64,000 bases of DNA, taken from Devosia lacusdianchii. GTDB taxonomy: Bacteria > Pseudomonadota > Alphaproteobacteria > Rhizobiales > Devosiaceae. The translations under genes and the position numbers were made by a program. Below, in pieces: positions 1 to 64,000 of this stretch. The notes below the pieces were generated by a model. The model ran no database searches. It was not told the DNA's origin and saw only the letters and a program-made list of their open reading frames with translations. The first letter of the stretch is position 1. Every line of letters starts with the position of its first letter. Location: positions 2,418,001-2,482,000 of the forward strand of contig NZ_CP092483.1 in assembly GCF_022429625.1 (NCBI RefSeq). The letters are read 5' to 3'.

Positions 1-80
1 TCGTCGCCAGCTTCCCGCACGGCGCGGCCGAGACCGATATCATGCTCGCGGCAACCGGCGAGAGCGAGGTGGCGACATGA
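1..80 (+). CDS. Sugar ABC transporter ATP-binding protein, C-terminal end only
   Basis: Only the last 25 codons are inside the window; the reading frame begins at base 3 and stops with TGA at 78-80. The visible residues include SFPHGAAETDIMLAATGE. Position and composition fit the variable tail of an RbsA-type sugar ATPase. Its stop overlaps the start of the next gene in an ATGA, so the two are translationally coupled. Assignment rests mostly on context (two CUT2 permeases and a periplasmic binding protein follow directly), because no Walker motifs are in view. Confidence 0.6.
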   Translation, partial: VASFPHGAAETDIMLAATGESEVAT

Positions 81-1060
81 CCGATGTCGGCCTCAATCCA
101 CCACGCTTCACCTTCCGTTTCGAACGCTGGGCCCCTGCTCTGCTGCTGGGCATCGCGCTGCTGATCTATATCGGGATCGCCATCGGCACCGGACAAACGC
201 AATATCTCACCTTCGACAATCTGATCTCGATCCTAGGGCGCTCGATCGCGTTGGGCATTACGGCGGTCGGGCAGACCTTCGCCATCCTCGTCGCCTCGAT
301 TGACCTGTCGGTGGCGAGCCTGATCTCGGCCTCCGCCGTGGTCACGTCGGTGGTGATGAATGGCAATCCGGCCATGATGCTGCCCGCGGTAGCAGCGGTG
401 CTGGCCCTGGGGCTCGTGGTCGGAATTATCAACGGCGTACTGATTGCACGGTTTGAGGTGAACCCACTGATCGCCACGCTGGGCATGAGCCTGATCATCC
501 AGGGGTGTCTCTCGGCTTTCGTCTCCAACTTCGCTGGGGCGGTGGCGCCGGAGTTCCAGATCTTCGCCTATGGCACGCTGGGCAGCATTCCCTTCAGCCT
601 GGTTTTCCTGCTGGCGCTGGCGGTCGCGGCTTGGTTCGTGCTGCGCTTTACGCGCTTCGGTTCGGATGTCTATTCCGTCGGCGGCAACAAGGATGCGGCG
701 CGGGTCGCGGGCATCAAAACCAGCCGCGTCATAATCGGTGCGCATGTGGTCTGCAGCCTCTGCGCTGCAGTCGCCGGGCTCTATCTGGCCAGCCGGCTGC
801 GCTCCGGCGCACCATGGATCGGCAGCGACGGCGTCTATGACCTTGAATCCATCGCGGTGGTCGTCATCGGCGGCACAATTCTGGCCGGCGGCCGGGGTGG
901 CATCTGGGGCACGCTGGCGGGCGTAATGATCTTCTCGCTCATCGACTCCAGCTTCAACCTGGCTGGCGTCGATGCCTTCGCCAAGCAGGTGCTGCGCGGC
1001 ATCATCATCGTTGTGGCCGTCGCCTTCTACACGGTGCGCTCCAGGAGGCTGGTCGCATGA
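77..1060 (+). CDS. CUT2 (RbsC-type) sugar ABC transporter permease
   Basis: A 327-residue inner-membrane protein with many hydrophobic segments, the usual length for the RbsC/AraH/XylH-like branch of BPD_transp_2. The loop GGNKDAARVAGIKTSRV near residue 205 and the stretch IGGTILAGGRGG near residue 265 are the conserved cytoplasmic-loop and C-terminal signatures of this family. It overlaps the preceding ATPase gene and the next permease gene by 4 bp each (ATGA junctions), so ATPase, two permeases and binding protein form one transcription unit. Two different permease subunits imply a heterodimeric channel. The sugar carried cannot be read from the sequence. Confidence 0.92.
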   Translation: MTDVGLNPPRFTFRFERWAPALLLGIALLIYIGIAIGTGQTQYLTFDNLISILGRSIALGITAVGQTFAILVASIDLSVASLISASAVVTSVVMNGNPAMMLPAVAAVLALGLVVGIINGVLIARFEVNPLIATLGMSLIIQGCLSAFVSNFAGAVAPEFQIFAYGTLGSIPFSLVFLLALAVAAWFVLRFTRFGSDVYSVGGNKDAARVAGIKTSRVIIGAHVVCSLCAAVAGLYLASRLRSGAPWIGSDGVYDLESIAVVVIGGTILAGGRGGIWGTLAGVMIFSLIDSSFNLAGVDAFAKQVLRGIIIVVAVAFYTVRSRRLVA

Positions 1061-2043
1061 CCGACAACACCTTGCCCCACGCCGAGCGCAAGAAGCGCCA
1101 GCTGCCGCAGATCAACCCGGTCTATTTCGTGCTGGCGGCGCTGATCGTCGCCATCATCCTGCAGAACCCGGCCTTCGTGGAGCCGCAGGGCTACATGAAC
1201 TTCGTCAAGCGGGCCGCGCCGCTGGCCATCCTGGCGGCGGGACAGCTCTACGTCATCGTCTCGGGCGGGTTCGACCTTTCCGTCGGCTCGGTGATCACTC
1301 TGGTGGTCGTCGGCTCGTCGATGCTACTCAACAACGACCCCAATGCCACCTGGTGGGTCATCGCGGTGATGTTCGGCATCGGCGCGGGCGTCGGACTGAT
1401 CAACGGCATGGTCGTCTGCTACCTCAAGGTGCCGTCGCTGATCGCCACGCTCGGTATGATGATCACGCTCAATGGCGTGGCCTTCATGTGGTCCGGCGGA
1501 TCGCCGCGCGGCTACCTGACGGATAGCTTCCGCTTCTTTGGACGCTTCAACTTCACCGACCTGCCAATCATCAAGATATTCCCGGTCGCGATCATCGTGC
1601 TGCTGGTGCTGGGCTTTGCGCTCTACTGGCTCATGCACCGCACCAATCTGGGCCGGATGATCCACGCCATCGGCGACAATCCGCGCGCCGCGAACCTCGC
1701 TGGCGTCCCGGTCAACCGGGTCCGCATCATCGCTTTTATCGTGTCATCGCTGAGCGCTGTGGCGACCGGCATCATGCTGGGCGGTTTCGCCGGCGTCTCG
1801 ACCGATGTCGGCACGGGCTACGAGCTGCAGGCCATCACGGCCGCCGTGCTGGGCGGGGCGCAATTGCTCGGCGGGCGCGGCTCGGTACCGGCGACGATTG
1901 CCGGTGCACTGACGCTGACGGCCATTTTCACTCTGCTCAATTTCCTGGGGCTGCCACAGCCGGTGCGCCAGGTCGTGCAGGGACTCATTCTCATCGCCGC
2001 CGTGGCCATCGCCATGTACCGGCGCAAGCATACCGGGCGGTAA
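1057..2043 (+). CDS. CUT2 (RbsC-type) sugar ABC transporter permease, second subunit
   Basis: A 328-residue polytopic membrane protein, a paralogue of the upstream permease. It carries the family loop IGDNPRAANLAGVPVNRV around residue 205 and GGAQLLGGRGS around residue 265. Its ATG lies inside the previous gene's stop (ATGA). It should form the second half of the membrane channel of the same importer. An 82-bp gap separates it from the binding-protein gene, longer than the other junctions in this operon. Confidence 0.92.
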   Translation: MTDNTLPHAERKKRQLPQINPVYFVLAALIVAIILQNPAFVEPQGYMNFVKRAAPLAILAAGQLYVIVSGGFDLSVGSVITLVVVGSSMLLNNDPNATWWVIAVMFGIGAGVGLINGMVVCYLKVPSLIATLGMMITLNGVAFMWSGGSPRGYLTDSFRFFGRFNFTDLPIIKIFPVAIIVLLVLGFALYWLMHRTNLGRMIHAIGDNPRAANLAGVPVNRVRIIAFIVSSLSAVATGIMLGGFAGVSTDVGTGYELQAITAAVLGGAQLLGGRGSVPATIAGALTLTAIFTLLNFLGLPQPVRQVVQGLILIAAVAIAMYRRKHTGR

Positions 2044-2125
2044 CGCACGTGACCAAACTCGCCCGAGAACCGGAAAAGCCGACCGTGCGAAGGACTAAGC
2101 AGCAACCCAATGGGAGAGGAAGACT

Positions 2126-3256
2126 ATGAAGAAGATTTTGGCTTTGGCGATCGCCGCCGGGCTGGCCTTCGGCAGCAGCGCCTTTGCGCAGGCTCCGAAT
2201 TTTGACGACCCGGAACAGTTCGCCCTGCAGCAGGCGCAGCTCGCCGCTACGCCGCAGGGACCGGCGGACATGCCATGGGAGCAGTACCTCATCGATAGCC
2301 TTAAGGACACGGCCGCTATGAAGAAGGACGGTCCCTACACCGTCTGCTTCTCCAATGCCGGCGTGAACAATCCCTGGCGCGTGGTCGGCTTCACCGACAT
2401 GACCGAGGAAGTGAAGCTCCACGCCGATATCGCCGAATTCATCCACGTGGATGCCGAAGGCTCGGACGACAAGCAGATCGCCGACATCGACGACCTGCTC
2501 GCCGGTGGCAAATGCTCGATCCTGATCGTATCGCCCAACACCACCGCCGCGCTCACCCCGGCCGTCGAGAAGGCCTGTGCCACCCTGCCGGTCATCGTCT
2601 TCGACCGCGGCGTCAATACCGACTGCCCGGTGACCTTCGTTCACCCGGTGGGTGGCTACGGCTTCGGCATCCAGGGTGCTGAATTCATCGCCGCTAATGT
2701 CGAAGCCGGCGGCAATGTGCTGATGCTGCGTATCCTGCCCGGCGTCGACGTGCTGGAGACCCGCTATTCGGGGGGCAAGCGCATCCTGGAGGAAGCCGGA
2801 CTGAACATCGTTGGCGCTGAATTCACCGATGGCGACAACGCCAAGACCAAGTCGATCGTGGAAGACTATCTGGCCCGCGGCACCATCGACGCCGTGTGGA
2901 TGGATGCCGGCGCCACTGCCGTCGCCGCCATCGAAGCCTTCCAGGACGGTGGTTATGACATTCCGGTGTTTGTCGGCGAGGACCAGCAGGACTTCCTGCA
3001 AACCTGGCAGGCCAACGGCATGACCGCCATTGCCCCCACCTACCCAACCTATCAGTGGCGCACGGCAATCATCGCCGCCATGCGCGTGCTCAAGGGCGAA
3101 GCCGTGCCCGGCCCGGAATGGGTTCTGCCCCAGCCTGCCATCACCATGGAAAACCTCGACCAGTTCGTGAACGCCAAGATGCCTCCGCTGCACTACGCCA
3201 TGTGTGGCTGCGAAAACATGGCCGGCTATCCCGAAGCCTGGGGTGGCGTGAAGTAA
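2126..3256 (+). CDS. Periplasmic sugar-binding protein of a CUT2 ABC transporter
   Basis: A 376-residue protein with a clear Sec signal peptide (MKKILALAIAAGLAFGSSAFA, cleavage after SAFA), then a type I periplasmic-binding fold of the RbsB/Peripla_BP_4 class. A purine-rich GGGAGAGGAAG sits just before the ATG. The domain starts near YTVCFSNAGVNNPWR (residue 72) and carries the DNAKTKSIVEDYL motif typical of RbsB relatives. There are several cysteines, including CGC near the C-terminus. It is last in the operon and is followed by an intrinsic terminator. Ligand unknown. Confidence 0.92.
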   Translation: MKKILALAIAAGLAFGSSAFAQAPNFDDPEQFALQQAQLAATPQGPADMPWEQYLIDSLKDTAAMKKDGPYTVCFSNAGVNNPWRVVGFTDMTEEVKLHADIAEFIHVDAEGSDDKQIADIDDLLAGGKCSILIVSPNTTAALTPAVEKACATLPVIVFDRGVNTDCPVTFVHPVGGYGFGIQGAEFIAANVEAGGNVLMLRILPGVDVLETRYSGGKRILEEAGLNIVGAEFTDGDNAKTKSIVEDYLARGTIDAVWMDAGATAVAAIEAFQDGGYDIPVFVGEDQQDFLQTWQANGMTAIAPTYPTYQWRTAIIAAMRVLKGEAVPGPEWVLPQPAITMENLDQFVNAKMPPLHYAMCGCENMAGYPEAWGGVK

Positions 3257-3287
3257 GTTCAACCCGACCTACCAACGGTCAAACCTT

Positions 3288-3314
3288 GGGCGCTCTTCGG
3301 AGCGCCCTCTTTTT
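3288..3314 (+). terminator. Intrinsic terminator of the first sugar-transport operon
   Basis: A perfect 8-bp stem (GGGCGCTC / GAGCGCCC) closed by a TTCG tetraloop and followed by TCTTTTT. It lies 31 bp after the binding-protein stop codon and should end the operon transcript. Confidence 0.9.
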
Positions 3315-3424
3315 GCTGTGCGGCAAACTGGGCGATCATCGACCTGTGCGTGGCCTTGAGCCAGGCCAAATGGAGACATTTTGCCTGCCCACCGGTTTTT
3401 TGCGGGGCTTTGCCGGAAGGGGTG

Positions 3425-3453
3425 TTGACACACTGTCATCAGACCACCATAAA
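3425..3453 (+). promoter_or_regulatory. Sigma-70-type promoter for tRNA-Tyr
   Basis: Consensus -35 TTGACA (3425-3430), a 17-bp spacer and -10 CATAAA (3448-3453). The mature tRNA-Tyr begins about 57 bp downstream and no coding sequence intervenes. The remainder of the 3315-3509 gap holds nothing else I can support. Confidence 0.7.
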
Positions 3454-3509
3454 CCGCCCGGACGACGCGCCTCGGCGCTTCGTTTTCCTACCCAAGCGAC
3501 GTTGTCAGT

Positions 3510-3594
3510 GGAGGGGTGGGAGAGTGGTTAAATCCATCAGACTGTAAATCTGACCGCTTAGCGTACACTGGTTCGAATCCAGTCCCCTCCACCA
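3510..3594 (+). tRNA. tRNA-Tyr (anticodon GUA)
   Basis: An 85-nt class II tRNA with a long variable arm. The acceptor stem GGAGGGG pairs with CCCCTCC, the anticodon loop is CTGTAAA with GTA at positions 34-36, the T arm is GGTTCGAATCC, and the 3' CCA is encoded. Class II structure plus GTA anticodon identifies bacterial tRNA-Tyr. A strong promoter lies upstream. Confidence 0.97.
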
Positions 3595-3805
3595 ACGACC
3601 TTCCCCCAAAATTGTGAGCCTGCCGATAGGACCGGACGCCAGGCGCACCGGGCGTTTCGCCATGTGCGTAGCCCATGACATTGCCGACATGACGGCGATG
3701 TCATGAAGTTCATGAACCAATTGTCACGCAATTACCGTGAGTTAACTGGCATCCGCCGGTCGGCGTCCCCATATGTCGGCATGTCAACAACACGGAGTAT
3801 TTGAC

Positions 3806-3955
3806 ATGAAGAAACTTCTCGCGGCGCTCCTGGCCGCAACCATCACCTTCGCCGTGGCGGCCCCCAGCTTCGCCTACGAGATTCCGAATTGCACCTTCTC
3901 GGACAAGTCGCTGTGCAAGACGGAATCCAGCAGCATGGACAGCGGCAACGACTAA
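3806..3955 (+). CDS. Small exported peptide, unknown function
   Basis: A 49-residue ORF. Residues 1-23 form a textbook Sec signal peptide (MKKLLAALLAA..., cleavage after PSFA), leaving a mature peptide of about 26 residues, YEIPNC...SGND. Two cysteines (C29 and C37) could form a disulfide in the periplasm. I chose ATG 3806 rather than the in-frame ATG at 3773 because the signal peptide begins there and CGGAG lies just upstream. It matches no family I know. The 211 bp between tRNA-Tyr and this gene holds no other feature I can support. Confidence 0.6.
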   Translation: MKKLLAALLAATITFAVAAPSFAYEIPNCTFSDKSLCKTESSSMDSGND

Positions 3956-3968
3956 CCTCACCTTGATG

Positions 3969-3990
3969 GCGGCGCAGCACGCTGCGCCGC
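3969..3990 (+). terminator. GC-rich hairpin after the small peptide gene, possible terminator
   Basis: GCGGCGCAGC, a 2-nt centre, then GCTGCGCCGC: a perfect inverted repeat starting 14 bp after the stop codon. No T-run follows, so it may be a weak or factor-dependent terminator, or an mRNA-stabilising hairpin. Confidence 0.4.
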
Positions 3991-4045
3991 TCCAAGCTTC
4001 GTTTGCCTGCTTGCTGGTGTCGCGCAAAGGCGCTACGCCTGCCCC

Positions 4046-4801
4046 ATGAGCTTCAACAAATTCCCCCCCAAGCCGCGCTACAATCCCGATGACGGTCCGG
4101 TCTATCTTTACGGGCTGCACACGGTGCGCGCCGCGCTGGACAACAAGAACCGAATCAAGAAGGTTCTGTTGGCCACACCCAATGCCTTGATGCGTCTCAA
4201 GGAGACGGGCGAAATCGGCAAGGTCACCGTCAAGGAGGCCACGCCCAAGGAGCTCGACCGCCTGCTCGGCGACGACGCCGTGCACCAGGGTGCCGCCCTT
4301 GAGGTCGATCCGGTCAGTCGTTTCGGGCTCGATGATATCAAGCCGCTCAAACTCGTCGTGGTGCTCGACCAGATCACCGACCCGCACAATGTGGGCGCCA
4401 TTCTGCGCACCGCCTGCGCCTTCGGCGCCGATGCCGTCATCACCACCGCTCGCCACTCGCCGCGCGAAACCGGCGTAATGGCCAAATCAGCCTCCGGCGC
4501 GCTTGATCTGGTGCCGATGATCGAGGTCCGCAATCTCGGCGACGCTCTCGAAAAGCTCAAGACTCGCGGCATGTTGGTGCTGGGTTTTGATTCGGAATCT
4601 GAGCATCAGCTCAAGCCGCGCTCCGGCGATCAACCGTTGGCCATCGTCATGGGCGCCGAGGGCAAGGGCCTGCGCCAGCGCACGCGCGAACTCTGCGACG
4701 AAATGGTCAAGCTCGACATGCCGGGCCCGATCAAGTCGCTCAATGTATCCAATGCCGCTGCCATCGCGCTGTTCGCGGCCACCGCAGGACGATCGTCATG
4801 A
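4046..4801 (+). CDS. rlmB: 23S rRNA (guanosine-2'-O)-methyltransferase RlmB (SpoU family)
   Basis: A 251-residue SPOUT methyltransferase. An N-terminal substrate-binding region (YLYGLHTVRAALDN near residue 21) precedes the catalytic domain with all three SpoU motifs: DQITDPHNVGAILRTA near residue 108, VMGAEGKGLR near residue 200 and SLNVSNAAAIALF near residue 232. RlmB 2'-O-methylates G2251 (E. coli numbering) in the 23S peptidyl-transferase loop using SAM. Length matches the family. The stop overlaps the next ATG (ATGA). TrmH-like paralogues are the alternative, but the N-terminal domain favours RlmB. Confidence 0.93.
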   Translation: MSFNKFPPKPRYNPDDGPVYLYGLHTVRAALDNKNRIKKVLLATPNALMRLKETGEIGKVTVKEATPKELDRLLGDDAVHQGAALEVDPVSRFGLDDIKPLKLVVVLDQITDPHNVGAILRTACAFGADAVITTARHSPRETGVMAKSASGALDLVPMIEVRNLGDALEKLKTRGMLVLGFDSESEHQLKPRSGDQPLAIVMGAEGKGLRQRTRELCDEMVKLDMPGPIKSLNVSNAAAIALFAATAGRSS

Positions 4802-5190
4802 GCCAGTTCGCACCCTTCGCAATGGCCCTGCGGCTATCGGGCGTAACCCTCAAGCAGCTCGAACTCGATGCGGCGCTGAAGCATCTCACCAGCCGCTACG
4901 AGGCTGAGGACGCCGAGGAGAGCTTCTACGCCCAGGTCGACATTCCGGTGAACAACCCGGTGCGGGCTCTGCTGGAGCTTGCGGAGCGCTCCGGCCCCGC
5001 CATCGCCGCGATGCTAGAGGATCGGCGCATCGGCAAGGCCGTACTGGACCTGGCCTTCGACTATCCTGATCACGGCGAAGCCATGTCGGCCCGCCTACCG
5101 GCACACGTCGCCGCAGCGATAGCTGGGCTAGGCATCGATATCGAGGTCTCGGTCTACCTCACCGACGTCGAAGAAGACGACGAAGACTGA
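4798..5190 (+). CDS. Conserved hypothetical protein coupled to rlmB
   Basis: A 130-residue soluble acidic protein ending in DVEEDDED. It overlaps rlmB by 4 bp, so it is probably translated from the same mRNA. No signal peptide, membrane segment or catalytic motif is visible, and I do not recognise the family. Context alone suggests an accessory or housekeeping role. Confidence 0.65.
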   Translation: MSQFAPFAMALRLSGVTLKQLELDAALKHLTSRYEAEDAEESFYAQVDIPVNNPVRALLELAERSGPAIAAMLEDRRIGKAVLDLAFDYPDHGEAMSARLPAHVAAAIAGLGIDIEVSVYLTDVEEDDED

Positions 5191-5236
5191 GGGCGCTGCT
5201 GCCTTTGTCGCGACCAGCGCGGGCAATGAGTGTCCG

Positions 5237-6259
5237 TCAGCCCACCGTGCCGCGCACGACAAGTCGGGTTTGCAGGGTTTCCTGAAGCGCGGGTGCGTTG
5301 GGCTCGTTGAGACGGCGGAGAATCAGGCGCACGAGGGCGCGCACCCGCTCCTCGAGATCAAACTTTACCGTCGTCAGGCTGTAGCTTTTCCAGTGCGACT
5401 GGGCGATGTCGTCGAAGCCGACCACCTTCACGTCCTCGGGCACGCGCAAGCCAAGTTCGTGGCGCAGGGCGTCAAGCACGCCAAAAGCGCCAACGTCGTT
5501 CGCCGCAAATATGGCATCAGCGCCACCACCGAGCCGAAACAGGTCCACCGTAGCGGCATAGGCCATGTCGTAGCTGAAGTCGCTGGTCGCAACGATAGGC
5601 GCGGGTAATCCGCGCTCGGCCATCACAGCCCGCAGCATCAGCTCGCGCGCCGTATTGGCACGTGACTTGCTGACGCCCGAAACATAAGCGATCCGGCGTG
5701 CGCCATATCCCTGCAGCAGGGCCACCGCCTGCTCCACGCCGGGGCGCTGCAGCACGTTGAGGCGGTCATGCAAGGGGCCGGTCTCCGCATCATCTACGGC
5801 GCCCGGATGGGGGTAATGCACATAGATCGGCACGGCCCGATCGAGGAAGCGCGCCAGGGTCGTCGGCTTGACGTTCTCGACGAAGGCAATAACCGAATCC
5901 GGATTGAAACCGCGCATATAGGCCAGCAGCTTCTCATCCATGCTGTAGTCGGTGCGGGTCTTGAACAGTAGCGTGGCAAAACCCTCGTTCTGCAGCGCCG
6001 TGGTCAGCGCGTCGATTTCCTGGCTTTCCCAGTGGCTGCAGACATCGGGAACGATCACGCCGACCAGATGCGAGCGGCCGCTGACCAGTGCCCGGGCCGC
6101 GCGGTCGGGGGTGTAGTTGAGCTCCTGGGCAACGCGCAAGATCAGCTCGCGCTTCTCCGGCTTGAGCGAGGTGTGGGGGTTGAAGGCGCGCGACACGGCA
6201 ACGCGCGAGACCTGGGCGCGCTGCGCCACCATCTCGGCGGTCGCCCGCCCGCGCATCAT
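5237..6259 (-). CDS. LacI-family transcriptional regulator
   Basis: About 340 residues. The N-terminal helix-turn-helix (EMVAQRAQVSRVAVSRAF) and hinge segment (ELNYTPDRAARAL) are classic LacI, followed by a periplasmic-binding-like sensor domain from about LVGVIVPDV. The gene is divergent from a CUT1 sugar-transport operon and is its likely repressor. The start is uncertain: adjacent ATGs at 6259 and 6256 follow GAGGGCGAGGGA, while a TTG at 6277 has AGGAGG four bases upstream. Two matching operators in the gap suggest it also controls its own gene. The effector is probably the transported sugar or a derivative. Confidence 0.92.
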   Translation of the reverse strand: MMRGRATAEMVAQRAQVSRVAVSRAFNPHTSLKPEKRELILRVAQELNYTPDRAARALVSGRSHLVGVIVPDVCSHWESQEIDALTTALQNEGFATLLFKTRTDYSMDEKLLAYMRGFNPDSVIAFVENVKPTTLARFLDRAVPIYVHYPHPGAVDDAETGPLHDRLNVLQRPGVEQAVALLQGYGARRIAYVSGVSKSRANTARELMLRAVMAERGLPAPIVATSDFSYDMAYAATVDLFRLGGGADAIFAANDVGAFGVLDALRHELGLRVPEDVKVVGFDDIAQSHWKSYSLTTVKFDLEERVRALVRLILRRLNEPNAPALQETLQTRLVVRGTVG

Positions 6260-6300
6260 TCCCTCGCCCTCGTCCAACGCCCCTCCTGTCACCGTCAAGG

Positions 6301-6314
6301 TGAAATCGTGTTCA
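6301..6314. promoter_or_regulatory. Predicted LacI operator O1, regulator-proximal
   Basis: TGAAATCGTGTTCA is an interrupted palindrome that matches O2 (6476-6489) at 13 of 14 positions. It lies 42 bp upstream of the lacI-type start, so it is suited to autoregulation. The LacI family is known to bind such 14-bp sites with a central CG. Confidence 0.6.
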
Positions 6315-6464
6315 ATTTCAGTGCCCCTCCGCCCACCGGCTGTCAAGCGGCATGCATGGGCGCAGTTCTATAATTCGGCCCAAAACGTCACAGGATCGTT
6401 GCATAGCCGTGCCTACTTGGCGAGTGCGGTCCGACTCTGGCCCGCCGTCGGCGAATTCTCCGCA

Positions 6465-6493
6465 TTGACGGAAAGTGAAAACGTGTTCATTCT
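6465..6493 (+). promoter_or_regulatory. Promoter of the CUT1 operon with operator O2 in its spacer
   Basis: A -35-like TTGACG (6465-6470), a 17-bp spacer and a -10-like CATTCT (6488-6493) drive the binding-protein gene that starts at 6573. The second operator copy, TGAAAACGTGTTCA (6476-6489), fills the spacer, so bound repressor would block RNA polymerase directly. The 313-bp gap 6260-6572 otherwise holds the ribosome site GGGAGGA (6558-6564). Confidence 0.6.
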
Positions 6494-6572
6494 TCACTGG
6501 CTGATCCCGTATGGGGCGGCCAAAAGCCGGCTACCGGAGAATTCGGAGCCATTACATGGGAGGAATTTTGCG

Positions 6573-7922
6573 ATGAGCAATCGTCTGCGCAGCCTTGCGC
6601 TCAGCTTGATCGGCGCCACAGCCTTTGTCGGCTCCGCCTTCGCTGTCGATCTCGACATCACCTGCCGCTGCGTCATCGGCGGCGTCAACAGCGGCACTGC
6701 CGAGTGGATCGAAAACAGCGTCATTCCGGCCTTCGAGGCCGCCAATCCTGACATCAACGTCAATCTCAACCAGTTCGGCGGCGAAGACGCCCAGCTGACC
6801 CAGCAGCTGGCGCTCGACTTTTCCACCGGCGCCGGCCCAGATGTCACCGCTTTTGACGGTTTTCTGATCCCGAGCTTCGTTGAAGGCGGGCTGCTCAAGC
6901 CGCTCAATGAAGTTGCCGGCGCCGAGGTCGATGACTGGTCGGGCTGGGCCGCTTTGTCGGACGGTTCGCGTGCGCTCATGCAGTACCAGGGCAAGTATTA
7001 CGGCATTCCGCTCGGCACCGACGTGCGCATGATCCACACCCGCAAGGACATCCTGGCCGAGGCCGGCATCGATGCCGACACCTGGCAGCCGACCTCGTGG
7101 GAAGATGTGCTCGACGCCGCCCGCGCGATCAAGAAGATCAAGCCCGATAGCTACCCCATCCAGCTCAATGCCGGCGTCGCCATGGGCGAAGCCACCACCA
7201 TGCAGGGCTACTGGCTGGCGTTGCTCGGCACAGGCGAAAGCGTGACCGACGAGAACGGCAAATACATCGTCTCCAGCCAGGGCATTCTCGACACCCTCAT
7301 CCTCTACAAGACCATCTATGTCGACGAGCAGCTCGGCGACCAGCGTGCCCAGCTTCTGGCCGATGGCCGCAATCGCTCCTTCGCCAACTTCCGTGACGGC
7401 GTGACTGCCCTGCTGTTCGAGGGTGATTATTTCTACCGCTCAGTCACCTCGGAAGGCGCTGAATTCGCTGTGGCCGACCGCGACAATGTCATGGGCTGGG
7501 CCAAGGTTCCCGCCAAGGAGCCAGGTGCCGGCATTCGCGGCCAGGACTTCGTGACCATTTCGGGTGGCACGGGCTTCGTTCTCAATCCGGCCACCGATAC
7601 CCCCAAGGAAGCCTGGGCCCTGCTCTCGTTCATGAACGAAGCCGAGATGCAGAACGCCTTCCAGGCCATCCAGCCGCGTATCACGGCCCGTACGGATATC
7701 GAGATCCCGAACAGCCCGTTCCTGACCGAAACCAGCCAGACGCTGCTGCCGCTCACCACGGCTCGCCCGAATGACGAGAACTACAATACCGTCTCGGCCG
7801 AAATCCAGCGGATGACTGAAGCCGTCGTATCCGGTGAGCTGTCGCCGGAAGAGGCCATGGCTCAGTACAAGGCTTCGGTTATCGGCATTGTCGGCGAAGA
7901 GAATACCGTCAGCCTGCTCTGA
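6573..7922 (+). CDS. CUT1 extracellular solute (sugar)-binding protein
   Basis: A 449-residue SBP_bac_1-type protein. The start at 6573 is set by GGGAGGA just upstream and by the Sec signal peptide MSNRLRSLALSLIGATAFVG...AFA. The frame is open further upstream to 6117, but that stretch is antisense to the regulator and is not protein-like. Mature features include FSTGAGPDVTAFDGF near residue 87 and PKEAWALLSFMNEAEMQNAF near the C-terminus, both characteristic of CUT1 binding proteins. It is first in an operon with two permeases and an ATPase. Ligand probably an oligosaccharide or modified sugar, not determinable here. Confidence 0.92.
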   Translation: MSNRLRSLALSLIGATAFVGSAFAVDLDITCRCVIGGVNSGTAEWIENSVIPAFEAANPDINVNLNQFGGEDAQLTQQLALDFSTGAGPDVTAFDGFLIPSFVEGGLLKPLNEVAGAEVDDWSGWAALSDGSRALMQYQGKYYGIPLGTDVRMIHTRKDILAEAGIDADTWQPTSWEDVLDAARAIKKIKPDSYPIQLNAGVAMGEATTMQGYWLALLGTGESVTDENGKYIVSSQGILDTLILYKTIYVDEQLGDQRAQLLADGRNRSFANFRDGVTALLFEGDYFYRSVTSEGAEFAVADRDNVMGWAKVPAKEPGAGIRGQDFVTISGGTGFVLNPATDTPKEAWALLSFMNEAEMQNAFQAIQPRITARTDIEIPNSPFLTETSQTLLPLTTARPNDENYNTVSAEIQRMTEAVVSGELSPEEAMAQYKASVIGIVGEENTVSLL

Positions 7923-7939
7923 CGTCCCGATCCTCCCCT

Positions 7940-7969
7940 GCGCCCGGCGTCCTTCGGGATGCCGGGCGC
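7940..7969 (+). other. Stable hairpin between binding-protein and permease genes
   Basis: GCGCCCGGCGTCC, a TTCG loop, then GGATGCCGGGCGC: a 13-bp stem with a single G-U pair, 17 bp after the binding-protein stop and 28 bp before the permease start. No T-run follows, so partial termination or protection of the upstream mRNA is more likely than full termination. Such hairpins commonly set high binding-protein and low permease output. Confidence 0.75.
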
Positions 7970-7997
7970 TGTGTTCTCGCCCGGCATTGAGGCCTTC

Positions 7998-8939
7998 ATG
8001 ACCACCGAACCCATTCCCGATCAGCCCAGGCGCAAGGTCAAGAATTTCTCGCTTCTGTCCAACCGGGCGGGTGCGGCCTTCCTGACGCCAGCGGGCCTGC
8101 TGGTATCGGTCTTCGTCATCGTGCCGTTCTTCTGGGTGATCTTCGTCTCCTTCACCAATAGGACGCTGCTTGGCAAGACGGCGCTCAGCCCCGAATTCGT
8201 CGGACTGGCTAACTATTTTGCGTTGTTTGATCCCTCGAATTTCTTCCAGCGCGGGCAGTTCGGCTTCTCGCTCATTCTTACCACCCAGTTCGTGCTGGCC
8301 TCGGCTTTACTCGGCCAGGCACTGCTGGGCCTGCTGCTGGCCTGGCTGATCCAGACCGTGCCCGCCTGGGTCAAGCGCATCACCGAAACCTTCGTCATCG
8401 CGGCCTGGATTCTGCCCGAGGTCGTCATCGGTTTTGCCTGGTTCGCCTTCCTTGATCGCGACCAGGGCACGCTCAATGCGCTGCTCACCGGCGTTGGCCT
8501 GCCCAAGGGCGATTTCCTGCTGAAGCAGCCGTTCTGGGTCATCGTGGTGTTCAACACCTGGCGCGGCGCGGCCTTTTCGATGATGCTATTCAGCTCGGCC
8601 TTCTCGTCCATTCCACCGAGCTATTTCCAGGCGGCCGACGTGGCCGGTGCTTCATCGTGGCAGAAGTTCAAGGATATCGGCCTGCCGCTGATCCGCGGCC
8701 ATATCGTCACCGATCTCATCCTGATCACCATGTGGACGTTCAATACGTTCACGCCGTTCCTGCTCACCAATGGCGGGCCCAGTTACCGGACCGAGCTGGT
8801 CTCGATCTACAATTATCGCGTGGCCTTCCACGACTTCCAGTTCGGCAAGGGTGCGGCGGTGGGCGTCATTATGATGCTGATCAACCTTGCCTTTGCGCTG
8901 ATCTATCTCAGCATCGGCCGCAAGAAGAAGAAGGGCTGA
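7998..8939 (+). CDS. CUT1 sugar ABC transporter permease (MalF-like)
   Basis: A 313-residue inner-membrane protein with six or so membrane segments and the EAA-type coupling loop (FQAADVAGASSWQKF ... LPLIRG) near residue 220, which docks on the ATPase. I chose ATG 7998 because upstream codons overlap the hairpin. The C-terminus is lysine-rich (GRKKKKG). The partner permease starts 5 bp after its stop. Confidence 0.92.
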   Translation: MTTEPIPDQPRRKVKNFSLLSNRAGAAFLTPAGLLVSVFVIVPFFWVIFVSFTNRTLLGKTALSPEFVGLANYFALFDPSNFFQRGQFGFSLILTTQFVLASALLGQALLGLLLAWLIQTVPAWVKRITETFVIAAWILPEVVIGFAWFAFLDRDQGTLNALLTGVGLPKGDFLLKQPFWVIVVFNTWRGAAFSMMLFSSAFSSIPPSYFQAADVAGASSWQKFKDIGLPLIRGHIVTDLILITMWTFNTFTPFLLTNGGPSYRTELVSIYNYRVAFHDFQFGKGAAVGVIMMLINLAFALIYLSIGRKKKKG

Positions 8940-8944
8940 CGATC

Positions 8945-9775
8945 ATGAAGCTCACCCTGCCCGCCTTTATCGGCCGCATCGCCTTCTCTGCTCTTGCCGC
9001 GCTGATCGGCGCCGCCTTTGCACTGCCCCTGCTGTGGTTCCTGTTCGCGCCCTTCAATGCACGAGCCGAGCTTGGCCTTGCCATTCCCGATCCGTGGACA
9101 CTGGCCAATTTCGTCACCGTTTTCGGCAATAATTTCGCCGTGCAGGCGCTGTGGAACAGCCTGATCCAGTCGGTCGGCGGCGTCATTCTTGTTGGCGCAG
9201 CGGCGACGCTGGCTGCCTATGCCCTGTCGCGCTCGTCGCTGCCGGGCAAGGGCGCCGTCACCTATGTCTTGCTGCTGTTCTCGTCGGTGGTGTCCGGCTC
9301 GGCAGCCATGGTGCCGATCTTTCTCATCGTCTCCGCCGCCGGGCTGATCGACACGCATCTCGCTGTCATCCTGACCTTTGCCGGCGGGCTCCTGCCCACC
9401 GCCATGTTTATCCTGCGCGACTTCATCGACTCCATTCCCAAATCCTACGAGGAGAGCGCCATGGTTGCCGGCGCCTCGCCCGTCCAGGCCTTTTTCGACG
9501 TGGCCCTCCCGGTCATCCGTCCGGGCATCGTGGTCGTGGTGGTCTGGGGGTTCGTGAATATCTGGGGCAGCTTCCTCATCCCCTTCATCCTGCTGCGCAG
9601 CGACGATCAGATGCCCGCATCGGTGGCCATCTACTCGTTCTATTCGGAAGCCGGCACGCCGATCGTGACCCTTCTGGCCGCCTATTCGCTCATCTACTCG
9701 CTCCCCGTCATCGCCCTCTATCTCTTCGTCAGCTGGAAGTTCGGCTTCCGGTTCTTTGGCGGCATCAAGGCCTAA
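8945..9775 (+). CDS. CUT1 sugar ABC transporter permease (MalG-like)
   Basis: A 276-residue permease of the MalG branch. The ATG at 8945 follows the preceding stop by 5 bp. The EAA loop (YEESAMVAGASPVQAF ... LPVIRPG) lies near residue 180 and the protein ends with the short MalG-type tail FFGGIKA. It pairs with the upstream MalF-like subunit. The ATPase gene starts 6 bp downstream. Confidence 0.92.
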   Translation: MKLTLPAFIGRIAFSALAALIGAAFALPLLWFLFAPFNARAELGLAIPDPWTLANFVTVFGNNFAVQALWNSLIQSVGGVILVGAAATLAAYALSRSSLPGKGAVTYVLLLFSSVVSGSAAMVPIFLIVSAAGLIDTHLAVILTFAGGLLPTAMFILRDFIDSIPKSYEESAMVAGASPVQAFFDVALPVIRPGIVVVVVWGFVNIWGSFLIPFILLRSDDQMPASVAIYSFYSEAGTPIVTLLAAYSLIYSLPVIALYLFVSWKFGFRFFGGIKA

Positions 9776-9781
9776 CGCATC

Positions 9782-10885
9782 ATGGCATCAGTCGAATTCC
9801 GCAACGTCACCAAGAGCTTCGGCAGTTTCAACGCCGTGTCGGACGTGAGCTTTTCCATCGGCGACGGCGAGTTCGTCTGCCTTCTGGGGCCATCGGGCTG
9901 TGGCAAGACCACCAGCCTGCGCATGATTGCCGGGTTGGAGACGCCGACGTCGGGCCAGGTGCTGATCGGTGGCCAGGACGTCACCCACTTCCACCCCAAG
10001 GACCGCCAGATCTCGATGGTGTTCCAGGATTACGCGCTCTATCCGCACATGAACCTGGCCGACAACATCGCCTATCCGCTGAAGGTCCGCGGCAAGTCGG
10101 TGAGCGAGCGCCATGGCCGCGCCAAGGAAGTGGCCGACGTGCTCAAGATCGGCCACCTGCTCGATCGGCTGCCGAGCCAGATTTCCGGTGGCCAGCAGCA
10201 GCGCACCTCGCTGGCGCGTGCGCTGGTCTATCCCAGCCAAGTCTATCTCTTCGACGAACCGCTCTCCAATCTCGATGCCAAGCTGCGCCTCGAAGCACGC
10301 GGTTTCCTCAACCACCTGCAGCGCGACATGGGCATGACGGCGGTCTACGTGACGCACGATCAGGCCGAGGCCATGGCGCTGGCGACCCGCATCGCCGTGA
10401 TGGACCAGGGCAAGATCGCGCAGTTCGCCTCGCCCATCGAGATTTACCGCCGTCCCGCCACCACCTTCGTCGCCAATTTCGTCGGCAATCCGCCAATGAA
10501 CCTGGTCCCGGTCGAAGCGGCGCAGGGCGACGGCAAGCTGCAGTTATCGGCGGAGGGTTTGACTCTGGGCGGTCTGGCCATGTCCTCGGAGATCGGCGCG
10601 GCCCTCGGCGCCAGCAAGACGCTGACCCTCGGTATCCGGCCTGAGCACCTTACTATTGCCGAAGCCGGTGCCACCAACACGATTTCGGGCAAGCTCTTCG
10701 CCAACGAGAATATGGGGCCGGAAAGTCTCGTCACCATCGAGCGCGCCGACGGCTCCCGTGTCACCGCCCGCATTTTCACCGACGATCATATCGAGCTCGG
10801 CGAGAGCGTGACGCTGGGCTTTGCCGGCGAGCATGTGCATCTGTTCGATGGCACGGGTGCGCGCATTCCGGCAGCCGGCGAATGA
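9782..10885 (+). CDS. CUT1 ABC transporter ATP-binding protein (MalK/UgpC-like)
   Basis: A 367-residue ATPase. Walker A is GPSGCGKTT (residue ~39), Q-loop region VFQDYALYPHM, signature ISGGQQQRTSLARAL, and Walker B YLFDEPLSNLDAKLR. A C-terminal TOBE/MalK-type regulatory region follows from about residue 240. Length is typical. It energises the importer whose binding protein and permeases precede it. The signature begins ISGGQ rather than the usual LSGGQ, a conservative change. Confidence 0.95.
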   Translation: MASVEFRNVTKSFGSFNAVSDVSFSIGDGEFVCLLGPSGCGKTTSLRMIAGLETPTSGQVLIGGQDVTHFHPKDRQISMVFQDYALYPHMNLADNIAYPLKVRGKSVSERHGRAKEVADVLKIGHLLDRLPSQISGGQQQRTSLARALVYPSQVYLFDEPLSNLDAKLRLEARGFLNHLQRDMGMTAVYVTHDQAEAMALATRIAVMDQGKIAQFASPIEIYRRPATTFVANFVGNPPMNLVPVEAAQGDGKLQLSAEGLTLGGLAMSSEIGAALGASKTLTLGIRPEHLTIAEAGATNTISGKLFANENMGPESLVTIERADGSRVTARIFTDDHIELGESVTLGFAGEHVHLFDGTGARIPAAGE

Positions 10886-10913
10886 CGGCGGTTGCTACCA
10901 TTGTCTCAGTCAA

Positions 10914-11011
10914 CACCCTCCCCCTTGTGGGGAGGGATCAAGGGTGGGGTGGTTTAGCCCGGATATCGGGGCTCTCGCACCCCCTCCCACCCTCCCCCGT
11001 CAAGGGGGAGG
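10914..11011. repeat. GC-rich intergenic palindromic repeat (REP/BIME-like)
   Basis: Two related hairpins in the 171-bp gap between the ATPase and the PHP gene. Left: CCCTCCCC, 5-nt loop, GGGGAGGG (10916-10936). Right: CCTCCCCC, loop gtcaa, GGGGGAGG (10991-11011). Between them lies a C/G-rich linker with further partial copies of the same motif (AAGGGTGGGG, CCCCTCCCACC). From general experience, C-run/G-run palindromes of this kind recur in intergenic DNA of many alphaproteobacteria. It also separates transporter genes from enzyme genes in the same operon. Confidence 0.8.
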
Positions 11012-11056
11012 TGCCGTGCTGTGGATGGGACCACATGGTGCCAACGGAATGCTGAA

Positions 11057-12460
11057 ATGACCACCATCACCACCCGCATTACCCGCGCCGACCAGGCCGC
11101 CAATCCTTATTTCTACATCCCCTTCGACGTGCCCGCAGGCACGACTCGCATTGACGTCGCTCTTGCCTACCCCAAGGCTGAAGACTGCGTCATCGATCTC
11201 GGCGCCTTCGATCCGCGCGACACGGGCTATCCCAGCGCCGAAGGCTTTCGCGGCTGGAGTGGCGGTGCGCGCGACAGCTTCTTCATCGCCACCGATGATG
11301 CGACGCCCGGCTATGTGCATGGCGATATCCCCGCAGGCCGCTGGACCGTGATCCTTGGCCTCTACAAGGTTCCCGACGGTGGCACCGAGGTCGCCGTGAC
11401 CATCGCCCTCGACTCCGCGCTTCGTACGATCGAGCCGCAGCCAGCGCACACCACGCCGGTGCGCCAGGGCGCTGGCTGGTACAAGGGCGACCTGCATTGC
11501 CATACCTTCCATTCGGATGCGAAGGGCTCGCCCGAACTATTGCACGCCGCAGCGCGGCAAGCCGGGCTCGATTTCCTCGCCGTTGCCGACCATAACACCA
11601 CCACTCAGCGGCGTTATTTTCACCCGCAATCCTCGCCCGATCTGGTTTTCGTGCGGGCCATGGAAGTGACCACTGCCGGGGGCCACGCCAATGTCTATGG
11701 CGTCGACGCATGGATCGATTTCCGCATGACCCGGCCTGCCGACGCCCACACCCTGGCGCGACTGGTCCACGATAGGGGCGGCCTGCTGTCGATCAATCAC
11801 GACAAGCCGCCCATCGCCTGGGAATACGAGCTGCCGGAAGCCGATTGTCAGGAGGTCTGGCAATCGACCTGGATGGCGTGGAACTGGATCGCGCTTGACC
11901 GCTGGCAGCAGCGACTCGCCTCCGGCCTGCGGCTCTCGGCCATTGGCGGCTCGGACTATCACCAGCCCGCCCAGCTCATGCCCGAAGGCCCGCTGGTGTT
12001 GGCCCGCCCCACTACCGTGTTGTTTTTGCCCGAGCTCAGCGAGGACGCCGTGCTCGCCGCGATGAAATCGGGCCATGGCTATGTCACCGAGAGCCCCTCC
12101 GGGCCATCACTGGTGATGACCGTGGACGGTCAGCCGATGGGGTCCGTCGTCACCAAACCACGCCAAATGCGCGCCGAGGCAAAAGGCGCCCAAGGCGACA
12201 AGCTTGTGTGGATCGACGCCACCGGCGAGATCGGCTCCGCCCTGATCGACACCGACGACTGGCAGCACGAGATCGCCATGCCTGAGGCCAAGGACTTCAT
12301 CCGAGCCGAGATTGTCGCCATCGCCAGCCGCGAGCGCCTTAGCGCTGAATTCCTGGCGCTGATCGAGGGTCGCGAGCTGCCCTGGCAGCTCCGTGGCGTC
12401 AACCTTGCCGATCAGCCGATCCGCCGCGCGCTCGGCAATCCCATCTATATCGAGGCCTGA
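11057..12460 (+). CDS. PHP-domain metallohydrolase (CehA/McbA-like)
   Basis: A 467-residue protein in two parts. Residues 1-140 resemble a beta-sandwich, binding-type domain. A PHP domain follows with DLHCHTFHSDAKG (residue ~151), FLAVADHNTTT, SINHDKPP (residue ~253) and IGGSDYHQP (residue ~309), supplying the His/Asp metal ligands of a phosphoesterase-type site. PHP enzymes hydrolyse phosphoesters or, in CehA/McbA relatives, carbamate esters. No signal peptide is seen, so it is probably cytosolic. It sits in a sugar-import operon, suggesting action on the imported ligand. The start at 11057 is preferred over 11021, which lies by the repeat. Confidence 0.85.
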   Translation: MTTITTRITRADQAANPYFYIPFDVPAGTTRIDVALAYPKAEDCVIDLGAFDPRDTGYPSAEGFRGWSGGARDSFFIATDDATPGYVHGDIPAGRWTVILGLYKVPDGGTEVAVTIALDSALRTIEPQPAHTTPVRQGAGWYKGDLHCHTFHSDAKGSPELLHAAARQAGLDFLAVADHNTTTQRRYFHPQSSPDLVFVRAMEVTTAGGHANVYGVDAWIDFRMTRPADAHTLARLVHDRGGLLSINHDKPPIAWEYELPEADCQEVWQSTWMAWNWIALDRWQQRLASGLRLSAIGGSDYHQPAQLMPEGPLVLARPTTVLFLPELSEDAVLAAMKSGHGYVTESPSGPSLVMTVDGQPMGSVVTKPRQMRAEAKGAQGDKLVWIDATGEIGSALIDTDDWQHEIAMPEAKDFIRAEIVAIASRERLSAEFLALIEGRELPWQLRGVNLADQPIRRALGNPIYIEA

Positions 12461-12463
12461 TCC

Positions 12464-13318
12464 ATGCTCATCGCCAACGCCCCCTGCTCCTGGGGCATCG
12501 CCTATCCCACGGGCAATACCTATACGTGGCGGCAATATCTCGATGAGGTCGCCGCCGCCGGCTATCGCGGCACCGAGCTTGGGCCCTTCGGTTTCCTGCC
12601 CAAGGATCAGGCCGTCCTTAAGGATGAGCTGGCCAAGCGCGATCTGGTGATGATCGGCGCCACCCACGTCCACACCTTCGGCGATACCGCGTCCGGTCCG
12701 CTGTTGATGCAGACCCTGCGCGAACTGGCGCCGCTACTGGTGTCGCTGCGCGCGCAGCACCTCGTCATCATGGACGAGAGCAATTGGTATCCTGAGGGCC
12801 AGGAAGGCGTCCTCGATGAGGTCGGCTGGAACGGTCTGACTCAGATGGTGCGCGACGCGCAGGCGCTGGTCGAAGGTGAATTCGGCCTCAAGCTCAGCTT
12901 CCACCCCCATATCGGCACCGCCGTCGAACGCGAGGCCCAGATCGATCGCATGCTCGCCGAAACCGAGATCGATCTCTGCTTCGATACCGGCCACCACGCC
13001 TTCTGGGACCAGGACCCGCTGGCCTATATGGAGCGCGTCCTCCCCCGCATCGCCTATATGCACCTCAAGAATGTCGACGGCGCGGTGCGCCAGCGCGTGC
13101 TCGACGGCCAACTGTCAATCGCCGCATCCTACGGCGCCGGGGTGATGTGCCCGCTGCCCGATGGGGTCGTCGATATCCAGGCCGTCATGCGTCTGCTCGA
13201 CGAGCGCGGCTTTGGCGGCCCCATCGTGGTCGAGCAGGACGTCGCCGCCGATGCCAGCGAAACGCCGTTGCAACTGGCAGCCCGCAATCTCGCCTACATG
13301 AACGCGATCGCCAAATGA
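12464..13318 (+). CDS. Sugar phosphate isomerase/epimerase (IolE-like TIM barrel)
   Basis: A 284-residue xylose-isomerase-like TIM barrel (AP_endonuc_2 family). Supporting stretches are APCSWGIAYPTG at the N-terminus, LSFHPHIGTAVE (residue ~145), LCFDTGHHAFWDQDP (residue ~172) and YMHLKNVDG (residue ~198), which carry the acidic and histidine metal ligands typical of IolE/IolI relatives. IolE-type members dehydrate 2-keto-inositol and others epimerise keto-sugars. It lies 3 bp after the PHP gene and overlaps the next dehydrogenase gene by 4 bp. The exact substrate is unknown. Confidence 0.87.
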   Translation: MLIANAPCSWGIAYPTGNTYTWRQYLDEVAAAGYRGTELGPFGFLPKDQAVLKDELAKRDLVMIGATHVHTFGDTASGPLLMQTLRELAPLLVSLRAQHLVIMDESNWYPEGQEGVLDEVGWNGLTQMVRDAQALVEGEFGLKLSFHPHIGTAVEREAQIDRMLAETEIDLCFDTGHHAFWDQDPLAYMERVLPRIAYMHLKNVDGAVRQRVLDGQLSIAASYGAGVMCPLPDGVVDIQAVMRLLDERGFGGPIVVEQDVAADASETPLQLAARNLAYMNAIAK

Positions 13319-14391
13319 GCCCTCAAATCAAAGTCGGCCTGATCGGCCTCGGTGAAGTCGCCCAGCTCATGCATCTGCCATTGCTGGCCGATGACCGTCG
13401 CTACGCCATATCAGCCATCACCGATGTGTCGCCTAGCCTGGTCGATTATGTCGCCACGCGATACGGCGTCCCCGTCAGCCATCCCGATGCTAACGCCCTC
13501 ATCGCCGATCCGGCGCTGGACGCAATCTTCATCCTGACACCCGACCATCTGCACGCCGAATTGCTTGAGAAAGCGATCCGGTCCGGCAAGCATGTATTCA
13601 TCGAAAAGCCTGCCTGCCTAACCGCCGACCAGCTTCGCCCGATCCTCGACATTCCACAGCACCCCGGCCAGGTGGTGTTCGTGGGCTATATGCGCCGTTT
13701 CTCGCGACCATTCCTCGAGCTCAAAAAGCGCCTGCCACAACTGGCCGAAATCCGCCACGTCCGCATTCGCGACATTATCCGCGAAGCGCCATTCTTCGTG
13801 GCACAGACCCGCAATACCTTCCGCCCGAACGATGTGCCCGCCGATATCATCACCGAAGGCCGCAGCCGAACCCAGGCCATGTTGCGCTCCGTCATGGGTG
13901 ACGACTGCCCCCCGGATGCCCTGCGTGCCTATCAGGTGCTGACCGGCCTCTCCTCACACAGCATCTCCGCCATGCGTGACCTGCTGGGAACACCCAAGGG
14001 CTGCTCCTATGCCGTCCAGCATCGCGGCGAGACGGTGATGGCGGTGTTCGACTACGGCCATTTCAGCGCCATCTACGAAGCCGTGATCGACGACGTGTCC
14101 CGCTTCGATGCCGGCATCGAGGTGCTGACCCAGCGCCAGCACTTCAAGATGAACTACGACACGCCCTATATCCGCAACCTGCCGACACGCCTCGAAATCA
14201 CCTCATCCAGCGATACCGATACCGGAACCGAGATCATCGGCCCGGTCTACGAAGATCCGTTCCGCATCGAGCTGGGTGCCTTCCATGAGAGCGTGACCAC
14301 TGGCGCCCTCAACCGCACAACACTCTCGGATTCCCTGGAGGACTTGGTGCTGTTCAAAGAGATCGCACGCCACTTCGGTAACGAAGCCTAG
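13315..14391 (+). CDS. Gfo/Idh/MocA-family NAD(P)-dependent oxidoreductase
   Basis: A 358-residue protein. The ATG at 13315 overlaps the previous TGA. A Rossmann motif, VGLIGLGEVAQLMH, lies at residues 6-19, and the conserved family segment HVFIEKPACL near residue 97 carries the catalytic lysine (EKP). Typical members oxidise or reduce sugars, inositols or amino-sugar derivatives. With the neighbouring IolE-like isomerase this looks like a keto-sugar or inositol-type pathway fed by the upstream transporter. Its stop TAG shares a CTAG with the stop of the convergent GMC gene. Confidence 0.9.
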   Translation: MSPQIKVGLIGLGEVAQLMHLPLLADDRRYAISAITDVSPSLVDYVATRYGVPVSHPDANALIADPALDAIFILTPDHLHAELLEKAIRSGKHVFIEKPACLTADQLRPILDIPQHPGQVVFVGYMRRFSRPFLELKKRLPQLAEIRHVRIRDIIREAPFFVAQTRNTFRPNDVPADIITEGRSRTQAMLRSVMGDDCPPDALRAYQVLTGLSSHSISAMRDLLGTPKGCSYAVQHRGETVMAVFDYGHFSAIYEAVIDDVSRFDAGIEVLTQRQHFKMNYDTPYIRNLPTRLEITSSSDTDTGTEIIGPVYEDPFRIELGAFHESVTTGALNRTTLSDSLEDLVLFKEIARHFGNEA

Positions 14392-16001
14392 TTCGTTGAT
14401 CCGCAAATCAAACCTGCCGCTTTTTCCGCAATCATGACGGCGGGGGCATGGGTGTTTCCGGACACGATGGTAGGCATGATCGAACAGTCGACGACGCGCA
14501 GACCCTCTATGCCCCGCACGCGCAGCGACGGATCGACAACCGCCATATCGTCAGTGCCCATCTTTGCGGTGCCGACCGGATGGAAGATGGTGGTTGCAAT
14601 GTCACCAGCGGCGCATACAAGCGCTTCGGGCGACTGGATTTCTGGGCCCGGCTTGAACTCCTCCGGCGTGTACTTCGCCAACTGCCGCGCGGCCATCAAC
14701 TGCCGCGCGGCTGTGATCGACTGGGCGGCAACGTCGCGGTCCCCCTGGGTTGCAAGGTAGTTGGGGGCAATCGTCGGATGGTCGTCGAATTTAGGGGATG
14801 CAATCCGCACGGAGCCGCGCGATTCCGGACGTAAATTGCAGACCGAGACGGTGATCGCCGGGAAGCGGTGCAACGACTGCCCGAACGTCTCCAGCGACAA
14901 CGGTTGGACGTGGAACTCGATGTTGGGCGTCTGGAAATGCGCCGCCGACTTCATGAAAATGCCGAGTTGGCTGGGAGCCATCGCCATCGGCCCCGAGCGC
15001 CACAACGCGTATTCGAGTGCTATGCGCGCCTTGCCGCCCAATGATGATTGCATTTCATTGAGCGTCCGCGTGTTCGCCACACGGAATGCGGTACGAATCT
15101 GCAGATGATCCTGCAGGTTTTCGCCGACCCCCGGCAGGTCATGGACGACTTCGATCCCGTGCTCTTGCAGCAGCCCGCCGGGGCCGACGCCCGAGAGCTG
15201 CAGGATTTGCGGCGTTCCGATGGCGCCGGCGGAGAGGACGACTTCGCGCGAAGCCGTGACCCTCGCCGACTTGCCGTTCAGTAGCAGGTGCAAGCCGGTC
15301 GCCCGTCGACCTTCGAAGATGACGCGTTCGGCTTGGGCGTGGGTGATAACGGTGAGATTGGCGCGGTGCCGTATCGGTCGAATGAAGGCGCGCACAGCAT
15401 TGAATCGGAAGCCGGCCTTCTGGTTCACCTCGAAGTAGGACGAGCCGAAATTGTCGCCGGAATTGAAGTCATCGACCTTGGGGATACCCAGCTCTTCGGC
15501 CGCCTCCCGCACGGCCTCCAGGATCGGCCAAGAGAGCCGTTGACGCTCGACGCGTAGTTCACCACCCTGGCCATGAGACGGGCCTGCCAGTCGATGATGG
15601 TTCTCCGACTTGACGAACAGCGGCAACACATCGTCCCAACCCCAGCCAGAATTACCCAGCAGGCGCCAGTGATCATAGTCGGCCGCCTGACCACGCATAT
15701 AGATCATGCCGTTGATGGATGAGCAGCCGCCCATCACCCGTCCTCGCGGATAGGCAAGAGAACGGCCATTTAATCCGCTCTGCGGCGCCGTGCGATACCC
15801 CCAGTCTGTCCGGGGATTGCCCATGCAGTAGAGGTAACCGACCGGAATGTGAATCCAATGATAGTTGTCCGATCCGCCTGCCTCCAGCAGGAGGACGCGT
15901 TTGGTCGCATCGGCGCTCAGCCGATTGGCCATAACGCAGCCCGCCGATCCGGCGCCAACGACGACATAGTCGTAGCGTCCGAGGTCGATCCGATTTTCCA
16001 T
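14388..16001 (-). CDS. GMC-family FAD-dependent oxidoreductase (choline/alcohol dehydrogenase-like)
   Basis: A 537-residue flavoprotein. The FAD-binding GxGxxG motif is YVVVGAGSAGCVMANRL near the N-terminus, GMC signature 1 is GRVMGGCSSINGMIYMRG (residue ~87), and signature 2 is SAGAIGTPQILQLSGVG (residue ~253). The C-terminal catalytic pair is H in FHPVGTAKMG and H in SGNTHAPAVM. GMC enzymes oxidise primary alcohols to aldehydes. An aldehyde dehydrogenase in the same run would complete oxidation to the acid. I chose ATG 16001 over TTG 16007. It is last in the leftward catabolic run. Confidence 0.93.
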   Translation of the reverse strand: MENRIDLGRYDYVVVGAGSAGCVMANRLSADATKRVLLLEAGGSDNYHWIHIPVGYLYCMGNPRTDWGYRTAPQSGLNGRSLAYPRGRVMGGCSSINGMIYMRGQAADYDHWRLLGNSGWGWDDVLPLFVKSENHHRLAGPSHGQGGELRVERQRLSWPILEAVREAAEELGIPKVDDFNSGDNFGSSYFEVNQKAGFRFNAVRAFIRPIRHRANLTVITHAQAERVIFEGRRATGLHLLLNGKSARVTASREVVLSAGAIGTPQILQLSGVGPGGLLQEHGIEVVHDLPGVGENLQDHLQIRTAFRVANTRTLNEMQSSLGGKARIALEYALWRSGPMAMAPSQLGIFMKSAAHFQTPNIEFHVQPLSLETFGQSLHRFPAITVSVCNLRPESRGSVRIASPKFDDHPTIAPNYLATQGDRDVAAQSITAARQLMAARQLAKYTPEEFKPGPEIQSPEALVCAAGDIATTIFHPVGTAKMGTDDMAVVDPSLRVRGIEGLRVVDCSIMPTIVSGNTHAPAVMIAEKAAGLICGSTN

Positions 16002-16025
16002 AACCAACCTACGACCTCAGATCGC

Positions 16026-16775
16026 TCAGATGACGTGTTCCACCGCAATACTGCGGCAGTCCATTTCGTATTCGAGGTCGACAACCGGCGGATTGTTGTA
16101 GTGCCAGGTCAAGCCTGCCCGTGCCGCCCCGCGGGAGACAATCTCGTCGGCAAGAAATGGGTAGAGGTTGTGAATGGTGTAGACTTGGACCGCCGTCGTG
16201 TCGTTCCAGCCAAATCCCAGTCCGCCAGCCCTACTTTCCATCTCGCAAAGAACAAACTGCGCCTTGGTGCGTAGCCCATCGGCAGACAAATCGCCTCGGC
16301 GAACGATATGATCGCGATAGGCCGCGTGCCCCTCAGGCACTTCCGCCGAGCCCGAGATCACGAAGGACGGTGTTGGGTCGTCGGAGGGCATCGTGAACGA
16401 AAACGCATAGATCGACGGTTCGGGCGGCGGGGCGATCTTGGGGCAGACGTTGCTTCTCGCCACCGGATTAAGCCCGGTCGTCAGCAGCCCCCAGGCCGCT
16501 AAGGTCTGCGTGTACTCCTCGTTGAAGGCTACAAATCCTTCCTCGGAAAACGGTGCCGGAGAGCGAAGTTCGCAGCCGGCGAAGGCGGTAAGGGGGCGAC
16601 CAGCGGCCCTGAGATACGCCTCGGCAACGGCAAATCCGTCCTTCAGCTTCAGCGGTTGCCGAAGCCTAGCGCGCTCCAGCCGAAAGCCTGGCAGAGCCGA
16701 AACGCCACCAGAATACTGAGAAACGCCTCGCAAAAACGAGTACCCCCCGGCGGAAAACTCAATAACTTCACCCAT
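16026..16775 (-). CDS. Unrecognised 249-aa protein of a catabolic operon
   Basis: A real gene on signal: AAGGAGAT precedes the ATG at ideal spacing, and the frame lies 24 bp upstream of the GMC gene and collinear with it. No signal peptide or membrane segment is seen. Distinctive stretches are YAFSFTMPSDDPTPSFVISG near residue 122, a region around GGLGFGWNDTTAVQVYTIHN near residue 187, and GLTWHYNNPPVVDLEYEMD near residue 222. The C-terminal half faintly recalls RidA/YjgF-type sequences (repeated hydrophobic strands, TTAVQVYT), but I cannot claim this. An isomerase, deaminase or hydrolase acting between the GMC and FAH steps is plausible. Confidence 0.75.
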   Translation of the reverse strand: MGEVIEFSAGGYSFLRGVSQYSGGVSALPGFRLERARLRQPLKLKDGFAVAEAYLRAAGRPLTAFAGCELRSPAPFSEEGFVAFNEEYTQTLAAWGLLTTGLNPVARSNVCPKIAPPPEPSIYAFSFTMPSDDPTPSFVISGSAEVPEGHAAYRDHIVRRGDLSADGLRTKAQFVLCEMESRAGGLGFGWNDTTAVQVYTIHNLYPFLADEIVSRGAARAGLTWHYNNPPVVDLEYEMDCRSIAVEHVI

Positions 16776-16906
16776 AGGGATCTCCTTGAAAATGCCGTTC
16801 GATCGGCCTTGGCCGTCGATATCGCTACGTGTACAGCGGGACTGACGTGGTCAGCGTTGTGCGGTTGGTGCGGACGCAATCAGTGGTGCGGCCAGTTGCG
16901 GGAGTC

Positions 16907-17779
16907 TCATTGCGCCCTCCCAGAAAGGGTCGTCTCAGGGGCGACGTAATTACGCAGCGTGCCGACATGCTCGATCACCACCTCGACCACATCGCCGGCT
17001 TTCATGAACAACGGCGGTACCCGCGTGAAACCGACACCCCCCGGTGTACCTGTCACGATGACGTCGCCGGCGCCCAGTGGCGTGATGCGCGAGATGTATG
17101 AGATCAGGCTCGCGACCGAGTGGATCATCTGGCTGGTACTGGCCGACTGCACCGTCTCGCCATTCAGGCGACAGGCGATCTCAAGGTCCTGCGGGTCGGC
17201 AATCTCGTCAGCCGTCACCAGGAAGGGCCCAAAGGCCCCCGTTCGTGGAAAATTCTTGCCGGGAAGGAATTGTGAGGAATGGGTCTGCCAGTCGCGGATC
17301 GAGCCGTCATTGTAGCAGGAGTATCCAGCGATGTGGCCGAGCGCAGCGTCAGACTCGACATGCCGCCCTGCCTTGCCGATGACCACCGCGAGTTCGGCTT
17401 CGAAGTCGAGCTGTTCCGATACCGATGGCAGTATGATCGGCTCACCATGCGCGCATTGCGAGTCGGCAAACCTTGAGAATAGGGGTGGTAGCTGGGTCGG
17501 CGCGTGCTTGGTTTCGGCCAGATGGTCCTGGTAATTGAGCCCCACGCAGATGATCTTTCGTGGCGCCGGGATCACCGGAAGCAGCTGCAGGTCGGACATC
17601 GCTACGAGTTGGGCATCATCGATGGCCCGAGTGGCGATCTCCAGGAATTGCGAGTGGGCGATCAACTCGGCGAGCGTGGGATAGTTACTGCCCAGAACCG
17701 CGCTGATGTCGGCGATCCGGTTGTCAACCAAGGCGCCATACCCGGCTCGATCATTGCGTATGAAGCTACAGAGTCTCAT
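16907..17779 (-). CDS. Fumarylacetoacetate hydrolase (FAH) family protein
   Basis: A 290-residue protein of the FAA_hydrolase fold. An N-terminal cap (residues 1-70) precedes the catalytic domain, with KIICVGLNYQDHLAE (residue ~75), the metal ligands in DFEAELAVVIGK (residue ~124), and YNDGSIRDWQ (residue ~155). ITPLGAGDVIVTGTPGGVGF near residue 235 is a further signature. Members cleave C-C bonds of acylpyruvates, decarboxylate oxaloacetate or hydrate 2-oxo-enoates. In this run it is likely a late step releasing pyruvate-type fragments. A 131-bp gap separates it from the 249-aa gene; I see no separate promoter there. Confidence 0.93.
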   Translation of the reverse strand: MRLCSFIRNDRAGYGALVDNRIADISAVLGSNYPTLAELIAHSQFLEIATRAIDDAQLVAMSDLQLLPVIPAPRKIICVGLNYQDHLAETKHAPTQLPPLFSRFADSQCAHGEPIILPSVSEQLDFEAELAVVIGKAGRHVESDAALGHIAGYSCYNDGSIRDWQTHSSQFLPGKNFPRTGAFGPFLVTADEIADPQDLEIACRLNGETVQSASTSQMIHSVASLISYISRITPLGAGDVIVTGTPGGVGFTRVPPLFMKAGDVVEVVIEHVGTLRNYVAPETTLSGRAQ

Positions 17780-17800
17780 GTCTTAACCGCGTGGGATTGT

Positions 17801-19261
17801 TCAGGTGATGTCGAAGGTGATGGTTTTGACGTCGGTGATTTCACGCAACGTGTGCTTGCCGCCCAACCGACCGAGCCCGCTGGCTTTGCCGGAAGCGCCG
17901 CCGAACGGCAGGTGCAACTCCCAGTAGCAGCTGGCGCTGTTGACGTTCACTAGGCCGGCGCGCAGCTTCTCGCTGAAGGCGAAAGCCTGGCTCAGGTCGC
18001 GCGTGAAGACGCTGGCCGCCAGGCCGTGCGATGACGCGTTGGCGGTCTCCAGCAGGTCGGCTGCGTCGGCGCACACCACCAGGGGGGCGACGGGTCCAAA
18101 TGTTTCCGACCTGTTGAGCAACGCATCTCGGGCAACCCGACCCATGACGGTCGGTTGATAGGAAAGGCCAGAGCCAGATACTCCAGGCCTACCCCCGGCG
18201 ATAAGTTCGCCGCCGCGCGCTAGGCCATCGGCCACATGTTCCTCGACCTTTGCGAAAACCTGGGCGTTGTTGAGCGGCCCCATCGTCGTTTCGAGTGCGA
18301 GAGGGTCGCCGAGGCGGATTGCCGATGCAATGTCGGCTATTCGCCGGGCGAGCGCATCGTGGTTCTTCCCAGTGACCAGGATACGGCCGGTGGCAGCACA
18401 AACTTGCCCCGCATTAAAAAAGCTGCCGAATGCAGCCGCTTCTGCGGCACGGTCCAGATCGGCGTCATCGAGCACCACCACCGGGCCATTGCCACCCAGT
18501 TCGAGCAGCATCGGTTTGCCCGCGCCCCGGGTGGCGATAATGTTTCCTGTGCCAGGGCTGCCTGTGAAACCGATCCCGTGCGTTCCGGGATTGGAAACAA
18601 CCTCGTCGCCCACCACCGCGCCAGGTCCGAAGACCACGTTGACCGCGCCGTCGGGAACGCCCGCGTCCACGAGGCACTCCACCAGCTTCGCGGCGCAGAG
18701 CGAGGTCGTCGGCGCCGGCACCCAGACAACGGCATTGCCGGCGGCCAGGCAGGGCGCGAGGTATTCGACCGGAATATTGATCGGAAAATTCCAGGGCGTG
18801 ACGACGGCGTAGACACCGCGGGCCTGGCGGAAGCTGATTGCGCGCTTCCCGGGCGTCTCGACCGGGATATATTCGCCTTCGAGCCACTTGATCAGCTCGC
18901 CTGCCTCACGGAATCCAGTCGCTGCTGCGTCGACTTCGGCATAGGCCTCGGTCGCCAGCGGCTTTCCCTGTTCAAGCGCCAGGATGGTGGCGAGCTCGTC
19001 CCTGCGCTTCTCGATGCTTTCGGCAACACGATTGCAGAGGCGCGCGCGGTCCCACGGCGATAGCTTAGCCAAGGCGACGAAGCCGGATGCCGCGGCCTTG
19101 ATCGCGTCCCGGGCGTCCTCGCGATCACCCTCGGCCACATGGCCGAGCAAGGTTCTGTTGAAAGGCGACCGCGCCTCGAAGGTCTTGCCAGCACGGGACG
19201 GCGTCCACCGCCCATTTATGAAATGATCGGCTTTGACCAGGCTTGGAGTGTTCAGCGTCAC
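17801..19261 (-). CDS. NAD(P)-dependent aldehyde dehydrogenase family protein
   Basis: A 486-residue ALDH. Cofactor-binding VTPWNFPINIPVEYLAPCLA lies near residue 155, the catalytic glutamate is in LLELGGNGPVV near residue 254, and the nucleophilic cysteine is in NAGQVCAATGRILV near residue 290. The C-terminal segment VNVNSASCYWELHLPFGG is also family-typical. The GTG start at 19261 overlaps the TGA of the amidohydrolase gene (GTGA), so the two are coupled. It probably oxidises the aldehyde made by the GMC enzyme or released by the amidohydrolase route. The substrate is not identifiable from sequence. Confidence 0.93.
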   Translation of the reverse strand: MTLNTPSLVKADHFINGRWTPSRAGKTFEARSPFNRTLLGHVAEGDREDARDAIKAAASGFVALAKLSPWDRARLCNRVAESIEKRRDELATILALEQGKPLATEAYAEVDAAATGFREAGELIKWLEGEYIPVETPGKRAISFRQARGVYAVVTPWNFPINIPVEYLAPCLAAGNAVVWVPAPTTSLCAAKLVECLVDAGVPDGAVNVVFGPGAVVGDEVVSNPGTHGIGFTGSPGTGNIIATRGAGKPMLLELGGNGPVVVLDDADLDRAAEAAAFGSFFNAGQVCAATGRILVTGKNHDALARRIADIASAIRLGDPLALETTMGPLNNAQVFAKVEEHVADGLARGGELIAGGRPGVSGSGLSYQPTVMGRVARDALLNRSETFGPVAPLVVCADAADLLETANASSHGLAASVFTRDLSQAFAFSEKLRAGLVNVNSASCYWELHLPFGGASGKASGLGRLGGKHTLREITDVKTITFDIT

Positions 19262-20433
19262 TTGCTACCCCCGGAAAATTGGCCCCGTTCGACGAGCGGC
19301 GAGCCGTCAGGACCGATCTCACGGCCCTTGACGATCAGCCGGTCGCAAACCAGCCGTCTCGAAACGGCGAGGGTTTCGCCCATCGCGTCCTTGAACGACC
19401 AGGGTTCCTCTTTCCATCTCAGGACAGCGATGTTGGCCTCGTCGCCCACAGCGATCCGCCCCAATTCCGGACGCCGCAGCACAGCCGCAGGATTGGTGCT
19501 GCCTCCCGCCAAGGCCGTTGTCGGATCCACGCCCAGCGCGATGAGCTTGTTTATCGTTGTGAGAAGGTCGAATGCCGGTCCGTTGACCGAGAGCGAATGA
19601 ATGTCAGAGCTGATCAGATCAGGAACAAAGCCCTCGGCGAGCATCTCGCGGCACACCTGGAACGAGAAGCCGCCCATGCCGTGACCGATATCGAAGTGAA
19701 CGCCGCGCTCGCGAGCCTGCCAGACCGTCTGGCGCACGCGACCCGCTTGCGTCGCTGCGTTGGGATCGGGGCGGCAGCAATGGGTGATGATGTCACCCTT
19801 GCGCAATTGCTGGAGAACTTCTTCGATCGTCGGCGGATCAAGGTCGACGTGGCACATGACCGGCAAACCGAGTCGATCCGCGACCTTGAGCGCAATCTCC
19901 AGCGCCTTGGCACCATTCTCGCCGGCGGCCTTGCGCCCAGCCCGGACCTTGATGCCGACCACCTTGTCCGGATGGGCCTGTGCCACCTCGATGCAGCTTT
20001 CGCTGTCGACAAGACGCATGTCGCAGCATTCGCCGACCATCACACGTGACGAGAAGCCAAAAATCCCCGGGAACGATATGTTCAGGTAGGCAAAGGTGTG
20101 GAACGGCGAGTCCTGGAAGATAAAGGAGTTCAGGCCCTCGAAATTGCCCGCGCCGGCCGATCCCGCATCCACAAACACCCCGGTTGCCGATCTATGCGCG
20201 ACAAGTTCGGGACGCACGCCGAGTGCCGTACCACCCCAATATATATGCGTATGGATGTCGGTCAGTGCGGGGGTGATGATGGCGCCGGATGCCTCGATAA
20301 CGATATCGCCCGCCATTGGGGAAATGTCGCCAACACCCGTGATACGGCCGTTCTGAATCGCGATATCAACGTTTGGCGCTTGACCGGTAAAGGCCAAGAC
20401 CTCTGCGCCCCTAAAAACTGTTCTTTGAGTCAT
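19258..20433 (-). CDS. Amidohydrolase/deacetylase family metallohydrolase (COG3964-like)
   Basis: A 391-residue amidohydrolase with N-terminal metal motif TDIHTHIYWGG (residue ~60), KVRAGRKAAGENG around the bridging-lysine region (residue ~163), LPVMCHVD (residue ~194), FDIGHGMGGFSF (residue ~257) and ISSDIHSLSVNGPAFD (residue ~283). This resembles dihydroorotase-like enzymes of COG3964, annotated as N-acyl-amino-acid or D-aminoacylase-type hydrolases. It is first of five genes read leftward from the TetR-controlled divergent promoter. I chose ATG 20433; upstream frame to 20496 would run into the promoter. The 5' leader carries a small GCCCGG...CCGGGC hairpin (20461-20480). Confidence 0.9.
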   Translation of the reverse strand: MTQRTVFRGAEVLAFTGQAPNVDIAIQNGRITGVGDISPMAGDIVIEASGAIITPALTDIHTHIYWGGTALGVRPELVAHRSATGVFVDAGSAGAGNFEGLNSFIFQDSPFHTFAYLNISFPGIFGFSSRVMVGECCDMRLVDSESCIEVAQAHPDKVVGIKVRAGRKAAGENGAKALEIALKVADRLGLPVMCHVDLDPPTIEEVLQQLRKGDIITHCCRPDPNAATQAGRVRQTVWQARERGVHFDIGHGMGGFSFQVCREMLAEGFVPDLISSDIHSLSVNGPAFDLLTTINKLIALGVDPTTALAGGSTNPAAVLRRPELGRIAVGDEANIAVLRWKEEPWSFKDAMGETLAVSRRLVCDRLIVKGREIGPDGSPLVERGQFSGGSK

Positions 20434-20498
20434 GGCTCTAGCTTGGGTGTGTTTTCGGAGGCCCGGCAGTGTCACCGGGCATCGCGAAAAAATCACAT

Positions 20499-20512
20499 AC
20501 TGACTAGTCAGT
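20499..20512. promoter_or_regulatory. Predicted operator for the TetR-family regulator
   Basis: ACTGACTAGTCAGT is a perfect 14-bp palindrome, the size and symmetry expected for a TetR-dimer site. It lies in the only divergent gap between the leftward catabolic genes and the rightward transporter-tetR operon, immediately before the TTGACA box of the latter. Repressor bound here could silence both directions. Confidence 0.65.
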
Positions 20513-20517
20513 CAATA

Positions 20518-20547
20518 TTGACAGCGACAAAAGCTTCGTCACATATG
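20518..20547 (+). promoter_or_regulatory. Promoter of the TetR-island transporter operon
   Basis: A consensus TTGACA (20518-20523) with CATATG (20542-20547) 18 bp downstream as a weak -10. The binding-protein start is at 20593 with GGAGGAG at 20580-20586. The operator palindrome ends 6 bp upstream of the -35 box. Confidence 0.5.
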
Positions 20548-20592
20548 CCGGTGTCATTCGACATTCACAACGTCACTCTGGAGGAGACGCTG

Positions 20593-21837
20593 ATGCGTAG
20601 AGGATTAATGGGAGGGCTGGTACTTGGCACCGCTCTGGTTGCAGTCATGCTGCAAACTGGAGGCGTGTGGGCAAAGGATACGGTCAGGGCCCGATTCGCC
20701 GAATACAGCACCAAAACTGGGCCATTCTTTCAGGAACTCGCGGACCAGTTCAACGCTGCCAATCCCGATATCGAGGTAAAGGTGGAGTACCTGCCCTGGC
20801 CCGAGATGCAGCAACAGCTGATGACCGATATCTCTGCCGGAACTGCGCCCGACATTTCGCACATGGCAACGCGCTGGATGGCGGGCTTTGCCGCTGATGG
20901 CGCCCTGGCGCCCATCGACGATCTGATGTCGCCCGGCTTTGCCGATACCTTCGTGCCGACCTATCTCGACCTGCAGAAGCAGGACGGCCAGACCTGGGGC
21001 CTCCCGATCGCCGCGTCGGCACGTGGCCTTTTCTACAATAAGGACCTGTTCGAGCGCGCAGGCGTCACCGAAATCCCCACCACCTGGGACGAGGCCTTCG
21101 AGGCGGCCAAGAAAATCAGCGCTCTTGGCGGCGACATCTACGGCATGGGCCTGCAGGGCAAAGACCTCGATACCGAGGGCTACTGGTTCTACTCGCTGTG
21201 GACGCATGGCGGCAGCATTATCGGGCCAGACGGCAAGAGCGGCTTTGCTTCTCCCGAGGCCGTAGCGGCGACCGAGAATTACCTTCGTTTCATCAGCGAA
21301 GGCCTGGCGCAGCCCGGTGTAACCGGATCCAGCCGCGAGGACCTTCAGAACCTGTTTGCCGCCGGCAAGCTCGGCATGGTCCTGTCCGGTCCCTGGTTCA
21401 ATGCCCAACTGGCCGAGCAGGGCAAGGACGTCGAATATGGCATCGCCCATATTCCGGTCGCCACGACCGAGGCGACCTATGGCGTCACCGACACCATTGC
21501 GATCGTGGAAGGCTCCGATGTGAAGCCGCAGGCCATGAAGTTCCTCGAGTTTATCTTCAACGAGGAAAACAGGCTCGCCTTCGGCAAGCTGGAAGGGTTC
21601 GTTCCGGTGCTGAAGTCGGAATCCACCGAACCTTTCTTCACCGAGAACCCAAACATGGCCGTGTTCCTGGAAATGGGGCCCGTAGCAAAGTTTGCTCCCC
21701 TGCTGCCCCGCTGGGAGGAAATGGCTGAAGGACTGAAATCGGAACTGGCTCTCATCTATTCCGGTGAGGTCGAGGTCGAGGCAGGTCTTCAGGCAGCCGC
21801 CGCCAAGATGGACGCCCTGCTCGCCGAAGAGCAGTAA
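20593..21837 (+). CDS. CUT1 solute-binding protein of the TetR island
   Basis: A 414-residue SBP_bac_1 protein. ATG 20593 follows GGAGGAGACGC. The signal peptide is MRRGLMGGLVLGTALVAVML...WA, and the mature protein begins near KDTVRARF. Family-typical stretches are FNAANPDIEVKVEYLPW (residue ~51), ISAGTAPDISHMATRW (residue ~80) and a C-terminal FLEFIFNEENRLAFGK. The frame is open far upstream, but that part is antisense to the amidohydrolase. It should deliver the substrate processed by the flanking enzymes. Confidence 0.93.
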   Translation: MRRGLMGGLVLGTALVAVMLQTGGVWAKDTVRARFAEYSTKTGPFFQELADQFNAANPDIEVKVEYLPWPEMQQQLMTDISAGTAPDISHMATRWMAGFAADGALAPIDDLMSPGFADTFVPTYLDLQKQDGQTWGLPIAASARGLFYNKDLFERAGVTEIPTTWDEAFEAAKKISALGGDIYGMGLQGKDLDTEGYWFYSLWTHGGSIIGPDGKSGFASPEAVAATENYLRFISEGLAQPGVTGSSREDLQNLFAAGKLGMVLSGPWFNAQLAEQGKDVEYGIAHIPVATTEATYGVTDTIAIVEGSDVKPQAMKFLEFIFNEENRLAFGKLEGFVPVLKSESTEPFFTENPNMAVFLEMGPVAKFAPLLPRWEEMAEGLKSELALIYSGEVEVEAGLQAAAAKMDALLAEEQ

Positions 21838-21857
21838 CGGCCGACTTCCGCAACAAT

Positions 21858-21885
21858 GCCAGGTGGCCACTCACGACCACCTGGC
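21858..21885 (+). other. Hairpin between binding-protein and permease genes
   Basis: GCCAGGTGG, a 10-nt loop, then CCACCTGGC: a perfect 9-bp stem 20 bp after the binding-protein stop and 28 bp before the permease start. There is no T-run. Its placement matches hairpins at 7940-7969 and 31663-31689. Confidence 0.7.
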
Positions 21886-21913
21886 GCATACCCATCGCGT
21901 ACGGGGAAAGAGT

Positions 21914-22843
21914 ATGAACGCTTTTCGAAAGGCGCCGGATATCGGACGGGCAGTCAATTCCGAGCGCTCGGCCTCGATGTGGGCCCTGCTCCTCGTTGCG
22001 CCTTGTCTGTTGCTATCGATTTCGGTGATTGGCTACCCAATTTTCGACGTCCTGCGCATGTCGCTATTCGACATCAGCCGCATCGGCGTTGTCCGCGATT
22101 TCGCCGGCCTCGAGAATTTCACGAAGACCTTTGCCGACCCGGTCTTCCTGCAAACCGCGTGGCAGACGCTCATCTGGACCGTTGCGGTAGTGGGCGGAAC
22201 GATCCTGGTATCGATCCCCATAGCGCTCATTCTTCACGAAGACTTCTATGGAAGAACCATCGCCCGAACCATCGTGCTCCTGCCCTGGGCGATCTCTCTC
22301 GCCATGACTGCGGTGGTCTGGCGCTATGTCGTCAACGGTGACTTCGGCACCCTCAACATGACCCTCTCTGCGCTGGGCCTGCCGGTCGGCAACTATCCTT
22401 GGCTTGCCGACGCCAGAGTAGCTTTCCTGATCGAGATTCTGGTCGGCATCCTTGTGTCGGTGCCGTTCACCGTCACCATCCTGCTGGGAGGGCTGACGTC
22501 GATCCCGAGTACCCTCTACGAGGCCTCCGCCATTGACGGCGCATCACCGTTCAATAGCTTTCGCCACATTACGATGCCATTGCTTTGGCCATTCATGCAA
22601 ATCGCCATCGTTCTGAACGTGATCTATGTATTCAACTCGTTCCCGATCATATGGATCATGACCAATGGCGGCCCATCCAATCGGACAGACATCTTGATTA
22701 CTTATGTCTACAAACAGGCATTTGCGTTCGGCAAGTTAGGCAACGCGGCTGCCGGTTCGGTGATCATGTTCGCTGCATTGCTGGGCTTTGCAATCATTTA
22801 CCTCTACCTGACGCGCTCGCGGGGAGCAAACAGCGATGTCTAA
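21914..22843 (+). CDS. CUT1 ABC transporter permease (MalF-like), TetR island
   Basis: A 309-residue inner-membrane protein. The start at 21914 follows GGGGAAAGAGT. Hydrophobic segments begin with WALLLVAPCLLLSISVIGYP (residue ~23), and the EAA loop (YEASAIDGASPFNSF ... MPLLWP) is near residue 203. The gene overlaps the next permease by 8 bp. It forms the channel for the island's importer. Confidence 0.92.
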   Translation: MNAFRKAPDIGRAVNSERSASMWALLLVAPCLLLSISVIGYPIFDVLRMSLFDISRIGVVRDFAGLENFTKTFADPVFLQTAWQTLIWTVAVVGGTILVSIPIALILHEDFYGRTIARTIVLLPWAISLAMTAVVWRYVVNGDFGTLNMTLSALGLPVGNYPWLADARVAFLIEILVGILVSVPFTVTILLGGLTSIPSTLYEASAIDGASPFNSFRHITMPLLWPFMQIAIVLNVIYVFNSFPIIWIMTNGGPSNRTDILITYVYKQAFAFGKLGNAAAGSVIMFAALLGFAIIYLYLTRSRGANSDV

Positions 22844-23663
22844 GGCCAAAAAAAGCATCCTGTGCTGGGCCTTGCTCTCGCCCTTCCTCATCGTCGTTCT
22901 GTTTCCCTACGCGACCATGCTATCGACCGCGCTCAAGCAAGAGGACGAGATCTTCACGTTCGAGCGGACGTGGCTGCCCCGCGATTTCTATCTGGGCAAT
23001 TTCGCGGAGCTGATGTTCGAGCGAGGATTCGGGCAGGCGCTCGGCAATTCTCTGATCATCAGCGTCGGGGCCACCCTGTTGTCGCTGGCCGTCGCCATTC
23101 CTGCCGCCTATGCGCTGACCCGCATGCGAGTGCCCGGCGAAGGCGCGCTGACTAATTACCTGCTGATCACCCAGATGATTTCGCCGATCGTGCTCATCCT
23201 GGGCCTGTTCCGGATGTTTGCTTACTTCGGGCTGATCAACAGCCTGTTTTCGGTCATCATCGCGCATAGCGCGTTCTTCACGGCCTTCGCGGTGTGGATG
23301 CTGAAAAGCTACTTCGCGACGATCCCCCAGGACCTCGAAGAGGCGGCATGGCTCGATGGCGCAAGCCGCTTCAGCGCCTTCATACGTGTCTTCCTGCCGC
23401 TTTGCCTGCCGGGTGTGGTGGTGACCTCGATCTTCACCTTCGTCAACTCATGGAACGAGTATGCGATGTCGCTGACCCTGCTGCGCGATGTCGCCCAGCA
23501 GACGGCCCCGGTGAAGATCGCCTTCCTGACCGGCACTCTCTACCAAATCGAATGGCACCTCATCATGGCGGCAACGCTTATCGCCTCGGTGCCGGTCGCA
23601 ATCGTATTCGCCAGTATCCAACGCTACCTCATTGGCGGCATGTCGCTGGGCGCAGTGAAATAG
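22836..23663 (+). CDS. CUT1 ABC transporter permease (MalG-like), TetR island
   Basis: A 275-residue permease. ATG 22836 lies inside the 3' end of the previous gene. The EAA loop (LEEAAWLDGASRFSAF ... LPLCLPG) is near residue 172, and the tail RYLIGGMSLGAVK is characteristic of MalG-type subunits. It pairs with the MalF-like subunit. The ATPase GTG start comes 9 bp after the stop. Confidence 0.92.
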   Translation: MSKAKKSILCWALLSPFLIVVLFPYATMLSTALKQEDEIFTFERTWLPRDFYLGNFAELMFERGFGQALGNSLIISVGATLLSLAVAIPAAYALTRMRVPGEGALTNYLLITQMISPIVLILGLFRMFAYFGLINSLFSVIIAHSAFFTAFAVWMLKSYFATIPQDLEEAAWLDGASRFSAFIRVFLPLCLPGVVVTSIFTFVNSWNEYAMSLTLLRDVAQQTAPVKIAFLTGTLYQIEWHLIMAATLIASVPVAIVFASIQRYLIGGMSLGAVK

Positions 23664-23672
23664 GAGGCCAGA

Positions 23673-24761
23673 GTGGCATCGATTCACCTCAAGAATGTGC
23701 GCAAGGAATTCGGCGCATTCAAAATCATCGACGACGTCAACATTGCCATCGAAGATCGCGAATTCGTCGTGCTCGTCGGGCCTTCCGGATGCGGCAAGTC
23801 CACGCTCCTCAGAATGATCGCCGGGCTTGAGTCCATTAGCGGCGGCGCCATAGAAATCGATGGCGAAGTCGTCAACGGTCTCGGCCCGCAGCGTCGCGAC
23901 CTGGCGATGGTGTTTCAGAGCTATGCTCTGTACCCCCACATGACGACGGCGCAGAATATCGGCTTTCCGCTCAAGCTGCGGGGCGCCAAGCAGGGGGACG
24001 TCGATCGGGCAGTGGCGGAGGTTGCATCCACGCTTCACCTGGACACGCTGCTCGACCGCCAGCCACGAGCCCTGTCGGGTGGTCAGCGTCAGCGCGTCGC
24101 CATGGGGCGGGCCATGGTGCGAGCGCCACGAGCCTTCCTGTTCGATGAACCGTTGAGCAATCTCGACGCCAAGCTGCGTCATCACATGCGTATCGAACTG
24201 CGCCAGCTACACAAATCGCTGGGTGCAACGTCGATCTATGTAACGCACGACCAGATTGAGGCCATGACGATGGCGGACCGCATTGTGGTCATGAACCGCG
24301 GCAAGATTGAGCAGATCGGCACGCCCCTGGAACTGTTCGACCGGCCCGCCAACGTCTTCGTCGCGGCATTCCTGGGATCGCCTACCATAAACTTTGCCAA
24401 GGCCGAACTGGCCGGCGAGGATAGCACCACCGTGATCCGCTTTGCCTCCGGTACGCAGCCTCTGACCCTAAGCGGGTTTCAGAGCAGTAGTGTCCAGGCC
24501 GTCATCGCCGGGGTGCGACCGCAGCATATCGAGATCATCGACCCCAGCCAGGCCCCGCTTACCGGGACTGTCGAGCTGGTGGAGCATACGGGCTGCGAGA
24601 CCAACATTATCCTCAAGGTCGGCACTGATGAATGGACGGTTCAATCGCGCACCCGCCGGCATGTGGTTTCCGGGGAGCGGGTCGGGTTGTCGTTCGACCC
24701 CGCGAACCTTCATTTGTTTGCGTCGGACACAGAAGAACGGATCGGATCGCTAAATGGGTGA
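23673..24761 (+). CDS. CUT1 ABC transporter ATP-binding protein, TetR island
   Basis: A 362-residue MalK-like ATPase with a GTG start at 23673 preceded by AGGAGGCCAGA. Walker A is GPSGCGKSTLL, the signature LSGGQRQRVAMGRAM, and Walker B FLFDEPLSNLDAKLR. A C-terminal TOBE-like region begins around residue 240. The last 8 bp overlap the TetR start (ATGGGTGA). It powers uptake through the two preceding permeases. Confidence 0.95.
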   Translation: MASIHLKNVRKEFGAFKIIDDVNIAIEDREFVVLVGPSGCGKSTLLRMIAGLESISGGAIEIDGEVVNGLGPQRRDLAMVFQSYALYPHMTTAQNIGFPLKLRGAKQGDVDRAVAEVASTLHLDTLLDRQPRALSGGQRQRVAMGRAMVRAPRAFLFDEPLSNLDAKLRHHMRIELRQLHKSLGATSIYVTHDQIEAMTMADRIVVMNRGKIEQIGTPLELFDRPANVFVAAFLGSPTINFAKAELAGEDSTTVIRFASGTQPLTLSGFQSSSVQAVIAGVRPQHIEIIDPSQAPLTGTVELVEHTGCETNIILKVGTDEWTVQSRTRRHVVSGERVGLSFDPANLHLFASDTEERIGSLNG

Positions 24762-25428
24762 GCAAAAATCCGCAGCTGAAACCAGCGCTCCCAAGAAGCG
24801 GGATCCCGAGCGGACCATGCGCACGGTGATCACCGCCGCCAGGGTCGAGTTTGCCGAATACGGCTACGACGGCGCACGAACGGACCGCATCGCGGCCGGA
24901 ACCGGGATGAGCAAGGGCGTGCTCTATCATTATTTCCGGTCCAAGGATGAGCTGTTCGTGGCGGTCCTGGAAGACATCTATCAGGAGCTTCGTTCGCAGA
25001 ATGAGGCCTTGGTTCTCGACGACTTCGAGCCCGAAGCCGGCATACGGGAGCTGATCGCCCATACCTACGACTACTTCGTGACCCATCCGGAATTCATTGT
25101 ACTGGTGAACGCCGAGAACCTGATGAAGGCGGTCCACCTGACGAAGTCGGAAAGCGTCCACAGCATGTTCGCGCCGCTCTCGACGCGCCTCGGCGAGTTG
25201 ATCCGGCGCGGCCAGGATCAAGGCATCTTTCGCCAGAATGTCGATATCATCGAGCTGTACGTATCGATTGTCGGCCTCGGCTATTTCTTCCTGTCCAATC
25301 GCTGGACACTCAGCGTTGTCTTCAATCGCGACCTGCTGGACGAGAGCGCCGAGGATAGGCGCCTCGCGCACATGACTGACATGGTCCTAGGCTACCTGCG
25401 CCATGTCGACCAGGATGCGCCGAAATGA
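24754..25428 (+). CDS. TetR/AcrR-family transcriptional regulator
   Basis: A 224-residue protein. After a short lysine-rich leader the TetR_N helix-turn-helix runs from about residue 25 to 70 (ARVEFAEYGYDGARTDRIAA, GMSKGVLYHYFRSKDELF). The C-terminal ligand/dimer domain fits the TetR_C_6-type fold (YVSIVGLGYFFLSNRWTLSV). It is encoded inside the transporter operon, overlapping the ATPase and the following PLP-enzyme gene (ATGA at 25425). The palindrome at 20499-20512 is the best operator candidate, implying autoregulation and control of both divergent operons. Confidence 0.93.
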   Translation: MGEQKSAAETSAPKKRDPERTMRTVITAARVEFAEYGYDGARTDRIAAGTGMSKGVLYHYFRSKDELFVAVLEDIYQELRSQNEALVLDDFEPEAGIRELIAHTYDYFVTHPEFIVLVNAENLMKAVHLTKSESVHSMFAPLSTRLGELIRRGQDQGIFRQNVDIIELYVSIVGLGYFFLSNRWTLSVVFNRDLLDESAEDRRLAHMTDMVLGYLRHVDQDAPK

Positions 25429-26510
25429 AGAACCTGAATCTGCCTCTCGCTGGAAATGAACTCTGGCGCGACGTCGTCGATACGCCTGCCGTTCTGATCG
25501 ACCTCGACATTGTCGAGCGCAACATCGTCCGCGGACAGGCCCGATTGGACGATCTGGGCCTCAAAGTCCGCCCGCACATCAAGACGCACAAATTGCCGCT
25601 TCTCGCCCATGCTCAGCTTGCCGCTGGCGCCATCGGCGTGACCGCCCAGAAGCTCGGCGAAGCCGAAGTCATGGCCGATGCGGGCGTCGAGGATACCCTG
25701 CTGAGCTACAATATAGTCGGAGAGCGCAAGCTTCGCCGCTTGCGGCAGCTCGCCGATAGGTGCCGTTTGACGGTGGTGGCGGACAGCGAGGAGATCGTCA
25801 GAGGACTTGCGGCCGCTTTCGAAGGCGCCTCGAAGCCACTCGCCGTGCTTGTCGAATGCGATACGGGAATGCGCCGATGCGGCGTCCTGACACCCGAAGC
25901 GGCGCTTCAACTCGCCAAATCAATCCATGGCAGGCCGGGGTTGAGGTTTGCGGGTCTCATGACCTATCCGGCTCCGGGCCAAGGCAATTCGGCTTGCGAA
26001 TGGCTGGAGGATGCAGCGCGTCTGGTGCGTGCGAACGGATTGACAGTGGAGTCTGTTTCCACCGGCGGTACGCCTGACCTTCATGCCCTGACTCATAACC
26101 CCTCGATCACCGAGTACAGGCCCGGCAGCTACGTCTACAACGACCGCTCGGTGCTATCTGCCGGTTCCTGCGCGGAGGCTGACTGTGCGCTCACAGTTCT
26201 CACCACGGTGGTCAGCTCACCAGAGGACAGGCGTGCTGTGGTCGATGCGGGGACCAAGGTCCTGACTTCGGATCTATTCGGATTTCGCGACTACGGCCTT
26301 GTCGTCGGACGTCCCGATATCTCCATTGTCTCCCTCAACGAGGAACACGGCCGTCTGGAGTGCGGTCAACAAGCGCCAGCAGTTGGCGATGTGTTGCGCG
26401 TAATACCCAACCATGCCTGCGTCGTGAGCAACATGGTCGACCATGTCCACTTCGTTCGCGGCGATTTCTTTGTTCACTCCGAAAGGGTGGCAGCGCGCGG
26501 CATGAGCTAG
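25425..26510 (+). CDS. D-serine dehydratase/D-threonine aldolase-like PLP enzyme (DSD1 family)
   Basis: A 361-residue fold-type III PLP protein. DTPAVLIDLDIVERNI and the PLP lysine in LKVRPHIKTHKLPLLA (residue ~50) define the alanine-racemase-like N-terminal barrel. The C-terminal NHACVVSNMVD (residue ~327) carries the His-x-Cys metal site of the D-serine dehydratase-like domain. Family members cleave or dehydrate D-beta-hydroxy-amino acids (D-threonine, D-threo-3-hydroxyaspartate, D-serine). It is the last gene of the rightward operon and is coupled to tetR. This suggests that a D-hydroxyamino-acid unit arises from the imported substrate. Confidence 0.9.
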   Translation: MKNLNLPLAGNELWRDVVDTPAVLIDLDIVERNIVRGQARLDDLGLKVRPHIKTHKLPLLAHAQLAAGAIGVTAQKLGEAEVMADAGVEDTLLSYNIVGERKLRRLRQLADRCRLTVVADSEEIVRGLAAAFEGASKPLAVLVECDTGMRRCGVLTPEAALQLAKSIHGRPGLRFAGLMTYPAPGQGNSACEWLEDAARLVRANGLTVESVSTGGTPDLHALTHNPSITEYRPGSYVYNDRSVLSAGSCAEADCALTVLTTVVSSPEDRRAVVDAGTKVLTSDLFGFRDYGLVVGRPDISIVSLNEEHGRLECGQQAPAVGDVLRVIPNHACVVSNMVDHVHFVRGDFFVHSERVAARGMS

Positions 26511-26534
26511 TGGGCGGGTCGCGTTCGCAACACC

Positions 26535-27554
26535 CTAAAGGCGGATCGGTTGGCCGTTGGACTGGATGATGGCGGCGATTAAGCGATGCACGGCCAGGAC
26601 ATCGCGCCCGGATGCGGCTGGCTGTCCGCCGGTTGCGATCGCGGCGGCAAAGTCCTCGATCAGGGCCTGATGAGCCCTGCTGGAAAATGCCATGGGATCG
26701 GCGCCCGATCCGGAACCGCTGTCAGCGCCTTCGAAGTCGATCTTGGTGCCGTCATGCAAAGCCACGGTGAGGTGTTCCCCGTCCAGCAGCGCGCTTCCCT
26801 TCTTTCCGATGATCTCGATGACGTCCGCGCGTCCTGGGAAGGCGCAGGTCGTGGCCGTAATGCTGCCAAGCGCACCATTGGCAAAGCGAAGTGTCGCGGC
26901 CGCCACATCTTCGCCCTCCATCACATGGACCGGGCTGGTCGAGGCAAACCCGGTTACCGTTTCAGGCGCACCAACCAGCGAGATCATCAGGTCCAGGTTG
27001 TGAATGGCCTGGGTCAGAAGCACGCCACCACCATCGCGCGCCAAGGTGCCGCGACCCGGCTCGTCATAATAACTCTGCGGGCGCCAGTAGCTTGTACGCG
27101 CGCTCACCTGCACCAATTGACCGAGGCGCCCCTCACCGATGATCGTCTTGAGCTCCCGCGCTGCCGGCCGGAACCTGTTTTGCAGCACAATTCCGAGAGT
27201 GATCCCGGCGGCTTCAGCAACGGTGACCAGTTGCTCGGCCCGCTCGAGGCTGACCTCGAGCGGCTTTTCCAGCAGCACATGCTTGCCGGCCGAAGCCGCC
27301 GTTTGCACGATTTCGAGATGCGTGTTGGGCGGGGTCAGCACCAAAACCGCATCGACACGCGGATCATTGAAGATCGCGTCGGCTGCATCCGTCGTCGGCA
27401 GACCATGGGTCCTGGCGAAGGCAGCGCGGCGATCGGCGGATGGACTGAAGGCGTGAAGAGTCTCGATCCGGTCACCCAGCAGCAGCAGCGCCCGAGCATG
27501 GGGCAGAGACGCCATACCCAGCCCGATAATGCCAATGCGGAGTTTTCTTGTCAT
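26535..27554 (-). CDS. Gfo/Idh/MocA-family oxidoreductase of the amino-sugar operon
   Basis: A 339-residue protein with Rossmann motif IGIIGLGMASLPHARAL near the N-terminus and catalytic-lysine segment HVLLEKPLEV (residue ~92). The ATG overlaps the stop of the ATPase gene. Relatives oxidise sugars, and some (GH109 type) use NAD to cleave N-acetylhexosaminides. As the final gene of an N-acetylamino-sugar operon either role is possible. Convergent with the PLP-enzyme gene, with a 24-bp gap lacking a clear terminator. Confidence 0.9.
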   Translation of the reverse strand: MTRKLRIGIIGLGMASLPHARALLLLGDRIETLHAFSPSADRRAAFARTHGLPTTDAADAIFNDPRVDAVLVLTPPNTHLEIVQTAASAGKHVLLEKPLEVSLERAEQLVTVAEAAGITLGIVLQNRFRPAARELKTIIGEGRLGQLVQVSARTSYWRPQSYYDEPGRGTLARDGGGVLLTQAIHNLDLMISLVGAPETVTGFASTSPVHVMEGEDVAAATLRFANGALGSITATTCAFPGRADVIEIIGKKGSALLDGEHLTVALHDGTKIDFEGADSGSGSGADPMAFSSRAHQALIEDFAAAIATGGQPAASGRDVLAVHRLIAAIIQSNGQPIRL

Positions 27555-28648
27555 CAGCGGTTGCCGCTGCCGATGTCAGCCAGCCGCTTGGTCGTCGCAG
27601 TGTCAAACAGATGCGTCGTATTTGGCTGCGGCGCCAACCACAGCTCATCGCCAACGCTTGCCGTAAGCCGCTGGCGAAGCAGAGCTGATATTCGGTCCTC
27701 ACCCAGTTGCACCACCACGAAGGTTTCGGACCCAGTCGGTTCGATGGTCGTGATCTTGCCACCAAGCCCCTCTCCGGGGTTCGACAGCGCCAGGTGTTCC
27801 GGCCGAATGCCCAGAGTTGCCGTAAGGCCGTCAGGCGCACCCGCGGCCGCCTGGACTGGCAGACGGAAACCGCTGCCGGTTTCAAAGATCTGCTGGCCCT
27901 GGTCCTGGCGAACGGTGCCTTTGAGGAAGTTCATGGCTGGGGAGCCAATGAAGCTGCCCACGAACATGTTGGCCGGGAAGTCATAGAGATCGAGCGGTGT
28001 GCCGATCTGCTCCACTACGCCATCGCGCATCACCACGATCAGGTCGGCCATGGTCATGGCTTCGATCTGGTCATGCGTCACATAGATCGTGGTGGTCTTG
28101 AAGCGAGCATGCATGTCCTTGAGCTCGCCGCGCATCTGCACCCGCAGCTTGGCGTCGAGGTTCGACAAGGGTTCGTCGAACAGAAAGACCTGCGGCTGGC
28201 GTACGATGGCGCGCCCCATGGCAACACGCTGGCGCTGGCCGCCGGAAAGCTGCTTGGGGAATCGATTGAGGTAATCGGTGAGGCCCAGAATGCGGGCCGC
28301 CTCGCCGACACGCTGGTCGATCTCTGCCTTGGACTGCTTGGCCAGGCGCAACGAGAAGCCCATATTTTCGGCAATGGTCATGTGCGGATAGAGCGCGTAG
28401 TTCTGGAACACCATCGCAATATCGCGGTGCTTGGGCTCGACGTCATTGATGACCCGCCCGCCGATCGAGATTTCGCCTTTGTCGATGTCCTCGAGTCCAG
28501 CAATCATGCGCAACAGCGTGGATTTCCCGCAACCCGATGGGCCAACCAGGACCACGAAGGCACCATCGGGAACCTTGACGTTGATGTTTCGGATAATATC
28601 CGTGGGACCGAAGGACTTGGCTACGTTGGTGATTTCTACGGCAGCCAT
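27554..28648 (-). CDS. CUT1 ABC transporter ATP-binding protein, amino-sugar operon
   Basis: A 364-residue MalK/UgpC-like ATPase. Walker A is GPSGCGKSTLL (residue ~38), signature LSGGQRQRVAMGRAI, Walker B FLFDEPLSNLDAKLR, then H-loop VTHDQIEAMTMAD and a TOBE-type C-terminal region with LGIRPEHLALS near residue 286. It starts directly at the end of the AGE-like gene, with no intergenic base, and its stop overlaps the next ATG. It energises the permease pair encoded upstream. Confidence 0.95.
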   Translation of the reverse strand: MAAVEITNVAKSFGPTDIIRNINVKVPDGAFVVLVGPSGCGKSTLLRMIAGLEDIDKGEISIGGRVINDVEPKHRDIAMVFQNYALYPHMTIAENMGFSLRLAKQSKAEIDQRVGEAARILGLTDYLNRFPKQLSGGQRQRVAMGRAIVRQPQVFLFDEPLSNLDAKLRVQMRGELKDMHARFKTTTIYVTHDQIEAMTMADLIVVMRDGVVEQIGTPLDLYDFPANMFVGSFIGSPAMNFLKGTVRQDQGQQIFETGSGFRLPVQAAAGAPDGLTATLGIRPEHLALSNPGEGLGGKITTIEPTGSETFVVVQLGEDRISALLRQRLTASVGDELWLAPQPNTTHLFDTATTKRLADIGSGNR

Positions 28649-29896
28649 TTATGCACCTATGCTGGTTTGGAGGGCACTACCCGCACCCATACGTGTGGCA
28701 GCTTCTACGGCTGCCAGAAGGCTGAGGCCGGTGTGGTAACCGGGATCGAGATCGGGGGTTGCCGGAACGAAGTCGACCGGGCCGTCTTTCGTCATCGTCT
28801 GGTAGGCGATTGCCGGTTCGCCGCGCCAATAGCTATCGAAAAATGCCGCATGCGCCTTCTGCCAGATATCGAGCGCGCGCGCATCGCCGGTCCGCTCGTG
28901 ACACAGGGCCGCACTGCGGATGGTTTCCGGCAGCGACCACCATGGGCAATAGGGGCTGGTCAGTCGACCAGATGCAACCGAAACCGTGAGCGCGACTCCC
29001 GGACCATGAAGACCTGCGTTGAACGAGGCAATGAGAATAGCCTGCAGTCTCTTCATCAAGGCAAGGTCGGCATCGCGAGGTAAATAATCGAGGACAAAGC
29101 CAACAAACTCGATCCCATGCCCCACGTTGCAGACATCCATGCCTGGCACATTGCGCAACAGGCCGGAGGCCGGATCCAGATAGTGTTCGAGCACATGAGC
29201 GATGAAACGATCGGCGAAGCGGGCAGCATCGGGCCTGCCGATGCGATTGAGCATGCCGGCGGCACCAAGCAGGATCATGCGCGGGCCGAAGTCGGCAGGC
29301 TGGTTGCGCGCCGCCTCGGCGGACAGCGGCTGCCGCTCGTCCATCTGGAATTGACCGCCTTCAATGGCGTCGACAAGCGCGGGCAGCTGGGCCAGGTAGC
29401 CATCAAGATGCGGCACGTCATAGCGGGCAGCGGCAGCAATCAGGCCCTTGAGCACGAAGATGTCGGAATAGGTGTAGATGCCGGCCGGCTGGGCTTGCGG
29501 CGTGGTGACACCATTCGGCGCGGCGACAATTGGCTCGAGGTTAGGGTCGTAGCAGAAGTAGGCATGGCCATTCCCCGACCAAAGCCGCCGGAGGATATCG
29601 TACAGAGGGCGCGCTACGGCGTCGATGGATGCGGTCAATTCAGGGTCTGACGCCGCGAAAAATGCGGCATGCGTCACCAGTGCTTCGAGCCCCCTGCCCT
29701 GGATCCAGCCATAGGTGAACTGCGGGCTGCGCAGACCATCGCCGGGGCCGTAGTCGGCCAGCGTCATGCTGTTTTGCTTGCTATTCAGAAAGCCGGGACC
29801 GAGCAGCGGGCGGGCCAGCAGCCAGTGCAGGCTCGCCGCATTGGCGTCGACGTAGACCCTAGCGGCCCGCTCGATGAAGCCCGCGGGATCGCTCAT
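28649..29896 (-). CDS. AGE-superfamily (N-acylglucosamine 2-epimerase-like) alpha/alpha-barrel protein
   Basis: A 415-residue protein without signal peptide. NVGHGIEFVGFVLDYL (residue ~262) resembles the conserved histidine helix of AGE/cellobiose-epimerase enzymes, and CPWWSLPETIRSA (residue ~323) resembles their WW(x)E segment. The fold is probably an (alpha/alpha)6 barrel. AGE members interconvert GlcNAc and ManNAc or related sugars, while relatives are six-hairpin glycosidases. Located between permease and ATPase genes of an amino-sugar importer, an epimerase acting on incoming N-acylhexosamine is the most economical reading, with a glycoside hydrolase as alternative. Confidence 0.7.
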   Translation of the reverse strand: MSDPAGFIERAARVYVDANAASLHWLLARPLLGPGFLNSKQNSMTLADYGPGDGLRSPQFTYGWIQGRGLEALVTHAAFFAASDPELTASIDAVARPLYDILRRLWSGNGHAYFCYDPNLEPIVAAPNGVTTPQAQPAGIYTYSDIFVLKGLIAAAARYDVPHLDGYLAQLPALVDAIEGGQFQMDERQPLSAEAARNQPADFGPRMILLGAAGMLNRIGRPDAARFADRFIAHVLEHYLDPASGLLRNVPGMDVCNVGHGIEFVGFVLDYLPRDADLALMKRLQAILIASFNAGLHGPGVALTVSVASGRLTSPYCPWWSLPETIRSAALCHERTGDARALDIWQKAHAAFFDSYWRGEPAIAYQTMTKDGPVDFVPATPDLDPGYHTGLSLLAAVEAATRMGAGSALQTSIGA

Positions 29897-30759
29897 TCCT
29901 TGAGCCCCGTGCTGGCCACGCCCTGCACGAAGTTACGGCGCAGAATGACGAAGAGGCTGATCGAGGGAATGAGCACCAGCGCCGACGCGGCGCTGAGGCG
30001 ACCCAGATCGACAGTGAATCCGGTTTGGAACAGGGCCAAGCCGACTTCGATCGTATAGGCCTCGCGATTGGTGGCGACGATCATCGGCCAGGCAAAGGCC
30101 GTCCAGGCCTGGAAAAATGCCAGGACGCCAAGCGCGCCGAGGGCGCCGCGCAGCAGCGGCAAGACGATGCGGAAGAATATCCAGAGCTCACCAGCACCGT
30201 CGATGCGCGCCGCTTCCAGCAGTTCATCGGGGATGGAATGGATGACGTTCTGCCGGATCAGGAAGATGCCGAAACTCATTACCAGATAGCCGAGCAGCAG
30301 CCCCCAAATGCTGTTGAGGATGCCCATGCTTTGCGCCTGGAAATAGAGCGGGATCATGTAGACTTCGAACGGCACGATAGCCGTCGCTAGCACCAGGGCG
30401 AAGATCACGTTGAGCGAGCTGTAACGGAACTTGGCGAGGATGTACCCGGCGATCGAGGAGGTCGCCAGGATCGCCAGGGTCGATAGCACCGCGAAAAGGA
30501 TGCTGTTGAACATCCACCGCAACAGCGGGGTGTCCTGCAGCACCGCGGCGAAATTGTCGATCGTGGGATCGGCCGGAATAATCGTGGGCGGCCAAGCGAG
30601 CATTTCCTGAGGTGTCTTGAACCCATTGGAGACGAGAAACACCAGCGGAAGCAGCATCAGCAGGCTGAATACCAGCAATATGAGGTCGATCCCGCGATCG
30701 ACGAACATCTTGCGCAGGCGGCGGCTCCTGCCGCTTTGGGTCGAGCGATTGGCGCTCAT
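29893..30759 (-). CDS. CUT1 ABC transporter permease (MalG-like), amino-sugar operon
   Basis: A 288-residue inner-membrane protein. The EAA loop (LLEAARIDGAGELWIF ... LPLLRG) lies near residue 185 and the C-terminus has the RRNFVQGVASTGLKE tail of MalG/NagF-type subunits. It overlaps the neighbouring genes on both sides by 4 bp. With the MalF-like partner it forms the channel of the presumed amino-sugar importer. Confidence 0.92.
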   Translation of the reverse strand: MSANRSTQSGRSRRLRKMFVDRGIDLILLVFSLLMLLPLVFLVSNGFKTPQEMLAWPPTIIPADPTIDNFAAVLQDTPLLRWMFNSILFAVLSTLAILATSSIAGYILAKFRYSSLNVIFALVLATAIVPFEVYMIPLYFQAQSMGILNSIWGLLLGYLVMSFGIFLIRQNVIHSIPDELLEAARIDGAGELWIFFRIVLPLLRGALGALGVLAFFQAWTAFAWPMIVATNREAYTIEVGLALFQTGFTVDLGRLSAASALVLIPSISLFVILRRNFVQGVASTGLKE

Positions 30760-31643
30760 GCACGCCCCCTTTCCCGCAGCAGGGAAAACTGGATCAACGT
30801 CAGCACCAGCACAATCACGAGGAGGACAACCGCCTCGGACGCGGCATAGCCGACGCGGTAGTTGCGGAAGCTGTTTTCCAGCATGTCGAGCACCAGCACG
30901 CGAACCTGCCGGCCCGGCGCGCCCTGCGCGTCCGACGCCAGCACGAAGGCTTGGGCATAGACGTTAAACCCGGAGACCAAGGTTACCACCGATACGTAGA
31001 GCGTAATGGGCTTGAGCATCGGCATCGACAGGAACCAGAATGATTGCGGACCTGAAGCGCCATCCAGCTTGGCCGCCTCGAACAGCGACACCGGCAGGCT
31101 CTTGAAGCCGACGAGATAGATCAGCACCGCGTAACCTAGCGCCTGCCACGAACACAGCACGATGACGCTGATAACCGAGAGCGTCGGATCGAACAGCCAC
31201 GCCTGCGGCTCAAAACCGAAAAAGGTGAGCACGGCGTTGAGCGGACCTAGCCTGGCGTCGAAAATCCACTTCCAGGCCATGGCCGCGGGCACCAGCGACA
31301 CCACATGCGGCAGGAAGATAGCCGTTTCGTAGAAGCCCGACGCCCGCGACCGTGTCCGGTAGTGGATCATTGCCGCCAGCACCATCGCGGTGGGAATGGT
31401 GATGATCAGCACGCCGAAGGCGATGATGGTGGTGTTGAGCAGCGCCTCATGGAACAGGCGGTCGCTCATCAACTCCTGGAAGTTAGCCAGGCCGATGAAC
31501 GGCTTGTTTTTGGAGAGGATGTCCCATTTGTGCAGGCTGAGCCGCAGGGTCTCGAAAATGGGATACATGCGCAGCCAGGCAAAGAGTGCCAGCGTGGGCA
31601 GGATGGCGAGTATAGCGAAGAGCCATCTCTTGCGCCGCAGCAT
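30756..31643 (-). CDS. CUT1 ABC transporter permease (MalF-like), amino-sugar operon
   Basis: A 295-residue permease. I start it at ATG 31643, which has GGAGATTGCA upstream and begins MLRRKRWLFAILAILPTL, a normal N-terminus. The longer frame to 31736 would cross an intergenic hairpin. The EAA loop (LFEAAKLDGASGPQSF ... MPMLKP) lies near residue 195. Its stop overlaps the MalG-like partner. Confidence 0.92.
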   Translation of the reverse strand: MLRRKRWLFAILAILPTLALFAWLRMYPIFETLRLSLHKWDILSKNKPFIGLANFQELMSDRLFHEALLNTTIIAFGVLIITIPTAMVLAAMIHYRTRSRASGFYETAIFLPHVVSLVPAAMAWKWIFDARLGPLNAVLTFFGFEPQAWLFDPTLSVISVIVLCSWQALGYAVLIYLVGFKSLPVSLFEAAKLDGASGPQSFWFLSMPMLKPITLYVSVVTLVSGFNVYAQAFVLASDAQGAPGRQVRVLVLDMLENSFRNYRVGYAASEAVVLLVIVLVLTLIQFSLLRERGRA

Positions 31644-31662
31644 TGCAATCTCCGCTGGTGGG

Positions 31663-31689
31663 GCCTGGGAGGGACGAAACCTCCCAGGC
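31663..31689 (-). other. Hairpin between binding-protein and permease genes
   Basis: GCCTGGGAGG, a 7-nt loop, then CCTCCCAGGC: a perfect 10-bp stem located 24 bp beyond the binding-protein stop and 20 bp before the permease start on the minus strand. No T-run. Same position as the hairpins at 7940-7969 and 21858-21885. Confidence 0.75.
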
Positions 31690-31713
31690 TGGTTGGCATT
31701 CGGCAGCGCTGGC

Positions 31714-33030
31714 TTATTCGGCCAGCAGCCCTTCACGCTGGAGTAGGCCGTTGATCTCGTCCTGCGTGGCGACCAGCACTGCGTCGATCGCCGCGTCGTC
31801 CGTGGCCAGCGCAGGGTTGGCGAAGGCTTCGGTCAGGCGCGCCGCCGTCCGGGTCAGAATTTCCTCTACCGGCCCGATATTGGGCAGCGAGAAGAACTCA
31901 TAGGTTTCCGGATAATCGACGAAAGCTGCCAGTGCCGGCTTGGCCTCCAGGATCGCGCTATAGTCCAAACCAGACCGGTTTGGCAGCCAGCCGACATTGT
32001 CCAAAAGCCATAGCAGGTTGTCCGGCTCGTTGGCCGCCTGCGCGAAGGCCCACGCGGCTTCCGCTTCCGCGCCCTCGCCGCTGATCCACAGCGACACCGG
32101 CGCAACGATTGAGCCGCGCGGCAACGTGGTCGTGGCATAGGGCAAATCCGGTGCCTTGGCGGCGATATCGCCGATAACCCAGGACTCGCGGATGAACATA
32201 GCGGTCTGTTCGCGCTCGAACGCTTCGGCATCGGCCGGCATTTCGATCGTCACCGTCTTCAGCGTGTGGACGTTCTCCAGATACTGCTTGAGCGCAGCGC
32301 GGCCCTGCTCATTAGCAAAGTCCGCCTTCCACTTGCCGTCGGCATCCTGCTCGACCAGGCTTTCGCCGTACTGGAACATGTTGATCCAGAACTTCTCGGC
32401 AATGCCCTGGCCGCCGCCGGAAAGGCGCATGCTCCAGCCAGACACGGTAGGAGCGCCACTGCCATCCCGCTGCGTCAGGGCTTCGGCATATGTCGTGTAG
32501 TCGGCCATGGTGGCCGGTGGCTCTGTAAGGCCGGCGGCCTCGAACATTTCGGTGTTGTAGTAGAGTGCGCTCTGGCCGCGGAACAGCGGCAGGCCATAGA
32601 CGGTGCCGTCATAGCTGGCCGAGTCACGGAAGAAGTCATTGAAGTTAGCCGGGTCCTGCACGAAGGCCGCGACGGCCTCTGGCGCGACGTTGAACAGGCC
32701 GTTTTCGAGGTAGCGCGTCGCCGTCGAGGTGCCGAGTTCGATGACTTCAGCGGCTTCGCCCGACGTCAGCCCCAGCGCGAGCCGCTTCTCGTGCTCGCGC
32801 AGCGCGATGGCTTCCACCTTGACGCTGAGATCGGGATACTCGGCCTTCATGCCTTCGGCGACATGCTCATAGAACGGCGCCAGCTCCGGATAACCACTCC
32901 AGACCCGGATTTCCTGTGCGCTGACGGCCGGTGCCATTGCGACTGCTGCAAAGCCCATTGCGGAGCCGAGCAATGCCAGCCTCAACCCACCAGATGCAGA
33001 ATGGCGGCCTAGCTTCGATACACGTGTCAT
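31714..33030 (-). CDS. CUT1 solute-binding protein, amino-sugar operon
   Basis: A 438-residue SBP_bac_1 protein. AAGGGGAAC precedes the ATG. The signal peptide ends at AMAPAVSA, and the mature protein starts QEIRVWSGYPELAPFYEHVA. FRGQSALYYNTEMFEAAGL (residue ~143) is a family-typical ligand-lobe motif. It is the fifth gene of the nag-type operon but has its own operator-bearing promoter just upstream (33077-33105), which would allow extra expression of the binding protein and transporter. Ligand inferred to be an N-acetylamino sugar or its oligosaccharide. Confidence 0.92.
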   Translation of the reverse strand: MTRVSKLGRHSASGGLRLALLGSAMGFAAVAMAPAVSAQEIRVWSGYPELAPFYEHVAEGMKAEYPDLSVKVEAIALREHEKRLALGLTSGEAAEVIELGTSTATRYLENGLFNVAPEAVAAFVQDPANFNDFFRDSASYDGTVYGLPLFRGQSALYYNTEMFEAAGLTEPPATMADYTTYAEALTQRDGSGAPTVSGWSMRLSGGGQGIAEKFWINMFQYGESLVEQDADGKWKADFANEQGRAALKQYLENVHTLKTVTIEMPADAEAFEREQTAMFIRESWVIGDIAAKAPDLPYATTTLPRGSIVAPVSLWISGEGAEAEAAWAFAQAANEPDNLLWLLDNVGWLPNRSGLDYSAILEAKPALAAFVDYPETYEFFSLPNIGPVEEILTRTAARLTEAFANPALATDDAAIDAVLVATQDEINGLLQREGLLAE

Positions 33031-33076
33031 GAAAGTTCCCCTTGTTTCGCTCGTTCCCTACACAGGCGATAGTGGA

Positions 33077-33105
33077 GTTTGTTATGCAACCGGTTGCGCT
33101 GTCAA
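33077..33105 (-). promoter_or_regulatory. Internal operator and probable promoter inside the amino-sugar operon
   Basis: On the minus strand TTGACA (33105-33100) is followed by the perfect 12-bp palindrome GCAACCGGTTGC (33097-33086), the same core as the nagB operator. A -10 at 17-bp spacing is weak (ACAAAC). The palindrome and TTGACA lie within the last codons of the ceramidase-like gene, 55-75 bp upstream of the binding-protein ATG. The operator match is clear; promoter activity is inference. Confidence 0.65.
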
Positions 33106-34353
33106 GTGGAGTTCACCGAGCAATGCGCGCGCGGCCTCGGCCAGCGCCTCCGCCGAACCAGGCGCGAAGGCACCCGGCATGCCGATAAAGCGGTGAGCTT
33201 CCTCCACTTCGTAACCCCCGAATGCAAACTCACTGCGCGGTGGAATGTAGCCGGGCGTCCCCTCGGCATAGGCAAGCACGAAGGCCGGCCGGCCGGCACA
33301 GGCGCCCCGGACGGAAAGTCCGGTCTCGCTGAAGATCTCGCCCGGCATGGCTACGATGGGAATGCCGCCCCAATCGAGCAGGCTGACCCGGGCCCGCCAA
33401 GTGCCGGGCGCTACATTGCGATTACGCTCAGCCCACTCGATCCAATGGCCAAGCAGGATGGCCCGGACGGGCTCAGCCGTTTCCTGCTCCAGACGCCAAC
33501 TCGCAGCCAAACCCGGCAGGGGCGCATCTTCGAGACGCGTCAGGCTCAAATCGATCTCGCGATACCCAGCGCCGACCGTATCGGCGCCCCTTCGCTCCTC
33601 CGCCTCCATGGCCGCTGCCGCGATCCGCTCACCCAGGCGCTGCGCAGTGGCAAAGGTTCGGGCAGTGTTGGACGCCAGCGTCCAGGACGCCTGGGCCGTG
33701 TGGCCGGTATTGGCGTCACCCGCACAGCCAGTGAGAAACAAGGACACCGCTCCCGGATGCGCTGCCTCAATCGCCTGCCGAACAAAGTGCGGATAGTCCG
33801 ACGTCATCAGCAGATTGTCCGCAGCCAGCACCACGGGGTGACAGGCATAGGACGCCATTACGGCGATGCACTGCCCGTTCGTATCGCGAATGCGGATCAC
33901 GGGCACCGATCGGTCCAGGGGACCGTCAGCATGGCGCCGGTTCCAAGCCACGCCGGGGTCGCCCCCCATACCCGCGGCAATGGTCGCCGGGCGCCGGTTC
34001 TCGCAGGCCAGCCGCACAGCCTCGACAGCGCCGTCCTCGATACGCCGCAGAAATTCTGGGTCCGCAGCTCGCCCCAGCCGCCCCAACATGGAGACCGGTG
34101 CGCCATGGGTATGCGTTGCTGCCACGATGATACGGTCGTCTGGTAGTGGGCTGCGTCGGCGTATCCGCGCGGCCATGTCTTCGTGCAAACCGATCACGTC
34201 GAGGACAACGACCGCCGTATCTTCGACCACGATGGCGCGAGCCGTCAGCGGGTCGTGCACGCCAGTTGCGGGCTCCGTGCGTGCCGCAAAGCCCGCCAGA
34301 TGCAGCCCGGGCTCCGGCGTAATATCCACAACTGCCGCCCCCGCGCGGATCAT
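33082..34353 (-). CDS. Neutral/alkaline ceramidase-like (N-acyl hydrolase) protein
   Basis: A 423-residue protein with the N-terminal signature of the neutral/alkaline ceramidase superfamily: AAVVDITPEPGLHLAGFAAR at the start, AATHTHGAP (residue ~78) and YACHPVVL (residue ~170) supplying metal-binding histidines, and FLTGCAGDANTG (residue ~205). Known members cleave the amide of ceramides. Length is shorter than full ceramidases and no signal peptide is visible, so a cytosolic amidase is more likely. It lies between nagA and the binding-protein gene and overlaps nagA by 4 bp. I infer deacylation of an N-acyl amino-sugar derivative. Confidence 0.8.
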   Translation of the reverse strand: MIRAGAAVVDITPEPGLHLAGFAARTEPATGVHDPLTARAIVVEDTAVVVLDVIGLHEDMAARIRRRSPLPDDRIIVAATHTHGAPVSMLGRLGRAADPEFLRRIEDGAVEAVRLACENRRPATIAAGMGGDPGVAWNRRHADGPLDRSVPVIRIRDTNGQCIAVMASYACHPVVLAADNLLMTSDYPHFVRQAIEAAHPGAVSLFLTGCAGDANTGHTAQASWTLASNTARTFATAQRLGERIAAAAMEAEERRGADTVGAGYREIDLSLTRLEDAPLPGLAASWRLEQETAEPVRAILLGHWIEWAERNRNVAPGTWRARVSLLDWGGIPIVAMPGEIFSETGLSVRGACAGRPAFVLAYAEGTPGYIPPRSEFAFGGYEVEEAHRFIGMPGAFAPGSAEALAEAARALLGELHLTAQPVA

Positions 34354-35501
34354 GCCGAAACCCTTTCTCCACCCAGGAACACGTCTTCAATCGTTAGCTT
34401 GCGATCGCCGGGCGCCCAGAAAAACCGCGTGATATCGGCCCACTGACCAGGCGCAAGCGTTCCCCGCCCGCCCATGAATCGCCCGGGGTTACAGGTCGCC
34501 AGACGCAGCGCTTCCGCCAGCGACAGACCTGCCGCCTCGATGGCATAGGCAATATTGCGATCGAGCAGATGCCCGGCTCCCGCCAGATAGGGCGTGCCGG
34601 CGACACTGAGACGCCCATCGACGGAAACGTCTACGTCCCCACCAATGCTGCTTCGATAACGTCCCGGCGGCTGGCCGCCCAACGCTGCCGCGTCGGAAAC
34701 CAGAATGGATCGGTCCAGCGTCTTGGCCCGGAGCATCGCCTTAAGCGTTGTCGCGGGAAGATGATGTCCGTCGGCAATGAAGCTGGCTGTCAGCCGATCG
34801 TCGGATAGTTGCGACCAGATGAAATTGGGGTGGCGCGGCAGCATGCTGGCAGCACCATTTCCAAGATGCGTCGACAGTCTTGCCCCGGCATCCACCGCCG
34901 CCATGATCTGCTCTGGCGTGGCGCCGGTGTGGCCGATCGAAACCAGGACGCCTTGGGCCGTCAGCGCCTCGACATAAGCCGGTGCGCCCGGATAATGCGG
35001 CGACAGAGTCACCAGCCCCACCAGGCCCTCAGCGGCGCGCTGCCATCGGACGAATTCCTCAAGGCTGGGCGGGCGGACATGTTCGAGTGGATGCGCGCCG
35101 CGCGGGCCATCCGCCGGGTCGAGCGACGGCCCCTCGACATGCACGAACCCAATCATCCGCGCTAAGAGCGGACTTTCTCGCCTTGCCGCAGCGATGCTGT
35201 CCAAGGCGGCGCAAAGGGCGGGCTCACTGGCGGTAATAAGCGTTGGTGCAAAGCAAGTAACGCCGGCCGCAAGCAGGTGGCGGGCCAGTTGCTCAAGGGT
35301 TTCGCGGCTGGGCGCGCCAGCATTCAAGTCATGACCAGCATAGCCATTGACTTGCAGGTCGACGAAACCAGCGGAAAGGAATGGCGCGGTCTCGTCCACG
35401 ATGGCGGGAGTGATGGCGACGATCCTCCCGTCACGACAATCTATGGCAGTCCCCTGCCCGGTTGCCGGATCGCGTCCAACAATGCGGGCAGCCTTACTCA
35501 C
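34350..35501 (-). CDS. nagA: N-acetylglucosamine-6-phosphate deacetylase
   Basis: A 383-residue amidohydrolase of NagA type. FVDLQVNGYAGHDLN (residue ~45) is the NagA form of the first metal motif. The single-metal ligands are in GFVHVEGPSLDP (E, residue ~125), SIGHTGATPEQ (H, residue ~188) and STHLGNGAASM (H, residue ~210), with the catalytic Asp in LVSDAAALGGQ (residue ~273). It converts GlcNAc-6-P to GlcN-6-P and acetate in the cytosol. It overlaps its neighbours by 4 bp on each side and feeds NagB, encoded two genes upstream. Confidence 0.93.
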   Translation of the reverse strand: MSKAARIVGRDPATGQGTAIDCRDGRIVAITPAIVDETAPFLSAGFVDLQVNGYAGHDLNAGAPSRETLEQLARHLLAAGVTCFAPTLITASEPALCAALDSIAAARRESPLLARMIGFVHVEGPSLDPADGPRGAHPLEHVRPPSLEEFVRWQRAAEGLVGLVTLSPHYPGAPAYVEALTAQGVLVSIGHTGATPEQIMAAVDAGARLSTHLGNGAASMLPRHPNFIWSQLSDDRLTASFIADGHHLPATTLKAMLRAKTLDRSILVSDAAALGGQPPGRYRSSIGGDVDVSVDGRLSVAGTPYLAGAGHLLDRNIAYAIEAAGLSLAEALRLATCNPGRFMGGRGTLAPGQWADITRFFWAPGDRKLTIEDVFLGGERVSA

Positions 35502-36277
35502 AGCCAGCGCACCCGATCACGGAACCGCGCCAGGAACCGCCCATTGGCTTCATCGCCGCCTGGCGCATTGCCACTGCGCCAGATCGGCGGCTCGACGCCC
35601 CGCTCCGCCAGCTTGGCCACGGTGCGGATCACTAGGCAATTGAGCGCGAAAGCATTGGCAAAAGTGGAAACCGCTGCGATGTTTTCACCGACGCCATCGA
35701 CCGTCACCAGCGCATCGCCGATCGGCACCTTGGTGTCGATCGAGATATCGACGATATCGTGCAAATTCTGTCGCGTCGGGTGACGCGCCGGATGCGTTGC
35801 CGCACTCCCATTGGCATGGGCGTGTGAATTGAAACCGATCAGGAAGGCTCCGCGCTGACGCGCAGTTATGGCGGCGTCGATCAGCGCAGCGTTGATGCCA
35901 TAGGCATTGGTGAGGAGCAGCAGGTCGCCTTCCCCGAGGCGTTGGTCGTCGATGACAACCTTGCCATAGCCCGGCGTGCGCTCCACGGCCATGGATCGCA
36001 GCGCGCCGTTGGATAGCAGCGTGCCTTCGTCCAGTATGGCACTGACATGCATCAGCCCGCCGGCGCGAAAGAAGATTTCCTGCGCCGCGAGGTTGGAGTG
36101 CCCGCCAGGCCCATACACATAGATCAGGCGATCAGCCGCGACCTGGTCGGCCAGCCGCGCCGCCGCGCGGTCAAGAGCATCGCGCTCTTCGACCAGAATG
36201 GACTGCATCAGGGCAGTAACGCCCGACAAGTAACCCGCGCATAGCGCGTCGGCGTCGATCACTGAGTTATTGGGCAT
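35498..36277 (-). CDS. SIS-domain phosphosugar-binding protein
   Basis: A 259-residue SIS_2-type protein. YVYGPGGHSNLAAQEIFFRA (residue ~46) and LLLLTNAYGINAALIDAAI (residue ~120) match the sugar-isomerase (SIS) phosphate-binding core. I start it at ATG 36277, which overlaps the 3' end of nagB by 11 bp; a longer frame to 36376 is antisense-free but lies wholly within nagB. SIS proteins isomerise or bind phosphorylated sugars. In this operon it could be a ManNAc-6-P/GlcNAc-6-P-type isomerase, a MurQ-like etherase relative, or a sensor. Confidence 0.85.
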   Translation of the reverse strand: MPNNSVIDADALCAGYLSGVTALMQSILVEERDALDRAAARLADQVAADRLIYVYGPGGHSNLAAQEIFFRAGGLMHVSAILDEGTLLSNGALRSMAVERTPGYGKVVIDDQRLGEGDLLLLTNAYGINAALIDAAITARQRGAFLIGFNSHAHANGSAATHPARHPTRQNLHDIVDISIDTKVPIGDALVTVDGVGENIAAVSTFANAFALNCLVIRTVAKLAERGVEPPIWRSGNAPGGDEANGRFLARFRDRVRWL

Positions 36278-37064
36278 CGGGGTCGGACTCCGAATCGAGA
36301 TAGAGGCTGCAATCGGGATGTTGACGCAGAATGCTCGCCGGGCATTCGGTGCTGATCGGACCATAAAGAGACGCACGCACGGCGTCCCGCTTCAACTGGC
36401 CGGGCACCACGCAAAAAAGCCGACCGGCGCGCATCAGGCGCGGCACTGTCAGGGTAATGGCCTGCTCGGGAACATCATCGAAGCTGGCGAAACATTCGTC
36501 GTCGACCTGCTGCTGTCGGCATTGCTCATCAAGGGTGACCACCTTGACGTCCAGCGGATCGGCGAAGTCCGCGACCGGCGGATCATTGAAAGCAATGTGT
36601 CCATTGACACCAATCCCCAAGCACACAAAGTCGATTGGCGCAGCAGCCAGCAAATCCGCGTAGCGCATTGCCGCGGCCGATGCATCAGGTTCGGGGACGA
36701 TATGATGCACCTGGGCAAATGGCACGCGGCCAAAGAGATTGTTGTCCAGCCACGAGGCGAAGCGCTCGGGCGCGTCGGGCGCTAGGCCGATATATTCGTC
36801 CATGTGGAATGCGGTGACGCGGGTCCAGTCGACACCTTCGGCCGCACATAATGCGGCCAGCATCTGGGCTTGGCTGGGCGCGGCTGCGAAAACCATGCGC
36901 ACATCCTGCTGGTGCGCTAACGCGCCGCGCAGAGCATCGGCGATATCGCGCGCGGCTGCCTCGCCCATCAGCGCTCTGGTGGCAAAGGACTGAACGCCCA
37001 TCAGGCCGGCCTTGCGGGTGATGTTTGCCCGGGTTGAAGCATCAAGCGTCAAGAAAACCTCCAC
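36267..37064 (-). CDS. nagB: Glucosamine-6-phosphate deaminase
   Basis: A 265-residue NagB-family enzyme. FHMDEYIGL (residue ~90), the substrate-site GIGVNGHIAFNDPP (residue ~152) and the C-terminal TECPASILRQHPDC are all present. NagB converts GlcN-6-P to fructose-6-P and ammonia, the last committed step of amino-sugar breakdown. It is the first gene of the leftward ten-gene operon, and its promoter holds the 16-bp LacI palindrome at 37113-37128. Confidence 0.9.
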   Translation of the reverse strand: MEVFLTLDASTRANITRKAGLMGVQSFATRALMGEAAARDIADALRGALAHQQDVRMVFAAAPSQAQMLAALCAAEGVDWTRVTAFHMDEYIGLAPDAPERFASWLDNNLFGRVPFAQVHHIVPEPDASAAAMRYADLLAAAPIDFVCLGIGVNGHIAFNDPPVADFADPLDVKVVTLDEQCRQQQVDDECFASFDDVPEQAITLTVPRLMRAGRLFCVVPGQLKRDAVRASLYGPISTECPASILRQHPDCSLYLDSESDPDAQ

Positions 37065-37104
37065 ACGCCAGGCTCTCGATAGAATGCGACGCCCAGCTTT
37101 GGCG

Positions 37105-37133
37105 ACTATTTAATGCAACCGGTTGCATGTCAA
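37105..37133 (-). promoter_or_regulatory. Promoter and LacI operator of the amino-sugar operon
   Basis: On the minus strand TTGACA (37133-37128), a 17-bp spacer and AATAGT (37110-37105) form a good sigma-70 promoter 41 bp before nagB. The spacer is almost entirely the perfect 16-bp palindrome ATGCAACCGGTTGCAT (37113-37128), a classic LacI-family site. Its GCAACCGGTTGC core is repeated at 33086-33097. The divergent LacI gene starting at 37201 is the obvious binder. Confidence 0.8.
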
Positions 37134-37200
37134 GCGGGTATGACTAGCCTTATGCCCCCCGACCATGTCATGACGTTCAAGGCAAGCTAGAGACCCCACG

Positions 37201-38202
37201 ATGACGCCCCGCCAGAACAGACCCACGATCAATCAGGTCGCTGCCGCAGCCGGCGTGACCAAGTCCAGCGTGTCTCGCGCCTTTACAAGGCCAGAAATGC
37301 TCAGCGAGGAAACCGTACGCAAAATCTTCGCGGCGGCGGAGCAATTGGGCTACGTCCCCAACCATACGGCCCGCGCACTCAGCACCGGCCGGCATGGCAA
37401 CATTGCCCTCATCGTGCCGGACGTAGCCAATCCGTTCTTCCCACCCCTGATCCGGGCTGCCCAATCGGAAGCCGATCGTTCCGACTATTGCGTGTTTCTC
37501 GGCAATTCCGATGAAAATCCGCAGCAGGAAGACAAGCTTATCGGGCGCTTCGCCGGCCAGGTAGAGGGCTTCGTTCTGGTGTCCTCGCGGCTCAGCGAAG
37601 AGCAGATCATCGAGCATGCCGCCCGCCGCCCACTGGTATTGGTCAACCGCGACGTGGAGGGCATTCCGCGCATCCTGATCGACAGCGCCACCGGCGTCGC
37701 CGAAGCCGTTGCCCACCTTGCTGGCCTGGGTCACAGAAAACTGGTCTATGTGGGTGGCCCGCACGGCTCCTGGTCCAACAAGCAGCGCCGAAGCGCCGTC
37801 CGGCGCTCGGCGAAAGAATTCGGGCTCGAAGTCACCGTCATCTCCAACGAGTTCGCGGCGTTCGAATCTGGCCGCAAGATCACCGCCAGCGTCCTCGCGA
37901 CCGGCGCGACAGCCGCTATCGCCTTCGACGATCTCACCGCGCAGGGCATGCTTGCCGAACTCGCGGATCAGGGCGTCGCCGTACCGGCCGATTTCGCCGT
38001 GGTCGGCTGCGACGACGTGCTGGGCGCCGCCACCTACCCCTCGCTGACCACCGTATCCAACCGCTCAGTCGAAGCCGGCAAGGCCGCCTTGAACCTGCTG
38101 ATGGACATTCTCCAAAACCAGGCGATCCGAGACGTTCGCTATGTCCTCAACACAAGCTTGGTGATCCGCAAAACCACCGGCCCAGCCCTGATCGCGCGCT
38201 AG
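37201..38202 (+). CDS. LacI-family regulator of the amino-sugar operon
   Basis: A 333-residue regulator. The helix-turn-helix TINQVAAAAGVTKSSVSRAF is at residues 9-28, with hinge LGYVPNHTARALS. The sensor domain runs from IALIVPDVANPFF to GCDDVLGAATYPSLTTV. It diverges from nagB across a 136-bp gap containing the GCAACCGGTTGC palindrome and should repress the operon until an amino-sugar intermediate binds. It ends 68 bp from a convergent membrane-protein gene. Confidence 0.93.
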   Translation: MTPRQNRPTINQVAAAAGVTKSSVSRAFTRPEMLSEETVRKIFAAAEQLGYVPNHTARALSTGRHGNIALIVPDVANPFFPPLIRAAQSEADRSDYCVFLGNSDENPQQEDKLIGRFAGQVEGFVLVSSRLSEEQIIEHAARRPLVLVNRDVEGIPRILIDSATGVAEAVAHLAGLGHRKLVYVGGPHGSWSNKQRRSAVRRSAKEFGLEVTVISNEFAAFESGRKITASVLATGATAAIAFDDLTAQGMLAELADQGVAVPADFAVVGCDDVLGAATYPSLTTVSNRSVEAGKAALNLLMDILQNQAIRDVRYVLNTSLVIRKTTGPALIAR

Positions 38203-38213
38203 CACGACCGTTC

Positions 38214-38239
38214 CTTGCTGTTGCGGGCGTAACAGCAAG
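38214..38239. terminator. Hairpin between convergent genes, possible bidirectional terminator
   Basis: CTTGCTGTT, an 8-nt loop, then AACAGCAAG: a perfect 9-bp stem 11 bp after the LacI stop and 31 bp beyond the convergent gene's stop. No long T-run flanks it on either strand, so termination efficiency is doubtful. Confidence 0.5.
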
Positions 38240-38270
38240 AGAGCTTTGAGCCTGGAAAACCGCTTCATCG

Positions 38271-39956
38271 CTACGGCTTTCGACGATACATCGTCCAGCA
38301 ATTGGTGAGCGGTGTTGCGCTGAATTCTCGTTCCAGCGTGGGCAGGAACCAAGTGTCCAAGCGAAAGCCCGGACGCCCCTTGGTGACGCCGCAGGTCGGT
38401 TGGAACACCGTATCCGCGTCGGCAAGATAAGCGCTTGCTTCTGCATCGCTGAGCTCGGCGATAGTTCGTTCGATGATCGGCACCACTTTGACGCCTTTGG
38501 GCATATCGGTCTGCAGCGCCGCCCCGAACAGGTCGACGTAGCTTATCGTCGTCGTCTTGCCCAAATCGCTGTCGAGACCACGTTCACGCAACGCCGTGAC
38601 AGCGTCATACGCGGTTTTCCACTCGGTCAGGTAGCGGACAGGCTCAACCGGTTCCATCAGTTCGTCGAGGAGCTGCTGTGAAGCCTCATCAGCCGTTTCC
38701 CAAATCTGCGCGTTTGCCTCTGCAATTCGAGCGGCCTCAGCAGGCACCACCGCATACGGCAAAAATGAGCGTGACCAATCGGTGGCTATGTTCTCGCCAT
38801 TGCGCGCGCTGAGCGAGCAGTAGCTGCGCTGCGCCGCTGTTACGAGCAAGGGTCCGCCGATCGCGACGGCCACGCCCGCCACCAAGATCAATCGGGTTTG
38901 AGACTGGCCCTTGGCCGTCAGCAGTCCCGGAACAAAGAGAAGCGAGAGCGCGGCCGTCATCGCCATGCCGCCGGTACTCTGGCTCTCCGACACCGCGACG
39001 GCAAAAACGGCTGCACCCATTGCCAAGGGCACGGCCACAGATTGCAGACGGAACAAAAGACCAGCACCCACCGAAACGCGGTCGTTCGCCTCCCACATCA
39101 GCCATGCCACCAGCGCGATCGACAGACCGATGGTGAAGAAATGCTTGTAGACAAACGAACCCAGGAAATACTTCGCGAACGGACCATTGACCGCGGACAT
39201 GGACAGAATGTCATGAACGTAGCCACGAACCAGGCCGGTCGTCAGCTCAACAGCCCCCAGAACAGCGGCAACACCGACAAGGGCGGCCAGCGCAATGATG
39301 CGCCAGCGACGATCAAGCAAGAACAGGACACCTAGGGGCGCCAGAACCACGCCTGCATAAACCACCTTGATGGAGATCGCCACCAGAACGGCAGCGACGA
39401 TCACGGCGGCGGGTCCCGCGATACCCTGGCCCTCACGGGTTCGGAATATCCAAGGCAGAAATGCCAGGGAGAACGCAGCGCCAAGTCGGTTATAGGAAGC
39501 GAAAAGGTCCGGCGTGCACAGGCCGCTTGCCGTGACGTTGAACGGCAGGATCGCAGTCACGGCGACCATTAATGTGAGCGCCAGCCGAGCCCAGAGACTG
39601 GGCATGTTCGCCGTAGAAAGGATAAGAAACGGCGCAACGACAAGAAAACCGAGAATTTGCATTCCCATAAAGGCCGGCACGCCCGGCAACCAGGCTTGCG
39701 CGGCCCAGTAGAGTGCATACGGCAGAGCGCCGGTGGGGAGGGAGAAGTCGATATGCGGCCACTGGCCCGCGGCCATGCGTCGAGCACCGTCGGCCAGAAA
39801 CAGGGCGTCGTTGGCCGCATCGCCGACAGCAAGCGCCGGCGCCAGCGTCCAGCCAACGATTGCTAGCCCAGCGATGACCAATATGGCCAGCGGCACAAGC
39901 CATCCCGTGCCGATGCTCGCCGGAAACTGCTCACCGCTTCGTGCGTCGACGCTCAT
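38271..39956 (-). CDS. Polytopic membrane protein, GT-C glycosyltransferase-like
   Basis: A 561-residue protein. The start at ATG 39956 has GGGGAGA upstream. About ten hydrophobic segments fill residues 15-390, and a soluble C-terminal domain of some 170 residues follows. Right after the first segment lies DAANDALFLADGARRMAAGQWPHID-type sequence; the R-(x)n-GQ-P-H-D pattern recalls the first periplasmic loop of GT-C lipid-sugar-dependent glycosyltransferases. That assignment is tentative. The adjacent polysaccharide deacetylase gene supports a cell-envelope or polysaccharide role. Confidence 0.7.
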   Translation of the reverse strand: MSVDARSGEQFPASIGTGWLVPLAILVIAGLAIVGWTLAPALAVGDAANDALFLADGARRMAAGQWPHIDFSLPTGALPYALYWAAQAWLPGVPAFMGMQILGFLVVAPFLILSTANMPSLWARLALTLMVAVTAILPFNVTASGLCTPDLFASYNRLGAAFSLAFLPWIFRTREGQGIAGPAAVIVAAVLVAISIKVVYAGVVLAPLGVLFLLDRRWRIIALAALVGVAAVLGAVELTTGLVRGYVHDILSMSAVNGPFAKYFLGSFVYKHFFTIGLSIALVAWLMWEANDRVSVGAGLLFRLQSVAVPLAMGAAVFAVAVSESQSTGGMAMTAALSLLFVPGLLTAKGQSQTRLILVAGVAVAIGGPLLVTAAQRSYCSLSARNGENIATDWSRSFLPYAVVPAEAARIAEANAQIWETADEASQQLLDELMEPVEPVRYLTEWKTAYDAVTALRERGLDSDLGKTTTISYVDLFGAALQTDMPKGVKVVPIIERTIAELSDAEASAYLADADTVFQPTCGVTKGRPGFRLDTWFLPTLEREFSATPLTNCWTMYRRKP

Positions 39957-40118
39957 CTCGGTCTCCCCATGCAAGGAGGACCGGATAGCGACTTTGCGTG
40001 CTTACGTCCGAGGCGCGCTGTCGTTAATGTTAACAACCATGGTTATTGTTGGCGTCCACCTTACGCGGGGCGAACAGTGACATGACGGTAGTCCATAGCT
40101 CTCGTTACACCTGCAGCG

Positions 40119-41012
40119 TCAAAGCGTCCCACGCAAATCCGGCGCGTCGGCGGTGATGACGTCGCGGCCGAATATGCCGGTATCCTTGGGCACGAGCCGG
40201 ACGACCGAGTAGCCGCGGTCTTCGAGCTGCGCCAGGAAGGCGGGAAGCATGTCGACCGTGCGCTGGTGAATGTCATGAAACAGGATGATGCCGGACCCGC
40301 GCTGGTCGAGGCGTGCCAGCGTGCGGGCGGCAACGGCCTCGGGCGTGTCAGAGTAATAGTCCTTGCTGTCGATATCGACATCGAGCACCACAACGCTTCC
40401 CTGCATCAGATTGGTGCGCAGGAAACCGCTCTGCGACAGATAGGGGAAGCGGAAGAACGGCGACAGCGATTGACCGGCGCCCGCTAGCGCCAGGGACACA
40501 GCGCGTTCACCCTTGGCGATCTCGTCCAGCGCCGCCTGGCGGCTGAGAGTATTCAGATCGACATGGTCGAAGGTGTGGCTACCCACCGTATGTCCGCTCA
40601 GAGCGACCTTCTGCGCCAGCCGCGGGTGGGATTGCGCTGCCGAGCCCAGCATCAGGAACGTCGCCTTGACGCCGAACTGGTCGAGCGTTGCCAGGATTTC
40701 CCCGGTTTTGCCCGGGCGCGGACCATCGTCGAATGTCAGCACGACCTCGCCGGGTCGCAGGATGATGTCGGTGGTCGACGCTACCTGCAGCGTGCGCCCG
40801 CCCAGTGTGCCCGATGAGAAGATGCGCTCCGGAAGCGGCTGCTGATTGATCGGCTGCGAGGCCGGAAAGATGCTGCCGGTGACCGACGTAGCATCTATGG
40901 CGGCGACACGCTGCCCCATAACGCTGTGTTGGCTGGGAGGCTTGGCACACCCACAAAGGGCGATCCCGGCAAGCACAAAAGGCATAACGAAACGCGTAAG
41001 CGACACAGCCAA
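40119..41012 (-). CDS. Polysaccharide deacetylase (NodB homology domain) with exported N-terminus
   Basis: A 297-residue CE4-type protein. The N-terminus (FVMPFVLAGIALCGC) looks like a lipoprotein or Sec signal. The NodB domain shows LTFDDGPRPGKTG (residue ~109), the metal pair in VGSHTFDHVDL (residue ~157), FFRFPYLSQSGF (residue ~200), VVLDVDIDSKDYY and LFHDIHQRTVDML. It would remove N-acetyl groups from an extracytoplasmic polysaccharide or peptidoglycan. All catalytic positions seem to be present. Confidence 0.9.
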   Translation of the reverse strand: MAVSLTRFVMPFVLAGIALCGCAKPPSQHSVMGQRVAAIDATSVTGSIFPASQPINQQPLPERIFSSGTLGGRTLQVASTTDIILRPGEVVLTFDDGPRPGKTGEILATLDQFGVKATFLMLGSAAQSHPRLAQKVALSGHTVGSHTFDHVDLNTLSRQAALDEIAKGERAVSLALAGAGQSLSPFFRFPYLSQSGFLRTNLMQGSVVVLDVDIDSKDYYSDTPEAVAARTLARLDQRGSGIILFHDIHQRTVDMLPAFLAQLEDRGYSVVRLVPKDTGIFGRDVITADAPDLRGTL

Positions 41013-41084
41013 AACTCAGCGCAATCACAACTGCGCTCAGTTTTGGCGATTATGGTTAATATTCCCCTCGTGAAAGCTTAAGAA

Positions 41085-41561
41085 CTACTTACCGGCCAAC
41101 GACTTGGCCCTGCGGCCAAGGGTGTCCAGCGCACTTAGAAAGGCGGAACGATCGGCCGGTCGAAAGCCCGGATTGTACCCCTTGATATCGCCGGTTTCCC
41201 GCAAATGCTGCTTGAGGTCGCGCATCGCCAGCGCCATGCCGATCGACGCTGTCGTGAATGGCTTGCCGGTGAAACCCAGCACATGGCAGCCCTTATCGAT
41301 GGCGCGGCTGGCGAGAGGAATATCGGCCGTAAGCACAATGTCGTTGGCCCGCGCTTGCTCCACGATCCAGTCGTCGGCCGCGTCGGCGCCGGCCGTGACA
41401 ACCACTACGCGCACCATGGGGTCGCGCGACGGGCGGACTCCGCCATTGCTGACAAAGGTGACGACCAGCCCAAGCCGCTCGGCGACGCGCATAGCCTCGT
41501 CCTTTACTGGACAGGCATCAGCATCCACGAAGATGGTCGGATCAGGCATGGGCAATGACAT
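41085..41561 (-). CDS. UPF0178 (YaiI/YqxD, DUF188) family protein
   Basis: A 158-residue protein with the family signatures IFVDADACPVKDE near the N-terminus, VVVTAGADAADDWIVE (residue ~54), VLTADIPLASRAID (residue ~76) and a C-terminal FRPADRSAFLSALD. The fold is PIN-like with conserved aspartates, so nuclease activity is possible but unproven for the family. Two start codons fit (41561 or 41549), both overlapping the stop region of the upstream ATPase gene, so the two are coupled. Confidence 0.92.
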   Translation of the reverse strand: MSLPMPDPTIFVDADACPVKDEAMRVAERLGLVVTFVSNGGVRPSRDPMVRVVVVTAGADAADDWIVEQARANDIVLTADIPLASRAIDKGCHVLGFTGKPFTTASIGMALAMRDLKQHLRETGDIKGYNPGFRPADRSAFLSALDTLGRRAKSLAGK

Positions 41562-42093
41562 CTCTCACAAAGGCCAGTCGTTCCGCCACTGGCGCTTTCG
41601 GTAGCTCAACAACGCGATACCCCAGTTCGGCATAGACGTCACGCATCGGCGCATAAACGCTCACGGCATGCTCCCAGCCCTCCACGCGCTCAGCATCGGT
41701 TACAAAGATCTCGCGCCAAGGCGGAGCGAAGAAGACGATTGGATTGTAGCGGTAGAGGTTGGCAGCGCGTCGGAAATGCGCATCCTGGGCGAGCGGGAAC
41801 ATGTGCGCATAGGCAACAAGATCGGGTATGCCGCGATCACATAACACCGGCCCCGCTATCGAGCTCAAAGCCTCGAAGGTCTGAATATCTCGATCGAGCA
41901 TGAGTTCGGCAAAGAGCGCCTTATCCCGCCAATGCACAGCTGGGCCGTCGATAGCGGTTTGCGACTGGATGATAGCCCGGGCGGCCTCCTTTCCGATGCA
42001 AATGCCGGCCGAGGCGGCGGCCGTAAGAAGCGTAGTCTTGCCAGCGCCAGGGCCGCCGGTGATGATGAAGAGATTGTCGGCATGCGTGATCAT
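41542..42093 (-). CDS. Small P-loop ATPase/kinase-like protein (AAA_28-type)
   Basis: A 183-residue protein. Start at ATG 42093 is supported by AAAGGACGC upstream and by the immediate Walker A, IITGGPGAGKTTLL. VLCDRGIPDLVAYA (residue ~88) and a C-terminal arginine/tyrosine-rich region resemble the AAA_28/NMP-kinase-like ATPases. The longer frame to 42291 is a shadow of the divergent cupin gene. It is coupled to the UPF0178 gene. Substrate unknown. Confidence 0.85.
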   Translation of the reverse strand: MITHADNLFIITGGPGAGKTTLLTAAASAGICIGKEAARAIIQSQTAIDGPAVHWRDKALFAELMLDRDIQTFEALSSIAGPVLCDRGIPDLVAYAHMFPLAQDAHFRRAANLYRYNPIVFFAPPWREIFVTDAERVEGWEHAVSVYAPMRDVYAELGYRVVELPKAPVAERLAFVRDVIAHA

Positions 42094-42125
42094 GATGCGT
42101 CCTTTGCGCAATGAGGAATTGGGCC

Positions 42126-42503
42126 ATGACTGGCCGGGAGAGCGAGATGACGGGGAAGGTCGTGAACAAGGCCGAATGGGCCGATGCCGCCGAAGCGAAG
42201 GATCACTGGCGCGGGGAGTTCGAAGGTGGGGCCTACGGCGCCAACATCTGCGTGATCTTTGTCCGCACCGAAAAGATCGGGGACGGACCACGGCTACATC
42301 GACACCCCTACCCTGAAACCTTCATCGTCCGCAATGGGCGGGTGCGGTTTACCGTCGGCGACGAAACGATCGATGCGGTCGCCGGCCAGATCGTTGTCTG
42401 CCCGGCCAATGTGCCCCACAAATTCGCTAACCTCGGCCCCGACCTGCTTGAGCAGATCGATATCCATGAGGCTGGGACTTTCGAGACGATCTGGCTGGAG
42501 TGA
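42126..42503 (+). CDS. Cupin-domain protein
   Basis: A 125-residue single-domain cupin. RLHRHPYPETFIVRNGRVRF supplies the G(X)5HXH-like first motif (near residue 56), and PANVPHKFANLG the second-motif histidine. Such proteins bind a metal and may be small isomerases, dioxygenases or sensors. Starts at 42126 (after GAGGAA) and 42147 (after GGGAG) fit equally well. It is divergent from the small ATPase gene. Confidence 0.88.
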   Translation: MTGRESEMTGKVVNKAEWADAAEAKDHWRGEFEGGAYGANICVIFVRTEKIGDGPRLHRHPYPETFIVRNGRVRFTVGDETIDAVAGQIVVCPANVPHKFANLGPDLLEQIDIHEAGTFETIWLE

Positions 42504-42550
42504 CGGCGCGGCTTCGGTGCTTGACGCTGCTGTCACGGCACGCTGGCAAA

Positions 42551-42574
42551 GCCCTCGGGTCGGAGCCCGAGGGC
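42551..42574. terminator. Hairpin between convergent cupin and formaldehyde dehydrogenase genes
   Basis: GCCCTCGGG, a 6-nt loop, then CCCGAGGGC: a perfect 9-bp stem 47 bp after the cupin stop and 37 bp beyond the dehydrogenase stop. On the minus strand a short TTT follows. It is a likely bidirectional, moderately strong terminator. Confidence 0.6.
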
Positions 42575-42610
42575 ATGGCGGCAAGCCGGCCAATACGCGC
42601 CGCTTCGTCG

Positions 42611-43738
42611 CTAGTAGACTACGACGCTGCGAATGCTCTCGCCCGAATGCATCATCTCGAAGCCTTTGTTGATGTCCTCGAGGCGCAGCGTATGAGTGAT
42701 CATCGGATCGATCTCGATCTTGCCGTCGAGATACCAGTCGACAATCTTGGGCACATCGGTGCGCCCCTTGGCACCACCGAACGCCGTTCCCATCCAGGTA
42801 CGGCCCGTGACGAGCTGAAACGGCCGGGTCGAGATTTCCTTGCCCGCACCGGCCACGCCGATAACAACCGACTTGCCCCAGCCGCGATGGCTGGCTTCGA
42901 GGGCCTGACGCATAACCATCGTGTTACCGGTGCAGTCAAACGTGTAGTCGGCGCCGCCGATCAGGTCACCACGGCGCTTGGTGAGGTTGACGAGATGGGG
43001 AACGATGTCACCCTCGATCTCCTTCGGGTTGACGAAATGCGTCATACCGAAGCGCTCGCCCCAGGCCTTTTTGTCATTGTTGATATCGACACCGATGATC
43101 ATGTCGGCGCCGGCCAGGCGCAGGCCCTGGATGACATTGAGGCCTATGCCGCCCAACCCGAAAACCACTGCGGTCGCGCCAATCTCAACCTTGGCCGTAT
43201 TGATCACCGCGCCTATGCCCGTAGTCACGCCGCAGCCCACATAGCAGACCTTGTCGAAAGCGGCCGCAGCATCGATCTTCGCGACGGCGATCTCCGGGAG
43301 AACGGTGAAGTTCGAGAAGGTCGAGCAGCCCATATAGTGATGGATCGGCTTGCCCTCGAACGAGAAACGCGAGGTTCCATCGGGCATTAGTCCCTGCCCC
43401 TGTGTTGACCGAATGGCAGTGCAGAGATTGGTCTTGCCGGAACGGCAGGAATAGCACTCCCGGCATTCGGGCGTGTAGAGAGGGATGACGTGGTCACCCT
43501 TCCTAAGGCTGGTCACACCAGGACCAACATCGACCACCACGCCCGCGCCCTCATGGCCAAGAATAGCGGGAAACAATCCTTCGGGGTCGGCACCGGACAA
43601 AGTGAAGTCATCGGTGTGGCAGATACCCGTCGCCTTGATCTCGATCATGACCTCGCCGGCCTTGGGACCATCGAGATCGACCTCGACGATTTCAAGCGGT
43701 TTGCCAGCTTGAAAGGCGACGGCGGCACGGGTTTTCAT
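42611..43738 (-). CDS. frmA: S-(hydroxymethyl)glutathione dehydrogenase / class III alcohol dehydrogenase
   Basis: A 375-residue zinc alcohol dehydrogenase. ATG 43738 has AAGGAGAA upstream and starts MKTRAAVAF, the normal FrmA/AdhC N-terminus; the frame further upstream is not part of the protein. Catalytic-zinc ligands are in [17 protein letters not shown] and GHEGAGVV, structural zinc in [17 protein letters not shown] (residue ~97), and NAD binding in [14 protein letters not shown]. It oxidises the glutathione adduct of formaldehyde. No S-formylglutathione hydrolase gene is adjacent. Confidence 0.96.
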
Positions 43739-43808
43739 GATGAGATTCTCCTTGGTGGGCTTTCCCAAGGTTTGGCATGCGGTCCCCCGGGCGGCAACCG
43801 CTCTACCT

Positions 43809-44546
43809 TCAGATATTGCCCACTGCGACCGCGACATTGACGGTCGCGGCGACGATCAACGTGTTGAAGAAGTAGGCAAACGTGGAATGCATCACCACGA
43901 TTTTGCGCATCTTGTTGGACGTGACGCGAATGTCCGAAACCGCGAAGGCGGTGCCGATCACGTAGGCGAAATAGAGGAAGGCCACCCCATCGGGATTGTC
44001 GCCTTCGGGAAATTCGAGCCCACCGATGAGGGCACCCGACTTACCGCCCGGGTTGGCCGAGGGCGACTCGTAATACTCGTAGGCATAGTGCAGCGCGGCC
44101 ATGGTGTGGATGGTGAACCATCCCAACAGCACCGATATCACGCTCAATAGCACCTCGTAGAGCAGCGGCCCCTCTTCCCCGTTCAGGGCCATGAACAGCG
44201 TTGCGCAGCACACCCCGACAACACCGATGGCTGCGGCGAAAATGAAGGCCGTCGGTGTATCCGCCTCGTCGGCGCGCGAAAGCAGGAATTCCGGCGTCAG
44301 TACCGGTAACATCAGCGCTACCAGTACGAGGTAGACCAGGAACATCGTGATGGCGCCAAATGGCACGGCGAATACCGGCGCCAGCCATAAGCTGACCAGG
44401 AACACGACGGCCCCCAAGGCCAGCCCGATGAAGAAAGCCCCATGGCGGGGCAATTTGACCGACGCAATCCGCAAGCCGAATGCCACGCGCCGGCTCCTGG
44501 GTTTTCCCGCGGCGCTCTTGGCCGGTCGCTTGCTTCGCGTCGCCAT
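43809..44546 (-). CDS. DUF1345 family membrane protein
   Basis: A 245-residue inner-membrane protein. A basic N-terminus (residues 1-25) precedes about six hydrophobic segments. [11 protein letters not shown] (residue ~148), the segment [20 protein letters not shown] (residue ~170) and [18 protein letters not shown] are the conserved DUF1345 stretches. Function is unknown for the family. It stands alone between frmA and the CUT2 operon. Confidence 0.9.
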
Positions 44547-44591
44547 CTAGTACCCCTTTGTCGAGCAGTCACGGCGCGGCGCACAACGCGC

Positions 44592-45374
44592 TCAGCCGGA
44601 AATAGCTCCCGGCCCGGCGGTCGCGCCCGCCGGCACCTTGCCGATAATGATCATGCCAAGCACCTCGTCCTTGGTTACGTCGGTAGTGCGAGCGCTGCCC
44701 ACGACCTGACCATTCTTCATCACCACGATCCGATCGGCGAGATCGAAGACGTCGTGAATATCATGGCTGATGAGAAAAATGCCGATGCCGTCGGCCTTGA
44801 GTTGGCGGATAAGCTGGCCGACCTGCTGGGTCTCCTGCGGTCCAAGCGACGCGGTCGGCTCGTCCATAATCAGGATGCGCGCATCGAAAAGGATGGCCCG
44901 TGCAATGGCCACTGATTGCCGCTGGCCACCGGAGAGCGCTTTGACCGGCTCCTTGAAGCGGCGGAAATTGGGGTTGAGCCGCCCCATCACTTCGCGGGCC
45001 TTCGACTCCATCGCTGCATTGTCGAGCGTACCGAGCGAGGTAGTGATCTCGCGCCCCAGAAACAGGTTCGCGGCGGCGTCGACATTATCGGCCACGGCCA
45101 GCTGCTGGTAGATCGTCTCGATGCCATAGCCCTTGGCGTCGCGTGGATTGTTGATGGTCGCCGCCTGCCCGTCGATGCGGATCGAACCGGCGTCGCGCCT
45201 GTAAGCACCGGATAGAATCTTGATAAGCGTCGACTTGCCCGCCCCGTTGTGGCCCAAGAGGCCAACGACCTCCCCCGGGAACAGGTCGATCGACGCCCGG
45301 TCAACGGCCCGGATGCCGCCAAACGAGATCGAGATATCGGCCATTTCGACCAGCGGTGTTCTGCTATCGAGCAT
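44592..45374 (-). CDS. CUT2 sugar ABC transporter ATPase, single-domain (FrcA/XylG-like)
   Basis: A 260-residue ATPase with one nucleotide-binding domain, like FrcA of rhizobia rather than the two-domain RbsA/XylG. Walker A is [12 protein letters not shown] (residue ~37), signature [15 protein letters not shown], Walker [14 protein letters not shown] and switch [13 protein letters not shown]. It lies 15 bp after the permease gene and is last in the binding protein-permease-ATPase operon. Confidence 0.94.
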
Positions 45375-45389
45375 CGAGACTGGCTTTCC

Positions 45390-46706
45390 CTAGCGTTTGT
45401 GGCGGCGGTAGAGCGTATCGAGCCAGACCGCAAAGACGAGCACGACACCCACGACGATCGATTGCAGCGGACTATCGAGCCCCAGCAGCACCATGCCCGA
45501 CTGGATAGACTGCATGACCAGCGCCCCAAGCAAGGCCCCGGCAATCGTCCCAACGCCGCCCGCCAGCGATGTTCCCCCGATGACGGCCGCGGCGATGACA
45601 TAGAGCTCGTCGAGGGTGCCAAGGGCATTGGTCGTGGCATTGAGGCGTGCCGATGAGATGGCGGCGGCAATCGCGCAGAGCCCACCCATCAGCATGAATA
45701 TCTTGACCGTCACCCAGCGGGTGTTGATGCCCGCGAGTTCCGCGGCTTCCGGATTGCCGCCCATGGCAAAAATGTAGCGGCCGAAACGCGTACGGGTGGC
45801 GATGAAGGTCATCACCACGCCGACTCCCAGGGCGATCAGCACGGGAATTGCCAAGCCGTGTGAAATGAAGAGGCCGCCTTCGGGCACCGTCACGTCATTG
45901 GCTGCGGCATAGCTCTCGGCGATGCGCCGAGGCCAAGGATAGGCATTGGCAACCCACGCTGCTGCCATGGCCAATCCGCAGCCGAGAATGCCCAGCGCAA
46001 TCTCGGCCCATAGCGGACGCCGCGGGAAGTTGAAGCGCAGCCGCTGTTGCCGACCTGAATAGAGGGCGGCTACGATGCCGAGGCAGGCGATGGCAGCAAC
46101 GATCCAGGTCCAGAACGCCCCGATCGACCCCGTTGGCCCGCCACCCATGAGCTGGAAGGTCGGGTCCATGGGGGCAACGGTGCGGCCCATGGTGACCCAC
46201 CACGCCGCCCCGCGCCAGATCAGATAGCCACCCAGCGTGACGATGAACGACGGCACCCGCAAATAGGCGACGATTACGCCCTGCAGCCCGCCAATACCCA
46301 CGCCCACGAGCAGGCCAGCCAACAGGGACAGCACCCAGATCAGCGGGTGTCCGAGCCCAAGGCCAAGCTGCACCGGCAAGATGTTGGTCTGCATGACACC
46401 CATGACCATGCCCACGAGTCCGAGGATGGAGCCGACGGACAGGTCGATATTCCGCGTGGCGATAATGAAGACCATCCCCGTGACCATGACGGCCACCGAG
46501 GCCGTCTGAACCGACAGATTCCAGAGATTGCGCGGCGTCAGAAACAGCCCGTCGGAAAAAACGTTGAAGCCGATCCACACGATGGCCAGCGCCCCCATCA
46601 TGCCGACCAACCGCGTGTCGATTTCCGTAGCCAGCAGGAAGCGCTGCACCGGATTACGCGCATATGCACTGGGATGCGTGACCGGCGATGCGTTCTGGTC
46701 GGTCAA
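45390..46706 (-). CDS. CUT2 sugar ABC transporter permease (XylH-like)
   Basis: A 438-residue membrane protein, about 110 residues longer than RbsC and typical of XylH. It carries MGGNPEAAELAGINTRWVTV (residue ~312) and IGGTSLAGGVGTIAGALLG (residue ~384), and GMVFIIATRNIDLSVGS (residue ~77), which is characteristic of the family. Nine bases separate its ATG from the binding-protein stop, leaving no room for a hairpin there. A xylose-type or related pentose substrate is likely but inferred. Confidence 0.92.
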   Translation of the reverse strand: MTDQNASPVTHPSAYARNPVQRFLLATEIDTRLVGMMGALAIVWIGFNVFSDGLFLTPRNLWNLSVQTASVAVMVTGMVFIIATRNIDLSVGSILGLVGMVMGVMQTNILPVQLGLGLGHPLIWVLSLLAGLLVGVGIGGLQGVIVAYLRVPSFIVTLGGYLIWRGAAWWVTMGRTVAPMDPTFQLMGGGPTGSIGAFWTWIVAAIACLGIVAALYSGRQQRLRFNFPRRPLWAEIALGILGCGLAMAAAWVANAYPWPRRIAESYAAANDVTVPEGGLFISHGLAIPVLIALGVGVVMTFIATRTRFGRYIFAMGGNPEAAELAGINTRWVTVKIFMLMGGLCAIAAAISSARLNATTNALGTLDELYVIAAAVIGGTSLAGGVGTIAGALLGALVMQSIQSGMVLLGLDSPLQSIVVGVVLVFAVWLDTLYRRHKR

Positions 46707-46715
46707 ATCGAACTC

Positions 46716-47756
46716 CTAGTCACAGGCCGCAACGCTGCCGCGCGTGACGCCCTGGCAAACAATAGCCTTGCCGACCCACCCGGCATCGATCACGACGTTC
46801 AGGTTGTCGCGCGTCACCGCCACGGGTGCGATAAAGAAGGCGTTCATTTCGACCCCTCGCGGCCCACCGGAAAACTTCGTTGCGCCCTCGATCGCATCCA
46901 GCGCCGTCCCTTCCGCCAGTGCGATAGCCACTTCTGCGGCCTTCCTGCCCAGCTCGCGGGAATCCTTCCACACCGACACGGTTTGCGTACCCAGCGCGAT
47001 CCGGTTCAGGGCAGCATGCTCGCCATCCTGCCCCGAGACCGGCACCGCTCCCGCGAGACCCTGCGCGGCGAGTGCGGCGATGGCGCCGCCGGCAGTACCG
47101 TCATTGGAGGCGACAACGGCGTCTATCTCGTTGTTGTTTGCCGTCAGGAACTGCTCCATGTTGCCCTGGGCCACCTCGGGGTTCCAGTTGTCGGTATAGG
47201 CCTCGCCGACATTGACGATGGCGCCGGCTTCCAGCGCCGGCCCCAGGACCTCCATCTGACCTTGGAACAGGAAATCGGCATTGGAATCGGCCGAGTTCCC
47301 TTTGATGAAGACGTAGTTGCCGGTGGGCCGCACCGCGAACACCGCTTGAGCCTGCAGGCGTCCCACTTCCTTATTGTCGAAGCTGAGGTAGAACAGGTCG
47401 GGATTTTCGATCAGCCGGTCATAACCGATGACGGGAATGCCCTCGGCCACCGCAGCCGACACAGCGGGCCCCACCGCCTCGCCGTCCTGGGCCAGAACGA
47501 TGAGCGCATCAGCGCCTTGCGCGATGAGGCTCTCGATATCGGTCAACTGCTTGCCAGCGGACGATTGGGCGTCAGCGGAGATGTAGCGAGCACCGGCCGC
47601 GGTCACAGCTGCCTGCAATGCAAATTCATCGGTCTTCCAGCGCTCTTCCTGAAAATTGTTCCAGCTCACGCCGATGACCAATTGATCCTGAGCACTGGCG
47701 GCAGTCGTCCCCAGCAGAACGCCGATCCAAAGCAGGACCGCTTGATGCCACGCCAC
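46716..47756 (-). CDS. CUT2 sugar-binding protein (XylF-like)
   Basis: A 346-residue type I binding protein. I start it at GTG 47756, with GGGGAGG six bases upstream. This gives a compact signal peptide ([22 protein letters not shown]), whereas the longer frame to 47828 reads as non-signal sequence. The mature protein begins near [13 protein letters not shown], with [17 protein letters not shown] (residue ~82) and [20 protein letters not shown] (residue ~215), characteristic of XylF/RbsB-like proteins. It is divergent from a ROK repressor. Confidence 0.9.
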
Positions 47757-47829
47757 TGTCGACCTCCCCGGCGGCCACCCACCGCCACAGGCGAAGTGAC
47801 ATTGCCCCACAATCGCTGTCAACGCCAAT

Positions 47830-47842
47830 TTCGAGCCTCGAA
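47830..47842. promoter_or_regulatory. Predicted ROK/XylR operator in the divergent gap
   Basis: TTCGAG-C-CTCGAA is a perfect 13-bp odd palindrome in the 150-bp gap between the XylF-like gene and the ROK gene. AT-rich bases (AATT, TTAAAT) flank it. ROK repressors bind inverted repeats of this general kind. The only other candidate gene-pair use is none, as no other regulator is nearby. Confidence 0.5.
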
Positions 47843-47906
47843 TTAAATGCCGGATTGAGCTAGTCCAGTGCTATCACGAGCCGGCTAAGTGAGGGGAGAC
47901 GGCCGC

Positions 47907-49124
47907 TTGGCGCCCAAGGTCAGCGATAGCGATAGCGTGCGGCGGGAAAACCGCGGGCTGGTGCTGAGCACGTTGCGGGTGCACGGCCCGCAATCGCGAA
48001 CCGTATTGGCCGCCCAAACTGGGCTGAGCCACGCCACGATAACCGCGATCACCACCGACCTCGTCGCACAAAACATCATAGTCGAACTGGTTTCGGCGGA
48101 GAAGCCGCAGGGCCGCACACGTGGCCGGCCGGCAACGCTGGTGGGCTTCAACCGCACCATCGGCTACGCCGCGCTGGTCGAGATCGACGTAAACAGGGCA
48201 CGGGTCTCGCTGGTGGACTATGGCGGCGTGCTGGTCGACCGCTTTGAAAGCCCGGTAACGCCGACCACCTTCCAGGAGACCGCACCAACGGACTTCCTTG
48301 CCGAACGCCTGTCACAGCTGGCGGCGCGCAACCCCAAGGAAAGTCCAAACCTCAAGCGCATCGCGGTGTCGGTCCAGGGCATTCTCGACCGCGAGGGGCG
48401 CAGCCTCAAGTGGTCGCCAATAGCACACCTGGCTGGCCATGCCTTTGCCGACGACGTAGCCAGGTCAACCGGCCATCCGGTAACCGTGCACAAGCGTGGC
48501 CGCCTGCTAGCGGAAGGCGCCCGTTGGCTCGATCCGAGCCTGCATGACGCCAGCGTCGCCACGGTTTTCGTCGGCTCGACCGTAGCCATGGGTATCACGT
48601 TTCGTGGCCAGATCATGGGGCGCGGCGACGAAGGCGCCACAGAGTTTGGCCACATGAACCACATGCCCAATGGCGCCCTGTGCCGCTGCGGCATGCGCGG
48701 CTGCATCGAGGCATATGCCTCGGATTATGGCGTGTTGCGTGCGGCCTATTCCGTGCCCGAAACAGCGGCCCCTGCCCCCGCTGTGCCCGCAGCACAGTAC
48801 GAGGGCCTGATCGCCCGGGCCGAAGCCGGCGATCGAGCTGCGACCCACGCCTTTAACCTCGCCGGCAGGGCCATCGGCTTTGGGCTGAGCCGCATGATGG
48901 CGGTGTTCGACCCCTCGCACGTCCTGATCGTCGGCCCAGGCGCCCGGGCCTTTAGCCTCATGCAGGGCGAAATTACCGCTGCCCTGGCCGGCACTTTGGT
49001 GTGCCGTATCAACGGCATGCCGCAGATCGTGCCGCATCACGACGAGAAGGAACCAATCTTCAAGGGCTTGCTTATGAAGACCCTCAATGAGATCGACCAG
49101 GCCGACTTCGCCGGCCTCGCCTAG
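47907..49124 (+). CDS. ROK-family transcriptional repressor (XylR/NagC type)
   Basis: About 405 residues. A winged-helix region (RENRGLVLSTLRVHGPQSRT, then GLSHATITAITTDLV) is followed by a ROK sugar-kinase-like domain with the zinc motif CRCGMRGCIEAY (residue ~253) and DPSHVLIVGPGA. A TTG start at 47907 has GAGGGGAG at fitting distance; a GTG at 47889 has none. It presumably represses the divergent XylFGH-like operon. Its TAG overlaps the stop of the convergent cysNC gene within one CTAG. Confidence 0.92.
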   Translation: MAPKVSDSDSVRRENRGLVLSTLRVHGPQSRTVLAAQTGLSHATITAITTDLVAQNIIVELVSAEKPQGRTRGRPATLVGFNRTIGYAALVEIDVNRARVSLVDYGGVLVDRFESPVTPTTFQETAPTDFLAERLSQLAARNPKESPNLKRIAVSVQGILDREGRSLKWSPIAHLAGHAFADDVARSTGHPVTVHKRGRLLAEGARWLDPSLHDASVATVFVGSTVAMGITFRGQIMGRGDEGATEFGHMNHMPNGALCRCGMRGCIEAYASDYGVLRAAYSVPETAAPAPAVPAAQYEGLIARAEAGDRAATHAFNLAGRAIGFGLSRMMAVFDPSHVLIVGPGARAFSLMQGEITAALAGTLVCRINGMPQIVPHHDEKEPIFKGLLMKTLNEIDQADFAGLA

Positions 49125-51007
49125 ATCTTCAGCCAGTCATAAAGCTGTTCGGAAAGCACCGTTGGCTCGTCTTCGGCCCCATGCAGTACCAGCTCGGCAT
49201 TGGTGGGAGCCTCGAACGGCGAGTCGATGCCGGTGAAGTTCTTGATCTCGCCGGCGCGGGCGCGCTTGTAGAGACCCTTGGGATCGCGAGCCTCGCAGAC
49301 TTCCAGCGGCGTATCGACATAGACCTCGGCAAAGTCGATATCGCCGGCAATCTCGCGCGCTAGGCGCCGTTCCTTCTCGAAAGGCGAGATGAACGAGACC
49401 AGCACGATCAGTCCGGCATCAGCCATCAGCTTGGCGACCTCAGCCACGCGCCTGATGTTCTCAACGCGGGCTGCCTCGGTGAAGCCGAGATCCTTGTTGA
49501 GGCCGTGGCGCACATTGTCGCCATCAAGGATATAGGCATGGCGGCCCTCCGCCGTCAGCCGCTTCTCGAGCAGGTTGGCGATGGACGACTTGCCCGACCC
49601 CGACAACCCCGTGAACCAAACAATCCGCGGCTGCTGGCCCTTCATTGAGGCACGAACCGCGCGATTCACGTCGAAAGCCTGGTAGGTCAGATTCTGCGCC
49701 CGCCGCAGGCCGAACTCGATCGTGCCGGCCCCCAAGGTAGCGTTGGACAAGCGGTCGATCAGGATGAAGCCGCCGGTCAAGGCGTTAGTGGCATAGCTAT
49801 CAAAGGCCAACGGCTTGTCGGTCGCGATGGTAACGGTGGCGACCTCGTTGAGGTCGATCTTGGTCGCTGCAGTATGCTCCAGCGTGTTGACGTTGGTGCG
49901 GAACTTGAGATCGGTGATGGTCGCCGGCACGAGCTGCGAGCCGACCTTCAGCAGGTAAGAGCGTCCTGGAAAAGCGGACTCCTCGCTCATCCAGACCAGG
50001 CGTGCCTGGAACTGATTGGAGAATTCGGGCGTCTCGCCGGGCCGCGCCAACACATCGCCGCGCGACACGTCCACCTCGCGATCGAGCACCAGAGTTACGG
50101 CCTGCCCGGCCACCGCCTGGTTCAGCTCGCCATCCATTGTGACGATGCGCTTGATCACGGCCGGCTTGCGCGACGAGGCGATCAGCACATCATCGCCAAC
50201 CGCAATGGCGCCTGACGCCACGGTGCCGGATAATCCGCGGAAGTCGAGATTGGGCCGATTGACCCATTGCACCGGGAAGCGGAACTTCTGCTCCGTTCGA
50301 TCCTCGGCCACCTCGACAGTTTCAAGGTATGGCACCAGCGCCGAGCCCCTGTACCATGGCGTGCGTGGGCTAGTTGCGAGGATGTTGTCGCCCCGCAGCG
50401 CCGAAACCGGCACCGCCGCCAGGCTCTTGAAACCGAGGGGCTCGGCGAAGGCGCGATACTCGGCGACGATCTTGTCGAACACGGCCTGATCGTAGTCGAC
50501 GAGATCGATCTTGTTGACCACCAGCACCACGTGCTTCACGCCGATCAGCGACAGGATGAAGCTATGCCGACGCGTCTGCGTCAGCACGCCCTTGCGGGCG
50601 TCGATCAGCACCAGCGCCAGATCGGCATTCGACGCACCGGTTGCCATGTTGCGCGTATACTGTTCGTGGCCAGGCGTGTCGGCGACGATGAACTTGCGCT
50701 TGTCGGTCGAAAAAAAACGATAGGCGACGTCGATGGTGATGCCCTGCTCGCGCTCGGCCGCCAGGCCATCGACCAGCAGCGAGAAGTCGATACCCTCATC
50801 GCCGGTCGTGCGGTTGCGGCTCTCTTTCTTCAGGCTCGCCAACTGATCGTCGAGGATGAGCTGGCTGTCATAAAGCAGCCGCCCGATCAGCGTCGACTTG
50901 CCATCATCGACGCTGCCGCAGGTGAGGAAGCGCAGCAACGACTTATCGGTCTGCTGGTTGAGCCAGAGGTCGATATCGGTATCAGGTGTAGCCATCGGCA
51001 GGGTCAT
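49121..51007 (-). CDS. cysNC: Sulfate adenylyltransferase subunit 1 / adenylylsulfate kinase fusion (CysN-CysC)
   Basis: A 628-residue bifunctional protein. The N-terminal GTPase CysN has G1 CGSVDDGKSTLIGRLL (residue ~29), G3 DTPGHEQYTRNM (residue ~107) and G4 NKIDLVD, then an EF-Tu-like barrel. The C-terminal CysC (from about residue 440) has P-loop GLSGSGKSSIA and FISPFEKERRLAREI. It makes APS and then PAPS from sulfate. I start it at ATG 51007, one base past the cysD stop. The fusion (also called NodQ type) is common in rhizobia and other alphaproteobacteria. Confidence 0.96.
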   Translation of the reverse strand: MTLPMATPDTDIDLWLNQQTDKSLLRFLTCGSVDDGKSTLIGRLLYDSQLILDDQLASLKKESRNRTTGDEGIDFSLLVDGLAAEREQGITIDVAYRFFSTDKRKFIVADTPGHEQYTRNMATGASNADLALVLIDARKGVLTQTRRHSFILSLIGVKHVVLVVNKIDLVDYDQAVFDKIVAEYRAFAEPLGFKSLAAVPVSALRGDNILATSPRTPWYRGSALVPYLETVEVAEDRTEQKFRFPVQWVNRPNLDFRGLSGTVASGAIAVGDDVLIASSRKPAVIKRIVTMDGELNQAVAGQAVTLVLDREVDVSRGDVLARPGETPEFSNQFQARLVWMSEESAFPGRSYLLKVGSQLVPATITDLKFRTNVNTLEHTAATKIDLNEVATVTIATDKPLAFDSYATNALTGGFILIDRLSNATLGAGTIEFGLRRAQNLTYQAFDVNRAVRASMKGQQPRIVWFTGLSGSGKSSIANLLEKRLTAEGRHAYILDGDNVRHGLNKDLGFTEAARVENIRRVAEVAKLMADAGLIVLVSFISPFEKERRLAREIAGDIDFAEVYVDTPLEVCEARDPKGLYKRARAGEIKNFTGIDSPFEAPTNAELVLHGAEDEPTVLSEQLYDWLKI

Positions 51008-51008
51008 A

Positions 51009-51926
51009 TCAGAAGTACCCTTCCTGCTTCTTCTTTTCCATCGAACCAACGCTGTCGCTATCGATCAGCCGCCCTTCCCGCTCAGATGTGCGGCTGGCCT
51101 GCATTTCCATGATGATCTCGGGCAGGCTCGCCGCCGTGGATCGCATCGCGCCGGTCAGCGGATAGCAGCCCAGCGTACGGAAGCGCACCATTTCCTCGCG
51201 CGGCACCTCATCGGTATTGAGCGGCATGCGATCGTCATCGACCATGATCAGTGTGCCGAACCGCTCGACGATCGGGCGCTTCTTGGCGAAGTACAACGGC
51301 ACGATCGGAATGCCTTCGGAATAGATGTAGGTCCAGATATCCAGCTCGGTCCAGTTGCTGAGCGGAAACACACGCATGCTCTCGCCCGGATTGAGGCGCG
51401 TATTGAACACCCGCCACAACTCGGGCCTCTGGTTCTTTGGATCCCAGGCATGGGTGGCATTGCGGTGCGAAAAGATGCGCTCCTTGGCGCGCGACTTCTC
51501 CTCGTCACGCCGCGCCCCACCGATAGCGGCATCGTATTGCCCAGCATTGAGCGCCTGCCGCAGAGCTGCGGTCTTCATGATGTCGGTATAGCGCGACGAG
51601 CCGTGATCGAACGGATTGATATTGTCGCGCAGGCCATCGGGATTGGTGTGGCTGATCAGATCGAACCCGTATTCCTCCGCCATCCGATCGCGGAACGCGA
51701 TCATCTCGCGAAACTTCCAGGTCGTGTTGACGTGCAGTAGCGGAAACGGAATCTTGCTGGGGAAGAACGCCTTGCGGGCTAGATGCAGCAGGACGCTGGA
51801 GTCCTTGCCAATCGAATACATCATCACCGGCCGCTCGAAACTCGCGGCAACCTCGCGCAGGATTTCGATGCTCTCCGCCTCGAGGGTCTGCAGGTGGGTC
51901 AAGGGACTCTGGCTCACGCGGCCCAT
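51009..51926 (-). CDS. cysD: Sulfate adenylyltransferase subunit 2
   Basis: A 305-residue PAPS-reductase-superfamily ATP pyrophosphatase. [20 protein letters not shown] (residue ~35) is the PP-loop, [16 protein letters not shown] follows, and [15 protein letters not shown] (residue ~138) and the C-terminal [14 protein letters not shown] are diagnostic. It is the catalytic subunit that forms APS with the GTP-driven CysN. cysD and cysNC are consecutive; no cysH, cysI or sulfate transporter is next to them in this window. Confidence 0.96.
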
Positions 51927-52242
51927 ACTCCAACACCACGCCCCAACTGGGCGCTATTACCTGCCAGTGGTTAGGCCGGAGCCGCCTTCCGATCAAGCCC
52001 AAAACCCCCGCAAACCCTTAGCCTACAAGGCCTTGGGGCATATTTGTCTGCGACCCCGCCGAAGCTCGCCATAGCACTCTGTGCGACGTTCACGCAGTGC
52101 CAAAGAAGTGCTCCCGCAGCACCTGTTGCGCAAAAAAAATCCTCACTTGGACCGGAGAGGCAGGGTCACCGAATATCATTGGCCCCATGCCGCCGCACGA
52201 ATACCATGCCGGAAAGGCCTCCAGTATCGCTCTAGAAAGGAC
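51927..52242. other. 316-bp intergenic region before the orphan gene, no clear content
   Basis: This gap between divergent cysD and the 311-aa gene presumably holds both promoters. A weak minus-strand TTGATC/TAACCA pair at 17-bp spacing lies around 51967-51995 for cysD. I see no RNA gene, riboswitch or coding sequence I can defend. Confidence 0.4.
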
Positions 52243-53178
52243 ATGATGACCAGCGCAGCCTTTCGATGGCACCCCTCCAATGGCCCCGGCGAAGCTGCGC
52301 TGGCCCGCATGCGGAAAGCCTTCCCTCGTCCGGATAGTCCAATGGGAGAGGCGTGGTTCATGGGCGAAACCCGCTACATGTTCACCAACTTGATGGGTGA
52401 CCTCGACGGCCTGCCAATCAAGGAGCTCGACAAGCCACTGGAAGAGATCGCGGGCGGAGCGTCGAGCTTCGGTCCATCCGACGAATGGCGCGACTGGTTC
52501 CACTATCTGCTTCCGCGCCTCATCCCGCGTGCGAACGAGAGCTGGGTGAGCACGCTCGGCGAGACGCTGGTCACCGCATTCATGGCCGTATACCCGGCTG
52601 GAGTAGTAGAACCGCCATACAAGCTGTTTCGCGAGGACGCGATCAACACGCTCGGGCGTGTCCTGGTGCTCCCGTCCTGCTGGCACAATGGCCGGATTGT
52701 CCTCGGCGCTGTACTACACCGGCATGCATGGCCCGACGGCCGATGGGGTTGGCACGACGCGAGCGGCGACCTGTCGGCTTCAATGGCCTTCCTGCTCAAA
52801 TACCTCACGCCCGACGACGTCCAGTCCTGGATCCGATCAGCGTTGTTGATTGAATGTCCTTACTGGCACGCGCAACTCCTCACCTGGTTCGTCGGGGGCC
52901 ATGGCTTGCTGACCGGCGATGTCAAATCGCCATCTGAACTCCAGCGTAGCGGCGAACCCGCCATCCACTGGAATTGGTCCCATTGCCTCAAGGGTGATCC
53001 GTCAAACAAGGACGGGCCGTTCTTCCCGCCGGAAAACCGGCGGGCCGTGCTTGATGCCCTCGCGGAAAGCATGAATGAAGAGATTCTGCTGCAATGGCTC
53101 GCATCGATCGCCGAACTGCCCGAGTTGGAGGCGGAGCTGTTCGATATTCCGGACCAGTTCATGGAGCGGTATCTATAG
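52243..53178 (+). CDS. Conserved hypothetical protein, orphan
   Basis: A 311-residue soluble protein, no signal peptide or membrane segment. I place the start at ATG 52243/52246 after GAAAGGAC; earlier frame (to 52081) has no ribosome site. It is rich in tryptophan and aspartate (WHPSNGPGEAALARMRKAF, WHNGRIVLGAVLHRHAWPDG, PAIHWNWSHCLKGDPSNKD). I do not recognise the family. It is followed 58 bp later by tRNA-Thr on the other strand, with no linked operon. Confidence 0.75.
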   Translation: MMTSAAFRWHPSNGPGEAALARMRKAFPRPDSPMGEAWFMGETRYMFTNLMGDLDGLPIKELDKPLEEIAGGASSFGPSDEWRDWFHYLLPRLIPRANESWVSTLGETLVTAFMAVYPAGVVEPPYKLFREDAINTLGRVLVLPSCWHNGRIVLGAVLHRHAWPDGRWGWHDASGDLSASMAFLLKYLTPDDVQSWIRSALLIECPYWHAQLLTWFVGGHGLLTGDVKSPSELQRSGEPAIHWNWSHCLKGDPSNKDGPFFPPENRRAVLDALAESMNEEILLQWLASIAELPELEAELFDIPDQFMERYL

Positions 53179-53236
53179 AGAACGAACGACTATCGTGCGT
53201 CCGTCCCAGGGGTTCTTGGAGAACGTCAAAATCGGA

Positions 53237-53312
<76 letters not shown>

Positions 53313-53493
53313 ATGCGGGCGCGTTTAGCATTCGCCGCGCCAATCAGCAAGCGACCCATATCAAAACGGTCCATGGCATGACCGTTGACTGCATGGCAAA
53401 GCTCGATTGATGCTGCTTCGCGAGCAAGGCAGGTGGCCGACGGCCTGAGCAGCACCATCCACAAGCCGAACTCTCGAAGGCCGCAACAACCGC

Positions 53494-54276
53494 ATGCTCC
53501 GCTTGATCAAACAACTCCTGTCGCCGCCGGTCCGTGAGGATATCGGTCATCCCCGGTTGAGCTCTGACGAATGGCCGGCTGTCGTCTACGCCATAGGCGA
53601 CGTTCACGGATGTCACGCCGAACTGATGCGGCTTGAAGCCATCATCACCGCCGATGCAGCCAGTGTGGCTGGCGAAAAATGGCTGATCATGCTGGGCGAT
53701 TACGTCGATCGCGGACCAGCATCCGCCGACGTCCTGCATCATCTTTGCCGGCCTCCGCCTGAGGGCTTCCGGCGCGTGTGCCTCCTCGGCAATCACGAGG
53801 CGATGATGCTGGATTTCCTCGCCAATCCCCGCAACGATTCCAGCTGGCTCCGGTTTGGCGGCATTGAGACGCTCAGGTCATACGGCATCGACGAGGCCCT
53901 CTTTGCGCAAGCCGACCTGACCGGTCGCAGATCGATACTCGACGACAGTATCCCGCCGGACCATGTGGCCTTCATGAGCAGCCTGCCTATCATGCTGTCA
54001 CTGCCAGGCATGGTGTTCGTCCACGCGGGCATTCGGCCTAACGTCGCCATTGAAGCGCAGCAAGACGAAGATCTCATCTGGATCCGCGAAGCCTTCTTGG
54101 GCCTTGAGAGCCATTCCGGCCCGCGAGTGGTTCACGGTCACACACCTTCGGACAGGCCAAGCATACGCTCCCACCGTATCGGCATCGATACCGCGGCCTT
54201 TGCCACCGGCATCCTGACGGCGGTGCGCATGGATCGATCCGGTACGCTCTCTTTCTTTGACACGGCAGAAGTCTAG
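53494..54276 (+). CDS. PPP-family serine/threonine protein phosphatase (metallophosphoesterase)
   Basis: A 260-residue phosphatase with all core PPP motifs: GDVHG (residue ~36), MLGDYVDRGP (residue ~67), LLGNHEAMM (residue ~97), and late metal histidines in FVHAGIRP (residue ~171) and VVHGHTP (residue ~213). Two metals in this site hydrolyse phosphoesters. Bacterial members of the PrpA/PphA/ApaH-like branch act on phosphoproteins or on diadenosine polyphosphates. It stands alone upstream of nadK. Confidence 0.92.
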   Translation: MLRLIKQLLSPPVREDIGHPRLSSDEWPAVVYAIGDVHGCHAELMRLEAIITADAASVAGEKWLIMLGDYVDRGPASADVLHHLCRPPPEGFRRVCLLGNHEAMMLDFLANPRNDSSWLRFGGIETLRSYGIDEALFAQADLTGRRSILDDSIPPDHVAFMSSLPIMLSLPGMVFVHAGIRPNVAIEAQQDEDLIWIREAFLGLESHSGPRVVHGHTPSDRPSIRSHRIGIDTAAFATGILTAVRMDRSGTLSFFDTAEV

Positions 54277-54381
54277 TCCAACGCGGATCGTATCCCGTTG
54301 CCCTCCGATCTGGCCTCTCGCTAGCTGGCTCCCGCCCCCTCCCTATGCTAGGCAGACGCGCGACTCTTTCCGGAGACTACC

Positions 54382-55158
54382 GTGTCGAGCCAACCCGCTG
54401 ACCGCATTAACTTCGTCACCAATGGCACGCCGGAAGCAGATGCCGCTGCTGCGCGCCTTAAGGCCCGCTATGGTGATTACGCGCTGGAAACCGCCGATAT
54501 CGTGGTTGCCCTGGGTGGCGACGGGCTGATGTTGCAGACGCTGCACCGCGTCATGCGCGTCGGGGTGCCGGTCTACGGCATGAATTTCGGTTCGGTCGGG
54601 TTCATGATGAACGCTTTCTCTGAAGACGACCTTGAGCAGCGCCTCAGCGTCGTCCAGCGTACCCGCATCTACCCGCTGTCCATGCAGGTTCTCGATACAT
54701 CGGGCAAAAGTCAGACCGCCCTCGCGCTCAACGAAGTCTCGTTGTTCCGCTCGACCTACCAGGCGGCCAAGATCCAGATCATTGTTGACGGCGAGACGCG
54801 GCTGGATGAGCTGATCTGCGATGGCGCCCTTCTGTCCACGCCGGCCGGTTCTACGGCATACAATCTCTCCGCCCACGGCCCGATTTTGCCGATCGAGGCG
54901 CCGCTGCTGGCGCTGACCCCCATTTCTCCATTCCGCCCGCGTCGCTGGCGCGGCGCCATTCTGTCAAACCGCGCCGTGGTAAAGTTCGTCACGCGCGAGG
55001 CGGCCAAGCGCCCGGTCAGCGCGGTGGCTGATAATGTGGAATTCCAGAACGTGTTGGAGGTGACGGTGCAGGAGGATCGGACCCACGGCGTGACGCTGCT
55101 GTTCGACCCCGGCACGAGCCTTGAGGAACGCGTGCTCAGCGAGCAGTTCCGATACTGA
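54382..55158 (+). CDS. nadK: NAD kinase
   Basis: A 258-residue ATP-NAD kinase. The GGDGLMLQ loop (residue ~49), YGMNFGSVGFMMN (residue ~67), LNEVSLFR (residue ~115) and DGALLSTPAGSTAYNLSAHG (residue ~144) are the defining motifs. It phosphorylates NAD to NADP in the cytosol. Length is short, as is typical of alphaproteobacterial NadK. It converges on a DUF2336 gene 15 bp downstream. Confidence 0.96.
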   Translation: MSSQPADRINFVTNGTPEADAAAARLKARYGDYALETADIVVALGGDGLMLQTLHRVMRVGVPVYGMNFGSVGFMMNAFSEDDLEQRLSVVQRTRIYPLSMQVLDTSGKSQTALALNEVSLFRSTYQAAKIQIIVDGETRLDELICDGALLSTPAGSTAYNLSAHGPILPIEAPLLALTPISPFRPRRWRGAILSNRAVVKFVTREAAKRPVSAVADNVEFQNVLEVTVQEDRTHGVTLLFDPGTSLEERVLSEQFRY

Positions 55159-55173
55159 CGCAGGCGGCTTAGC

Positions 55174-56379
55174 TCAGGCGGCCGGCAAGGCGAGCCGGGT
55201 TTCCTCCATCAAGCCTGGCAGGGCCATTGGCGCCGAGGCGTCCTGGGCGAAGCTTGCCATCACGCCGCGCGCCGCCTTGCGCGCCAGCAGGATATTCTGC
55301 TCGCTGAGATAGGCGAATGCTTCCTCAAGTTCCGGGGGGATGACCCCATCATGCTCGCCGATCAGCTCCTCGGTTAACGCGGTGACCACGTAGTGGCGTG
55401 CACCTGCATCGTCGGCAAGATCGGTGGCGCGGGCATGCAGCACCAGGCGTGCCAGCAGGTTGCGGACGCCAGCGCCCAGGCCGCACCGCGCAAACAATGC
55501 ATTAAGCGCCGGTCGGCTGCCGCTTTCGAGCAGGGCAAAGACCTTGCCGCGCGGCGTCTGCGCCAGTTCAGCAAGGCAATCGGCAAAGAACATCACATGA
55601 CCGGTAACCACGGCATGCAGCAGGATGCGGGTATTGACCCTGTCGGTGACGATCAGGTCGGAGACATAGATCGGGCACGCCTTGACAGCCTCGCGTTCGC
55701 CAATTGCCGAAAGGGCGGTATCCGAACTGTCGCGCAACACACGCCCCAGCCGATCAGCCGGCAGTGCACCCTTGACGATGCGGGCTTGGCGCAATGCCTC
55801 GGTCACCTTCTGCACCAGCAGCAAGCGCGCAGCGGCCGGCAAGTCCTTGCGTCCAAGCAGCGCCCCTCGCATTTCGGCGTCTTCGCCAAAAGCAACGGCC
55901 AGTTCGGTGAGCAACGTGTCGCCGAGGGCAATCTCGCGGCGCTTCACCAGCCGGAGGGTCAGTTGGCTATCCTGTCGCGCGACGAGCGCTGCGGCGAGGC
56001 GCGGACTGATCGTCGATCGCTGGCTGATCGACAGCAGCATGGAAAGATCGAGCGTGCGAACAAGCCCGATGAGGTCGGCATCGATCAGAACCGGAGAGTA
56101 TTGCAGCACGGCACGCGCGATCACCGCACTATCGTGCAGCAAGGCCAGCATGATGGGCCGCGGCGCTTCGGTCGAGTGCAACAGGCCATACGCCAGCGCG
56201 GCGCGAACCTTCACCGAGGGATCGTCCAGAAAGCCGATCAGAGCGGCGTAAAGAGCGGCATGCTCATCGGCCGGCCCGACATGGTTGAGATAGGCCAAAG
56301 CCGAAAGGTGGGCCGCGCTGCCACGTTCCTCGCTATCCAGCGACTGGGAAAGTGACACGAACTCCTGATACGCAACCAT
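55174..56379 (-). CDS. DUF2336 domain-containing protein
   Basis: A 401-residue soluble, helix-rich protein. The true start is ATG 56379 (MVAYQEFVSLS), with GGAGAGCGG upstream; the frame continues to 56913 but that part lies antisense to the transglycosylase and reads as non-protein. An Armadillo/HEAT-like repeat region (residues ~30-150: AALYAALIGFLDDPSVKVRA and following) precedes a C-terminal DUF2336 region. The family is largely alphaproteobacterial and of unknown function. Confidence 0.85.
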   Translation of the reverse strand: MVAYQEFVSLSQSLDSEERGSAAHLSALAYLNHVGPADEHAALYAALIGFLDDPSVKVRAALAYGLLHSTEAPRPIMLALLHDSAVIARAVLQYSPVLIDADLIGLVRTLDLSMLLSISQRSTISPRLAAALVARQDSQLTLRLVKRREIALGDTLLTELAVAFGEDAEMRGALLGRKDLPAAARLLLVQKVTEALRQARIVKGALPADRLGRVLRDSSDTALSAIGEREAVKACPIYVSDLIVTDRVNTRILLHAVVTGHVMFFADCLAELAQTPRGKVFALLESGSRPALNALFARCGLGAGVRNLLARLVLHARATDLADDAGARHYVVTALTEELIGEHDGVIPPELEEAFAYLSEQNILLARKAARGVMASFAQDASAPMALPGLMEETRLALPAA

Positions 56380-56473
56380 TCCGCTCTCCGCACATCGGCA
56401 AATTGACCTTATGCGGGAAGGCTTAAGGAACGGTTCACCATAAATGCGGCAGCCGGACAATGTCCGCAGCGCC

Positions 56474-57277
56474 TTACCTCGCGTAAAGCTGCGTAAAGAA
56501 CGCACCCCCGGCGTCAGGGTCGGCGGGCCCGGTCGTCTCTGGCTCGGTCTTGAACAGGCCCGTAAACGACATGTTCTCCGGCGAGAACCGCGACGGCACG
56601 ACCGGCAAGGTGGCAGGTGCCGGTCCCTGCCCCGCCAATTGCTGCGCCGCGAAATTGGCATTGGTGTCGCCGGCTTCGTGTTTGGACACCAAAACCCGAT
56701 ACACATCCCGGATCGTGCGCGCCTGCCCGTCCGAGTAGAAGATCGCTCGATTGGCCGAGGCCTGCTTGGGAAAAAGGTCGGCAGCGATCTGGTCGGGGTT
56801 TTGCAAACCGGCCGTGAACATCCGCTCCGCCCCCTGTGCCCCCAGGAAATGGGCGATGTAGAGCTCTCCGGCACTGGGCATGCGACCGAAGCGGGCCTGC
56901 AGATAGTCGCCATTGGACTTGGTGAAAGCCGCCGCCAGGTCCGACGCGATCTGCGGGTCCTCCCGCAGCTTCAGCACCTGCGCCTTGATGGCCGGATCGC
57001 GGATGAAATAGTCGCCGTCGCTATTCCGCTCAATATTCTGCGCTATGTCGCCGTAACCGAGACGCGGGCCTTCTTCTTTCATCACCTGCAACCAGGTGCT
57101 CTCGAGAAACTGGAACAGGCCTACCGCCGAAGATGTCTGCGCCTTAGCTTCCGGGTTGAGGCTGCTTTCGCGAACCGCGGTCTGCAGGAGATAGTCGAAG
57201 TCGACCCCGTTCCGGTCTCCCGCTGCGGTCAGCACATAGGCCAGGCTTTGTGGCACTGAAATCGGCTGTACGCCCAT
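56474..57277 (-). CDS. Lytic transglycosylase (SLT domain), possibly a flagellar or peptidoglycan muramidase
   Basis: A 267-residue protein. The SLT core has the catalytic glutamate in TAVRESSLNPEAKA (residue ~35), then SSAVGLFQFLESTWLQ (residue ~49), and a later YIAHFLGAQGAERMF (residue ~138). A C-terminal proline-rich region follows. No signal peptide is obvious, which is common for muramidases exported by other routes. It cleaves the MurNAc-GlcNAc bond. It lies alone between a DUF2336 gene and a nitroreductase gene. Confidence 0.88.
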   Translation of the reverse strand: MGVQPISVPQSLAYVLTAAGDRNGVDFDYLLQTAVRESSLNPEAKAQTSSAVGLFQFLESTWLQVMKEEGPRLGYGDIAQNIERNSDGDYFIRDPAIKAQVLKLREDPQIASDLAAAFTKSNGDYLQARFGRMPSAGELYIAHFLGAQGAERMFTAGLQNPDQIAADLFPKQASANRAIFYSDGQARTIRDVYRVLVSKHEAGDTNANFAAQQLAGQGPAPATLPVVPSRFSPENMSFTGLFKTEPETTGPADPDAGGAFFTQLYAR

Positions 57278-57352
57278 GGGCGGGGTCGCTCTCCAGAATC
57301 GCGTCCCCGCATCTTAATATCGGCAAACGTTAACTGCGCGTTAACCATCCAC

Positions 57353-57940
57353 TCATGCCTGGGCGTCACCCCAGCGGCTGACGATATCACCAAGCGCTGG
57401 CCGGGGCCGGTCCTCGATCGTCGCGGTCGGCGTACCGATATGCACAAACCCCACGAAGCGCTCGCCCTCGCGCACCCCGAGCATGGCGGCGGCAGCGGCG
57501 TCGAACGCGTACCAGCGCGTCACCCACGAGGCCGCAAATCCGAGCGAATAGGCAGCATGCATCAGGTTGAACGCTACATTGCCAGCCGAAAGCAATTGCT
57601 CAAACTCTGGCACTTTCGGATGCACCTTAGGCGAGGAAATCACGCCTATGGTCAGCGGCGCGGGCAGAAACCGCTGCCGCTCGATGTCCAAACTGGCCTG
57701 GTCGAGATCCGGCGTATTCTGCTTGGCGATTGCCGCCAACGCCTCACCGGCCTTGATCCGATCCTCACCCGCGATGAGAACCAGACGCCAGGGCGTGATC
57801 TTGCCGTGATCGGGCACGCGCGTGCCGATCGTCAAAATTTGCTCCAGCTCGCTTGGCGTGGGACCTGGCTCCTGCAAAAACGCAATACCCACCGAGCGGC
57901 GGGTCAGAAGGTAGTCGCGTAACGCAGTATTGACGGGCAT
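57353..57940 (-). CDS. Nitroreductase-family FMN oxidoreductase (YdjA/RutE-like)
   Basis: A 195-residue nitroreductase. LLTRRSVGIAFLQEPGPTPS with GTRVPDHGKITPWRLVLIAG (residue ~31) is the FMN-binding N-terminal segment of the short YdjA-type branch, and LGVREGERFVGFVHIGTP near the C-terminus is conserved. It reduces nitro or quinone-type compounds with NAD(P)H. GGGAGCTCC precedes the ATG at 57940. Confidence 0.92.
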   Translation of the reverse strand: MPVNTALRDYLLTRRSVGIAFLQEPGPTPSELEQILTIGTRVPDHGKITPWRLVLIAGEDRIKAGEALAAIAKQNTPDLDQASLDIERQRFLPAPLTIGVISSPKVHPKVPEFEQLLSAGNVAFNLMHAAYSLGFAASWVTRWYAFDAAAAAMLGVREGERFVGFVHIGTPTATIEDRPRPALGDIVSRWGDAQA

Positions 57941-58134
57941 GTTCGGAGCTCCCTGTGACCGTCGCGAGCTTTAGCCACAAAGGCCGCGGTGCGCCAGAAC
58001 CCACAGGCGGCATGCGACAAAAACCACCAGCCTTGCCATTGCCCTGTTTTCATCGCGCGATCTCTGTGACACAGCTTTTCCCCAATCGCCTCCTATGACG
58101 GCGATGCCGATTCAGTGTTGCGGCAGGAGACCAG
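57941..58134. other. 194-bp divergent gap, no clear element
   Basis: It separates the divergent nitroreductase and the exported 326-aa protein, so it should hold two promoters. The downstream gene's ribosome site GGAGACC (58124-58130) is the only motif I can defend. Confidence 0.3.
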
Positions 58135-59115
58135 ATGCGCGTGCGACAATTGCCAGCCCTGTTGCTTGCCCTGGCCCTTCTATCCCCTATGGCCATTGTG
58201 CCGGTCGTCCCTACCGCCGCTCAGGAGGCAGCGGACGAGATGCCCCCGATGCCACGCCCCCGACCTGATCCAGACGCTCTACCCGCCAGCCCGCCGCCAG
58301 CGGCCGCGCCCGCGACGACCGAAGCAACCGATGCTATCGCAGCGGTGACCTCGGCGCCGCAGTCGGTCGTGCTCACCGCCCGCATCACCCAGGACGGCGC
58401 CCCGATTCCCGATGGCCTAGTCTGGCGCATATTCGACACCAAACCCGACGCCAGCGGTGAACTGGCGCTTGTCGCCAAGTCAGATGAAGGCTCCGCCAAG
58501 GTTGAGCTACCACCTGGCGAGTATGTCGTGCATGTCGCCTATGGCCGCGCCCAGACCAGCGAGACGATGGCCGTGGTCTCCGGCGCCAACGAAAAGAGCT
58601 TCGTGCTTGAGGCTGGCGCCCTCCGTCTCAATTCGGCGGTCACGGGCGACATTGCCATCCCGGCCAACCTGCTGACCTTCGACATCTTTACCGGCGGCGA
58701 CGAAGCCACCCGCACCGTGATTGCCGAAGGTCTTCTGCCCAACGATATCGTGACCCTCAACGCCGGCACCTACCATATCGTCTCCCACTTCGGGTCGGTA
58801 AACGCGGTGGTCCGGGCCGATCTGCGGGTGGAGCCGGGTCAACTGACTGACGCCACGCTCTACCACCACGCCAGCCAGGTCTCGTTCAAGCTTGTCTCCG
58901 AGGCCGGCGGCGAGGCCATTGCCGACGTCGAGTGGACGGTCAAGACCGCCGACGGCGCGACTATTTTCTCCGACCTAGGGGCCTTCCCCTCGACCGTTCT
59001 GGCGATAGGCGACTATCTGGTTCTGGCCAAGCAGGGCGAACAGGTCTTCAACCGCGAGTTCCAGGTTCAGGCCGGATCAGCGCGTGAAATCGAAGTACTG
59101 ACCACCGCCCACTAG
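58135..59115 (+). CDS. Exported proline-rich protein with Ig-like repeats, unknown function
   Basis: A 326-residue protein. A Sec signal peptide (MRVRQLPALLLALALLSPM...AAQ) is followed by a Pro/Arg/Ala-rich linker (residues ~32-75: MPPMPRPRPDPD, ASPPPAAAP), then several beta-strand-rich segments resembling carboxypeptidase-regulatory-like folds (PIPDGLVWRIFD, VELPPGEYVVHVAYG, TYHIVSHFGSVNAVV). No catalytic motif. Probably a periplasmic or surface-associated scaffold. Its TAG overlaps the convergent LCCL-gene stop in a CTAG. Confidence 0.75.
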   Translation: MRVRQLPALLLALALLSPMAIVPVVPTAAQEAADEMPPMPRPRPDPDALPASPPPAAAPATTEATDAIAAVTSAPQSVVLTARITQDGAPIPDGLVWRIFDTKPDASGELALVAKSDEGSAKVELPPGEYVVHVAYGRAQTSETMAVVSGANEKSFVLEAGALRLNSAVTGDIAIPANLLTFDIFTGGDEATRTVIAEGLLPNDIVTLNAGTYHIVSHFGSVNAVVRADLRVEPGQLTDATLYHHASQVSFKLVSEAGGEAIADVEWTVKTADGATIFSDLGAFPSTVLAIGDYLVLAKQGEQVFNREFQVQAGSAREIEVLTTAH

Positions 59116-59894
59116 TTCGAGAGCTTGCTGCTAACCTTGGCGCCCAGCGCAGGCACAATGCGGTAACTGCCACTCCATTCCGCATAGGCGCTGGAGATCA
59201 CGCCATTCGCGTCGGCTGCCGCGTAAGCCGATTGGCCTGGAAGAATTTCGACCGCCACGACTCCGGCTTCATTCAGCCTGAGCGCTCCGGCATGCACAGC
59301 CGCGACCGCGAGCGCAGAATCGTCGGTATAGACGCCGTCGCCCCAGACAGACCCGGCCAGCGAGCCGACCACCTCGAACTTGAAGATCGTACCATTCTGG
59401 CCACGATATTGGGTAAGGTTGCCCGGGTCGGGGAGCGTAGTTGCCCCGTCGATCGGCTCGACCCCGACCAGCCGATAGGCGATATCCCAGGCGCCATAAG
59501 CCAGGCTGGTTACACCGTGGCGCTCAGCTCCCGCATAGGAAGCGGGCCCCTCGATCACCTCGAGGCTGACAATCCCGCCTTCGCCCGGCTCCAGCAGGCC
59601 TGCATGCACTGCAGCGGCGGCCAAAACGGAGTCGCTGGTGTAGATGCCGTCGCCCCAAACACCACCGCGCGTGTTGCCAACCACAACAAATCGCAGCGTC
59701 TTTCCGATCGAGCCCGCATGGTTGAAGAGGCTTCCCGGATCGGGCGAGGGCGCCGTCGACGGGACCGTCATGGTTGGTGTACCGAGCTTGGCGGGAACCT
59801 GCGGCACAGATGGCGACTGCGCCAAAGTGCCCTGCACCAATACGAGCACGATAGCCGAAACGAAGAGCAGTGTAGCGGCGCCGGTTGGGAACAC
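59112..59894 (-). CDS. Exported protein with two LCCL-like domains
   Basis: A 260-residue protein, GTG start. The N-terminus is a signal peptide (LLFVSAIVLVLVQGTLAQ). Two tandem repeats follow: GGVWGDGIYTSDSVLAAAAV (residue ~77) and AGSVWGDGVYTDDSALAVAA (residue ~181), each ending in a VEV/VEILPG(x)SAYA-type segment. The GxVWGDG-Y-x-DSxLAxAAVHAG pattern matches the LCCL fold, named from coch-5b2 and Lgl1, which is usually eukaryotic but known in bacteria. The cysteines of the classical domain are absent. A surface-binding role is a guess. Confidence 0.75.
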   Translation of the reverse strand: MFPTGAATLLFVSAIVLVLVQGTLAQSPSVPQVPAKLGTPTMTVPSTAPSPDPGSLFNHAGSIGKTLRFVVVGNTRGGVWGDGIYTSDSVLAAAAVHAGLLEPGEGGIVSLEVIEGPASYAGAERHGVTSLAYGAWDIAYRLVGVEPIDGATTLPDPGNLTQYRGQNGTIFKFEVVGSLAGSVWGDGVYTDDSALAVAAVHAGALRLNEAGVVAVEILPGQSAYAAADANGVISSAYAEWSGSYRIVPALGAKVSSKLSN

Positions 59895-60041
59895 GGACTG
59901 GGCTCGTCGGGTTGTGGAACTGGGCGCTATATTGCCCGCAGCGCCGACGCTGACAAGATGTCCCGGTTCGGCGTTTGCCTATTGAAGCTGTCATGCCAAT
60001 AGACCAGATTGCCGACAACCACAGCGGGAGAAAATCTACCA

Positions 60042-61841
60042 ATGCTGACCAGCACCACGTCCCGGCGCCGCCTTGGCGCGCTTGCCGCCGCCTGCCTACT
60101 GAGCGTCGCGCTGCCCATGGCACCTGCCTGGGCCCAAAAGACCAAGACCAAGGATTCACCGGCTACGGAAGCATCAGCACCGGTGATTACGGAATCCGTC
60201 GATATTCCCACGATCGACGCTGTCGACTCCAACGTCGATGAAGATACCCTTCGCGCCATTTTCAGCGGCAACGTGACTGACAATGCCGATGCACTGGCCG
60301 GGCTGGACGCGACCAGCATCACCATTCCGGCGATCAATGTACAAACAACCACGACCGTCGAAGGCAAAACCACCAACGCTACCGTGACCTTCAGCGACCT
60401 CGTGCTCAACAACGTCGCAGACGGCGTGGCCGCTTCGGTGACGCTCTCGGGCATGAGCATTGACAGCGCTGAGGATGGCAGCGGCGCATTCGGCGCGGTC
60501 TCGGCTACGAACTTCAACATTGCCGGCGTACTGGGCATGTATGGCCTGGTCGACGCTGGCGGCGGGACCGAGCTCAAGACCATCTACACCGACTTCAACT
60601 TCGAGGGCGGCACCATCACGTCGCCGGAAGTGAACTGCACGATCGGCTCGATGACGGCGGCAGAGTTCAAGGCCCGCCCGCTTAAGCACAGCTTCGCTGA
60701 AATGATGGCGCTGGCCGAGGCGGTGGAAGCCGAGGGAGAAGATGCGTCTCCGGAGGTTATGGGCCAGGCCATGCGCATGTATGCCGACATGCTGACCGCG
60801 TTTGAATCCTCGCCCATCGAGTTTGGCGGCTTCGAGTGCAGCGGCGTCGACGAGGAAGATCGCCCGATCGACTTCAAGGTCGCTGGCATGTCCGTCGGCG
60901 GAATGAGCCCCGGCATCTATCCGGCCATAACCATGACCGGCCTGGAAGTCGCCGTCGAGGGCGACGGCGCCGTCGGGCTCGGCAGCTTCGACATGAAGGC
61001 CATGGACCTATCTGGCCCTATCGCCGCCATCGAGGCTGCCCCCGAGACCATCGACGAGGCATGGCTCACGGCAAATGCCCGCGCCATGATCCCAGCCTTC
61101 GAAGGCTTCTCGTTCTCCGATCTGCGCATTGACGTGCCCGATCCGGAAACCGAAGGCGCTCGCATCAAAGCCACCGTTGGCGCTTTCGACCTGACGCTCG
61201 GCAGCTACCTCAACGGCATCCCGACCGATCTGCTGACCACAGCCAGCAATATCGTGGTCGATCTGCCGACCGATTCCACCGACGAACAGGTCCAGCAATT
61301 GCTGGCTCTGGGCGTGACCTCCATCGACGCCGGCTTCACCGTGGATGCATCCTGGAACGAAGCGGAAGACACCATCGCCTTCGACGAAGTATCGATAACC
61401 GGCGCGGACCTGGCCACAGTCAAGCTCGTCGGCACCATCGCCAATGCCACCGAAACCCTGTTCAGCCTCGACGAGAACGAGGCCTTGATGGCTGCAATGG
61501 GCGTGGCCGTGGCCAACCTCAAGGTTGACGTCATCGATGCGGGGCTCTCCGACATCATCATGGCGAGCGTGGCCGCCGAACAGGGTGGCGATCCGGCAAC
61601 CATGCGTCCGGTCTTCGCCGGTCTCGCTGAAGGCACGGTTGTGGGGTTCCTGGCCGGCGCAGCCGAGGCCCAAAAGGTGGGGGCCGCGATCAATAGCTTT
61701 GTCAGCGGCAATGCCAAGCACCTGACCATCGAGATGACGGCCAAGGACGCGCCCGGCATCGGCATGATGGACTTCATGGCCGCCGAGGACGATCCCAGCC
61801 TGCTGATCGGCAAGGTGACGATAGACGCCACCGCAAAGTAA
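60042..61841 (+). CDS. Large exported protein of unknown function
   Basis: A 599-residue protein. ATG 60042 follows GGGAGAAAA, and the N-terminus MLTSTTSRRRLGALAAACLLSVA... ends at AWA-QK, a Sec or weak Tat (SRRRLG) signal peptide. The remainder is acidic, alanine-rich and shows recurring strand-like blocks (e.g. FSDLVLNNVADGVAASVTLS near residue 115 and related blocks at about 250 and 390), suggesting beta-solenoid or repeated domains. No catalytic motif or membrane segment. A terminator follows at 61851. Confidence 0.7.
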   Translation: MLTSTTSRRRLGALAAACLLSVALPMAPAWAQKTKTKDSPATEASAPVITESVDIPTIDAVDSNVDEDTLRAIFSGNVTDNADALAGLDATSITIPAINVQTTTTVEGKTTNATVTFSDLVLNNVADGVAASVTLSGMSIDSAEDGSGAFGAVSATNFNIAGVLGMYGLVDAGGGTELKTIYTDFNFEGGTITSPEVNCTIGSMTAAEFKARPLKHSFAEMMALAEAVEAEGEDASPEVMGQAMRMYADMLTAFESSPIEFGGFECSGVDEEDRPIDFKVAGMSVGGMSPGIYPAITMTGLEVAVEGDGAVGLGSFDMKAMDLSGPIAAIEAAPETIDEAWLTANARAMIPAFEGFSFSDLRIDVPDPETEGARIKATVGAFDLTLGSYLNGIPTDLLTTASNIVVDLPTDSTDEQVQQLLALGVTSIDAGFTVDASWNEAEDTIAFDEVSITGADLATVKLVGTIANATETLFSLDENEALMAAMGVAVANLKVDVIDAGLSDIIMASVAAEQGGDPATMRPVFAGLAEGTVVGFLAGAAEAQKVGAAINSFVSGNAKHLTIEMTAKDAPGIGMMDFMAAEDDPSLLIGKVTIDATAK

Positions 61842-61850
61842 GAGAACCTG

Positions 61851-61879
61851 GGGCCGCCTTCGGGCGGCCCTTTCGTTTT
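61851..61879 (+). terminator. Intrinsic terminator of the 599-aa gene
   Basis: GGGCCGCC, TTCG loop, GGCGGCCC followed by TTTCGTTTT: a strong terminator starting 9 bp after the stop. It reaches the stop codon of the convergent phosphohexomutase gene, so it may serve both strands. Confidence 0.9.
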
Positions 61880-63282
61880 CAGGCTACCGCTTTGGCCGCC
61901 GCGCCCATGGCCCAGGCAAGCAAAGCGACCGCCACCCCTGACGTACTGCCCTCGACGTAGCAACGCAGTTCAGGCGCATTGCCCGACGCGCGGAAGTGCA
62001 CCATGTCGCCGGACAGCGTGCGAAACTGCAAGCCGTCGACCGTCGATAGGCTTGCAATGCCATGCGGCGCGAAGAAGCTTTCGGCAAAGGCACTGTCGTT
62101 TTCCAGCTGGGCGAGAAACGCCCCACTCCGCTCTGACGGCACGTCCTGTATCCGGTCGGCCACTGCATGTTGCAATGGCAACGATGCGACCACCTCGCCT
62201 ATGGTCCTGCCCTCCCGCGCAGCGAGACCCAGGGCGCAAAGCAACGGCAGAACCGCGTCGCGTGTCGGTAATGGGGGCAGAGGTCGTCCATCGATCACCA
62301 CACCATCACCAACAAACGTGCCGCCATTAGCCTCGAAACCCACGACCCCATCCCGGTTTTCCTTCATGACAGCAACGACGAAGGGCGACCCCACCTTGGT
62401 GCGGATGACCTTGTCGAAAAACCCCGTTCGCTCGATCGCCGAATTGGACGTCACCGGCGTTACAACTGTTCGCGCGCCGAGAAACCGCGCGGCAAGCAAC
62501 CCGAGTACGTCGCCCCGCACAAAAGCCCCACTGCCATCCATCATCAAGGGCCGGTCGCCATCCCCGTCCGAGGACACGATCGCATCCAGCCTCTCGCTGG
62601 CCACCCATCCTCCAAGCGGCGCCAGAACGGCATCGCCAAAGGCCTCAGTGTCGACGGCCACGAAGGCATCGGTGCGGCCTAGTCGAACGACCTCCGCTCC
62701 AGCGCGACGCATGATGGACGCCAACAAGTCACGCGCCACGGTGGAGTGCTCGAACACCCCGATACGCAGGCCCGCCAACGCGCCCCCGGGCAGGATATCG
62801 GCGAAACGCTGGAAATAGCGCTCAGCCGCCGCGTCGGCCTCGTCACCCATCCGCACCGAGCTACCCGGAAAGAACTCGTCGTTCAATTCGGCCAGAATGC
62901 CTGCCTCATCCGCCTTGCTGATTTCGCCGCTCGGCAGATAAAACTTCAGCCCGTTGCGATCAGCCGGAATGTGACTGCCGGTGACCATGATCGCGCCGCA
63001 GCCTGCGGCCATCGCGTGGTAGGCCAGTGCCGGCGTGGGAATGGCGCCACAATCCACCGCCTGCAGCCCAAGCTGCGCGATCGCCGCAGCGCAATCGGCC
63101 ATGATCTGTGGGCTGGACGGGCGAAAGTCGCGGCCCAGAAATACCTTGCCGCCACCGATCTGCCCCGAGCTTCTCATGTGACACAGGAACGCCGCCGTGT
63201 ATCGCCGGGCCGCCTGCCACTCGAGTTCGACGGCTAGGCCGCGCAGGCCGCTGGTTCCAAATTTGAGGCTGCTCTGGGACAC
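61879..63282 (-). CDS. Phosphohexomutase (phosphomannomutase/phosphoglucomutase family)
   Basis: A 467-residue alpha-D-phosphohexomutase with GTG start. FGTSGLRGLAVELEW opens domain 1. The phosphoserine loop is VTGSHIPADRNGLKFY (residue ~101), a variant of the usual TASHNP. The metal-binding SSDGDGDRPLM (residue ~236) and sugar-binding FEANGGTFVGD (residue ~316) are intact. A C-terminal phosphate-binding RASGNAPELRCYVE (residue ~435) follows. It interconverts hexose-1- and -6-phosphates for nucleotide-sugar synthesis. It lies 30 bp from the nucleotide-sugar epimerase gene, supporting a polysaccharide-precursor role. Confidence 0.9.
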   Translation of the reverse strand: MSQSSLKFGTSGLRGLAVELEWQAARRYTAAFLCHMRSSGQIGGGKVFLGRDFRPSSPQIMADCAAAIAQLGLQAVDCGAIPTPALAYHAMAAGCGAIMVTGSHIPADRNGLKFYLPSGEISKADEAGILAELNDEFFPGSSVRMGDEADAAAERYFQRFADILPGGALAGLRIGVFEHSTVARDLLASIMRRAGAEVVRLGRTDAFVAVDTEAFGDAVLAPLGGWVASERLDAIVSSDGDGDRPLMMDGSGAFVRGDVLGLLAARFLGARTVVTPVTSNSAIERTGFFDKVIRTKVGSPFVVAVMKENRDGVVGFEANGGTFVGDGVVIDGRPLPPLPTRDAVLPLLCALGLAAREGRTIGEVVASLPLQHAVADRIQDVPSERSGAFLAQLENDSAFAESFFAPHGIASLSTVDGLQFRTLSGDMVHFRASGNAPELRCYVEGSTSGVAVALLAWAMGAAAKAVA

Positions 63283-63312
63283 CGGACAATACTCGCTGCT
63301 GCTATTCGCGCT

Positions 63313-64000
63313 TCATAGGCGATAGTACCGCCGGTACCAATCCACGAAACGCGCCACGCCCTCGGACATTTCGGTGAGCGGAACGTCCCCGATGAGTTGC
63401 CGGAGCAGCGTCGGATCAGCCGCGGTATCGCGCGGGTCCCCCGCTTGTAGTGGTAGAAACCGGCGCTCCGCCTTCATGCCCAATGCTGCCTCAATGGCAT
63501 CCACGAAATCCAGCAGGGGTTGCGGCCGTCCACCGGCGAGGTTCACACACCGATACGGCGCCACAGCTGAAAGAGAATCCCCGTCCACCGGCTGTCCAAT
63601 GGTCGGCGGACGCCCGATCAGCCGCATCACCGCCTCGATGAGATCATCGACATAGGTGAAGTCCCTCTGCATCTGACCCTGCCCATAAATGTCGATCGGT
63701 TGCGCGGCGAGGATCGCCGCAACGAACTTGAACAGAGCCATGTCCGGTCGCCCCCAAGGCCCGTAGACAGTGAAAAAGCGCAGGCTGGTCGACGGAATGG
63801 CCCAGAGATGGGAATAGGCATGCACCATTGCCTCTCCGCCCTTCTTGGTCGCGGCATAGAAGGACAGCGGCAGGTCGGCGCTGTGCAGCTCCGAAAATGG
63901 CGCCTGCTGGTTGCCACCATAGACCGAACTCGAAGACGCGAACAGAAAATGCCGCGGCGGCAATGCCCGCACCGCTTCCAGCAGGTTGGCCGTCCCCACC
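63313..64000 (-). CDS. NAD-dependent nucleotide-sugar epimerase (UDP-glucuronate 4-epimerase-like), 5' end outside window
   Basis: The C-terminal ~228 residues of an extended SDR. The visible part starts GTANLLEAVRAL and holds the catalytic SSSSVYGG (Ser) and YAATKKGGE (Tyr-x3-Lys) motifs, then RFFTVYGPWGRPDMALFKF, which is the hallmark of UDP-glucuronate 4-epimerases. The first ~100 residues with the Rossmann GxxGxxG motif lie beyond base 64000. It makes UDP-galacturonate-type precursors for surface polysaccharide. Confidence 0.93.
   Translation of the reverse strand, partial: VGTANLLEAVRALPPRHFLFASSSSVYGGNQQAPFSELHSADLPLSFYAATKKGGEAMVHAYSHLWAIPSTSLRFFTVYGPWGRPDMALFKFVAAILAAQPIDIYGQGQMQRDFTYVDDLIEAVMRLIGRPPTIGQPVDGDSLSAVAPYRCVNLAGGRPQPLLDFVDAIEAALGMKAERRFLPLQAGDPRDTAADPTLLRQLIGDVPLTEMSEGVARFVDWYRRYYRL

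Follow-up and report, generated by a model that had tools for sequence, protein, structure and literature searches.

A recurrent eleven-gene island of Devosia lacusdianchii, a possible regulon for the breakdown of an N-acylated amino compound

The ong cluster of Pseudoalteromonas encodes a pathway for oxidised chitin (GlcNAc1A). As given in the accessible part of its description (PMC9537276), the amidohydrolase deacetylase OngB, which is D-aminoacylase-like, the fold-type III PLP deaminase OngC and the RidA protein OngD were each needed for growth; in vitro, OngC alone made ammonia and KDG, OngD made none, and OngC also deaminates D-serine and D-threonine. The same text lists an SSS transporter, a MurR/RpiR regulator and the kinase KdgK. 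The chd cluster of Nocardia testacea CS1 serves chloramphenicol catabolism and, in the accessible part of the report (PMC13400229), comprises a GMC oxidoreductase, an aldehyde dehydrogenase (ALDH), an amide hydrolase, an L-threonine aldolase and a hippurate hydrolase, together with an IclR regulator and a transporter of the oligopeptide type. In Route III of Herbaspirillum, as far as its available description goes (PMC6336799), 4-dehydrogenases and sugar-acid dehydratases are combined with an FAH-superfamily hydrolase that converts a 2,4-dioxo acid to pyruvate and a hydroxy acid.

We compared these systems with a locus in a 64-kb stretch of Devosia lacusdianchii DNA (the window), using ORF lists and Pfam/NCBIfam searches. 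Five leftward and six rightward genes (14388–26510) surround a 159-bp gap (20434–20592) that lies between the ATG of an amidohydrolase gene (20433, minus strand) and that of a solute-binding protein gene (20593, plus strand). The minus-strand arm encodes a choline-dehydrogenase-like GMC oxidoreductase (14388–16007; PF00732/PF05199; start uncertain, with an ATG at 16001), a 249-residue protein of the CnbZ family (16026–16775), an FAH-superfamily enzyme (16907–17779; PF01557), an ALDH (17801–19261; PF00171) and an amidohydrolase/deacetylase near PRK09237 (19258–20433; 338 bits, cutoff 371). The plus-strand arm encodes a CUT1-type solute-binding protein (20593–21837; PF01547/PF13416), permease 1 (21914–22843; PF00528), the MalG-like permease 2 (22836–23663; NCBIfam relatives MalG, GlcU and UgpE, all sub-cutoff), an ATPase of the UgpC/MalK type (23673–24761; PRK11650 469 bits, cutoff 432), a TetR-family regulator (24754–25428; PF00440 and PF17938) and a DSD1-type fold-III PLP enzyme (25425–26510; PF01168/PF14031). 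The first ATG of permease 1 is at 21914, its ORF runs from 21764 and overlaps the solute-binding protein gene, and tblastn matches in relatives begin at differing points and cover ~72–100% (or 78–100%) of that ORF, so that its start stays uncertain. Together with a site scan that located one palindrome in the gap, this arrangement bears out the layout described in the earlier note. Scans for sigma-70 promoters and terminators in the control region, and with Rfam across window positions 10000–38000, returned no match. The window's two tRNA genes (3510–3594 and 53237–53312) lie far from the island.

No described pathway with this gene combination was found in the literature searched. The proposal that the pathway is undescribed thus stands for the combination and fails for its logic, since ong covers the amidohydrolase–PLP–deaminase part and chd the GMC–ALDH–amidase–PLP part. 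Like ong, the island pairs an amidohydrolase-type deacetylase with a fold-type III PLP enzyme and would involve no phosphorylation before deamination; the place of the third component, RidA-type OngD, would be taken by the CnbZ-family protein, which has weak RidA similarity. The SSS transporter, MurR/RpiR regulator, KdgK and RidA-family protein are found only in ong, as far as its accessible description shows (PMC9537276), and Pfam/NCBIfam searches detected neither a KdgK kinase nor an SSS transporter among the eleven island proteins. Conversely, only the island has CUT1, TetR, CnbZ, FAH, ALDH and GMC components, and its amidohydrolase is nearest PRK09237. With chd it shares a GMC enzyme, an ALDH, an amide hydrolase, a beta-hydroxy amino acid enzyme, a transporter and a regulator, whereas the available chd gene list contains neither CnbZ nor FAH (PMC13400229). 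With Route III it shares the FAH-superfamily hydrolase and its His/Glu spacing; unlike the island, Route III in its available description (PMC6336799) involves no amine chemistry.

Seven further places, picked solely because they carry a near relative of CnbZ or DSD1, contained all eleven genes (61–89% identity; at least three families), so that the co-occurrence of the enzyme families with the importer, proposed as a check in the earlier note, was found. The TetR protein is 66–83% identical in these seven clusters, and in a tree of 63 sequences the eight island CnbZ proteins group as a single clade with support 0.998. The least alike GMC enzyme (61%, locus L124) deviates from the others in one active-site region. 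The palindrome ACTGACTAGTCAGT (20499–20512) lies inside the divergent gap. Allowing two mismatches, this 14-mer occurs once in the window, against 0.02 expected, and 2 of 100 shuffles contained one match; genome-wide, a 15-mer including it matched one other place with two mismatches, which is chance level, a backwards control likewise giving one match per strand. The slightly longer TTGACTGACTAGTCAGT (20499–20515, minus strand) recurs in the divergent gaps of all eight clusters, never with more than one mismatch; its mean pairwise identity is 0.93 versus 0.52 in the ungapped flanks, and it is a putative TetR operator. Because the eleven genes recur in seven further places and the palindrome in 8/8 gaps, both are more than chance. 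Four of the eight clusters have an additional GMC enzyme and its small partner next to them, in three cases behind a separate copy of the operator; the Kaistia copy of this partner shows a weak, below-cutoff similarity to gluconate 2-dehydrogenase subunit 3 (E 0.0079), and the L081 copy gave no match. From the eleven-gene recurrence, the shared operator and the second GMC copies with an operator, we conclude that the island is a real, rare and mobile-looking regulon in eight bacterial genomes. Gene content and recurrence thus bear out the first proposal of a single island that carries a TetR gene, an importer and enzymes of its own. It is well bounded and testable: nature offers eight versions of it, the candidate operator is sharp, and the importer's binding protein lends itself to direct screening for the substrate.

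Its function is less certain. Building on the observed gene content, families, kept motifs and conservation of gene set and palindrome, we infer that the regulon degrades an N-acylated amino compound without phosphorylation, at a probability of roughly 40%; our best guess for the substrate is an N-acyl amino sugar, its alcohol or its acid. The pathway would be a hybrid of ong, chd and Route III logic. The CUT1 system would import the compound, and the GMC enzyme and ALDH would turn the hydroxymethyl or aldehyde carbon adjoining the N-acyl carbon into a carboxylate by oxidation. Deacylation by the amidohydrolase would then leave a beta-hydroxy-D-amino acid, from which the DSD1-type enzyme would eliminate water, and the CnbZ protein would hydrolyse the resulting enamine or imine to a 2-oxo-3-deoxy acid and ammonia. 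After oxidation at C4, possibly by a GMC enzyme here and by an SDR in a Variovorax relative, the FAH enzyme would cleave the 2,4-dioxo acid, yielding pyruvate and a hydroxy acid. The TetR protein is predicted to repress both arms via the candidate operator until released by the substrate or an intermediate. Two features of the FAH enzyme argue for this route: its nearest curated model, NF053535, is a 2,4-didehydro-3-deoxy-L-rhamnonate hydrolase, thus a 2,4-dioxo-3-deoxy sugar-acid hydrolase, though at 179 bits it is far below the cutoff of 500, and its His/Glu spacing is that reported for such a hydrolase. Against the route stand the lack of a clear candidate for the C4 oxidation step and the deviating active-site region of the L124 GMC enzyme.

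The PLP enzyme carries the motif NHAC (H330-A-C332), which aligned with that of 3wqc, a D-threo-3-hydroxyaspartate dehydratase, and counts in favour of the route above. The H-x-C or H-x-D pair at this site has a metal role in these enzymes. The H-x-C motif was kept in 8/8 clusters, and the PF14031 D-ser_dehydrat domain places the protein in the DSD1 type. At the same site, 4v15 and 7dib read SHVD, the H-x-D of D-threonine aldolases, which the island enzyme does not have; they are nevertheless its best-scoring solved relatives overall. Of cleavage and dehydration, the two options in the earlier note, the metal motif favours dehydration. Since its solved relatives act, by name, on D-threonine, D-serine and 3-hydroxyaspartate, and OngC, in the accessible description (PMC9537276), also accepts the first two, the cluster might handle free beta-hydroxy-D-amino acids or derivatives, with the GMC, ALDH and FAH enzymes serving a second substrate under the same regulator. 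Against this, every one of the eight clusters contains the whole set of eleven genes, with a single operator in the gap between the two arms; such linkage speaks for a common function. Amino acids, moreover, are seldom imported by CUT1 systems, and we consider this explanation improbable.

The GMC enzyme scored 548 bits with PRK02106 choline dehydrogenase, under the cutoff of 605, and its best solved relative is a chloramphenicol-inactivating oxidoreductase (8b7s, E 2.8e-104). That match, together with the chd set of GMC, ALDH, amide hydrolase, threonine aldolase and transporter as accessibly described (PMC13400229), would suit degradation of a non-sugar N-acyl-2-amino-1,3-diol, in which GMC and ALDH yield an N-acyl-beta-hydroxy amino acid that the amidohydrolase deacylates and the PLP enzyme cleaves or dehydrates. 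But choline dehydrogenase 9lq0 scores practically the same (E 3.4e-104), the PLP enzyme does not carry the metal motif typical of D-threonine aldolases, and import is by a CUT1 system; for these reasons a chloramphenicol-type substrate was not our first choice. With CnbZ and FAH also missing from the available chd list (PMC13400229), an amino-diol pathway appears quite unlikely.

The best solved relatives of the solute-binding protein are 5ysb (Lin1841) and 8art (a putative maltose-binding protein), many others being named sugar-binding, and the CUT1 importer together with the second GMC enzyme and small partner beside 4/8 clusters suggests a substrate resembling a sugar or a polyol. The amidohydrolase resembles the solved chain 2ogj (E 1.6e-52), and motifs that we take to hold its metal ligands are conserved in 8/8 clusters, as are the Cys/Glu motif regions of the ALDH. 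For the latter, 25 of 43 matching NCBIfam families were listed, all under their own cutoffs, and do not single out a specific type; the listed NCBIfam matches of the FAH, amidohydrolase and GMC enzymes are likewise all below cutoff, and these low scores count against the preferred route. The FAH enzyme has solved relatives 8sky, 6j57 and 8gsr and the pair His86/Glu89, a motif found in 8/8 clusters and also in relatives with other FAH functions.

The 249-residue protein, called an unknown in the earlier note, belongs to the NCBIfam family CnbZ (NF049982, 370.2 bits over residues 10–248, cutoff 220), named for 2-amino-5-chloromuconate deaminase, and is 47% identical over its full length to CnbZ of Comamonas testosteroni CNB-1. 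Pfam assigned no family, with nothing better than E 0.13 among 44 members. That the namesake activity is, by family name, on an aminomuconate speaks against the amino-sugar route and would favour an aminomuconate-type lower pathway as the core, in which the ALDH oxidises an amino-semialdehyde, CnbZ deaminates an enamine acid and the FAH enzyme decarboxylates or hydrolyses an oxo-acid, with the amidohydrolase, DSD1 and GMC enzymes as peripheral feeders. ALDH, deaminase and decarboxylase are indeed consecutive steps of the 2-aminophenol pathway (AmnC, AmnE, AmnD), and an FAH-family gene is annotated ~9 kb from cnbZ in the pCNB record. Two Variovorax loci (L021 and L052) combine CnbZ, FAH, ALDH, SDR and CUT1 genes, with no amidohydrolase or DSD1 gene in the examined stretch, and a search of the L021 genome at E 1e-15 gave no relative of DSD1; CnbZ can therefore do without this PLP partner, which also speaks against the amino-sugar route. 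Nevertheless, no ring-cleavage dioxygenase was detected among the eleven proteins and ten flanking ones (of the latter, two had no match at all at E 1e-8), the FAH and ALDH enzymes score below the listed aromatic-pathway cutoffs, and the CUT1 importer and dehydratase-type PLP enzyme do not fit. In contrast to the island, the 13 features listed around cnbZ on plasmid pCNB, an incomplete list, include no CUT1 system, PLP enzyme or amidohydrolase. An aminomuconate core thus has a low probability.

Profile comparison by HHalign of 63 CnbZ with 39 RidA sequences gave, in local mode, 12% for the whole protein, 15% for the N-terminal half and 20% for the C-terminal half, against at most 0.99% in 40 column shuffles for the C-terminal half; in global mode it gave 1.8% for the N-terminal and 16.7% (E 0.00033) for the C-terminal half. 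Smaller alignments gave 11%, 1.4% and 15% for the whole, N-terminal half and C-terminal half, respectively (shuffles ≤2.5%, n = 30), and the two halves showed no internal repeat (0.1%). These values suggest a weak similarity, mainly in the C-terminal half and with little N-terminal signal. A more specific form of the amino-sugar reading, which we regard as somewhat unlikely, is a further oxidative, kinase-free route for an N-acyl amino sugar or alditol in which CnbZ, as a divergent RidA homologue of two domains, would act as dedicated imine hydrolase for the DSD1-type dehydratase, and the FAH enzyme would deliver pyruvate directly. Because OngC needed no partner to form ammonia and KDG in vitro, as its accessible description has it (PMC9537276), the chemistry does not strictly require a dedicated imine hydrolase; this and the weakness of the RidA similarity count against the route. 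The island could tie CnbZ, named from nitroaromatic degradation, to imine-deaminase chemistry, here in apparently natural amino-compound catabolism rather than xenobiotic breakdown.

The neighbourhoods of other CnbZ genes were scanned at 12 of 80 loci (L001, L002, L003, L005, L009, L011, L017, L021, L022, L027, L030 and L031), in part at L052, and at L090 and L092, which came from other searches. Most were without a recognisable island partner, and they point to no single role: neighbours included LIV-type and oligopeptide transporters, a molybdenum hydroxylase, a TctC receptor, an enolase-superfamily enzyme and a class-IV aminotransferase with an SDR. In favour of the proposed route, a DSD1 paralogue elsewhere in the Devosia genome lies ~850 bp from a canonical RidA gene.

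ORF lists and family matches in the window bore out the eleven-gene divergent layout that the earlier note had described for 14388-26510. By profile matches, the leftward arm (minus strand) encodes a GMC oxidoreductase, a CnbZ-family protein, an FAH-superfamily enzyme, an ALDH and an amidohydrolase, and the rightward arm (plus strand) a CUT1 solute-binding protein, two permeases, an ATPase, a TetR regulator and a DSD1-type PLP enzyme, with the divergent gap at 20434-20592. The 249-aa protein, which that note had left as an unknown, fell into no Pfam family but is an NCBIfam CnbZ member (370 bits, cutoff 220), and CnbZ of Comamonas testosteroni CNB-1 matched it over its full length at 47% identity. 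GC content across the island (0.589-0.628 in 3-kb steps) is a little low and not distinctive. Comparison places were picked by one gene, CnbZ or DSD1, and the remaining ten genes were independent of this choice. Searching with CnbZ turned up a plasmid of Sinorhizobium sp. RAC02 (L081, 76% identity) and Kaistia granuli (L001, 73% identity; matches in genome G375, locus L125, were identical to those of L001), and the DSD1 search to genome G322, then to G581, G642, G737 and G745. All eleven genes lay within ~15 kb at each of the seven further places (61-89% identity, tblastn), so that the proposed co-occurrence of the enzyme families with a CUT1 importer held at 7/7 places. Gene order is rearranged in the Kaistia cluster, where the importer's arm carries FAH, CnbZ and GMC. 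The full set was absent from the fetched distant relatives L090-L093 (CnbZ 49-58%) and L126-L128 (DSD1 53-55%), whose matches were limited to single members or to other CUT1 genes. Among 80 CnbZ loci, several of them short stretches, only L001 had DSD1, TetR and GMC relatives beside CnbZ (E 1e-10, 40% coverage), and the eight cluster copies of CnbZ formed one clade (support 0.998, tree of 63 sequences). We conclude that the island is a real, conserved and compact catabolic regulon.

The putative operator TTGACTGACTAGTCAGT was present in the divergent gap of 8/8 clusters with at most one mismatch. Mean pairwise identity was 0.93 over its 17 positions (13 invariant) and 0.52 over the flanks (25/140 invariant), which the ungapped comparison understates; the conserved block reaches somewhat past the 17 positions. 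This co-conservation suggests that the cluster's own TetR binds TTGACTGACTAGTCAGT. Four of the eight clusters have beside them an extra two-gene module, in which one gene encodes a protein of 188-211 aa and the other a second GMC enzyme, GMC2 (scope in L124, L144 and L147, the fetched 20 kb). The module has its own operator copy in L081, L145 and L146, and in Kaistia a second copy precedes FAH. No close GMC2 homologue was found in the window's genome (best E 2.7e-4). The small protein matched Gluconate_2-dh3 weakly in Kaistia (E 0.0079, under the cutoff) and not at 0.01 in L081.

The DSD1-type metal site, NHAC, aligns with that of D-threo-3-hydroxyaspartate dehydratase and is kept in 8/8 clusters. 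D-threonine aldolases have SHVD, unlike the window's enzyme, yet score highest over the whole length. Of the two activities first suggested, cleavage or dehydration, the metal site is thus of the dehydratase type and not the aldolase type. DSD1-type dehydratases release an enamine/imine. The window's genome has a 54% identical paralogue (G000:C1:460900-463105; L128 about 8900-11117) downstream of, and on the same strand as, a canonical RidA gene ~850 bp away, with an ORF between them that is SDR-like by eye; this locus appears to be a second pairing of the DSD1 PLP type with an imine deaminase. The amidohydrolase is close to PRK09237 and 2ogj; relatives hydrolyse the acetyl esters of R-hydroxy acids and have weak activity on N-acetyl-D-serine. 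FAH has His86 and Glu89, spaced like the His83/Glu86 pair of a hydrolase described in an excerpt of PMC6336799; the pair excludes little, because solved FAH relatives of other function share it.

The CnbZ family name refers to deaminating an enamine acid, and AmnE, the 2-aminomuconate enzyme of Pseudomonas AP-3, is a RidA-subfamily protein (PMC6742747, in part). Against RidA in HHalign, the C-terminal half of CnbZ gave 19.6% locally and 16.7% globally (E 0.00033), with at most 0.99% in 40 local column shuffles; the N half gave 14.9% and 1.8%, or 1.4% with a smaller alignment. The similarity, weak and chiefly C-terminal, may be taken as a lead, not a demonstration. Elsewhere, two CnbZ-family genes stand in tandem at L091 9155-10732 (G078), one 58% and the other 49% identical to the window's, cnbZ at L003 8495-9901 (Roseomonas) is immediately preceded by a gene of the fold-III PLP decarboxylase family (Orn_Arg_deC_N), and a 39% relative on a Streptomyces plasmid (L083 4355-9485) is flanked by indolepyruvate ferredoxin oxidoreductase-family and amino acid racemase genes.

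In the Pseudoalteromonas ong pathway, growth on GlcNAc1A requires each of three proteins, an amidohydrolase deacetylase, a PLP deaminase of fold type III and a RidA protein; OngC alone yields KDG and ammonia in vitro, and OngD yields none (excerpts of PMC9537276). In the Nocardia chd system, chloramphenicol catabolism has been linked to GMC, ALDH, an amide hydrolase and a threonine aldolase (portion of PMC13400229). The island's front end would resemble chd, its middle ong and its end Route III of sugar-acid catabolism, which points to known pathway logic in a new combination. The pathway had been called apparently undescribed: its gene set was not found in the literature searched, mostly outside subscription journals, but its logic has these three precedents.

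Two Variovorax loci (L021 6005-15882, L052 6850-15433) hold compact CnbZ, FAH, ALDH, SDR and CUT1 clusters from which amidohydrolase and DSD1 are absent. At E 1e-15 the L021 genome lacks any DSD1 relative, and that of L052 has three (36-40% identity), all on one large contig. CnbZ, FAH, ALDH and importer are therefore a core that can stand apart, and CnbZ need not be coupled to DSD1, so an aminomuconate-type reading of the island, though less likely, keeps some weight. Support is moderate for the proposed mechanism and weak for the class of substrate; assigning the oxidising enzymes to particular carbons is a guess. Upstream in L052 is an ORF of 1608 aa that carries lectin, PKD and Big_5 domains, and ORFs of like length precede cnbZ in L009, L021 and L041.

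DSD1 relatives of at least 66% identity occurred in 3/397 genomes of the order (own counted), which is presumably Hyphomicrobiales because Kaistia shares it, and relatives at E 1e-130 or better in 5/394 genomes of G322's family. CnbZ-family genes above cutoff were found in 5/101 relatives and matches to the CnbZ alignment profile in 14/398 genomes of the phylum (own counted in both). The ATPase of the right-hand neighbour is present as a close copy in 10/75 same-genus genomes (own and nine others). In the best three of the nine, the right flank aligned as DNA at 82-85% identity, stopping at window 26533 or 26543, just past DSD1; no comparable left-flank alignment was found in those three. Rarity, spread over families and the right border at DSD1 suggest that the whole island moves as one piece. 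No Pfam match at E 1e-8 was obtained for the window proteins at 11021-12460 (479 aa) and 28649-29896 (415 aa). The adjoining leftward ABC-importer operon (26535-35501), conserved as DNA up to the island border in the three genomes, includes a GFO/IDH/MocA gene, a ceramidase-N-terminal-like gene (33082-34353) and a further amidohydrolase (34350-35501).
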